Shown: positions 1-38,328 of the stretch, piece after piece
Layout: every line of letters starts with the position of its first letter
How positions within the stretch are numbered: position 1 is the stretch's first letter
Origin: Methyloversatilis thermotolerans
Lineage (GTDB): Bacteria > Pseudomonadota > Gammaproteobacteria > Burkholderiales > Rhodocyclaceae
Direction of reading: 5' to 3'
DNA length: 38,328 nt
Assembly: GCF_000372885.1 (NCBI RefSeq)
Contig: NZ_KB889967.1
Coordinates: forward strand, 1,204,886-1,243,213
The notes under the pieces: generated by a model
What the model was told of the DNA's origin: nothing
The model's input: the letters and a program-made list of their open reading frames with translations, nothing else
Database searches by the model: none
Program-made: the position numbers and the translations under genes

Positions 1-647
1 TACACCGGCAGCGGCTTGCCCGCCAGCGCGTTGACGATGATGAGCGGGATGAGCTTCTCGGGGAAGTGATAGGGGCCGTAGTTGTTCGAGCAGTTGGTGG
101 TCACCACCGGCAGACCGTAGGTGTGGTGCCAGGCGCGCACCAGGTGGTCGCTCGCGGCCTTGCTCGCCGAATACGGGCTGTTCGGCTCGTAGGCGTTCGT
201 CTCGCAAAACGGCGGATCGGTGGGCGAGAGCGAGCCATAGACCTCGTCGGTGCTCACTTGGTGGAAGCGGAAAGCCGCCTTCTCCTCGCCCTCGAGCGTG
301 CCCCAGTAGGCGCGCGCAGCCTCCAGCAAGGTGAAGGTGCCGGTCACGTTGGTGCGCATGAATTCGCCCGGGCCGTGGATCGAGCGATCCACATGCGATT
401 CGGCCGCGAAGTGCACCACGGCGCGCGGGCGGTGCGTACTCAGCAGTCGGTCAACGAGTTCGCGGTCGCAGATGTCGCCCTGCACGAACACATGCCGCGC
501 ATCGCCGGCCAGCGACGCCAGATTCTGCAGATTGCCCGCGTAGGTGAGCGCATCCAGATTGACCACCGGCTCGTCGCTGCCCGCCAGCCAGTCCAGTACA
601 AAGTTGCTGCCTATGAAGCCGGCTCCGCCGGTGACCAAGATCGTCAT
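1..647 (-). CDS. rfbB: dTDP-glucose 4,6-dehydratase RfbB, C-terminus cut by window edge
   Basis: This enzyme converts dTDP-glucose to dTDP-4-keto-6-deoxyglucose in the cytoplasm, the branch point for dTDP-rhamnose and related sugars. About 215 residues are visible, running off the left end of the window. The N-terminal Rossmann NAD motif [10 protein letters not shown] follows the start almost directly. Further on are [15 protein letters not shown] (the catalytic Thr-Asp-Glu segment) and [10 protein letters not shown] with the YxxxK pair, then the conserved [16 protein letters not shown] stretch. The ATG at 647 is preceded by an AGGAG Shine-Dalgarno sequence. It is the last gene of the exopolysaccharide locus visible here, 143 bp after the DUF1501 gene. 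Rest of an rml/rfb operon probably lies to the left (inference). The family call is very secure; the sugar finally made is not known. Confidence 0.95.
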
Positions 648-719
648 GCTTTCTCCTGCGTTTGTTGCGGTGCAGGGTAACTCACGAACGAAGAGAAAAC
701 ATTACAGACCACGAAACAC

Positions 720-739
720 TTGCGTGACATTTCACGCAA
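720..739. promoter_or_regulatory. Perfect 8-bp inverted repeat between DUF1501 gene and rfbB
   Basis: The arms TTGCGTGA (720-727) and TCACGCAA (732-739) are perfectly complementary around a CATT spacer. The dyad sits about 75 bp upstream of the rfbB start and about 50 bp past the DUF1501 stop. It has no following T-run on the minus strand, so an operator or an RNA hairpin is as likely as a terminator. Function is inferred from position only. Confidence 0.35.
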
Positions 740-790
740 CTCATAGGGAATGATCGCCAAGCAGAACCTTCACGGAACGCTCGACTCCTC

Positions 791-2053
791 TCAGGAGAAT
801 ATTCCCAGTGCAATCGGGTCGAACCCCGGAAGTATGCTGGCTACAGACGAAACGCCCATGCGACTCTTCAGCGCCTCTGCAAAAAGCGACCGATAATCTA
901 TCGTTGCCTTGAGGTAACGGCTGTTCGCCAATTGCGTCGCCGACAGCCCCGGCCATCCACCCGGGCAATAAACGCCTCCCTTCAGACTGCCTCCTATCGC
1001 CATCCATGTTGTCGCCATGCCGTGATCCGTCCCGCCGCTGCCGTTCTGGGCAGCGGTACGTCCAAACTCACTCATTGCGATGACGGTTACATTTCCGGAA
1101 AGCCCTCCGATGTCCGTGAAGAACGCCGACATGGAGTCAGAAAAGTTCATGAGCAGCGTGGACATGCGTCCACTCGCTTCGGCGCCCCCTTCCTGGCTAT
1201 GGGTGTCCCAGCCACCCAAAGACAGGGTAATCAACTCGACGCCGAGGCCCGATTTGATCAAGGACGCTCCCTGGCGCAACTGGCGGCCAAAATTCGAGCT
1301 CGGGTAAGTGGCGTTGTTCTGAACCGGAATGCTCGCAGCCGACTCGAGTTCGACCAGATTGCTCACGAGCTGACTGCCAATGACTCGAAGCGTTGTCGAG
1401 TTCGGATTATTGACGGGAAGCTCGTACCGGTAGGCATCGCTGATGACAGTCGAGATGGCCGCATGATCATCGGGCGAGCTTGCAAGGTTCAAAGAGGCGA
1501 TGTCAGGAAACGCGGACGCTGGCGTGGATGCTCCAGCAAGGCTGCGTGGCAGTACATCACTCAGCGCTATCGCTCGCTGAACGCCACTATCCGGCGTTTC
1601 GTTCAGATAGCGCGCAAGCCATCCTGTGAGCTCCTCCCCTGCCATCGAATGCTCGATCATGTCCTGGCCGGCGAAGTGAGACTGGTACGGATTCGGATAA
1701 TGAACCGCGGGCATGACGGCGACCATTCCCTTCGAATACAAGGCGTGCAGCGATGCCATGGAAGGGTGAAAGCCGAAGTAACCGTTCAGGTCCAGCACCT
1801 TACGGCTCTGTGAGGAATCAGGCCGCGGGATCGCTATGCTGGAACGCAAGGCATAGTAGTTCGCATCGCCGTAGGGAACCGCGACATTCAAACCATCCCA
1901 TCCGCCACGCAGGAACACGATGACGAGCGTATGACCCGCCCCAGCCGCGCCGGCCGGAGTGGAGAGAAGCGCGCTGCCTGCGCCCAACAAAGAGGATGCA
2001 CCCGCGCCGCCGATCGCCTTGAGCAGATGCTCCAAAAAAACTCTGCGCTTCAT
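791..2053 (-). CDS. DUF1501 domain-containing exported protein
   Basis: This 420-residue protein belongs to the DUF1501 family, which shares the alkaline phosphatase/sulfatase-like fold; its substrate is unknown. The N-terminus KRRVFL followed by an Ala/Gly-rich stretch to about residue 40 looks like a Tat signal, implying export in folded form with a metal. Family hallmarks are visible: FLRGGWDGLN (47-56), GGWDTH (280-285), SEFGR (328-332) and GTDHG (341-345). The Asp and His residues in these are likely metal ligands. The start at 2053 has an excellent AAGGAG site. That site lies beside the TAA stop of the upstream DUF1800 gene, 9 bp away, so the two are surely co-transcribed. DUF1800-DUF1501 pairs are widespread, but their shared job is not established. 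Its place inside a polysaccharide locus suggests action on the surface polymer (inference). Confidence 0.9.
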   Translation of the reverse strand: MKRRVFLEHLLKAIGGAGASSLLGAGSALLSTPAGAAGAGHTLVIVFLRGGWDGLNVAVPYGDANYYALRSSIAIPRPDSSQSRKVLDLNGYFGFHPSMASLHALYSKGMVAVMPAVHYPNPYQSHFAGQDMIEHSMAGEELTGWLARYLNETPDSGVQRAIALSDVLPRSLAGASTPASAFPDIASLNLASSPDDHAAISTVISDAYRYELPVNNPNSTTLRVIGSQLVSNLVELESAASIPVQNNATYPSSNFGRQLRQGASLIKSGLGVELITLSLGGWDTHSQEGGAEASGRMSTLLMNFSDSMSAFFTDIGGLSGNVTVIAMSEFGRTAAQNGSGGTDHGMATTWMAIGGSLKGGVYCPGGWPGLSATQLANSRYLKATIDYRSLFAEALKSRMGVSSVASILPGFDPIALGIFS

Positions 2054-2062
2054 GAGAGCTCC

Positions 2063-5000
2063 TTACTGCAACTGATACTCGGGCAAGACCATCAGCAGCT
2101 TGCCAAGCCGGCGAACGCGTATTTCGGCATCCGGCCAATCAGGTTTGAATGGATAGGTTCCGCCGTCTGTGAGCAGATCCTTTGCAAGCTGCACATGCCT
2201 CGCGGTAAAGGTCGGGCCCAAGAGGCGCTCCAGCATCAGGGCGGCAACTCCCTCCGCAGTCACACCACCACCGGCGGCCATGGTGTTCGAGAGAGAAAAT
2301 GATGTTCGTCCCTCTTCCGGCGCGTACGAAAGCAGGCGATCTGAAAACCTGGACCGCATCAGGAGCATGCCGCTGCTGACCCAGTCCTCACCGGAATCGG
2401 AATACCCGGTCGGCACGGAGTTAAGGTAGATCGGCATTCCTTGAATCTGCAGTTCGGACGCCAGATCGTTACCGCTTGAAACGCCGTCCATCTGTCTGAC
2501 CGCCCCTATCACAAACTCAAGAGGCGTCTTCACCTTTGCGCGACGATACTGCTCACCAAGGAACTCGGTCGAATTGAGAATGGTGCCAACAACTTGAGCT
2601 ATCTGGTCGGAAGCGCCGCTTTGCTCGATAAACTTCTCGGCACATCTATCAATCAAGCCCCCAGCCGGTACATCCGAAACAAGGAACGCGACAAGCTTCT
2701 GGCAGACGAAACGGGCCGTCGAAGGGTTGCGCGCCAGTATGTCGAGCACCGCGTCGCCCGCGCTCACCCCTGAGGCACTTATAGTCGTTCCAAGGACAAC
2801 CTTGCTGGTCGAGTCATGCTTCGACGTGTCAAAGAAGAACGCACCATCCTTCACTCCCCAGCCGGTAAATGCACGCGCCACCTCTTCGACATCCTTCTGG
2901 GTGTAGCCACCATTGATTCCAAGGGTGTGAAGCTCCAGAAGCTCGCGCGCATAATTCTCGTTCGGTGAGTTCTTCATGTTGCTCACGCCATCCAGCGTGT
3001 ACAGCATGGCCGGACTCCGGGCACTGATGCCCATGAGACGGCGAAAACTCCCCAGCGCCTCAGAACGGAAACCGGACATTTCGGCTGTCTCGTATGCGGC
3101 AACGAGGTGCGCGTTGTAGTTCGTGTTGAAGTGGTTATCCCAGAACCACGTCATCACCTCTCTGAGCTGACGTTTCGAGTAGGTTGCCCGGCGCAGGAAC
3201 TCGGATGCGACTTGCACATCCTCTGTCGATGTATTGGCCTTGGCTTCTGCATTCGAATCTTCGATAAGCGCGGGCCTGAGCTGCTCGGCAATGAACGCCG
3301 ATACCCCTTGGGCGACCACCTCATTGAATCTCATCGCGCCAAAGCTGGTTCGTTGCAAAACATGCCACGCCTGCTCAAAGACATCATCCGGCATCAAACT
3401 AAGAGTCTTAACAACCTCATTTCCGGCCGTGTCTTTGGCCTTCAGAACAATCTGCAATGTCTGGGGTTGGAAGCTCTCCTCCGGCGCTATGGCATAGGCC
3501 CAGCGTCCTGACGACTCGTCGACCTCAACAGCCTGCTCCGCTACTGCCGTCAATCCAGCTCCAGAAACAGTGATTCGGAGGGTCGGAGAAAGCGTGTTGT
3601 CCTTGACGACACCGCGGAGCACGAAACCCCTAAGGGGTACTTTGCCCCCATCAACATGACTGTCGACGGACAAGGTCGGAGGCGTCACGTCTTCCACAAG
3701 ATCGAGCGCCAGCGATGCCCTTGTTTCGTTGCTACCTTGGTCGACCGCTGTCACTGTCACCTTTACAGCACCAGGCTTTTCTTCGCCGAAGGAGATGGCA
3801 TCAAGATGCCAAGTTCCGGCGGTGGAGTGGTGAGTTGCGGCTGCGTGCAGCGTTTTACCGGAGGGCAGACCTATGACGACTTTGACGGTCTTGATCATTC
3901 GGTCGTCACTCGCCAGACCATACAGACTAAAGCCGTTCTTGCTTACAGCCTTGCCCGCTCCAGGTTGAAGAATGGAAACGGTAGGCGGTACGCGGTCATG
4001 CTCCGCACCGACCCTGAAGACGAAAGCACCAGGGGAAGAGATGACTGTGCTTACCTCCCAGTTCTCATAGAAGGTACCACCGAGCTTGAAGAGCTTCCCG
4101 CCCCCAAGCCCTTCAAGATCAAACGAAAGCGTGCCGGTTGCATCAGTAACGTTCTTCGCGCGCCACGTCATTCCGCCCGCGGCATCCGTTTCGTAGGCGT
4201 TTACTTCCTGATTCGCGAGAGGCGCACCTGTCACCACATCCAACACGGTGACGTTGAGCGCTGGATTGCCGACAGTGAATGTGTAAGCACCCGCATTCAC
4301 ATACGCTGCACTGTCCTTCTGGCTGCCATCGATCAGACTCGCCGCCCTCACCACGTAACGCTTCGTCCCAAGACCCGCAGGGTCCAGCTTCAGCATCCCC
4401 TGCGCGTCCGTCACGAATGTCCCCGCTCCAGCCAGCGCACCCGTACCGCTGTCACCCTCCAGCAGATACACACTGCGCCCCGCGTACGCACTGCCGTCAC
4501 GACCATCCACAACCTTCACCTGCAACTTCCCGGCCTGGATAACCACCTCGCCAGACTGCGTGATCTCCGGACTGTCCAGCGAGCTCAGGAACGGCTTCGT
4601 GCGCAGCACATACTTGCGACCCGACGCCAGACCATCCAGATCGAACGACACCGCACCCGAGGCATTCGTCGTCCTCTGCATCAGCCAGCTCAGCGTGCCG
4701 TCCGACTTCTTCTCATAGACCACCACCTCCTTGCCCGGCAGCCCCGCCTGGCTTACGCCATCCACCAGTTTGGCCACCACCGGCGCATTGCCCAGCACGA
4801 ACTTGTGCGGTCCATTTCCCCAATACACCGCACTCGTCTTCAACTGACCGTCCGTCGGACTCACCGCCTGCAGCACATACGGATCCGTCCCTATCGTCGG
4901 CGGATCCAGCTTCAACCACCCCTGGCTATCCGTCTGCACACTCGTCACCGCAACGTGATTGCCATCCGACTGCCATTTCCTTAGCGACACCAGTTGCCCC

Positions 5001-6971
5001 GCTCGCGGCTGGCCCGTCTGTCCATCCATCACCTGTACCTGCAGCTTGCCCACACGTACCGTCTTCCACCCCGTCTCGCTCACCTCCGCGAAGGTCACCC
5101 ACTGCGCGAACGGCTGACCCTCCAGCACATAGCTCTTGCCTGCGCCAAGACCCTCCAGATCGAATGCCGCCTGACCGTCCGCATTCAGCGTCCGCTTCGC
5201 CTTCCACTCCTTGCTTCCGTCCGACTTCTTCTCGTACGCATTCACCACCAGCCCCGCCAGACCCGCGCCCGTCACATCATCGAGCACCTGCACCGTCAGC
5301 GACGCATTACCCACCCTGAACGTGTAGCTGCCTTCGGCCACGTAACCCGGGCTGTCCTTCTGGCTGCCATCCACCAGACTCGAGGCGCGGATCACATACA
5401 CGCTGCTGCCCAGCCCCGCCGGATCCAGCCTCAAACGACCTTCCGCATCCGTGCGGAACTTCCCTATCCCCTTCGCTGTCGACGCGCTCGCCCCTTCCAG
5501 CAGAAACACGTCGCGCAAACCGTACGGCTGCCCGTTGCGTCCATCCAGCAACTGCACGTGCAGCTTGCCCGCCCTGAGCCGGACCTCGCCCGCCTGCGTC
5601 ACCTCCGCACTGTCGACCGAATGAACGTACGGCTTCGTCCGGAGAATGTAGCGTCTCCCTTCCGACAGACCGTCCAGATCAAACGAAACCGTTCCGTTCG
5701 CGTCCGTCGTCCTCTTGCCCACCGACACCAGCGTGCCATCCGCCTTCTTCTCGTACGCCGTCACTTCCTTGCCCGCTAGCACCGCCTGACTGCTCGCATC
5801 GACCAGCCGGCCTACCACCGGGGCGTTACCCAGCACGAACTTGTGCGGACCCTTGTTCAGATACACCGCGCTCGTCTTCAACTGACCATCGGTCGGGCTC
5901 GTCGCCTGCGCAACGTATGGATCCGTTCCCACCGCCGGCGGATCCAGCTTCAACCACCCTTGCGCGTCCGTCGTCGCACTCATCACCGATACATGATTGC
6001 CGTCCGACTGCCACTTCCTCAACGAAACAAGCTGCCCAGCCTTCGGCTGACCCGTCTGACCATCCACAACCTGCACCTGAAGCTTGCCAACGCGCACCTC
6101 ACGGCTTCCCGTCTGCGACGCCTCCGCAAACGTCAGCCACTGCCCGAACGGCTGGCCTTCCAGCGTGTAGTTGCGCCCGCTGCCCAGACCATCCAGATCG
6201 AACGTCGCCAGACCATCCGAACCCAGCGACTTCTTCGCCCTCCACACCTTGCTGCCATCGGCCAGCTTCTCGTAGGCATTCACCTCCAGCCCCGACATCG
6301 CCGCGCCCGTCACATCGTCAACAACCTTCAGCTTCAGACCTGCCGTACCCACCGTGAACACATACGCGCCCGCGCTCACATACGCTGCACTGTCCTTCTG
6401 GCTGCCATCGATCAGACTCGCCGCCCTCACCACGTAACGCTTCGTCCCAAGACCCGCAGGGTCCAGCTTCAGCATCCCCTGCGCGTCCGTCACGAATGTC
6501 CCCGCTCCAGCCAGCGCACCCGTACCGCTGTCACCCTCCCAGCAGATACACGCTGCGCCCCGCGTACGCACTGCCGTCACGACCATCCACAACCTTCACC
6601 TGCAGCTTCCCGGCCTGAATCACCACCTCGCCGGGCTGGGATACCACCTCACTGCTGAAACTGCTCAGAAAGGGCTTCAGGTCGAACTGGTAGGAGCGCC
6701 CCGCACCAAGACCTTCGAGTTGAAATGTGGTGCTGCCCGCAGAGTCGGTAGTCTGCTTGGCCCGCCACGTGCGTTTGCCGTCGGCAGCCACTTCATAGGC
6801 CTGAACATCAACACCGGCCAGACCTGCGGTCGAGACAGCGTCGACCACCCGGACCTGTAGCGGTGCCGGTGCTGTACGTGCGGAGATGGGTAGGACGAGG
6901 AAAAAAAGAATGAGACTGAGTGTTGCGTTGCGCGTTACGAACACACGTTGCGCAAGTGCTGAAAGAAACAT
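2063..6971 (-). CDS. Giant secreted DUF1800 protein with eleven repeat modules; frameshifted
   Basis: Read through one frameshift, this gene encodes 1635 residues. A signal peptide (about residues 1-33) is followed by about eleven modules of roughly 87 residues with a CnaB/transthyretin-like beta-sandwich look. They follow a four-type cycle: VDGRDGSAYAGRSVYLL, DDVTGA..VNAYEK, VDGQTGQP..LVSLRKW, and GKEV.AYEKK. Two Ig-like domains beginning PPTVSI and PPTLSV come next, then a 440-residue DUF1800 domain (about 1196-1635) with RTSFG, WFWDNHFN and ARELLELHTLG. As sequenced, the first frame (6971 to 6531, 146 residues) stops at TGA. The second frame runs open from 6592 to 2063 with no plausible start of its own. 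Most DUF1800 proteins are far shorter (about 450-600 residues). It is followed directly by its usual DUF1501 partner. A surface or matrix adhesin/enzyme role is inference; no substrate is known. Confidence 0.82.
4297..4539. repeat. Near-identical coding repeat, copy 1 (third type-A module)
   Basis: This segment, inside the DUF1800 gene, is almost base-for-base the same as 6376-6619. By eye there are about two substitutions and one inserted base in about 240 bp. The intervening type-A module (around 5340-5580) is clearly diverged, so the similarity is not just the general repeat. The offset of 2079 bp equals two four-module cycles. Confidence 0.85.
6376..6619. repeat. Near-identical coding repeat, copy 2 (first type-A module)
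   Basis: This is the partner of the segment at 4297-4539 and contains the inserted base of the frameshift. The two are in direct orientation. Recombination between them would delete two full module cycles, and the pair is also a place where short reads could be misassembled. Confidence 0.85.
6531..6546 (-). other. One-base insertion causing frameshift in the DUF1800 repeat gene
   Basis: The plus strand reads CCCTCCCAGCAG at 6534-6545. The near-identical copy of the same module around 4465-4475 reads CCCTCCAGCAG. The extra C changes LLEGDSG into LLGG followed by a TGA stop at 6533-6531. Upstream and downstream of this point the protein matches the module consensus perfectly in two different frames, so a single base explains the split. 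It could be a real inactivating or phase-variable mutation, or a sequencing or assembly error in a repeat. Confidence 0.9.
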
Positions 6972-7084
6972 GGTCGGGCTCTCACCATCAGTTCGTGTGC
7001 CGGGTCGCGAACGAGACTAGACGAACGCAGGACCCGACAGCCGCTATTTCTAACGACTGTCGTGACACAGTATTTAACGCAAGG

Positions 7085-7101
7085 TGAAACAACCTGTTTC
7101 A
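7085..7101. promoter_or_regulatory. 17-bp dyad upstream of the DUF1800 gene
   Basis: TGAAACA and TGTTTCA form perfect 7-bp arms around ACC. The dyad lies in the 206-bp gap between the glycosyltransferase gene ending at 7178 and the DUF1800 start at 6971. This is the largest break in the locus and a natural place for an internal promoter. A transcription factor operator is the simplest reading. No convincing -10/-35 pair or sigma-54 site was found next to it. Confidence 0.35.
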
Positions 7102-7177
7102 GCGTCTGGGAACTTTTCCTTCGTGCGCACCGGAGCAGCGCTTCCAGGGATCGTCGCGGGCAGCCCCAGAGGACAGA

Positions 7178-8227
7178 TCAGGCGTGATCGGCCCGATAGG
7201 CGCGCTCGACACGGAGCGCAAGCTCACGAAAGTAGGCAGATCGATCATAACCATCGCATGCGGCGCGCGCGCTGATGCTCAGCGCGCGACGCGCTTGCGC
7301 GTCGGAAAGCAGTTGCTCAACCTGATTCCGCAGAGCCACGGAATCGCCTGCGGGAAAGGCCAATGCATTCACGCCGTGTCGCAGATACCCCTTCAGTCCC
7401 TCGACCTCCGAGGCTACGACCGGAACATCAAGCTCGATCGCCGCACCCAGACGGACCTGACCGGAACTCTTGTGATCCTCGCGCAGGCTGATGACACAGA
7501 CCGCCGCGCCCGCCAGCAGGCGGTCGTGCTCATCCTTGCCGATCTCGGAAAGGATCTCGGCACCGACGCGCCTGTTCAGGGCGTGAACCTGGGCAAGGTC
7601 AGATCGACTGCACACGACGACAAGCCGCCACCCTTGATCAGCGGCGGCTGCAAACAAGGTGGGCCAGTCGCAGGACGCCCGCCCGGAGGAAAAGACGTAG
7701 TCACCGTCACGGTCCGGCCGCAGCGACGCCGACCCCGATGCCTGCGTCCACCCGAGCAAAGGCCATGGAATGACCTGGACCACCTCGCGATCCAGACCGT
7801 ACAAGCGGGCGAACCTCGCGCGCTCGTACTCGGTCATGACATGCATGAAGGTCAAGGTACGGCGCATTGCGGGGCCAAGCACCGCCCTCACGAAGAGCCG
7901 GTACAACCGGCCCCTCCAGTCATCGCGCGACACTACGCTATAGTCGATCACCTCGAACAGCATGACGCGGCGGGGTCGGGGCAACAACGCATTCAGCACG
8001 ACGACGAGGCGCCCCCAGTCATACCAGTTGGGCACCACGTAATCGAAACTGTCCGCGCTCCGAAGTATGGACAACGCCGACAACAGGCCCATTACCCGGC
8101 CCGGCAGGCCACCACGCCGAATCCTCGAGAACGGCGTCGCAATGCTCTCGAGTTCGGCCGCGTACCAGAAGTCGACAAGGAGCCTGGGCCTTGCGCTTGA
8201 ATCAGGCGGGCAGGACGGCATCTGCAT
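7178..8227 (-). CDS. Glycosyltransferase, GT4-like fold (GT-B)
   Basis: This predicted cytoplasmic glycosyltransferase of 349 residues probably adds one sugar of the exopolysaccharide repeat unit. The C-terminal half shows the GT-B donor-binding arrangement: FSSGRASCDW, then VCVISLREDHKSSGQVRL and the VPVVASEVEGLKGYL segment, where nucleotide-sugar transferases bind the donor. The start at 8227 is chosen because ATG overlaps the TGA of the preceding gene as TGATG. A longer frame extends to 8296 but would run into that gene. It is the last sugar-transfer gene before the 206-bp gap. Donor and acceptor sugars cannot be read from the sequence. Confidence 0.8.
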   Translation of the reverse strand: MQMPSCPPDSSARPRLLVDFWYAAELESIATPFSRIRRGGLPGRVMGLLSALSILRSADSFDYVVPNWYDWGRLVVVLNALLPRPRRVMLFEVIDYSVVSRDDWRGRLYRLFVRAVLGPAMRRTLTFMHVMTEYERARFARLYGLDREVVQVIPWPLLGWTQASGSASLRPDRDGDYVFSSGRASCDWPTLFAAAADQGWRLVVVCSRSDLAQVHALNRRVGAEILSEIGKDEHDRLLAGAAVCVISLREDHKSSGQVRLGAAIELDVPVVASEVEGLKGYLRHGVNALAFPAGDSVALRNQVEQLLSDAQARRALSISARAACDGYDRSAYFRELALRVERAYRADHA

Positions 8228-9351
8228 CAGCCGTTCGCGAAACCGGAAGGCTCGCCCGAAAACACCTTTTCGTGGGCCGCGGTGACTGCCGTCCATGAAA
8301 AGGTCTTCATCGCGCGCGCACGCCCTTTCTGTCCCAGCTGCTGCAGACCGGCGGGGTCGCTGACCGCCTCAGTCAGCGCTCGCAGACAGTCATCGACATC
8401 TCCCTTGCGGAACTGCAACGCGCAGTCCGCGACGACATATCTGTTTTCCACGATATCGCTGCACAGGATGGGCGTTCCAAGCGCCATGTTCTCGAGTATC
8501 ACCGGAGACAGGCCTTCCACGTCCGATGGCTGCACATAGCAGTAAGCAGATTTCATCAGCGCGTGAGTGCGCTTGCCGTACACGAAACCGGGAAACACAA
8601 TGCGCGGGTCGGACGTCGCCTTGATGCTCTTCTCGAAGTCCGAGGGATTGGGCGAGCCACCGACGAGCACCAGCTTCTTGTCGGTGTTCAGCCGTTCGAA
8701 TGCCGGCACGAGATACTGCAGGCCCTTGTCCGGAATGAAGCGCCCGACGAAAAGAAAGTACTCGCCCGGCTTCAGGCCAAGCTCGTCGAGGATCGAGTGA
8801 TCCAGGTCGGTCTCGGAAACCTCGCTTCCAAAAGGAATGAACTCGTAGCTGCGGCGGAACTTCTCCTCGAACAGCTTCTTCACGAAAACATTGTCGAAAA
8901 TGACCTGTGTCGCGGCGATCGCCGTCAGATGCGACGACAGGCGGAGATAGAGCTTGCCGTACCACGGCCATTTGTCCCGCTTCCAGTCCACACCATCCTG
9001 ACTGATGAATACCCGCTTGCCAAAGAGCCGCAGAACAAGCCCGAAGATCGAGTTGCCTCCGTTCTGGATATGCACGATATCTGCCGTGTTGTGCACGATG
9101 ATGTCCCAGGTGCATTTCGCCGAATGCAACAAGGTGTCGAAACCCTTTTTCGCAACGGTACGAAAATGCTTGAACCTCACTCCGTCGACCACATCGGCCA
9201 ACGCGTCCTCGCCGGGATAGAGCCGGTTGTAGCCGATCACCTCGTGTCCATTTCGGGCAAGACGCGGCAGCAGTTCGGAAGCGAACTTGTCGGCGCCGGC
9301 ACAACCGGGACGAAGCGGGACCGAGCGAAAGCCGAAGGCCGCGATACGCAT
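8227..9351 (-). CDS. Glycosyltransferase family 4 protein
   Basis: This 374-residue retaining GT-B glycosyltransferase is likely to act on the lipid-linked repeat unit at the inner face of the membrane. The N-terminus has the glycine-rich acceptor-side segment RSVPLRPGCAGADKFA. The middle has FLFVGRFIPDKGLQYLVPAF, typical at the start of the GT4 donor domain. The motif DVEGLSPVILENMALGTP contains the E(x7)E pair of the family. A GTG at 9360 opens the frame, but AGGA lies only two bases before it, so the ATG at 9351 (spacing 11) is preferred. It overlaps the next gene by one base. Sugar specificity is unknown. Confidence 0.88.
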   Translation of the reverse strand: MRIAAFGFRSVPLRPGCAGADKFASELLPRLARNGHEVIGYNRLYPGEDALADVVDGVRFKHFRTVAKKGFDTLLHSAKCTWDIIVHNTADIVHIQNGGNSIFGLVLRLFGKRVFISQDGVDWKRDKWPWYGKLYLRLSSHLTAIAATQVIFDNVFVKKLFEEKFRRSYEFIPFGSEVSETDLDHSILDELGLKPGEYFLFVGRFIPDKGLQYLVPAFERLNTDKKLVLVGGSPNPSDFEKSIKATSDPRIVFPGFVYGKRTHALMKSAYCYVQPSDVEGLSPVILENMALGTPILCSDIVENRYVVADCALQFRKGDVDDCLRALTEAVSDPAGLQQLGQKGRARAMKTFSWTAVTAAHEKVFSGEPSGFANG

Positions 9352-9367
9352 CGGAAGCACCGTCCTG

Positions 9368-10264
9368 TCAGAGGTAGTCGCGATAATCGCGGTCGATGTA
9401 AGCCTTCAGCGCGACGCGCCAGTCGGACATGATGTTCAGTCCGCGCAGATGAAGCTTGCGATTGATGAGGCGTTCGGAATCCGGGCGCGGCGCGAAGAAC
9501 TCCTGCTTGAAGAAGTCCGAACTGACCGGGTTCACCTTCACCTGGTCGGCGATGCCCAGCTCCACCACGAGCTGCTGCGCCACCTCGAGGCGACTGGTCA
9601 CGCCCTCGCACACCATGTTGTACAGCCCCCAGTAGCGCTTTTCCATCAGCGCCTTCACCGAGCGCGCGAAATCGAAGGTGTAGGTCGGCGTGCCGAGCTT
9701 GTCATGCACCACGTTCAGTTCGGTCTTGCCTTCCTTCAACTGCTTCATTAGCTTCTGGATGAACTTCTTGTCCTTGCGCGGCCCGCCACCCATCATCCAG
9801 CCGGCACGGCATACCAGATGCTCGCGCACGTTCTGGGTGACGAACAATTCACCCATGTACTTCGAGCGCGCGTAGTGGCCCATCGGATTCGGGCGGTCCC
9901 AGTCGTCGAACGTGTCCTGCGAACCGTCGAAAATGCCTGCGGTGCTGATGTACAGCAGCGGAATGCCGAGCTCATTCGCGATATAGGTCGCGTTCTCGAC
10001 CGAGGTCGTGTTGGTCAGGTAGGCGTCTTCGATATTGTCCTCGCAGTACTCGAGGCTGGTATGCGCACCGAGGTGAAACAGGAAATCCGGCTTGAAGCGC
10101 TGCACGTCCTCGCGGTAGGCCTCGAGATCGCGAAAATCGAGGAAGGACAACCACTCCTCGTTCACGTCCTTGTCAGTGCAGCGCAGCTCATGCCCTTCGC
10201 GGAACGTGTGATAGAACGCCTCACCCAGCATGCCGCCGCAACCTGCGATATAGATCTTTGCCAT
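9368..10264 (-). CDS. RmlD-like NAD(P)-dependent sugar reductase (SDR)
   Basis: This 298-residue extended short-chain dehydrogenase resembles dTDP-4-dehydrorhamnose reductase. The Rossmann motif IAGCGGMLGEAF is at the N-terminus, LGAHTSLEYCEDN matches the RmlD segment around the sugar-binding region, and the catalytic YARSK (YxxxK) follows STAGIFDG. The ATG at 10264 has GAGG seven bases upstream; a longer frame to 10333 runs into the previous gene and was dropped. With rfbB in the same locus it may finish dTDP-L-rhamnose or another 6-deoxy sugar. It is divergent enough that reduction of a different keto-sugar is possible. Confidence 0.82.
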   Translation of the reverse strand: MAKIYIAGCGGMLGEAFYHTFREGHELRCTDKDVNEEWLSFLDFRDLEAYREDVQRFKPDFLFHLGAHTSLEYCEDNIEDAYLTNTTSVENATYIANELGIPLLYISTAGIFDGSQDTFDDWDRPNPMGHYARSKYMGELFVTQNVREHLVCRAGWMMGGGPRKDKKFIQKLMKQLKEGKTELNVVHDKLGTPTYTFDFARSVKALMEKRYWGLYNMVCEGVTSRLEVAQQLVVELGIADQVKVNPVSSDFFKQEFFAPRPDSERLINRKLHLRGLNIMSDWRVALKAYIDRDYRDYL

Positions 10265-10292
10265 GATTGTCCTCAGTTGACTGATATTGATC

Positions 10293-11549
10293 CTACGAAA
10301 CCTGCGCAACAGACGGCGTCGCCGACTGCACACCTACCGATTCATATACCGCCTGCATCGCGCGCGTATAACGCTCCGGTGAAAAATCGGATTCAACCCA
10401 CGCTCGCGCCTGCCGCCCCATCGCCGCGATCTGTTCATCGGCCATTTGCTGGAACTCGCTCAGGACGCGCGCGCAATCCGACACGTCACCCGACGTGAAA
10501 CAAGCCCCGGTGGCGCCTTCGCGCACCAGCTCAGGTATTCCGCCGATGCGGGCGCCGATCACCGGCTTGCCGAACGCATAAGCCTCGAGCACGCTCATCG
10601 GCGCGTTCTCATACCACTCCGACGGCAGTACCACAGCCCGCGCACTGGCGATGAGCTGATGCAGATCCGCACCGGACCTGAAACCCACAAACTCGACACG
10701 GGCGCCCGACGCCGAAGCAAGCGCCTTGAGGTTAGCCTCCAGCGGACCAGTACCCGCCACCTTCACCTGAACACCTGACTGCGCGGCTGCGCGAATGAGC
10801 GTTGCGACGCCCTTCTCCGTGGACAAGCGCCCGAAATACAGAAAATGACTGCCGGGTGCAAACACCGGCGCGAACGCCGATGCATCAACAAAATTCGGCA
10901 CCACCGCAAACCGCTCGGCCGGCCAACCCCAGCGCACGAAAGTGTCGCGATAGAAAACGCTGGGCGCAACCACACGTGTCACGTAGCGACGATACGAATG
11001 CAGCAGACGGTCGTGCAGCGCGCTTTCAATCCCGACCACGAGACTGGCGCCCAGAGAGTCGCGCACGCAACGATGACGCACGACATTGAAAACGCTGCCA
11101 TCCCGGCAACGCTCGCACACACCCGTTGCATTGAGCATCTTGTAGGCCGGACACGCGATCTTCAGATCGTGAGTGGTCAGCACCACCGGCACCTTGCGCG
11201 CGTGCAGAAGCTGAAGAACGGATGGCGAAATGTGGTGGTAGATGTTGTGCAGATGCGCGACATCGGGGCGGAACTCATCGAGCAGGCGCGCGAGCCGGTT
11301 TCGCGCCTCGAACGAATAGATCACCTTCCCGGCCATCGAAAGCTTCTGAACCGCCGAGTAATCCCCGCCGAACTCAAGGCCTTCGATGAAGAAGCGAGAC
11401 CATTCGCTCGGAATGTTCCGCTCGTGCTTCATCGAGAAAAAAGCGCATGACCAGCCGAGGCGTTCGAACAGCGCCGCGTGATCCAGATAGACCGCGTCCG
11501 CGCCACCCCTTCGGTAGTGGTAGTTATTGATATTCAGCAGTCGAGGCAT
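10293..11549 (-). CDS. Glycosyltransferase family 4 protein
   Basis: This 418-residue GT-B enzyme has the family's N-terminal YHYRRGGADAVYLDHAALFE (acceptor domain with a GGA loop) and VAHLHNIYHHISPSVL. FLYFGRLSTEKGVATLIRA opens the donor domain, and EWYENAPMSVLEAYAFGKPV carries the E(x7)E motif. A cluster CERCRDGSVFNVVRHRCVRD in the first half, with three Cys, is typical of a subgroup of exopolysaccharide GT4 enzymes. A GTG one codon upstream also fits; the ATG is chosen. It ends 28 bp before the sugar reductase gene. The sugar transferred is unknown. Confidence 0.88.
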   Translation of the reverse strand: MPRLLNINNYHYRRGGADAVYLDHAALFERLGWSCAFFSMKHERNIPSEWSRFFIEGLEFGGDYSAVQKLSMAGKVIYSFEARNRLARLLDEFRPDVAHLHNIYHHISPSVLQLLHARKVPVVLTTHDLKIACPAYKMLNATGVCERCRDGSVFNVVRHRCVRDSLGASLVVGIESALHDRLLHSYRRYVTRVVAPSVFYRDTFVRWGWPAERFAVVPNFVDASAFAPVFAPGSHFLYFGRLSTEKGVATLIRAAAQSGVQVKVAGTGPLEANLKALASASGARVEFVGFRSGADLHQLIASARAVVLPSEWYENAPMSVLEAYAFGKPVIGARIGGIPELVREGATGACFTSGDVSDCARVLSEFQQMADEQIAAMGRQARAWVESDFSPERYTRAMQAVYESVGVQSATPSVAQVS

Positions 11550-11589
11550 CACGAATCCGGGTTGCAGGCAAAAAAATTGTCATCGCGCC

Positions 11590-12693
11590 TCATGCCTCGT
11601 GCTCAAGCGAACGAACGAACTCATCGTAGCGTTGCGCAATGCGATCCCATCGGAAATCATCGGCATGCCGAGCGCCTTGCTCGAAAAGCTCCGCACCACG
11701 ATCCCGCGCCATGAGCAGCTTCGCCACCAGATCATCGACCAAGCGCTCGCTATCGACCATCAGTCCGGGCCAGCTCTCGAGCGTTTCCGGAAAATCGCCG
11801 ATGTCCGTGCAGATGATGGGCTTGCCGAAAGCCATCGCAAGCTTCAGAACGCCGCTCGTCGTTCCTTCCAGATAGGGCAGAACCACCACATCACACGCGG
11901 CAAAGTAACGCTGAACGTCTTCGTGCGGAATCATGAAATCGTGAACCAGCACGTTGCCGGCGGTACGCGCCCGCTCCAGCGCGTCAAGTACTACAGGTCG
12001 CTGCTCCGCCTTCCCCGCAACAACAAACTGGAAGTCTTCTGATTCACGCAATCTGACGGCCGCATCGATGAACTCCGCGATGCCCTTGCGATGATCGAGA
12101 AATCCGAAGAACAAGGCGGTGAACCTGTCGGCGGACAACTCGGGCAACTCTCTCCGCGCCTCAGCCTGGGTCAGACCTCGCGTATTGAACAGGTCATAGA
12201 CGCCGTGCGGCACCACGAGTAGAGGCATATCAAGCCCCAGCGCCCGCATACCCTCGGCCTGACGTTTCGAATGCACCACTGCGCCGTCGAAGGAGCGGTA
12301 GAAGAACCTCATTTCCAACTTGCTCCACCGGCGAGGGTAATGAGGCAGCAGGTCATGCACCGTAATGACACAACAGATCCCGAACAGCCGAAAGAGCCGG
12401 ACGATGAGCGCATCAAGAAACGCAACCTTGAGCCATGACTGAAAGACAACAAGCCGAGGCCGCCTGTTAAGAACCGTCCATGCAAGACGAAAAATATCAA
12501 GCGGGTAATGACGCGTGCGGCGAAATACTTTCAGGACAGGAATTTCTGAACCGTACTTTCCCTCGTCGAAGGAGTCAGCGGTAAGAAAAAAAACATTTCT
12601 CAGCCGCATGAGCTCACGAAGAAGAGAAACCGAGTAATCGGTCAGCCCCGAGTTTCCAGTAAAACAAACAAAGGCAGCTCTTGGGTTCAACAT
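11590..12693 (-). CDS. Glycosyltransferase family 4-like protein
   Basis: This 367-residue GT-B-fold protein has an N-terminal acceptor domain (CFTGNSGLTDYSVSLLREL), VITVHDLLPHYPRR in the middle, and ALFFGFLDHRKGIAEFIDAA at the start of the donor domain. The region VVLPYLEGTTSGVLKLAMAF replaces the usual E(x7)E with a variant TSG form, as seen in several exopolysaccharide transferases. It probably adds one sugar of the repeat unit in the cytoplasm. It starts 31 bp after the GH5-like gene stops, in an AT-rich spacer. Specificity cannot be predicted. Confidence 0.85.
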   Translation of the reverse strand: MLNPRAAFVCFTGNSGLTDYSVSLLRELMRLRNVFFLTADSFDEGKYGSEIPVLKVFRRTRHYPLDIFRLAWTVLNRRPRLVVFQSWLKVAFLDALIVRLFRLFGICCVITVHDLLPHYPRRWSKLEMRFFYRSFDGAVVHSKRQAEGMRALGLDMPLLVVPHGVYDLFNTRGLTQAEARRELPELSADRFTALFFGFLDHRKGIAEFIDAAVRLRESEDFQFVVAGKAEQRPVVLDALERARTAGNVLVHDFMIPHEDVQRYFAACDVVVLPYLEGTTSGVLKLAMAFGKPIICTDIGDFPETLESWPGLMVDSERLVDDLVAKLLMARDRGAELFEQGARHADDFRWDRIAQRYDEFVRSLEHEA

Positions 12694-12724
12694 TACATAA
12701 AATAAACTTCAAAAAAGAAGCGAA

Positions 12725-13879
12725 TCAACTCAAATTACGATTAATCTTTGAAATCATATCAAGCTGATAAGAACGAGCACCCGATTTGGTGACAGACCAG
12801 TCGTTAGCCATCGGTGAATAATCAAAGACCCACAGGGCACCTCTACGCACCCCAGAATCTAACATGCCATTCAAAAGCCGCTCATAGGAAGCCTTCTCTT
12901 GCACAGAGTAAAAACCTGATTTTACACCGAACTCCCCCACAAAAATCTCTTTTGACAGCGCCTTTGAAACACTTATAAGGAGTTGCAACTGTCGAAAATA
13001 ATCATCCCTCAACATAACATCTGATCCGCGATCACCGGACGGATAAAGATGTACCGACAAGAGATCCATACCCTCATTCAACCGTCTCTGGTTAGCCAAG
13101 ATTTCGTCGGCGGTATCTGCAGAACCCCTAGCAAGTGACAGGTTGAATGCATTTTTGCGGGGCGCATCAAATCCGCCACTTAGCACAGCCGTCGGCACCA
13201 GCGCTCTCACGCTTCTTGCGAAGCGCGCGATCACGCGGGATATCAGCAGGGAAGACACCAGATCGGCGTCCGTTCTCTGTGCGGGTGTACCACGGGATGC
13301 ATCGGTTTTAGGCCACCACTTGTATCCGTTCGGCAAATCAGCGTAGGTATTCAGCTCATTGGCGAATTCCCACGCGACAAAGGCCGGGCTGGAACGATAT
13401 CTGCCTACCACGTCGGCGATGAAGCGATCGGCGAACAGCGCTGTGGCCGATTTATCGTCAGCCCATGCCGAAACCGGTTCACCGTGAAGATCGGACACCG
13501 AAGACACATTCCAGATCAGCGTCGGTACCAGCTTCACTCCGTGCTTCTCGGCCGCCCAGACCACCTCGTCGAGCAGGTCAAAGTAGCGGTTGCGACCGGC
13601 GGTGTAGTGCCGCCATTCATCAGGCCAGAAGACGGATACCGGAAAGCGAACGAAGGGAATGCCGAGATCGGCGAGTTCGTGCAGCCTTACACCGGGCGAT
13701 CTGACGCCTGCATGGTTCAACAGGCGTCCGAGGAAGAGATCGAAGCAATTCACTCCGAATCCGCGCGGTCCCGCGGCCCGCTCGGTCTGGGCCTGGACAG
13801 GCTCCGGACGGGCGGCCATGAAAGGCACGCACGCGCACACGCGGACGAAGTCTCTCCGCGTGCGGTCGGGCAAAGTCAT
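12725..13879 (-). CDS. GH5-like (clan GH-A) glycoside hydrolase, exported
   Basis: This 384-residue protein looks like a cellulase-type family 5 hydrolase. The N-terminus TRRDFVRVCACVPF resembles a Tat signal, so action in the periplasm or outside is likely. Clan GH-A catalytic residues are visible: WEFANELN with the acid/base at Glu175, and FVGEFGVKSG with the likely nucleophile Glu316. HLYP (277-280) and ALWVFDYSP near the end fit the barrel's later strands. The start overlaps the GT2 stop as ATGA, showing tight coupling. In exopolysaccharide loci such enzymes trim, edit or release the nascent polymer (known for the class); the bond cut here is unknown. The codon and base composition of its 3' half is more AT-rich than its neighbours. 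Confidence 0.85.
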   Translation of the reverse strand: MTLPDRTRRDFVRVCACVPFMAARPEPVQAQTERAAGPRGFGVNCFDLFLGRLLNHAGVRSPGVRLHELADLGIPFVRFPVSVFWPDEWRHYTAGRNRYFDLLDEVVWAAEKHGVKLVPTLIWNVSSVSDLHGEPVSAWADDKSATALFADRFIADVVGRYRSSPAFVAWEFANELNTYADLPNGYKWWPKTDASRGTPAQRTDADLVSSLLISRVIARFARSVRALVPTAVLSGGFDAPRKNAFNLSLARGSADTADEILANQRRLNEGMDLLSVHLYPSGDRGSDVMLRDDYFRQLQLLISVSKALSKEIFVGEFGVKSGFYSVQEKASYERLLNGMLDSGVRRGALWVFDYSPMANDWSVTKSGARSYQLDMISKINRNLS

Positions 13880-14871
13880 GCGGACACACCCGTGACGCCG
13901 CGCAAGCCATCAGACAGCGCACGCAGCGTGACGCGAGCCAACGCGAACTCTCTGCGATAGCAACACCGGAGGAGTTCACGTGTGACCCGCATGACGGCAA
14001 CGAAGGCCAGCCAGGGAAAGAATTTGCGGTAGAACACCACCAGGTTGCGATTCAGGTAGTACTGCGAAAGACGTGATCGACTGCTTCTTGTCGATGTCCC
14101 TATCGTTCCGCCTTCCTTGTGATACACCACGCTTTCAGACGCGATGGCCTGCCGCCACCTGCCTGATGCACGCACCGCCCAGTCGATTTCTTCGTAGTAG
14201 AGGAAATAGTGTTCTTCCATCAGGCCGACCTCCTCGACGAAGCGGGCCGGTACGAACAGGGAGGCGCCGGAAATGTACGCGGGCTGCTCTCCGGAAAATG
14301 ACGCGAGCGTCGCGGAATCGAATGGCTGGCCTTGGGCAATCTGATCGCCGCGCGCCGTGTACTTGTTGAACGTGGCGCCGCCGTATGCTTGTATGCGCGT
14401 CCGGTCGTCGTAGTACACGAGCACAGAACCTACGATGCCGATCGAGGCGTCCTCCGTCGCGACTTTTTCGAGAGCAACGAGCGCATCCGGATGCACAGCC
14501 GTGTCGTTGTTAAGTATCCAGAGATACTTTGCACCACACTGCATGCCCAGGCGGAGACCGAGGTTGTTGCCGCGGGCGTATCCGCCATTGACCGCAGCCC
14601 TGACCAGGACAACATCAAGGTGGCCGAGGCGATGCGAAAAGGTCGCCATCGCCCCCTCATCGAGGACCGTGAATCTGCCCGTCCGGCCGGACTGATCGGC
14701 CCAGCCCGATATGCGCGCCACGGAGTCATCCGTGGATGCGTTATCCACGACGATGACGCAGAAGGACCGGTGATTCAATACGGTAAGGCTTTCAAGGCAC
14801 TCGACAGTGTCCGTCCAGCCATTCCAGTTGAGCACCACTATGGCAACCGTCGCCTCGCCTCGCATGTTCAT
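13876..14871 (-). CDS. Glycosyltransferase family 2 protein
   Basis: This 331-residue inverting GT-A transferase has VVLNWNGWTDTVECLESL near the N-terminus, VVDNASTDDS for nucleotide binding, and WILNNDTAV as the DxD-like metal site. GASLFVPARFVEEVG and YYEEIDWAVRA form the catalytic-base segment common to rhamnosyltransferase-type GT2 proteins. Two hydrophobic stretches near the C-terminus may touch the membrane. The start at 14871 overlaps the TGA of the polymerase gene as ATGA and has an AAGGAAGAG site upstream. A longer frame to 14955 was rejected. A rhamnosyl transfer would fit with rfbB, but that is inference. Confidence 0.9.
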   Translation of the reverse strand: MNMRGEATVAIVVLNWNGWTDTVECLESLTVLNHRSFCVIVVDNASTDDSVARISGWADQSGRTGRFTVLDEGAMATFSHRLGHLDVVLVRAAVNGGYARGNNLGLRLGMQCGAKYLWILNNDTAVHPDALVALEKVATEDASIGIVGSVLVYYDDRTRIQAYGGATFNKYTARGDQIAQGQPFDSATLASFSGEQPAYISGASLFVPARFVEEVGLMEEHYFLYYEEIDWAVRASGRWRQAIASESVVYHKEGGTIGTSTRSSRSRLSQYYLNRNLVVFYRKFFPWLAFVAVMRVTRELLRCCYRREFALARVTLRALSDGLRGVTGVSA

Positions 14872-16385
14872 GCCGCGTGCTCTTCCTTGGGCTGGCAGGC
14901 AGCCAGAGCTATTGCGACCATCATGAACACGATGGCCATATTGTAGGGAATCCACAATATCGCCCGGAACATGAAGACCACCGACAGCGCGCCCGCCGTT
15001 GCCGCGACGAATCTCGGGTTGGTCAACGTGCCGGACAGCATTTTTTCAAGAATCACCCAGGCTGGATAAAGAAAGATGAGCATGAATACAATCAGCGCCG
15101 GCACACCGGATTCCACGGTCAGCGCAAGCAAATGACTGTCGAGTGTGGTGACACCGCTTCCGGTCTTAATGCCGGCTACCGCACCAGCAGTACCTGCACC
15201 ACTACCCAAGAGCGGAGACTCCTTGATCGCGGGCCTAGCGAGTTCGATCATCATCATTCTGACCTGAGTGCTCGACCCCTCTGCGGCAGACCTTCCTTGG
15301 GCAATTAGAAGCACCGTCGGCGTTACAACCGCTAAAGCACCTGCCGCCACCATGAAAAACGCAAACTTGCGCATTGATTTTTCGTACTTGTTTGATTTCT
15401 TTCGGGTGGAAAAAAACCTCAACAGCAACACCACGCCTAATCCCGCACCCAGAGCAAGCAACCCCGCTCTGGTGCCGCTAAACCAAATGCAGATCGGCGC
15501 AGCAAAAATCACAATCCATCCAAGAAATTTTTCAAACCGAGGACCAGGCCACAAAACCGCAGCCATACCAAAGCAAAAGGCCATAGCCATGAACTCAGCC
15601 ATTACAAGTGGATGTTCGAATGTTCCTTGGGTTCGAAACTGGCCGTCGCGCACACGACCTTGCTGCATGGCGAGGCTAAGATCTTCTAGGCCCTGAGTTT
15701 CCGGCGCAATATCGGCGAGAAAATTTCTCTCGAGCACCCGCTCGACAAACACGTAAAAGCCGATCAAAAGCACAAGAACCAAAGTAGTCCGAAGAAAGCG
15801 GCCCTGAAAATTCTCGCCAGTAAAGAACAATGCAGAAATAAAATAGATCGAATAAAAATAGAAAATTTCCCATGCAACGGTGACCACAGAATATATTTCT
15901 GACTTGGATACAAAACACGAAGCCAACCGCAGCAGCATGAGCACGGTGATGATCCAGAATCCCGTTTTCAACGGACCTGGCTGCGGACGGAGCAATGCCT
16001 TTGCAACAAAGCCTCTGCTCACCAGCAGATAGAAGGTCAGTACGATGCTCAAACCCACAATGACTCGTCGGCCATCAAGCGCAGGGAGCTTGCCGACCTT
16101 GATGATCATGTAGGTCGGCCACAGCGCAAAGATGACCAGCAAGGCGGTCATCCACCACAACCGGAATCGCTCACTGATAGGCGTATCGCGCGACGCCAGC
16201 AAGGCAACGAAAAACACCACGCCTATTGCGAGGAACGGGGCCAATCTGGCTGAAAACTGCGGAAACAGCGCACTCGCAACACCAAAAAGGAACAGGATGA
16301 ATCCGAAGCCCGCAAGCAAGACTGCTTTTCCCAGCAACACAGGGGTACGTTGCAGCAGTGTTCGTGGGTGGGTCGTTTGGATCAT
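14868..16385 (-). CDS. O-antigen ligase/Wzy polymerase family membrane protein
   Basis: This 505-residue integral membrane protein has about eleven hydrophobic segments and a large periplasmic loop. GTRAGLLALGAG and SPLLGSGAGT, then DSHLLALTVESGVPAL, match the O-antigen ligase-like family (PF04932), in which the loop Arg and the His/Glu segment are functional. In a Wzx/Wzy pathway it would polymerise flipped repeat units in the periplasm. The ATG at 16385 is preferred for its AGGA site; a TTG at 16427 would overlap the previous stop as TTGA and add 14 residues. The coding region from about 15280 to 15960 is unusually AT-rich, common for wzy genes and suggesting transfer. Confidence 0.87.
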   Translation of the reverse strand: MIQTTHPRTLLQRTPVLLGKAVLLAGFGFILFLFGVASALFPQFSARLAPFLAIGVVFFVALLASRDTPISERFRLWWMTALLVIFALWPTYMIIKVGKLPALDGRRVIVGLSIVLTFYLLVSRGFVAKALLRPQPGPLKTGFWIITVLMLLRLASCFVSKSEIYSVVTVAWEIFYFYSIYFISALFFTGENFQGRFLRTTLVLVLLIGFYVFVERVLERNFLADIAPETQGLEDLSLAMQQGRVRDGQFRTQGTFEHPLVMAEFMAMAFCFGMAAVLWPGPRFEKFLGWIVIFAAPICIWFSGTRAGLLALGAGLGVVLLLRFFSTRKKSNKYEKSMRKFAFFMVAAGALAVVTPTVLLIAQGRSAAEGSSTQVRMMMIELARPAIKESPLLGSGAGTAGAVAGIKTGSGVTTLDSHLLALTVESGVPALIVFMLIFLYPAWVILEKMLSGTLTNPRFVAATAGALSVVFMFRAILWIPYNMAIVFMMVAIALAACQPKEEHAA

Positions 16386-16423
16386 GGATGGAATTTCCTG
16401 TTGTGCTGTATCAGGGCCTTGAA

Positions 16424-17671
16424 TCAAGGTCCGACGTGCCGACCGTCATGGATGTCGGCCTCATGTGCGCGTGAGGACTGCGCGCATGTTCGCATCGCTT
16501 CGGCAAGATGGGCCTGGTAGCGGCCGATCTTCTCGCGGGCGATGGCGTTGCCGCACTCGATTTCGGCCTTGAGTTCCTGCCTTCGCGCAAGCCCTTGTTC
16601 GATCTTCTCGAACGCCTCGTCGGTGCTCAGCCGCGCGCCATCGGCGACCCAGTCGTAGCCGAGCGACGAGAAAAGGCCTTCGAACTTGCGGCTGTAGGCG
16701 AGCGGCACGACCGGTACGCCGGACGAGAACGCGGCGATGCAGGCGTGCATGCGCGCACCGGTGAGGAAATCGAGGCCCGCGATGAAAGTCTTGGCGTCGC
16801 TCGGACTTTTGAATTCCGGCGCCACGCGAGCAGCCGGAAACTCAGCAGCCAGCGCCCGTATCGCAATCCTGTCGTCGTCCGCCGGAAGCGCATCGGGTAT
16901 GACGTGCGGTACGAGCCACACCTCGATATCGCTCCTGTGGGTCCACGCCGCAAGAAGCTTGCGCATGAGCGCCGGGTAGTCGAGGGTCAGACCGAACTGG
17001 TTGCCACCGGTGTAGCCGCCGGAGAACATCAGCCCGGAGACATTGAGCCCCACTCTCAAGCGGCCGTCCGTGTGCGCGGGCAGCGAGGTATAGGGCAGGC
17101 GGAAGGCCACATCGATGACTTCATCGGTATTTCCAGTGACCGCAAGCTTGACCAGATAGTCGGCCGACAGCGTATCGCGGGCAAAAACACGGGCGCAGCG
17201 TCGCATCACGGCCGCGGCGATGATGCGTGCCCAAGCTTGCTTGAACGGCCCTATGGTCTGCGGGCTCAGGATCAGCGGCTTGCGCTTTGCGATGACGGCG
17301 ATCTTGCTCGCGATCTGGAAGATGAAACGCGTGTTGCCGTAGATGTCGGCAAAACTGTCGCCTTCACCGATGTCGAGTACGAGATCGCACTGTTCCACCT
17401 GCCGGAGGAAGCCGGAGCGACCGGTCAGCATCCGCTTGATGGATACTCGCTCGCCTATCGTGATGTCCGAACCGGCAGGCGCGTAGCTGCTGCCGCCCTG
17501 GGTACCGAACACGATGAACCTGACGCGTACGTCAGCGGCGAGGGCCGCAGCCTCACAAATGGCGATCTGCGATTCGGTCAGCGCGCCTACGCCGAGATTG
17601 TCGGATGAGAGGGAATGCCACAACAAACCGATCGTCAAGACGGGCTGATGAGCATGTGCGTCGTGCTTCAT
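16424..17671 (-). CDS. Polysaccharide pyruvyl transferase family protein
   Basis: This 415-residue protein of the WcaK/AmsJ/CsaB family transfers pyruvate from phosphoenolpyruvate to a sugar, giving an acidic ketal. Visible family features are the N-terminal GLLWHSLSSDNLGVGALTES with a Rossmann-like start, LILSPQTIGPFKQ, FARDTLSADYL, and a C-terminal TGARMHACIAAFSSGVPVVP with the catalytic-site His. ATG overlaps the stop of the preceding gene as TAATG and has a GGGAGA site. It is adjacent to an FrhB-like gene, an arrangement often seen in exopolysaccharide loci. A charged polymer would be the expected result. Confidence 0.92.
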   Translation of the reverse strand: MKHDAHAHQPVLTIGLLWHSLSSDNLGVGALTESQIAICEAAALAADVRVRFIVFGTQGGSSYAPAGSDITIGERVSIKRMLTGRSGFLRQVEQCDLVLDIGEGDSFADIYGNTRFIFQIASKIAVIAKRKPLILSPQTIGPFKQAWARIIAAAVMRRCARVFARDTLSADYLVKLAVTGNTDEVIDVAFRLPYTSLPAHTDGRLRVGLNVSGLMFSGGYTGGNQFGLTLDYPALMRKLLAAWTHRSDIEVWLVPHVIPDALPADDDRIAIRALAAEFPAARVAPEFKSPSDAKTFIAGLDFLTGARMHACIAAFSSGVPVVPLAYSRKFEGLFSSLGYDWVADGARLSTDEAFEKIEQGLARRQELKAEIECGNAIAREKIGRYQAHLAEAMRTCAQSSRAHEADIHDGRHVGP

Positions 17672-18918
17672 TATTGTTTTTCTCCCTTCGCGCGCCGGAA
17701 TGTACCAATGGCGTCACGAAGCGCTGATACCGGCCGCGCGGAGAGCGCTGCGCGGAAAAGGCCCATATTCGTGTAGGCCGGTGCGGAGCCTCGGGCGAGC
17801 CTCGCAGCAAGCCGGCGTCCCCATACCACTTGTTTTCTGTAAACCTGATACGGCTGCATCTGGGCGATGTCATCGACCGGAAGGTCGTCAGCTTCGATCG
17901 CACCCGATTCGATCGCCCGACGGACGAGTTCTTCGCCGGTGCGGGTTCGCGAGAGCAGGAGGCTGCGCCCGTCACGCTCGGTGAAGTCCGGGTAGCCGTC
18001 CTTACCGTACCACGCGTCGGCACACACGATGTCCGCGAATTCACCGGTGCCGTCGGGGCAAATCTTGCAGCGGAACTGCAGGTGGCGATTCAGTACCGTT
18101 CCCCAGGAGCTGTTGTAGTCGGTCTGGAAGAAGCGGCCGTCGCGGGTGACCGCCCGGGCCATGCCCGGCCATCCGTCGCCGCGGTAACGGAAGGTTTTCA
18201 GCTCGTCTGCCGAAGTGCCGAGCTTCTTGAGCAGTTCATGCGTTCCCAGAATGCTGGGAACGCCTGCACACATGAATGAAATGGCGCACACGAGATTGGC
18301 CTTGAGCCGCGCGTCGTGCAGGGCGTAGCGGCGCAGCGCGGCGATGTCGCATGGCTTGCCCACGAAGGCAAACGGTTGATCGAGTGCGATGATCTCGCGC
18401 AGTCGGCCAAGCGGCGCGGACGGCGCGTAGCGCGATCCGGCTGCGCGGAGGATGTCGGCGCGATTGCGGCTGATCTGCAGTTCGTTCGCCAACGGGTCGG
18501 TGCGACTGACCGCGATCTGCGCGACGAAGGCGACCTTGCCGGATTCGAGCAGATGCAGTGCGATCGCCGAGATGCCACCTCCGGACGAACCCTGACGACG
18601 CAGGGCCGGATCCGTCGAATGCCCGGCCCTGACCGCCACGAGCGGCCCCCAGAGCAGATGATGCCCCGCCTCGATGCGCTCGTGCCGCACGGTCATGCCC
18701 GGACAAACGTCGCGAATGACGGCGCGCGCATGCTCCGACAAAGGTTTGAGCACCGTCGGCCGCAGCCATCCGCCACGGCTTGTGCGCATGGTTATCGTGT
18801 CGCTGCCCGCGATCGATTCGCACGCGCCGCAACCTGTGCAGTAGCCGTTTCGAGCCACTTGCATGACAGGTTCAGCGGGGTCTGCGACCGGAGAGGCGTC
18901 GTGTATCGCTTGATTCAT
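17671..18918 (-). CDS. FrhB-like coenzyme F420 hydrogenase/dehydrogenase beta-subunit family protein
   Basis: This 415-residue iron-sulfur/flavin-type protein belongs to the FrhB family. The N-terminal YCTGCGACES has Cys27, Cys30 and Cys33, but the usual fourth Cys-Pro of a ferredoxin site is not present. Typical FrhB elements follow: GSSGGGISA (110-118), VGKPCDIAALR with Cys190, FMCAGVPS with Cys217, and CKICPDGTGEFADIVCADAW with Cys284, Cys287 and Cys299. Members in polysaccharide loci sit beside pyruvyl transferases, as here, and their redox partner and reaction are not settled. ATG at 18918 overlaps the flippase stop as TGATG; a longer frame to 19137 is spurious. F420 itself is unlikely to be the cofactor in this organism (inference). 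Confidence 0.88.
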   Translation of the reverse strand: MNQAIHDASPVADPAEPVMQVARNGYCTGCGACESIAGSDTITMRTSRGGWLRPTVLKPLSEHARAVIRDVCPGMTVRHERIEAGHHLLWGPLVAVRAGHSTDPALRRQGSSGGGISAIALHLLESGKVAFVAQIAVSRTDPLANELQISRNRADILRAAGSRYAPSAPLGRLREIIALDQPFAFVGKPCDIAALRRYALHDARLKANLVCAISFMCAGVPSILGTHELLKKLGTSADELKTFRYRGDGWPGMARAVTRDGRFFQTDYNSSWGTVLNRHLQFRCKICPDGTGEFADIVCADAWYGKDGYPDFTERDGRSLLLSRTRTGEELVRRAIESGAIEADDLPVDDIAQMQPYQVYRKQVVWGRRLAARLARGSAPAYTNMGLFRAALSARPVSALRDAIGTFRRAKGEKQ

Positions 18919-20210
18919 CAACTGAAACCGAGTGCCGGGAAATGCAGGAACGGATAGAAGGCGAAAGCGGCCGCGCCCGCGGCGGCGGGTTGGGTCACGC
19001 CAACGCCGGTAAGCGCATAGCCGCGTAGCAGATAAGTGATCGACAGGAAGAGGTTGCCCACGATCAGAGCGCACACCCAGCCGACGACCCCCATCTGCGG
19101 GACCGACCATATAGCGACGCCCATGACGAGAAGCCACTGCACGACGTTCATCCAGGCGCGAAAGGTCTGGGCCCCGGCGGACGTCAACACGACGCCCCAG
19201 GACGCCGCGAAGAAGCGGACGAAGAACAACAAGCCCAACCAGGGCAATACCGTCTTCAGAGTCTCGTATTGCTCACCGTAGAGAAGCGGCACGATCAGGC
19301 CGGAACCGACGGCCAGGCACAAGCCGAACACCAGGCCGACGCCGATAAAGGCCCACTGGACCCGCACGGACTCGCGGCGGAAGCGTTCGCCGTCCGAGGA
19401 TGCGGCGGCGGCTCGCGGAAGGAAGACGTTTGCCAGCACGCTGGCCGCCTGCGCGCCGCCCGTGAACAAGCGCATGCCGGCCTGGAAAACGCCCACCGCA
19501 GCAGCGCCGAGAAAGCTGTTGAGCACGACGCTGTCGATCTGGCCGAACAGGCTCTGCAGCGCGAAATCGCTGCCGTAGGAGAAGGTCGCCCGCAGCTTGG
19601 AAACGACCCGTGCCATCGAGAGGGGTCCAAGCGATGCGAGGTAGCTGCGCTGGACGCCGGCCACCATCAACAAGGCGATGAAACGTGAGAGGCAGAAGCC
19701 GCATGCCGCAACGACCGCGGAAGCGTCGATGTAGAGCGCGGTCGCCACTATGACGAACTGCAGCCCAGCGATCACCGTGGCGAGGCGGGTTTCTGCCGCG
19801 AAGCGGTCCGTGGCACGAAAACCGACGTTGAAAACCTCGCTCAAGCCATCGGCAAGCACGGCAGCCAGCAGCAACGCCAGAAGCATGCATGACGGGAAAC
19901 CGAAGAACACCGCGACGATCAGCGTCGCGCCGACGAACAGCAGCAGCGACAGCACGCCTCGCACCATCAGTACTTCGGCGATGAGCGCGCCCGCCTGCGA
20001 TGGCTGGCCGCCGATCTCCTTGAGCAGATAGGACGTGTGGCCAAAGTTCGCCAGCAAGGACAGCAGGGTTGCGACCGACAACCACAGCATCAGCTGCCCG
20101 AACGCTTCCGGGCCGAGCATGCGCGCCATCACCACGAAAGTGAGCATGCCGAAGCCCAGCCGCATGACTGTGCTCGTGCCCATCAAGGCGATGTTTTTCC
20201 CGAGAGACAC
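18918..20210 (-). CDS. Wzx-type oligosaccharide flippase
   Basis: This 430-residue membrane protein of the MATE/MOP flippase type would move the lipid-linked repeat unit to the periplasmic face. About twelve hydrophobic helices are spread along the whole length. The opening GKNIALMGTSTVMRLGFGML and the ARMLGPEAFGQLMLWLSV segment are standard for RfbX/Wzx proteins. The start is GTG at 20210, with an excellent AGGAG five bases upstream; this is why the rarer codon is accepted. It lies 50 bp after epsI and overlaps the FrhB-like gene by one base. Confidence 0.92.
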   Translation of the reverse strand: MSLGKNIALMGTSTVMRLGFGMLTFVVMARMLGPEAFGQLMLWLSVATLLSLLANFGHTSYLLKEIGGQPSQAGALIAEVLMVRGVLSLLLFVGATLIVAVFFGFPSCMLLALLLAAVLADGLSEVFNVGFRATDRFAAETRLATVIAGLQFVIVATALYIDASAVVAACGFCLSRFIALLMVAGVQRSYLASLGPLSMARVVSKLRATFSYGSDFALQSLFGQIDSVVLNSFLGAAAVGVFQAGMRLFTGGAQAASVLANVFLPRAAAASSDGERFRRESVRVQWAFIGVGLVFGLCLAVGSGLIVPLLYGEQYETLKTVLPWLGLLFFVRFFAASWGVVLTSAGAQTFRAWMNVVQWLLVMGVAIWSVPQMGVVGWVCALIVGNLFLSITYLLRGYALTGVGVTQPAAAGAAAFAFYPFLHFPALGFS

Positions 20211-20260
20211 GAGTTCTCCTGTGCAAACCCGACGTCTTGTGACTGCCGCTGGGTGATGGA

Positions 20261-20941
20261 TCAGAGGCCGGCGACGCGAGGTCTGATGTCCGGGGCGATG
20301 TGAGTGACGAGCGCGTTCACGAACTCGGTTTGCAAGGCGAAGGCCGTCTCCGAGTCGCGGTCGATGGAAGAAACGCGGAACAGCAGCCCGTCCGGTACCT
20401 CGCCCTTCAACCCGTAGCGCATCTCCGCAATCTTCTTGGCGGCGCCCCCGGTCAGCGCTTCACTACCGACCGTCGTCCAGTAAGTGATCGGCTCGAAACG
20501 ATTCTGGGAAAGATTGGATTCCAGCCGCTTCACCGGAATCTGCCCCAGGGGGGTGTCCAGAACACCTTTGCGATTGCTCGTGACCTGGAAGCCCTGCGCG
20601 GGGTAGCACACCTCCGGGTAATGGAGCTGGTTGCCGTCGCGCTGATCTTCGCCGTAGGCGATGGACAGCATGATGCGATAGCCCTTGGAGTTGTAATAGG
20701 TGCGGGTGACGATCTGGCTGTAGAGCTTGTTCAGCAGTTCGGATTGCTGCGGGTTGACCACGCCACCGGTTGCGCGGGTGTCCAGCGTCCAGTCGCCGAA
20801 CTGCTTTGGAATGGAGGCTTCGAGATCCAACTTGGGCAGCTTGTCTACGATGCGCTGTGTCGGCGTCATCACGGTGGCCACGGCCGCTGCCGAGGCCATC
20901 AGGGCTGCAGCGACCAGCGCCGGAATCAGGGGTTTCTTCAT
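20261..20941 (-). CDS. epsI: EpsI, exosortase-associated exopolysaccharide protein
   Basis: This 226-residue protein belongs to the EpsI family (methanolan/exosortase-linked), anchored in the inner membrane and facing the periplasm. Residues 1-25 form a hydrophobic anchor. IPKQFGDW (44-51), YGEDQRDGNQLHYPE and VCYPAQGF with Cys112 are the family signature, and ITYWTTVG follows in the second half. The ATG at 20941 is chosen because it begins the lysine-led anchor; a GTG at 20989 opens the frame but adds 16 unlikely residues. EpsI is usually next to or fused with an exosortase gene (xrtB or other); none is visible here. It leads the polysaccharide operon. Confidence 0.93.
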   Translation of the reverse strand: MKKPLIPALVAAALMASAAAVATVMTPTQRIVDKLPKLDLEASIPKQFGDWTLDTRATGGVVNPQQSELLNKLYSQIVTRTYYNSKGYRIMLSIAYGEDQRDGNQLHYPEVCYPAQGFQVTSNRKGVLDTPLGQIPVKRLESNLSQNRFEPITYWTTVGSEALTGGAAKKIAEMRYGLKGEVPDGLLFRVSSIDRDSETAFALQTEFVNALVTHIAPDIRPRVAGL

Positions 20942-20989
20942 GGATGCGAGCTCGGATGCGTCTGGACAGAATTCGAAATTGTGACTCAC

Positions 20990-21373
20990 AGGCTGTCAGG
21001 CACGCTGACGACCTTCTCACGAATTGTGACAGAGCCGAAAATAGCTTGAAGGCATGCTGCAGTGCAACCTTGCACAGCCTACTACGTCACGGTTGCAGAG
21101 AGGTGACCCGAAAGCGGTTCCCTGCACGATGCGGCAACGCATCGGGGCCGTGAAACCGGGTCTGCGTCGCAACTCCGGCCGGAGGTTACAGGACAGTGAA
21201 GGCGGACTGCGCGCTTTGTTACACGCGCACTCATTCGGATTTCGTGGTCGCGCGCGCTGCCAGGGATTGCGCGTGGATTGAGGCAGGCATGAGACGGCCC
21301 CGGCCCGACGGGCGGGCGCGGGGTGTCGTCTGGCAAGCGAGCCATCCGACCGGGGCCGGACAGCTCGAACGCT
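20990..21373. other. Intergenic region upstream of epsI
   Basis: These 384 bp separate epsI from the PEP-CTERM gene upstream and hold no credible gene. A weak promoter candidate is listed separately. A 6-bp inverted repeat (TGCGCG at 21208-21213, CGCGCA at 21224-21229) and a long-looped GC-rich pair (21296-21303 with 21350-21357) could end PEP-CTERM transcription, but neither has a U-tract. Confidence 0.4.
21038..21067 (-). promoter_or_regulatory. Weak sigma-70-like promoter candidate for the eps operon
   Basis: Read on the minus strand, TTGCAC (21067-21062) is followed after 18 bp by TATTTT (21043-21038). The match to consensus is only 3/6 and 4/6. It is placed about 95 bp before the epsI start, a reasonable leader length. 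This is a candidate only. Confidence 0.2.
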
Positions 21374-22780
21374 TCAGGACTTGCGCCGGCTCACACCCGC
21401 CACCAGCGCCAGCCCGGCTCCCAGCAGAGCCCAGCCAGCGGGTTCCGGCACCGGCGGGGTATAGCCCAGTTCGGCGCCGGTGGCACGATAGGCGTACAGC
21501 ACGCCGGGAATCAGTTCGAAGCCCTCGGTGCTGCCGGCGTAGGGTGTGGTGCTGCCGTGCAGCGTGCAGCCCTCGGTCGAGCCGAGCGGGCACTGGATGC
21601 GCTGCTGCGTGGCCGGGTTGAACAGCACGTCGAACTGCACGGCGCTGCCGTTCTGGGTGACCGAGTAGTCGTTGTCGTTGCCGGCCACGATGAGCCACGA
21701 ACCGTCGTCCAGTTGCGGGCCGATCGCCAGGCCTTCCCATTTCTCGGGCGACAGCCCGCCGGTCTCCGGCAGCGCGTTGGCGGCGAGATCGATGAAGGGC
21801 GTGCTGTTCTTGCTGACGGCGGTGAAGCTCGCGCCCGCGGCGTCGAGGTCCATGCCGGTCACGTCGGTCGCGCCGGTCAGGTCTATCAGGTAGACGTTCT
21901 TGTTGCCGGCTGCGCCGTCGAGCACCGCGTCGGCGCCGAGGCCGCGGTTGTTGCGTTCGAGCACCGCGAATTCATGGTCGTTGAGCGCCACCAGCGCGGA
22001 AATGCCCCGGCCCTGCGCGGCGGTTTCCATCTTGTAGGCGTACTGCGCGACGGCCTCGCCGCTGGTGTTGTCGAACTTCACGATGCGGTTGTAGACGCCG
22101 TTCGCGCCGCCCTCGTCCACCATGGCGCTCTGCAACATGGCATAGGTGTACTGACCGTCCGGCGAGATCGCGAGACCTTCGAAACCGCGATTGGTACGGC
22201 GGCCGACATTGCCGTCGCCGTCGTAGTTGTAGCCGCCTGCGTTCAGCGCCGGACGCAGGGCTTCCGGCGTGTTGTAGGCGCGCAGCAGATTGCCGTTGCG
22301 GTCGAATTCATACAGCGAGGGACCGTATTCGTCGGACACCAGCAGGGTGCCGGTGTGCGGGTTGATCACGATGCCTTCCGGGTCGAACGCGGTGCCGAGA
22401 TTGCTGGCCGAGCCGCTTAGCGTGCTGGGGAACTGGCCGCCCATGGTGACGCCGCCCGCGCTGAACTTGATGGTCTGTACGACCTGGAAGTTGGAAATGG
22501 CGCCGGTGCTCTTGTCCACATCCAGCGTGAAGCGCTGGACGCGCACGTCGTAGGCGAGTGTGCCGCCGCCCGGACCACGGTCCGACAGGCCCCACCATTC
22601 GTTGCGGTTGGGGTCGTAGTAGATGTCGGAAAACATGCCCAGCCGGCCGTCATTGACGCTGCTGCCGTACTGGTCGCCGGTGGCGCCGGGAATGGTGATG
22701 CCATTGATGAAGGACACCGCCGAAGCCGGCGCCGCAGCCGCCGCGAGCATGAGCGCGGCGCAGAGGGTTTTCAGTTTCAT
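21374..22780 (-). CDS. PEP-CTERM protein with phytase/esterase-like domain
   Basis: This exported protein has 468 residues. A signal peptide (KLKTLCAALMLAAAAAPASA) is followed by a domain of the 'esterase-like activity of phytase' family, with GLSDRGPGGG, FDPEGIVINP, SDEYGPSLYEFD, NRGFEGLAISPDG and EKWEGLAIGPQLDDGS. The C-terminus is a classic exosortase sorting signal: VPEPAGWALLGAG, a hydrophobic helix, then SRRKS. It should be cut and released or anchored by an exosortase, not encoded in this window. The ATG at 22780 has GAGG upstream; the open frame continues to 23089 only through REP palindromes. The neighbouring epsI gene points to the same sorting/exopolysaccharide system. Enzyme activity is inferred from family only. 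Confidence 0.93.
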   Translation of the reverse strand: MKLKTLCAALMLAAAAAPASAVSFINGITIPGATGDQYGSSVNDGRLGMFSDIYYDPNRNEWWGLSDRGPGGGTLAYDVRVQRFTLDVDKSTGAISNFQVVQTIKFSAGGVTMGGQFPSTLSGSASNLGTAFDPEGIVINPHTGTLLVSDEYGPSLYEFDRNGNLLRAYNTPEALRPALNAGGYNYDGDGNVGRRTNRGFEGLAISPDGQYTYAMLQSAMVDEGGANGVYNRIVKFDNTSGEAVAQYAYKMETAAQGRGISALVALNDHEFAVLERNNRGLGADAVLDGAAGNKNVYLIDLTGATDVTGMDLDAAGASFTAVSKNSTPFIDLAANALPETGGLSPEKWEGLAIGPQLDDGSWLIVAGNDNDYSVTQNGSAVQFDVLFNPATQQRIQCPLGSTEGCTLHGSTTPYAGSTEGFELIPGVLYAYRATGAELGYTPPVPEPAGWALLGAGLALVAGVSRRKS

Positions 22781-22877
22781 GTCTGACCTCGTTTGTTGTG
22801 GTTGTGTTACGAGGCCAGCGTAACGACGGTGTATTACGGTCTTGTGTACGCAAGGCCAGCGGCATGCCCACGCCGCG

Positions 22878-23207
22878 TCGCGACCTGGGGTCGCTCCTAC
22901 AAAAGCACGCGCTGACCGCGAACGGAGCCGAGGTTCTGTAGGAGCGAGCCCCGCTCGCGACAACACCCCCGAACGGGGCCGGCGGCTTGCTAAGGCCGCG
23001 TCGCGACCGGGGGTCGCTCCTACGAAAGCGCGCGGTGACCCCGAACGGAGCCGGGTTGTCGTAGGAGCGAGCCAAGCTCGCGACCTCACCCTCGAACGAA
23101 GCCGGTGGCCCGCCGAGGCCGCGTCGCGACCTGGGGGTCGCTCCTACAAGAGCTCGCCCTGGACTGCGAACGGAGCCCGGGTTTGGTGGGAGCGGGCTTG
23201 CCCGCGA
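22878..23207. repeat. REP palindrome array, six alternating hairpins, 123-bp period
   Basis: Hairpins occur at 22878-22900, 22938-22960, 23001-23023, 23061-23083, 23124-23147 and 23186-23207, alternating in orientation. Each has the flank GTAGGAGCG or GTGGGAGCG and a six-base stem such as GCGACC/GGTCGC, GCGAGC/GCTCGC or GCGGGC/GCCCGC. Pairs recur every 123 bp (125 for the last). The array fills the 473-bp gap between the GGDEF-EAL gene and the PEP-CTERM gene and may act as a transcription or mRNA-stability barrier. Confidence 0.88.
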
Positions 23208-23253
23208 TTCAGCTTCGGACGAAACCCGCGGCCCCGATACCTGGCCCGGCAGC

Positions 23254-25617
23254 TCAGACCAGCCTGACGCGTGCGGGTTTGGCAATGACTGCGGAGGGCT
23301 GCAGCGCGTCGGCACCCGGCCAGCGCGCAATGAAGTCGGGCAGTACTTCGGCGGGCAAGGGGCGCGACAGCAGGAAGCCTTGCGCGAAGGTGCAGGCCTG
23401 GCCGGCCAGCACCTCCCATTCGGACCACTGCTCCACGCCTTCGGCGGTGGTTTCCAGCCCGAGCGCTTCGGCGAGCTGGATGATGGCGCGCACGATGGCT
23501 TCGTCGCCGCCCCGGCTGGTGAGCCGGTTCACGAATGAGCGGTCGATCTTGATCTTGGTCATCGGGAAGCTGCGCAGATAGGCGAGCGAGGAATAGCCGG
23601 TGCCGAAATCGTCCAGCGCCACGCCGATGCCGATGTCGCGCAGCGCGACCAGCGCTTCGCGGGCCGAGGCGCTGTCGTGGATGAGCAGCGACTCGGTGAT
23701 TTCGATCTCCAGCCTGTGCGCATCCAGTCCGCTGGACTTGAGCGCCTCGCCCACCTGTCCGACCACCGCGCCATTCGCGAACTGCACCGCCGACACATTG
23801 ACCGCCACATGCAGGCCCTGCGGCCATTCGCTGGCCACGCGACAGGCTTGCTCGAGCGCCCACTGGCCGATCGGCAGGATGAGCCCGGTCTCTTCCGCCA
23901 GCGAAATGAACTCGGCCGGTGACACCATGCCGCGCTGCGGGTGGTGCCAGCGTATCAGTGCCTCGAAGCCGGCGATGCGACCGGTCTGCATGCAGATCTG
24001 CGGCTGGAAATGCAGCTCGAATTCGCCCCGTTCGACCGCCGACAGCAGATCGCTGTGCAGGCTCAGGCGGTGACGGGCACGTTCGTCCATGGCCGATTCG
24101 AAGAAGCGCCAGGTGTTGCGGCCCGCAGCCTTGGCGGCATACAGCGCCATGTCGGCGTTCTTCAGCAGCACATCCGGCTCGTCGCCGTGCTGTGGCGCAA
24201 GCGCGATGCCTATGCTGCTGCCCACCTTCACGCTGACGCCATCGATCATGACAGGCGTCGCGAAGGCATCAAGCAGGCGCGCAGCGATTTCGGACGCGCA
24301 CTCGACGCTCTGGCAACCGCGGCACAGCAGTGCGAATTCGTCCCCGCCAAGGCGCGCCAGCACGTCGCCTTCGCGGATGCGCATCTGCATCCGGCTGGCC
24401 ATGGTTTTCAGCACCAGATCGCCGGCATCGTGCCCAAGCGAATCGTTCACATTCTTGAAGTCGTCCAGATCGAACATGAACATCGCACAGCCAGCCACCT
24501 GACCGCCCGGCACGCGTGCCGCCTCGAGCCGGGCACGGAAGTGATGTCTGTTCGCCAGGCCGGTGAGCGAATCGTAGTTGGCGAGTCGCGTCATTTCGCG
24601 GGCCGCGATGCGGCTTTCGGTGATGTCGGTGCAGACGCCGCGCCAACCGGCATGGGCGCCCGCCGGATCGACCAGTGGCTTGGCGGTGAGCGACCACCAC
24701 ACCGTATCGCCGCGCAGACGCAGGCACACCGCGTGATCTCGGAAAGGCTGTGCGGTGCCCAGCAGCGCCTCCAGGGTGGCGATGGCACGTGTGGCGTCCT
24801 CGCTGTCGTCCACGGCATCCTTCAACAGACCGATCAGGGTGCGGCTGCGCAGTTCGTCAACCGGCCGCCCGAAGTGCTGTGACATGCGCGCGGACGGGTT
24901 CTGCAGGAAGCCGCGTGCATCGGTTTCCCACAGCCAGTCGCTGGCGTGTGCCTCGAAGTCACGCAACAGCAGGCCCACCACTTCGCGCTGCCGTTCCGCC
25001 TCGGCTTCGGCACGCAGCCGGGCCACGAAGCTGCGCGTACTCGCCAGGGCGAAGGCGGCAATCAGCACCACGTAGAGGGTGAACAGCGCGATCAGGTCGA
25101 AGTTGACCAGCGGATCGTCCAGCAGGAACGCGGTCAGCATGCCGGCCCACATCGCAAAAACGTAGGGCACGGCGGCGCTCGCCATACCGGCGAGGATGAA
25201 GCCACCCGAGCACAGCATGCCGCCGGTCACCACGATGTGCAGCATGGCCTGGTCGGCCTGCGAGCGATCGAACAGCGCGATGATGGGAAGAACCCAGATC
25301 ACGCCCACCAGCGTGGAGTGCATGCTGGCCCGCCGCAACGTGCGGCGCGAGATGCGTTCGAACGGTTTGGCGCGATTGCGCAGCCAGGCCTTTACATTCA
25401 GCCGCATCGCCAGCAGCACCAGCGCGAACCACAGCGCGGATGCCCACACCGGTGCGCTGTGGCCGAAGAAAACGAGGATGAGCGTCGCGTTGCAGATGTT
25501 GGAGAACACCGACAATGGCGCAAAGCGCACCACCGAGCGCAATTGCTGCGCGCGGATCGAGGCGGAATACTCGTCGTCGACGACGCTTTCCGTGACGGGT
25601 GAGTCGCTGTAAGCCAT
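23254..25617 (-). CDS. Membrane-bound GGDEF-EAL c-di-GMP synthase/phosphodiesterase
   Basis: This 787-residue protein makes and/or degrades cyclic di-GMP. About six hydrophobic segments lie in residues 35-195, followed by a PAS-like domain (about 215-335). The GGDEF domain has an intact GGDEF (424-428) and an inhibitory I-site REGD (415-418) exactly five residues earlier. The EAL domain has FEAL (551-554), NVSA (607-610), EITES (639-643) and DDFGTGYSSL (669-678), so its catalytic residues also look complete. It may thus be bifunctional, with the net direction set by the sensor part. C-di-GMP commonly controls exopolysaccharide, and the eps locus is nearby, but a direct link is inference. It is divergent from pdeM. 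Confidence 0.95.
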   Translation of the reverse strand: MAYSDSPVTESVVDDEYSASIRAQQLRSVVRFAPLSVFSNICNATLILVFFGHSAPVWASALWFALVLLAMRLNVKAWLRNRAKPFERISRRTLRRASMHSTLVGVIWVLPIIALFDRSQADQAMLHIVVTGGMLCSGGFILAGMASAAVPYVFAMWAGMLTAFLLDDPLVNFDLIALFTLYVVLIAAFALASTRSFVARLRAEAEAERQREVVGLLLRDFEAHASDWLWETDARGFLQNPSARMSQHFGRPVDELRSRTLIGLLKDAVDDSEDATRAIATLEALLGTAQPFRDHAVCLRLRGDTVWWSLTAKPLVDPAGAHAGWRGVCTDITESRIAAREMTRLANYDSLTGLANRHHFRARLEAARVPGGQVAGCAMFMFDLDDFKNVNDSLGHDAGDLVLKTMASRMQMRIREGDVLARLGGDEFALLCRGCQSVECASEIAARLLDAFATPVMIDGVSVKVGSSIGIALAPQHGDEPDVLLKNADMALYAAKAAGRNTWRFFESAMDERARHRLSLHSDLLSAVERGEFELHFQPQICMQTGRIAGFEALIRWHHPQRGMVSPAEFISLAEETGLILPIGQWALEQACRVASEWPQGLHVAVNVSAVQFANGAVVGQVGEALKSSGLDAHRLEIEITESLLIHDSASAREALVALRDIGIGVALDDFGTGYSSLAYLRSFPMTKIKIDRSFVNRLTSRGGDEAIVRAIIQLAEALGLETTAEGVEQWSEWEVLAGQACTFAQGFLLSRPLPAEVLPDFIARWPGADALQPSAVIAKPARVRLV

Positions 25618-25808
25618 GTTCTATCGGAGCCGGGGGCGCACGCCCGCGACTTCACGGTTTATCGATGCGTGACTGCGCATATCGGCGCTGCTCAGACATT
25701 CCTGAAGTTCTTTTGCGCAAACCCTTCACCGAACATGACTTTTTCCCGGACTCGGCGGGCGTGGGACAATGCGCGACCGTTCCGTTTCCGTTCCGACCGA
25801 CCCGGGTC

Positions 25809-26510
25809 ATGAAAATCGAACTTTGCGGCGAACAGCTCGAACTGCTGGCCGAGCGCGCCCTGTGGTGGCCCGCGCAGTCGGCCCTGCTGGTCGCCGACGC
25901 ACACGTCGGCAAGGGCAGCAGCTTCCGCGCGCTCGGCGTCCCGGTGCCGGATGGCAGCTCGAGCGACACGCTCGCGCGCCTGGCCGCCCTGCTCCATCGC
26001 ACCGGCGCCCGCCGGCTCGTGTTCCTGGGCGACCTGCTGCACGCCCGCAACGGCTGTACGCCCGCGCTGATGGCGCAGCTCGCCGCGCTGCATCGGGACG
26101 GTTGCGACTGGCTGCTGGTGCGCGGCAATCACGATGCACATGCCGGCATCCCTCAGGGCTTGCCGCTGTCGGTGGTGGACGAAGGCTGGCGCATCGGCCC
26201 GTTCGCGCTGTGCCATCATCCGGAGCCCGTCGCGGGCGCTTATGTGCTCGCTGGCCATGTGCATCCGGCGGTGCGTATCGAGGCAGCCGGTGACCGGCTG
26301 CGCCTGCCCTGCTTCGCCCTCGGGCAGGACGTGGGTCTGCTGCCCGCCTTCGGCAGCTTCACCGGCCACGCCACTCTGGAACACGACGGCACGACACGCC
26401 TCTACGCCTGCGCCGGCGACCATGTGTTCGAGGTTCCCGCCACCCCGCCCCGGCGGCGCGGCAACGGAATGCGACCGCGTCCGCCCCGAGCGGAGACGCG
26501 TTTCCCGTAG
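25809..26510 (+). CDS. pdeM: PdeM-like metallophosphoesterase (ligase-associated DNA repair nuclease)
   Basis: This 233-residue calcineurin-type phosphoesterase resembles PdeM, known as part of a ligase-associated DNA damage response cluster. Metal-site motifs are complete: ADAHVGKG (D30, H32), GDLLH (74-78), GNHD (106-109), CHHPEP (135-140) and GHVH (149-152). The stretch GKGSSFRALGVPVPDG (35-50) is characteristic of this subfamily. The ATG at 25809 is chosen because homology starts there; the frame is open to 25599. No ligase, exonuclease or helicase partner gene is visible nearby, so it stands alone here. The last 20 or so residues (RRRGNGMRPRPPRAETRFP) look like non-conserved tail, and the stop codon lies in a REP palindrome. 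Confidence 0.86.
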   Translation: MKIELCGEQLELLAERALWWPAQSALLVADAHVGKGSSFRALGVPVPDGSSSDTLARLAALLHRTGARRLVFLGDLLHARNGCTPALMAQLAALHRDGCDWLLVRGNHDAHAGIPQGLPLSVVDEGWRIGPFALCHHPEPVAGAYVLAGHVHPAVRIEAAGDRLRLPCFALGQDVGLLPAFGSFTGHATLEHDGTTRLYACAGDHVFEVPATPPRRRGNGMRPRPPRAETRFP

Positions 26511-26691
26511 GGAGCGAGCGCAGATCGCGATTCCGCCTTGGAACGAAGCCCGCGGTCCGCATCCGCCGCATCGCGGCCAGAGGCCGCTCCCACAACAGCT
26601 CGCCCTGACCGCTATCGGAGCCAGGATAGCGGTGAGCTCGCGGCAAACACGAACGGAGCCGGGGTTTGGTGGGCGCGGGCTTGCCCCGCGA
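26507..26691. repeat. REP palindromes downstream of pdeM
   Basis: Three REP-like hairpins are visible at 26507-26530 (degenerate), 26571-26593 and 26669-26691, alternating in orientation with stems GCGGCC/GGCCGC and GCGGGC/GCCCCGC. The first begins at the pdeM stop codon. They could protect the 3' end of the pdeM transcript or end it. Confidence 0.75.
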
Positions 26692-27120
26692 TGCAGCTTC
26701 AAACGAAGCCACCGGGCAGTGGAGGCCGCTGGCCCTCACCCGGCGCTGCGCGCCACCCTCTCCCGCTGATGCGGGCGAGGGTCACATCGGCGACGGCGCC
26801 TGCCTTACCTCTCCCACACATTGGCCACGGCGCCTCGCCCACGCATCGGCGACGGCACCTGTCTCCCCTCTCCCACATCAGTGGGAGAGGGGCCGGGGGT
26901 GAGGGCGAATCCGCTTGCCCGCGATGCAGCTTCAAACGAAGCCACCGGGCAGTGGAGGCCGCTGGCCCTCACCCGGCGCTGCGCGCCACCCTCTCCCGCT
27001 GATGCGGGCGAGGGTCACATCGGCGACGGCGCCTGCCTTACCTCTCCCACACATCGGCGACGGCACCTGTCTCCCCTCTCCCACATCAGTGGGAGAGGGG
27101 CCGGGGGTGAGGGCGAATCG
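26679..27120. repeat. Tandem direct duplication in the pdeM-nrdJ gap
   Basis: A unit starting GCTTGCCC at 26679 recurs at 26913. The first copy is 234 bp and the second 208 bp; the first has about 25 bp extra plus one C. A third start is seen at 27121 but diverges after about 15 bases. Each copy contains the pair CTCTCCCAC/GTGGGAGAG and the phrase GGCCCTCACCCGGCGCTGC, an intergenic repeat common in GC-rich proteobacteria. No gene was found in it; open frames here are repeat translation. Confidence 0.85.
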
Positions 27121-27171
27121 GCTTGCCCGCGATAGAGCTTCGAACAATGTCCGCAGCCTGCGTACGCCGCG

Positions 27172-27195
27172 TCGCGACCTGGGGGTCGCTCCTGC
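27172..27195. repeat. Single REP palindrome upstream of nrdJ
   Basis: The hairpin TCGCGACCTGGGGGTCGC carries the standard flank, slightly altered (CTCCTGC instead of CTCCTAC). It is about 190 bp before the nrdJ start. Between it and nrdJ no cobalamin riboswitch features could be recognised by eye. Confidence 0.7.
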
Positions 27196-27387
27196 GAGCG
27201 CTCACCCTGACCGCGAGCGGCGCGGGATTGAGGCATGAAGAGGCGACGCGCGCGGCGAGCCCGCGTGGCGGCATCGCGCGCTGCCAGTGCCGGCGCGGAA
27301 TCCCTTGCGCAGGCCGGCTGTCAAGCCTGTTACGACTTTGTGTCGCGGCCTAGAATTGAAGATTGACGTCAGCAGGAGCCCCGCACC

Positions 27388-30276
27388 ATGCAACAGATAG
27401 ACCTTGTCCCACTGACCGAAGAGGAAAAGATCGCCTGCCTGCCGGACCAGGAAATTTCCGGCGAGGTGCTGGTCGAGAAGTACGCCAAGGGCGGCGAATC
27501 CACGGTGGCCGAGGTACGTCGCCGCGTGGCGAAGGCGCTGGCCCAGGCCGAAGCGGAAGATCGCCGCGCGCATTGGGAAGCGAAGTTCCTGGATGCGCAG
27601 GAGCGCGGCTTCGTACCCGCCGGACGCATCAGTTCGGCCGCCGGCACCCAGCTCACCGCCACGCTGATCAACTGTTTCGTGCAGCCGGTGGGCGATTCGA
27701 TCACCGAAATCGAGGACGAGCGTCCCGGCATCTACACCGCGCTCGCGCAGGCGGCCGAAACCATGCGTCGCGGCGGCGGCGTGGGGTACGACTTTTCCAG
27801 CATCCGCCCGGTCGGTGCGCGCGTGCGCGGCACGCAGTCGCGCGCCTCCGGCCCGGTGAGCTATATGCGCGTGTTCGACCGCTCGTGCGAAACGGTGGAA
27901 TCCGCCGGCAGCCGTCGCGGCGCGCAGATGGGCGTGCTGCGCTGCGACCACCCGGACATCGAACAATTCATCCACGCCAAGGACGGCGGCGATCTCACCA
28001 ATTTCAATGTGTCGGTCGGCGTGACCGATGTATTCATGAAGGCGGTGGAAGCCGACGGCACCGTGGAACTGGTGCACAAGGCCGAACCCGCGCCCGACCT
28101 GAAGGCGGCCGGCGCCTACCAGCGCGAGGACGGGCTGTGGGTCTATGCCAAGCCGCGCGCGCGCGATCTGTGGGAACAGATCATGCGCTCGACCTATGAC
28201 CACGCCGAGCCGGGCATCCTCTTCCTCGACCGCATCAACCGCGACAACAATCTGTATTACTGCGAACGCATCGAAGCCACCAACCCCTGCGCCGAACAGC
28301 CGCTGCCGCCCTATGGCTGCTGCGATCTCGGATCGATCAATCTGACGCGCTTCGTGAAGCGGCCATTCTCGGAAGCGAGCGAATTCGATTTCGACGGCTT
28401 CCGCGAAGTGGTGGCGGTGGCCATCCGCATGCTGGACAACGTGCTCGACGTGACCCACTGGCCGCTCGTCCAGCAGCGCGACGAGGCGATGGCCAAGCGC
28501 CGCGTCGGCCTCGGCTTCACCGGCCTGGGCGACACCCTCATCATGCTGCGGCTGCGCTACGACTCGCAGGAAGCGCGCCTGATGGCCTCGCGCATTTCCG
28601 AAGTGATGCGCGACGCTGCCTATCTCGCGTCAGTGGATCTGGCGAAGGAACGCGGCAGCTTCCCGCTGTTCAATGCCGACCTCTACCTGTCCGGCGGCAA
28701 TTTCGCGTCGCGCCTGCCGGCCGACATCAAGGATGCGATCCGCAAGCACGGCCTGCGCAATTCGCACCTGCTGTCGATCGCGCCCACCGGCACGATATCG
28801 CTGGCTTTCGCCGACAACGCCAGCAATGGCATCGAGCCGCCGTTCTCGTGGACCTATACCCGCAAGAAGCGCATGCCGGACGGCACCTTCAAGGAATATG
28901 CGGTCGAGGACTACGCCTGGCGCCTGTACAAGCATCTGGGCGGCGACACCGAGCGCCTGCCGTCCTGGTTCGTCACCGCGCTGGAAATTTCCGCCGCCGC
29001 CCACAAGGACATGGTGGCCGCGGTCGCACCCTATGTGGACACGTCGATCTCGAAGACCGTGAACGTGCCGGAAGACTATCCCTACGCCGACTTCGAGGAT
29101 CTCTATCTCGCCGCCTGGAAGTCCGGGCTCAAGGGCCTCGCCACCTATCGCCCGAACAGCGTGCTGGGCAGCGTGCTGTCGGTGGATACGCCCAAGGCCG
29201 AGGAGAAGAAGCAGCCGCACGACGTGGAGCTGACCGCCGGCGGCGCGAACCAGCGCCTGTCCATCGGCGCGCTGCCGGCGCCGGTGCTGTCCAGCCTGCG
29301 TTGGCCGGGTCGGCCCGACCTGTCGGACGGCAATCCGAGCTGGACCTATATGCTGAAGACGCCCGGCGGCGAATTCGCATTGTTCGTCGGCCACACCGAA
29401 AACGAGGGGCAGGATGGTCGCATCCAGTTGCTGCCTTTCGAAGTGTGGGTCAATGGCGCCAACCAGCCGCGCGGCCTGGGCGCGGTGGCCAAGACATTGT
29501 CGATGGACATGCGCGCCAATGATCCGGCCTGGCTCAAGCTCAAGCTGGACGTGCTCGCGAAAACCGTGGGCGACGCCTTCGATCTGGCCATGCCGCCCAC
29601 CGGCGAACCGCGCCGCATGCCCGGCGTGGTGGCGGCCTTCGCCCATGTCATCCGCTATCGCTGCGACAAGCTGGGTGCGCTCGACCGCGACGCACCGTCG
29701 CCGGTGCTCGATACCCTGTTCGCGGTGCAGGAACCGCGCACCGGTACCGACGGCACCTTGAGCTGGACGGTGGATGTGAGCAATGCCGCCACCGGCGACG
29801 ACTTCGTGCTGGGCCTGAAGGAAATCACCCTGCCCGGCGGCGAGACGCGCCCCTACTCGGTCTGGCTGTCAGGCAACTATCCGCGCGCGCTGGACGGACT
29901 CACCCGCGTGCTGTCGCTCGACATGCGCGTGATGGACCCGGCCTGGATAGGCATGAAGCTGCGCAAGCTCATCCAGTACCCGGAACCGCTGGGCGATTTC
30001 ATGGCCTTCGTGCCCGGCACCCGCCGCCAGCAGACCTGGCCCTCGACCGTCGCCTACGTCGCCCGCCTCATCATCCACCGCTACGCCATGCTGGGCATAC
30101 TCGACGAGAGCGGCTACCCCACCCGCGAAATGGGCATCCTCGAAGCCCCGCGCGGCGACGACGAACCCAAGCTCATGCAGGGCGCGCTGTGCAACGAATG
30201 CGGCAACCAGTCGGTGATCCGCAAGGACGGCTGCGATTTCTGCACCGCCTGCGGCGCAGTGGGGAGTTGCGGCTGA
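27388..30276 (+). CDS. nrdJ: Adenosylcobalamin-dependent ribonucleotide reductase (class II)
   Basis: This 962-residue enzyme reduces ribonucleotides to deoxyribonucleotides, using B12 to make the thiyl radical; it works with or without oxygen. Visible features are NCF with redox Cys96, [12 protein letters not shown] (296-307) with radical Cys301 and Glu303, CCDLGSINL, and APTGTI (465-470) for phosphate binding. Two related modules follow residue 610, each with a W.Y/W.V strand, then LS(M/L)DMR and PAW (TSCPD-like). A Cys-rich tail (CNECG...CDFCTACG, last 28 residues) resembles a zinc ribbon. The ATG has AGGAG ten bases upstream. No class I nrdAB genes are visible. Length is usual for the large proteobacterial form. 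Confidence 0.96.
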
Positions 30277-30324
30277 GAGGTTCTGCCTGCGAAGGCCGGC
30301 CGGCGGCTCCGTTCGAGGATGAGG

Positions 30325-30471
30325 TCGCGAGCAGGGCTCGCTCCTACGACAACCCGGCTGCGTTCGTAGTCAGGGCGTGCTTCTGTAGGAGCGACCCCCA
30401 GGTCGCGACGCGGCGCATGCGGGCCGCCGGCTTCGTTCGATAGTGGTGTCGCGAGCGGTGCTCGCTCCTAC
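30325..30471. repeat. REP palindromes between nrdJ and convergent gene
   Basis: Three alternating hairpins lie at 30325-30347, 30385-30408 and 30449-30471, with stems GCGAGC/GCTCGC or GCGACC/GGTCGC and GTAGGAGCG flanks. They fill the 270-bp gap between convergent genes and may act as a two-way terminator or mRNA end protector. Confidence 0.85.
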
Positions 30472-30546
30472 GGGAAGCGGGCTTCGTTCGTGGTCAGGGG
30501 GCTCATCTGAAGCGCCCCATGTTTGCCCGCCCGATCCAGCGCGGCT

Positions 30547-32772
30547 TCAATCGTCGCGGCACTCCATGGCTTTCGCCACTTCGCGCGCGGCCAGGGCGCG
30601 CCATCGCTGTTCCACGTATTGGCATACCGCGTCGCCGCGCGTGCCGGCGCAGTCATAGCGCAGCGGCAGTTCGCCGGTCGCCGCGCGCCGGATATCGCGC
30701 TGCAGCGTGGCGTCCGGACTGGCGAGCACGCTTTCCGCATCGCGATCGGACAGTTCGGCCTGTTCGTAGCTGGCCCGTATGGCCGCGGCACGATCAAACC
30801 CCGCGCGCCGGGCGCGCGTCACCGTGTCGTCGATCGATGTGCCGAGAATCTGCGCGCGCAGTCGCGACAGGCGCGCGGCCTGGTAAGCCGGCATGCGGCT
30901 CGACAGTGACGCCAGCGATGCCGGGCAGCTCACCATCTGGAGCGCGACGCTGCGCCCTTCGCCAAGATCGAGCACCGGCCGGGTGAGCTCGAGGAAGTCG
31001 GGGTCGACCACCCGCAACTGACCGCTGAGCGTGGTCACCGCCCGGCCTTCGAGCTGCCGCGCCTGTTCGGGCGGCACGAGCAGGCCGAATTTCATGCCGC
31101 GATAGCGCACGTCGAGCCTGCTGCGGTCGGCGTCGTACGCGACAAGTTCGACCTGCAGCGCATGCGGGAGCGTCGTCTTTTCCTGTCGTTTGTGGAACGC
31201 TTCGGTGGTTTCGTAGCTGCCTTTGACCGCGCGCGCCAGCATGTCGTCCAGCGCGGGATTGCGCATGAGGTTCGGCGGCCACAGCCGGGACGTCCAGAGC
31301 TGCGCCGCGGCGTCGTAGTCCACTCGCTGCCCCCAGCCGCCCGGCGCCACAGGGGCGGGCAGTTCCGCCAGCCGGGCGCCGCTGCGGATATCGAACACGG
31401 GTATCGGGCCATCGCCTTGGCCCGAAGAGGATGCCGTCAGCGTGTTCGATTCCGCATCGAACTGTGCCAGGATGAAGTAGCTGTCGTTTCCATCGGATTT
31501 CGGCGCACGGCCGAGCCCGGTGTTCACGGTCAGGGCCGGCTTGCCCGCCGCATCCAGCAGCGTGACTTCGCCACTGCGTGCATCGGTCACGATCGCCCGG
31601 TCTCCGGCGACGATCAGGTGGGATGCGGGGCTACCCAGCGACCTGAAGGTGCACGACTGCAGATTCAGTTCGCCCGCCGGCGTGAAGCTGTAAAGCCGTT
31701 CGCCGACGGCGATCACGTGCAGGTACCCGCCGACCGCGAAGCGGCAAACGCTTGCCCCGCTCTGCGGCGTCCAGAGCACTGCCGCGGTCCCGCTTTCGCC
31801 GCCGCCCCAATTGAAGTTCCAGCGCGTGGTCAGTGCGTGGGACGTCGCCCCGACCCAGGTGACGCCCGGCGCCTGCTCGCCACCGCCATCCGCGTGCTGG
31901 GTGCGACGCAGCGCCTCGTTCCCGCGGTAATAGGTGACCGCATCCGGCGTTGTCGCGAGCACTTCCAGCGCACCGTTCACGTAGCGTGCCGTGCAATCCG
32001 GCGGTGCGTTCGCGCTGAGGTCGGTGTGCGCGAGCACGGCGCCGGAGCTGTCGTAGGCGACCACCCGCGTGCAGCGCTTGGCGTCGCCCTCCATGACCAC
32101 CAGGGGCTGACCCTGCGCGCCCGACTGCAACTGCCTTACTGCGGTCCAGCGCTGGACGCTGGTGCCCTGCAGATCCAGCAGTTCGGCGGGGCCGCCATAG
32201 CGCATGTCGCGCGCGATCAGCCGCGCTGCACCGAAGAACCACACCTGATCGAAGGCCGATTGCGCGCGCAGCACCTTGCCCTCGGGCCAGATCACGACAT
32301 CGCCGTTGCGCGCAACCCATGCCATGTGCTTTCCGTCGGGCGAAATGGCGACCGCGGAACGTCCGACGAGGGTGAGCCCGGGAGGCGTGTCGGCCGATGA
32401 CTGCAACAACGCGCGGTGCAGCACCAGACGGCCGGCGTAGCGGCCCGGCGCGCGCAAGGCCTCCATGCGGGCGGCTTCGCTGGCGCGGGCGGCATCGGCG
32501 GCAAGCTGCTGCTGCGCCTGACGCCGCTCCGTCTCGGCAAACTGTTGCGCGGCGTCCTGCGCCTGGCGCCGCTGCGCCTCCGCCTGCTGCCGCTGCTGTG
32601 CCGCCTCGGCCCGTCGCTCGCGTGCCTCCTGTTGCTGCATCCACTGGTTCACACCCTGCATTGCGCGCCCCCAGGCCGCCGCGTCGTTGGCCCGGGCAGC
32701 GGGCACGGCGGCAATGCAGGTGACCGCAAGAACCAGCCAGAGGCGTTTCGTGCGCTGCGCGATCGATGTCAT
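30547..32772 (-). CDS. Secreted protein of unknown function with coiled-coil and propeller-like region
   Basis: I do not recognise a named family. The 741-residue protein starts with a signal peptide (RLWLVLAVTCIAAVPAARA). A strongly charged Gln/Ala/Arg-rich coiled coil follows (about residues 45-95), with repeated AQQRQQAEAQRRQAQ-type sequence. The middle looks like WD40-type beta-propeller repeats (SAVAISPDGKHMAWVARNGD, VWFFGAARLIARD, GGYLHVIAVGERLYSF). A C-terminal helical domain has several Cys. The ATG at 32772 is 4 bp after the stop of the preceding gene, so the two form a transcription unit. The open frame extends to 33567 but only within that gene. Periplasmic or surface location is inferred. 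Confidence 0.8.
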   Translation of the reverse strand: MTSIAQRTKRLWLVLAVTCIAAVPAARANDAAAWGRAMQGVNQWMQQQEARERRAEAAQQRQQAEAQRRQAQDAAQQFAETERRQAQQQLAADAARASEAARMEALRAPGRYAGRLVLHRALLQSSADTPPGLTLVGRSAVAISPDGKHMAWVARNGDVVIWPEGKVLRAQSAFDQVWFFGAARLIARDMRYGGPAELLDLQGTSVQRWTAVRQLQSGAQGQPLVVMEGDAKRCTRVVAYDSSGAVLAHTDLSANAPPDCTARYVNGALEVLATTPDAVTYYRGNEALRRTQHADGGGEQAPGVTWVGATSHALTTRWNFNWGGGESGTAAVLWTPQSGASVCRFAVGGYLHVIAVGERLYSFTPAGELNLQSCTFRSLGSPASHLIVAGDRAIVTDARSGEVTLLDAAGKPALTVNTGLGRAPKSDGNDSYFILAQFDAESNTLTASSSGQGDGPIPVFDIRSGARLAELPAPVAPGGWGQRVDYDAAAQLWTSRLWPPNLMRNPALDDMLARAVKGSYETTEAFHKRQEKTTLPHALQVELVAYDADRSRLDVRYRGMKFGLLVPPEQARQLEGRAVTTLSGQLRVVDPDFLELTRPVLDLGEGRSVALQMVSCPASLASLSSRMPAYQAARLSRLRAQILGTSIDDTVTRARRAGFDRAAAIRASYEQAELSDRDAESVLASPDATLQRDIRRAATGELPLRYDCAGTRGDAVCQYVEQRWRALAAREVAKAMECRDD

Positions 32773-32776
32773 CGGT

Positions 32777-33886
32777 TCAGTCCTCGTGAATCTTTGTCCG
32801 CTGGCGATCGGCCCGTCGCGCATCTTCCACGGCGCGGATGGAACGCACGGTGCCGCAGCCGCTGGTGCCCACCACATGCCAGGCATCGGCACCGCGCGGG
32901 CTGCTGCGACCAAGGCAGATGTAGACCGTCTTGCCGACACACACCTGGGTTTCCGGATCGTGGCGCTCCTTCTCGTCGCTGACGAAGCGGCAGAACGGCG
33001 TGGGGAAGGCACTTTCGGTCCCGCCGCCGCTACCGCTGCCGTTGCCATCCGCGAAAGGCAGAAAGGCGGCCGCTCCGCGCCCTGCGGCGCCGCCCTTGCC
33101 GCCGGACGCACCCGCGCCGCCGTCGCCCTTCGCCCCCGTCTTGTCGCCGAAACCGAGAAAAGCGTTGGCATCCTTTGCGGCCGCGGCGGGTGGTGAACCC
33201 GGTCGATCGCCGCTCGCACCACCTGCCTTGCCCGGCACGGCCGGGGGCTGTCTCTCTTCCGCCGCGGCGTGACATTCCAGCGCGCGGACGGTGTCCTGCC
33301 ATACGCGCAGATTCTCTTCACAGGTCTGCCGTTCGCTGCCGAAGTCGCTGCAAGAGCCCTGGCTGGTGATGCTTGCCAGTGTCTGGCGCGCCGCACGCAG
33401 CGCGTTGGCCGCGCCACCCTGGGCTTCGATCGGGTCGATGATCGATACCCGCCGCCCGTTCGCTGTGATGTCCATCGGACATCCGGCAGCGCGGCCCGCG
33501 TCACCGGCCGCCTGTCTGCGCAACGAGCTGCCGCCGTTCCCGCAGGCGGCGCGGGCTGCGGCGGCATGTTCGGTCACGCTCTGATCGGTTTCGACCGTGC
33601 GCCAGTCGGCCGTCTCGCCACAGGCGCGCTTGGTGGCGACCAGATCCTGCGCCACCGCGAGCGTCTTGCGCGCGCGCGCGCAGGCATCGGGCTGGCGTGG
33701 CAGAGTCCCCCAGAACTGCAGCACCTGCTCGCGTCGCTGGGCGCACGGCATGTTCTCGAAAGCGGGCCGGCCGGGCCAGGCGCTGGCATCGGGTGTCTGG
33801 GCAAACGCGGCGACCGGCGGCAGCAGCGCGACGCCGACGACGCAAAGACCGAACAAGAAGTCCTTGAACGCGCGCACGCGGCGCAT
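32777..33886 (-). CDS. Secreted Cys-rich protein of unknown function
   Basis: No family was recognised. The 369-residue protein has a signal peptide (MRRVRAFKDFLFGLCVVGVA...AFA) and an N-terminal Cys-containing helical region (CAQRREQVL, CARARKTL, CGETADW). A Gly/Ala-rich low-complexity linker (about 215-290) comes next, then a C-terminal domain with CRFVSDEKERHDPETQVCVG, YICLGR and GTSGCGTV. The start at 33886 fits the signal peptide; an ATG at 33943 adds 19 residues and cannot be excluded. No good Shine-Dalgarno sequence is seen for either. It is probably co-transcribed with the secreted 741-residue protein, perhaps as a two-part envelope system (inference). Confidence 0.75.
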   Translation of the reverse strand: MRRVRAFKDFLFGLCVVGVALLPPVAAFAQTPDASAWPGRPAFENMPCAQRREQVLQFWGTLPRQPDACARARKTLAVAQDLVATKRACGETADWRTVETDQSVTEHAAAARAACGNGGSSLRRQAAGDAGRAAGCPMDITANGRRVSIIDPIEAQGGAANALRAARQTLASITSQGSCSDFGSERQTCEENLRVWQDTVRALECHAAAEERQPPAVPGKAGGASGDRPGSPPAAAAKDANAFLGFGDKTGAKGDGGAGASGGKGGAAGRGAAAFLPFADGNGSGSGGGTESAFPTPFCRFVSDEKERHDPETQVCVGKTVYICLGRSSPRGADAWHVVGTSGCGTVRSIRAVEDARRADRQRTKIHED

Positions 33887-33990
33887 GATGGAAAGCGGGA
33901 GTGAAGTCGCCAAGCGGAAGTCCCTTCGGGTGGTCGAGGGCATTCCGTGAGGTGGCGGCCCATCGCATCCATTATGAGGGGAATTTCTGT

Positions 33991-34016
33991 CCTGTCATGC
34001 GCACCAGCATGACAGG
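33991..34016. promoter_or_regulatory. Perfect 10-bp inverted repeat
   Basis: CCTGTCATGC (33991-34000) and GCATGACAGG (34007-34016) pair perfectly around GCACCA, and a flanking T/A extends the stem to 11 bp. It is about 105 bp upstream of the secreted-protein pair. There is no T-run on either side, so it may be an operator or a leader hairpin. Confidence 0.4.
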
Positions 34017-34183
34017 ATCACGAAGGCGTCTGCAGCACCGCGGGAAGCGCCCGCACCCTACCCCGCAGCTTGCGCGCCGCGCCGGCCTCGTGCTGCTCCG
34101 CCGGCTCTGCCGGTCGGCGTCAGCGCTCCCAATCCGATATGTATGCGGCCTATGCCGGCCGCAGGCTTCGTTCGAGGGTGGAA

Positions 34184-34265
34184 TCGCGAGCCGGGCTCGC
34201 TCCTACATGAACCCGCTTCGTTCGCGGCCTGGGCGAGCTTTTGTGGGAGCGGCCTCTGGCCGCGA
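34184..34265. repeat. REP palindrome pair
   Basis: Two inverted REP hairpins are present: 34184-34206 with a GCGAGC/GCTCGC-type stem and GTAGGAGCG flank (minus direction), and 34243-34265 with a GCGGCC/GGCCGC stem and GTGGGAGCG flank. The two stem families thus occur together in one head-to-head pair. Confidence 0.82.
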
Positions 34266-34424
34266 TGCGGCGCATGCCGGCCGTGGGCTTCGTTCGGGGT
34301 CCGTTATCGGGGTCAGACCCCGCTATCAGCGCATTCGTACAGATTCCGCGCTTATCCTTAGGGCGAGCGACCCCTTGAACTGAACCCATTCGTCGATCCC
34401 ACCGACAGGCATCCCGAACAGACC

Positions 34425-34742
34425 ATGACGACCCGCATCCCTGAAGCAGATTGGCGACGGCTCAGCACGCTGAAGCCGGTTGCGCTTGAGCGCCTGTGCA
34501 ACCGTATCCTGGAAGAACTGATGCTCGTGGCCCAAAGCGAGGACACGAGCCATGAACGCTACTCGAACATCTTCGAGCTGATACAGGACCGCGACAAGCA
34601 GATCGCGCTTGCATTCGACGGGCTGAGCCGCTCCAACGCGCTGTACAAGCTGACCGAGATGCGACGGGAAAATCTGCTTACGGATCAGGAGTTTGCCGAG
34701 TTCAGCGACGAAACGCAGCGCATCGTGTCGCGCATGCTGTAA
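34425..34742 (+). CDS. Small cytoplasmic protein of unknown function
   Basis: This 105-residue, mostly helical and charged protein has no signal peptide or membrane segment. Recognisable blocks are PVALERLCNRILEEL and DRDKQIALAFDGLSRSNALY, ending in a helix. It looks like a genuine small protein found in many proteobacteria, but I cannot give it a function. The Shine-Dalgarno sequence is weak. It converges with the secreted 273-residue gene, 59 bp apart. Confidence 0.7.
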   Translation: MTTRIPEADWRRLSTLKPVALERLCNRILEELMLVAQSEDTSHERYSNIFELIQDRDKQIALAFDGLSRSNALYKLTEMRRENLLTDQEFAEFSDETQRIVSRML

Positions 34743-34801
34743 AGCGCTCAAGCGTGGTCCGCACACACACCGGATGACACGCCCGAAGGAACCGGGGCGG
34801 G

Positions 34802-35623
34802 TCAGAACTTCGGCACCGTCCCCTGCCCCTTCAGCTTGCGCACCGCGTCGGCCTTGAGTTGTTCCACCCACTCGGCCGACCGGCGGCTGCTGGCGACCAT
34901 GCCGCCCTGATCGACCAGCCAGGCTTCGAAGTTCTGCACCGGTTCGCTGTTCCATTCGTAGCGCAGCACGATGCCGCAACGGGCGACGTCCGGCGTGGGG
35001 CCGAGCGCCTCGACCAGATGCGGCACGCGCTGCCGCGCGTACTGTTCCAGCACCTTCACCGCCCCCGGCTGCAGCAGCGTGCCCATGGCGTTATGCCAGG
35101 GGATGCGCTGGCCCTTTCGATCCTTGTCCACGCTGCACTGGGGTTTGCCTTCCTCGCTCCAGTGCACGACGGCGCGGCCACCGGCGACAGGCGGTGTGCG
35201 CGCGGCGTAAGGACCGTAGCGGCCGACCAGGGACGACATCATCTGTTCGCTGCCCGGCGGCTGCGGCGCCGAAGCGCGTCTCATCACCGCGATGACGCGC
35301 GGCTCGGCCGGCGGGCTGGCGAACCAGATGCCGATGCCCGATCCATTGTTCATCGTCGCGCCAATGTGGTCGAGGAATTCCGGCGACTGCAGCGAACTGA
35401 CGCCATCGAAATAGGGGAAGGTGGCGACGGTGCGCTTCAGCTTCGCGCTGGCGTCGAAGGCCTGCACGGCCTTGACGGCTTCGGCTTCGGTCATGCCGAT
35501 GCGCACGCCGGCGATGTCGAGTTTCGCGGCAGGGGTGGTGGCGTTCTGCGACTGCACGGGCGCCGCACCGGCGATCAGCGCGACGGCCAGTGCGAGGCGG
35601 GAAAGAACGGCTCGTGTCTGCAT
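34802..35623 (-). CDS. Secreted protein of unknown function
   Basis: No named family was recognised. The 273-residue protein opens with a signal peptide (RLALAVALIAGAAPVQSQ). A segment LDIAGVRIGMTEAEAVKAVQ follows; 'GVRIGMT..EA' is the pattern of small periplasmic domains of the SmpA/BamE-like 'calcium- or outer-membrane-linked' type, but similarity is short. Two Cys (in PQCSVDKD and ARCGIVLRYEW) could form a disulfide. The ATG at 35623 has CAGGAG at a good distance; the longer frame is spurious. It is divergent from a LuxR-type regulator across 176 bp. Confidence 0.78.
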   Translation of the reverse strand: MQTRAVLSRLALAVALIAGAAPVQSQNATTPAAKLDIAGVRIGMTEAEAVKAVQAFDASAKLKRTVATFPYFDGVSSLQSPEFLDHIGATMNNGSGIGIWFASPPAEPRVIAVMRRASAPQPPGSEQMMSSLVGRYGPYAARTPPVAGGRAVVHWSEEGKPQCSVDKDRKGQRIPWHNAMGTLLQPGAVKVLEQYARQRVPHLVEALGPTPDVARCGIVLRYEWNSEPVQNFEAWLVDQGGMVASSRRSAEWVEQLKADAVRKLKGQGTVPKF

Positions 35624-35646
35624 GGAAAAGCTCCTGTCATTTGATC

Positions 35647-35689
35647 CCGGCGGTCGTATCGCCGCCGGTGCAGTCCCGACTGATGCACC
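35647..35689. promoter_or_regulatory. Two adjacent dyads in the divergent promoter region
   Basis: CCGGCGG (35647-35653) pairs with CCGCCGG (35662-35668). Next to it, GGTGC-AGTC (35667-35675) pairs with GACT-GCACC (35678-35681 and 35685-35689), with a 3-base bulge. They lie between the secreted-protein gene and the LuxR-type gene, where autoregulation would act. Function is inferred from position. Confidence 0.35.
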
Positions 35690-35745
35690 TGGGACATTAG
35701 GTTTCCGGTCGTGCGCCGCCCGTGCGCTATGGTAGAAACCGGCAC

Positions 35746-35761
35746 GGGGCGCTTGCGCCCC
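35746..35761 (+). promoter_or_regulatory. Strong GC hairpin in the leader of the LuxR-type gene
   Basis: GGGGCGC, TT, GCGCCCC form a seven-base-pair hairpin with a tight loop. It lies 38 bp before the ATG and close to the Shine-Dalgarno sequence. There is no T-run, so attenuation by simple termination is doubtful; control of translation or stability is possible. Confidence 0.35.
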
Positions 35762-35799
35762 CCAAACAGGGGAGAAACCCGCACACGGAGGCGCCACCC

Positions 35800-36924
35800 A
35801 TGTCCTCACCGGAACTTGCCGACGCCCGCCTGTCGGCGCTGATCGCGCATTACTACGACGCTGCGCTGGACAGCAGCCTGTGGCCCGGCACGGCGACGCG
35901 CACCGCACAGGCGCTCGATTCCACCAGCACGGTCATCAAGCTGCATGGCGACGGCGCGCAGGTGGATCTGCTCGAATGCACCGACAATCTGGTGGTCGCG
36001 GAGCGCGACCGGGCCTGGGCCGAGGACTGGCACCGGCGCGACCTGTGGGTCGAGCGCTCGGTCGCCCACGGCCTGTCGCGCGTCATCACCGACGAGGATC
36101 TGGTGACACCCGAAGAGCAGGCGCGCAGCGGCTTCTACCGGGAATGGCTGCACCATCTCGACATCCACCACATGCTGGGCGCGGTGTTCCAGGCGGCCGA
36201 TGGCGTCATCGGCGTGCTGGGCATCCATCGCGCGCGCGAAGCCGGCGCGTATTCCGAGGTCGAGCGCAGCAAGGTTGCGCTGCTGTTGCCGCACCTTCAG
36301 CGCGCGCTGCGGCTGGGTCGCCGCCTGTCGGCGCTGTCGCAGGCACACACCGCCGCCCTGCAGGCGCTCGACCGCGTCGATACCGGGGTGATCGTGGTCG
36401 ATGCGCGCTGCCGCGTCATGATGTCCAGCGCGATGGCGGACACCCTGTTGCGCGGGAATACCGAACTTGCGGTACAGGGCGGGTGCCTCGTACTGCGACA
36501 AGCTGCGCTGCGCGATGCGCTGTCGGCGCGGGTGCGCGCGGCGATCGCTGTCGCCCGGGGCGAGCCGGGCGATGCCGGAGCCGCGCTGTGCATTCCACGC
36601 CGCGACCGGCTGCCGCTGTTGCTGGAAATCGTGCCGCTGCGCCCCTCGCTGTCGGTATTCGGCGATCAGGAGCCGGCCGCGCTGCTGTTCATCCGTGACC
36701 CGGAAGCGCCGGCCGATCTGGACAAGCTGCGCGCGCTGTTCGACCTCACGCGGACCGAAGCCGCGGTCGCCGCCGCGCTGGCACAGGGGCGTTCGCTGGA
36801 AGGCATCGCGTCCGGGCTGGGCATCGGCCTGGCGACCGTCCGTTCCCACCTCAAGCGCATCCTGGCCAAGACCGGCACGCACCGTCAGGCCGAAGCCGTC
36901 GCCCTGCTCGCCCGCAGCGTGTAA
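35800..36924 (+). CDS. LuxR-type helix-turn-helix transcriptional regulator
   Basis: This 374-residue protein has a LuxR/FixJ-type DNA-binding domain in the last 60 residues: LTRTEAAVAAALAQGRSLEG, then GIGLATVRSHLKRILAKTGT and HRQAEAVALL. The N-terminal part is a ligand- or PAS-like region (VDTGVIVVDARCRVMMSSAM in the middle) with no receiver Asp or acyl-homoserine lactone pocket that I recognise. The start at 35800 has GGAGG nine bases upstream; a longer frame to 35722 lacks such a site. It is divergent from the secreted 273-residue gene, so that is its most obvious candidate target. The inducer is unknown. Confidence 0.9.
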   Translation: MSSPELADARLSALIAHYYDAALDSSLWPGTATRTAQALDSTSTVIKLHGDGAQVDLLECTDNLVVAERDRAWAEDWHRRDLWVERSVAHGLSRVITDEDLVTPEEQARSGFYREWLHHLDIHHMLGAVFQAADGVIGVLGIHRAREAGAYSEVERSKVALLLPHLQRALRLGRRLSALSQAHTAALQALDRVDTGVIVVDARCRVMMSSAMADTLLRGNTELAVQGGCLVLRQAALRDALSARVRAAIAVARGEPGDAGAALCIPRRDRLPLLLEIVPLRPSLSVFGDQEPAALLFIRDPEAPADLDKLRALFDLTRTEAAVAAALAQGRSLEGIASGLGIGLATVRSHLKRILAKTGTHRQAEAVALLARSV

Positions 36925-36940
36925 GGCTGCCAGCAGGCCC

Positions 36941-37765
36941 TCAGCGTGCGCCGGCGGAGGGCGTACCCGCCGCGGCTTCGCGCGTCACCGCGGCGCGGAT
37001 GTCGCGCAGCCTGGCTTTCACCTTCGCGGCATTGTCCGGGCCCATGCGCAGCAGTATCTTGCGTCCTTCCGACAGCTTTTCCAGTTCCGGATCGGCAAAG
37101 GTGTACAGCACCCTGGGTTGCGCCACACGCAATGGCACAGCGGGCTCCGGGGTCGCCAGCAGGTGGTCGATCACCTCCACCAGACGATTGTTGAAATAGC
37201 CCTGCGGATAGCCCAGTTCGACATAGCGCGCCTGGAAGGCGTCGTAGTTCCGGACATAGGCATCGACCAGCGTCGCAGTCGGCACCCGTTCCATCAGTTC
37301 GACATAGGGCCGGTAGCGCTCGGCATTCGAAGCGTCGATCACGCGCTCGTCGCCGCTACCCGCGATCACCATCGGTCCCGGCACCGGCTTGACCGGCATC
37401 AGGCGGCGCGAAACGCGTTCGCGCGGCAGATTGTCCACCGTCACCACGATACGTCGCACGATATCAGTGGTGTTGAACATGGTGTCGAGCGACGCACCGA
37501 ACAGCGCGCGCAATGCGATCAGCAGCCGGGCATCGAGGTCCGCCTCGGCAGCCGGCGCATCCGCCGCAGCCGGCACGTCTATCGGGTAATGCGGCGCGAC
37601 ATCCGGTGCCGGCGACGGACTTTCGGGCAGCGTCGCCACCGGCGGAGGATCGGCGGGCAATTCCGCGGGCGGTGGCGCGGCTGGCGGCTGCACATAAAAG
37701 AGATATCCACCGACAGCGATCGCCAGCGCGATCAGCACGGATATCACGGCGGTCGATTTCTTCAT
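36941..37765 (-). CDS. DUF3014 domain-containing membrane-anchored protein
   Basis: This 274-residue protein has one N-terminal membrane helix (VISVLIALAIAVGGYLFYV) and a Pro/Ala-rich linker (about 27-75). The DUF3014 domain follows, with FNTTDIVRRIVVTVDNLPRE, RYRPYVELM, YVRNYDAFQARYVELGYP and RKILLRMGPDN. The bulk should lie in the periplasm. DUF3014 proteins are common in proteobacteria and have no established role. The ATG at 37765 has a strong GGGAGGAGG site; frames further upstream pass through REP repeats. It converges with the LuxR-type gene with only 16 bp between them. Confidence 0.92.
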   Translation of the reverse strand: MKKSTAVISVLIALAIAVGGYLFYVQPPAAPPPAELPADPPPVATLPESPSPAPDVAPHYPIDVPAAADAPAAEADLDARLLIALRALFGASLDTMFNTTDIVRRIVVTVDNLPRERVSRRLMPVKPVPGPMVIAGSGDERVIDASNAERYRPYVELMERVPTATLVDAYVRNYDAFQARYVELGYPQGYFNNRLVEVIDHLLATPEPAVPLRVAQPRVLYTFADPELEKLSEGRKILLRMGPDNAAKVKARLRDIRAAVTREAAAGTPSAGAR

Positions 37766-37901
37766 GGCGCCCTCCTCCCTTCGCGGTGAATGAAGATGGA
37801 CAGAACCCTCGCCGGGGATATCCGGCCGCAAACATTTCCGGATGTTGCTCTGACATGGCCCCCAAGCAACCCCGCTTCTTTCGCCGATTGAGCGAGCTGT
37901 T

Positions 37902-38328
37902 GTGGGCGGCCGCGGGCCGCGATGCGGCGCATGCCGGCCGTGGGCTTCGTTCGAAGCTCTATCGCGGGCGAGCCCGCTCCCACCAAACCCCGGCGCCGTT
38001 CGTGATCGGCGAAAGCTTTTGTGGGAGCGGCCTCTGGCCGCGATGCGGGCCATGCCGGCCGCAGGCTTCGTTCAAGGCCGCATCGCGGGCAAGCCCGCTC
38101 CCACGAAACCTTGGCTCCGTTCTCGGCCTGGCCGAGCTTTTGTGGGCGGCCTCTGGCCGCGATGCGGGCTATGCCGGCCGCAGGCTTCGTTCAAGGCTGC
38201 ATCGCGGGCAAGCCCGCTCCCACGAAACCTTGGCTCCGTTCTCGGCCTGGCCGAGCTTTTGTGGGCGGCCTCTGGCCGCGATGCGGGCTATGCCGGCCGC
38301 AGGCTTCGTTCAAGGCTGCATCGCGGGC
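37902..38328. repeat. REP palindrome array, 119-bp tandem period, runs off window
   Basis: Alternating hairpins lie at 37902-37922, 37962-37983, 38021-38043, 38083-38104, 38142-38162, 38202-38223 and 38261-38281, with one cut at 38321. The plus-direction members have stem GCGGCC/GGCCGC, the minus ones GCGGGC/GCCCGC. The spacing of same-type elements is 121, then 119, then 119 bp, and the last two units are nearly identical, so recent tandem amplification is likely. The array fills the region upstream of the DUF3014 gene. Confidence 0.9.

Follow-up and report, generated by a model that had tools for sequence, protein, structure and literature searches.

The adjacent DUF1800 and DUF1501 genes of the window, the 38,328-nucleotide stretch of DNA analysed here, would encode, with a probability of roughly 0.4, an exported two-protein enzyme system set on a modular stalk and recruited by one lineage of polysaccharide cassettes. 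According to this model, the DUF1800 protein, which carries a signal peptide, would leave by Sec and display its DUF1800 domain C-terminally on 11 prealbumin/transthyretin-like modules and two Ig-like domains serving as the putative stalk; the DUF1501 protein, a presumptive enzyme, would be exported in folded form along a Tat-like route. Since the two genes are near-constantly adjacent, both proteins probably act together outside the inner membrane. In the genus of the window, an ancestor of the pair became the final two genes of an EpsI-type exopolysaccharide (EPS) cassette (five genomes), with that polymer, or the surface structure carrying it, as the likeliest putative substrate. A role of the pair on the polymer in this genus, such as the putative binding or modification first proposed, is plausible, as judged from sequence.

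Architecture of the modular DUF1800 gene

The DUF1800 gene, placed by the initial annotation at 2063–6971, is real and lies on the minus strand, although as assembled it comprises two ORFs in different frames, 6531–6971 and 2063–6592 (Table 1). The frame break parts the signal peptide and the first module from the remainder of the protein, and splits the first of the ten modules of the main ORF, a D-type module. No test gave support to a programmed frameshift or phase variation at the frame change. The break, together with a likewise interrupted modular gene in a second genome of the genus (G001), makes a recent pseudogene, or a gene switched off in the window strain and leaving the system idle there now, a reading to be taken seriously if still doubtful, given that the main ORF is open over 1509 residues, the conserved DUF1800 residues are kept, dN is below dS in module pairs, and the frame change may be an assembly error.

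Table 1. Features of the DUF1800/DUF1501 region and the neighbouring polysaccharide locus.
Feature	Positions	Strand	Description and basis
rfbB, cut by window edge	3–647	−	TIGR01181, E 7.6e-95
Terminator-like hairpin, just downstream of DUF1501	720–739	−	Consensus scan, weak
DUF1501 protein, 420 aa	791–2053	−	PF07394, E 4.8e-26; twin-arginine-like N terminus
Main ORF of modular DUF1800 gene	2063–6592	−	1509 aa; without a signal-peptide start of its own
DUF1800 domain	2066–3364	−	Residues 1077–1509, helical; PF08811
Two tandem Ig-like domains	3365–3991	−	Residues 868–968 and 969–1076; weak Big_7
Ten modules of main ORF, 85/88 aa	4004–6583	−	Types D-A-B-C-D-A-B-C-D-A; module HMM, repeat spacing
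Frame-change stretch	6531–6592	−	Overlap of the two ORFs; inside first D-type module
N-terminal piece, other frame	6531–6971	−	Sec-like signal peptide (by eye), module 1, head of module 2
First β-sandwich module, 85 aa	6606–6860	−	Module HMM, residues 38–122 of N-terminal piece, E 2e-36
Polysaccharide genes	7178–20210	−	Four GT4, RmlD-like, GH5-like, GT2, Wzy_C, pyruvyl transferase, FrhB-like, Wzx; Pfam
EpsI, B-type (exosortase-associated)	20261–20989	−	NF045609, E 4.8e-87; PF11984

The roughly eleven modules in a four-type cycle proposed from the initial reading are recovered, as exactly 11, by an HMM built from the window DUF1800 protein itself: ten belong to the main ORF, while the N-terminal piece supplies a complete one and the beginning of its successor. 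Module lengths cycle 85, 88, 85, 88 residues, and identity between modules of the same type reaches 65% for A, 84% for B, 64% for C and 59% for D (four type pairs, 59–84%), with 19–47% across types. Among the 85-residue modules, the first and the last are atypical, displaying 42–48% identity to their assigned types. At the DNA level the repeat copies are spaced by 1038, 1042 and 2079 nt, and same-type pairs differ mostly silently (dN/dS of about 0.13 for B, 0.24 for D, 0.32 for C and 0.50 for A). The two Ig-like domains, also noted earlier, are mutually related, with 29 of 98 aligned residues identical and a score of 61, whereas 200 shuffles average −30 and never exceed 0; the Pfam Big_7 match in this region falls below its cut-off.

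The Pfam cut-offs of Transthyretin, bMG3 and SpaA are passed by the whole-protein score and by no single stretch alone. The protein thus scored resembles prealbumin-like stalk proteins (SpaA, bMG3, transthyretin-like) in its tandem β-sandwich modules, but differs from them in ending in a DUF1800 domain and in its four-type repeat cycle. This likeness to surface-protein stalks, the variation of module number from 4 to 14 among relatives, and the purifying selection that shapes the array are consistent with a modular adhesin or matrix protein, in which the array would be the active part and DUF1800 and DUF1501 would export, mature or anchor it. Against this rather improbable alternative, most DUF1800 proteins lack an array (median length 553 aa in 77 of 80 loci), as do two members of the modular clade itself, L141 and L068; the pair therefore works without an array.

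Predicted chemistry of the two proteins

The DUF1501 gene lies 9 nt from the DUF1800 gene, both on the minus strand; the hairpin beyond it counts as weak, since the region contains three terminator-like hairpins versus 6.3 expected in shuffles. The product matches PF07394 with 92.3 bits (cut-off 27) and is consistent with the Tat-like signal and metal motifs attributed to it from the outset: the N terminus, MKRRVFLEHL, is twin-arginine-like by eye, and every residue invariant across 58 homologues, the candidate metal ligands and nucleophile among them, is retained, including D53, S125, H126, D283, H285, E329, R332 and D343 (58 of 58 rows), with H344 conserved in 57. The structural model (pLDDT 89.8, pTM 0.87) was compared with the PDB by Foldseek, and the 19 chains that reach E ≤ 0.001 are by title without exception members of the alkaline phosphatase superfamily, comprising among others sulfatases, alkaline phosphatases and EptC; as modelled, DUF1501 has the fold of this superfamily. 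The comparison with sulfatases, alkaline phosphatases, EptC and LtaS highlights a fold match at E of about 1e-4 and invariant D/S/H/E/R residues, but identities of 9–14% and TM-scores of 0.22–0.38 among the 50 matches listed. Unlike formylglycine sulfatases, the window protein carries no CxPxR or SxPxR formylglycine-type motif, and some such string occurs in 4 of the 58 homologues. The predicted activity of DUF1501 is hence that of a metal hydrolase or transferase within this superfamily.

The DUF1800 domain matches the full PF08811 profile over residues 1077–1508 of the main ORF (1–419 of 419; 359.8 bits versus a cut-off of 26.1, E 3e-107), and its model (pLDDT 93.5, pTM 0.94) matched no solved fold when compared with the PDB by Foldseek (best E 0.1). 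Sequence searches up to E 1 returned no solved structure for either the DUF1800 domain or DUF1501. Nine positions, H78, E136, N137, R140, E141, E144, D158, H183 and R290, are invariant in 62 of 62 rows, and this His/Glu/Asp/Arg set suggests that DUF1800 is the second enzyme of the pair.

The polysaccharide locus and its linkage within the genus

Pfam and NCBIfam matches on both sides confirm the reported setting of the pair between polysaccharide transferase genes and rfbB. The description of the locus as exosortase-type holds for the B-type EpsI (NF045609, 291 bits versus a cut-off of 220) but not for an exosortase, no gene for which occurs in the window; the genome has two PF09721 matches, which are separated from EpsI by about 70 kb and 2.3 Mb. 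The locus resembles PEP-CTERM/EpsH EPS loci in its B-type EpsI, Wzx, Wzy, glycosyltransferases and the adjoining PEP-CTERM protein, whereas it differs from them in the missing exosortase and in the DUF pair, for which neither Pfam nor NCBIfam reports a PEP-CTERM signal.

The modular pair is carried by 6 of the 13 genomes of the genus. In all five assessable genomes it forms the last two genes of an EpsI/glycosyltransferase locus, on the operon strand, so that the proposed linkage to polysaccharide genes stands within the genus. The DUF1800 gene lies 12–21 kb from a stand-alone EpsI in G000, G001, G007 and G012, and in G005 contig C24 ends in an N-terminal fragment of the gene, about 13 kb from EpsI. 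At least two glycosyltransferases fall within the DUF1800–EpsI stretch in 5/5 genomes, a count that is partly by construction because the GT4 and GT2 HMM seeds came partly from these same loci. None of the eight short-type DUF1800 paralogues in the genus is near EpsI. The EPS-linked modular DUF1800s form one clade (SH-aLRT 99), and the linkage is therefore one event.

A different account, on the unlikely side, holds that the pair has a job unrelated to the polymer and is carried along because it borders a chromosomal site of EPS cassette exchange. Several observations point in that direction: (i) the same flank of SLC13-like, CysQ-like and CysN-like genes (named by eye) adjoins the loci of G007, G011 and G012, which have the pair, and that of G008, which lacks it; (ii) the G+C content of the EPS locus is 0.55–0.65, versus 0.65–0.70 further right; (iii) the nearest relatives of EpsI are not those of the DUF pair; and (iv) beyond the genus, the assessable modular pairs lie outside EPS loci, as detailed below. 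Nevertheless, the linkage is kept in each assessable genome despite divergence of the pair to 48–66% identity and differing glycosyltransferases, and the pair is always on the operon strand as the last two genes. The sulfation genes of the shared flank were considered as partners of the pair and rejected: as they also flank the pair-less G008, they probably belong to the chromosomal site.

Pairs beyond the genus and implications for the families

DUF1800/DUF1501 pairs are found in many phyla; of 80 diverse loci, 68 contain both genes, separated by no more than 725 nt. The general polysaccharide role first envisaged for the pair did not survive the survey of neighbours: any GT2 or GT4 gene is nearby in 6 of 107 non-modular loci and two or more in none, the sensitivity of this control being lower in distant taxa. 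Pfam matches in 110 nearest-neighbour proteins agree, disclosing no glycosyltransferase family with two members, and EPS association is rejected as a trait of the families. Clustering of 1017 neighbours from 108 loci likewise yields no recurrent partner beyond DUF1501, the largest cluster (31 loci) being regulator-like and none of the 25 clusters listed relating to polysaccharides by eye. Among plasmids, 55 records match DUF1800 and none the module array, and the two annotated plasmid neighbourhoods contain no EPS locus.

The 13-row modular clade (SH-aLRT 97) takes in every modular row, 11 in number, along with two rows that lack modules. Long DUF1800 frames from the order (G337, G401, G325, G188, G089) were discarded as modular candidates, being long frames of G+C-rich DNA with no modules. 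The three assessable modular pairs outside the genus, intact and from other families of the class (G1022, G856, G799), all lie outside polysaccharide loci, and the 8 kb covered for the weakly modular G652 contain none. The tie between modular DUF1800 and polysaccharide loci thus holds in 5/5 genomes of the genus but in 0/3 cases outside it, G011 and L067 being left out of these counts because contig ends cut them off. A stalked DUF1800 protein therefore need not have a polysaccharide role. The module array was rejected as an indicator of EPS loci; it characterizes a single DUF1800 clade and is no polysaccharide feature in itself.

The literature found assigns no function to DUF1800 or DUF1501. 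A 2016 report (PMC5122149) describes plain DUF1800/DUF1501 pairs that adjoin chitin synthase genes of bacteria, and notes a Tat motif on DUF1501; hence the system, first taken for undescribed, is not wholly so. By description, the two cases share the adjacent families and a horizontally moved glycan synthesis locus, but the published one comprises a chitin synthase and a sugar epimerase, whereas the window displays an EpsI/Wzx/Wzy locus and an 11-module DUF1800. It would be a long shot to propose that DUF1800, as an enzyme with an unsolved fold, forms with a phosphatase-type DUF1501 a two-enzyme surface machine of general use, which one clade would have mounted on a long modular stalk and one genus enlisted for finishing or anchoring its exopolysaccharide.

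The survey shows that the plain pair is no polysaccharide system and sets the modular clade apart from it. Intact modular genes suited to testing are available in G012, G1022, G856, G799 and L067, and, with a confident DUF1800 model that has no solved relative, one structure could settle the chemistry of the family.

The gene pair and its module array

The DUF1800/DUF1501 pair occupies the window's left end, the DUF1800 ORF upstream of DUF1501 with a 9-nt spacer, flanked on its left by rfbB and on its right by genes for four GT4-type glycosyltransferases, RmlD-like and GH5-like proteins, GT2, Wzy_C, a pyruvyl transferase, an FrhB-like protein, Wzx and B-type EpsI, an exosortase-associated protein. 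Pfam identifies five glycosyltransferases in the window, and G+C across the polysaccharide genes drops to 0.55-0.65, from 0.65-0.70. The initial annotation described this arrangement soundly, except that (i) the modular gene is split and (ii) no exosortase was found in the window: PF09721 has two matches in the genome, one ~70 kb and the other 2.3 Mb away from EpsI.

Features of the window (bare coordinates), of loci in compared genomes (L-numbers) and of intact modular genes
Feature	Location	Strand	Description
DUF1501	791-2053	minus	PF07394, E 4.8e-26
DUF1800 ORF (domain at its end)	2063-6592	minus	PF08811, E 3e-107
N-terminal piece	6531-6971		Signal peptide, first module, head of second
GH5-like protein	12725-13879		Slightly below Pfam cut-off
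Phytase-like esterase	21374-23089		PEP-CTERM-like tail; adjoins EpsI, as in G001, G003, G010
Glycoside-hydrolase-like protein, genus EPS locus	L036:17028-17816		This and L034: GH5-like in G012 (by similarity) and GH16 in G007
Glycoside-hydrolase-like protein, genus EPS locus	L034		
Repeat protein, G003 EPS locus end	L181:14517-19676		1719 aa, exported-looking; large internal repeats; C-terminal GH5/GH39-like domain
Lipoprotein-like non-modular DUF1800	L068:3049-4917		
Lipoprotein-like non-modular DUF1800	L077:2780-4372		
Modular gene, G012			One open frame, 1886 aa, 14 modules
Modular gene, L067			One open frame, 1040 aa, 4 modules
Modular gene, G1022			One open frame, 1555 aa, 10 modules
Modular gene, G856			One open frame, 1485 aa, 9 modules
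Modular gene, G799			One open frame, 1065 aa, 4 modules

As assembled, the N-terminal piece and the main ORF occupy different frames, the change falling between 6531 and 6592 within the first D-type module; it may be either a real break or an assembly error. The modular gene of G001, a congener, is likewise interrupted within a B-type module, and both breaks (L031/L032 in G001) fall ~20 residues into an 88-residue module. An assembly gap cuts the gene internally in G007, as do contig ends in G005 and G011.

An HMM built from the protein's own modules detects ten in the main ORF and, in the N-terminal piece, one complete module and the start of the following one, a total of 11 that bears out the proposed four-type cycle of about eleven. 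Module lengths cycle 85, 88, 85, 88, with pair identities of 59-84% within types (A 65, B 84, C 64, D 59) and 19-47% between them; the first and last modules are atypical (47-48% to type C and 42-46% to type A, respectively). DNA copies in the array are spaced by 1038, 1042 or 2079 nt, and Tandem Repeats Finder reported no repeat there because its period limit was 500. Silent differences exceed coding ones between same-type modules (dN/dS ~0.13, 0.24, 0.32, 0.50). Two tandem Ig-like domains follow the modules, 29/98 identical, their score of 61 comparing with shuffles that never exceeded 0.

Linkage to exopolysaccharide loci within the genus

The window-type gene is present in six of 13 genus genomes (G000, G001, G005, G007, G011 and G012). 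Its DUF1800 domain lies 12-21 kb from the stand-alone EpsI of the exopolysaccharide (EPS) locus in G000, G001, G007 and G012; in G005 an N-terminal fragment ends contig C24, ~13 kb from EpsI, and the remainder sits beside rfbB on contig C34. In G011 no stand-alone EpsI was found, the locus ending at a contig end. Four genomes carry a stand-alone EpsI without the pair (G003, G004, G008, G010) and three carry neither (G002, G006, G009). The genus also has eight short-type DUF1800 genes, which lie on another contig than EpsI or >150 kb from it.

HMMs from 17 GT4 and seven GT2 proteins of genus EPS loci, run on ORFs of at least 180 aa, match two genes at the modular loci of G001 and G007 and three at those of G012 and G005 (contig C24), detection being partly by construction because some seeds came from these same loci; Pfam backs the calls in G007 and for single genes of G012 and G005. 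The EPS link of the modular pair is real for this genus.

The polysaccharide gene run begins at EpsI and the pair occupies its opposite end in G000, G001, G005, G007 and G012. That the pair is a passenger at this cassette boundary is a serious rival to the leading reading, if a somewhat less probable one; the pair has diverged to 48-66% identity in the genus while its EPS linkage persisted. At the corresponding position, G003 encodes the large repeat protein and G008 a beta-helix protein, and this end of the locus may accept interchangeable extracellular proteins. In G007, G011, G012 and partly G008 (L033, L035, L036, L184), the EPS site is flanked by SLC13-like, CysQ-like and CysN-like genes (named by eye), which points to a common chromosomal position at which EPS cassettes are exchanged.

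DUF1800 loci beyond the genus

Two generalizations of the EPS link, to DUF1800/DUF1501 loci at large and to modular DUF1800 proteins wherever they occur, do not hold in the loci examined. The control set comprised 107 non-modular loci (28 from relatives, 79 from a wider survey; nominal 10-kb flanks, shorter at contig ends), of which six had any GT4/GT2 match and none had two. An independent Pfam check of 110 nearest-neighbour proteins (of 152 picked, two per locus) gave 19 families with at least two members, none a glycosyltransferase and the commonest being response regulators and histidine kinases. The EPS link is thus absent from the DUF1800 family at large. Some of the non-modular proteins resemble lipoproteins: 18/77 fit a rough lipobox pattern.

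Searching 369 genomes of the class with the module array (E≤1e-15) returned, besides the window's genome itself, G1022, G856 and G799, all three of them DUF1800 proteins with DUF1501 adjoining; no GT4/GT2 match occurs in the 40.0, 23.4 and 38.0 kb, respectively, around these three pairs, and the EPS link is missing from the modular relatives detected outside the genus. When 398 genomes of the phylum were searched with the Ig-plus-DUF1800 segment (E≤1e-60), two more came up, the weakly modular G652 and the non-modular G571. A tree built from 73 DUF1800 domains places all 11 modular rows inside a 13-row clade (SH-aLRT 97) with two non-modular members, L141 and L068, a topology we interpret as a single gain and a single loss of the array. 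The six genus rows form a single clade (SH-aLRT 99), and the EPS linkage therefore counts as one event.

Predicted chemistry of the pair

The predicted DUF1501 structure (pLDDT 89.8) finds its matches in the alkaline phosphatase superfamily, including sulfatases, alkaline phosphatases and EptC (19 chains at E≤0.001, with low TM-scores). All 58 rows keep D53, S125, H126, D283, H285, E329, R332 and D343, and 57 keep H344; unlike in formylglycine sulfatases, no formylglycine signature was found in the protein. For the DUF1800 model (pLDDT 93.5, pTM 0.94), no PDB entry matches at E≤0.001 (best E 0.1, probability 0.15), and its sole match in a viral library is another DUF1800. Nine residues invariant in 62/62 rows (H78, E136, N137, R140, E141, E144, D158, H183 and R290) suggest, by conservation, a catalytic or metal site.

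Passages of PMC5122149 describe DUF1800/DUF1501 genes accompanying bacterial chitin synthases, propose a functional link and note a Tat motif on DUF1501, and passages of PMC4452313 and PMC4960237 refer to DUF1501 modules among PVC bacteria with compartmentalised cells; among the papers listed in our literature searches for DUF1800 and DUF1501, none on a tested function was seen. The most probable reading, at roughly 0.40, is that the two proteins are exported enzymes on a modular stalk, recruited by one EPS cassette lineage.
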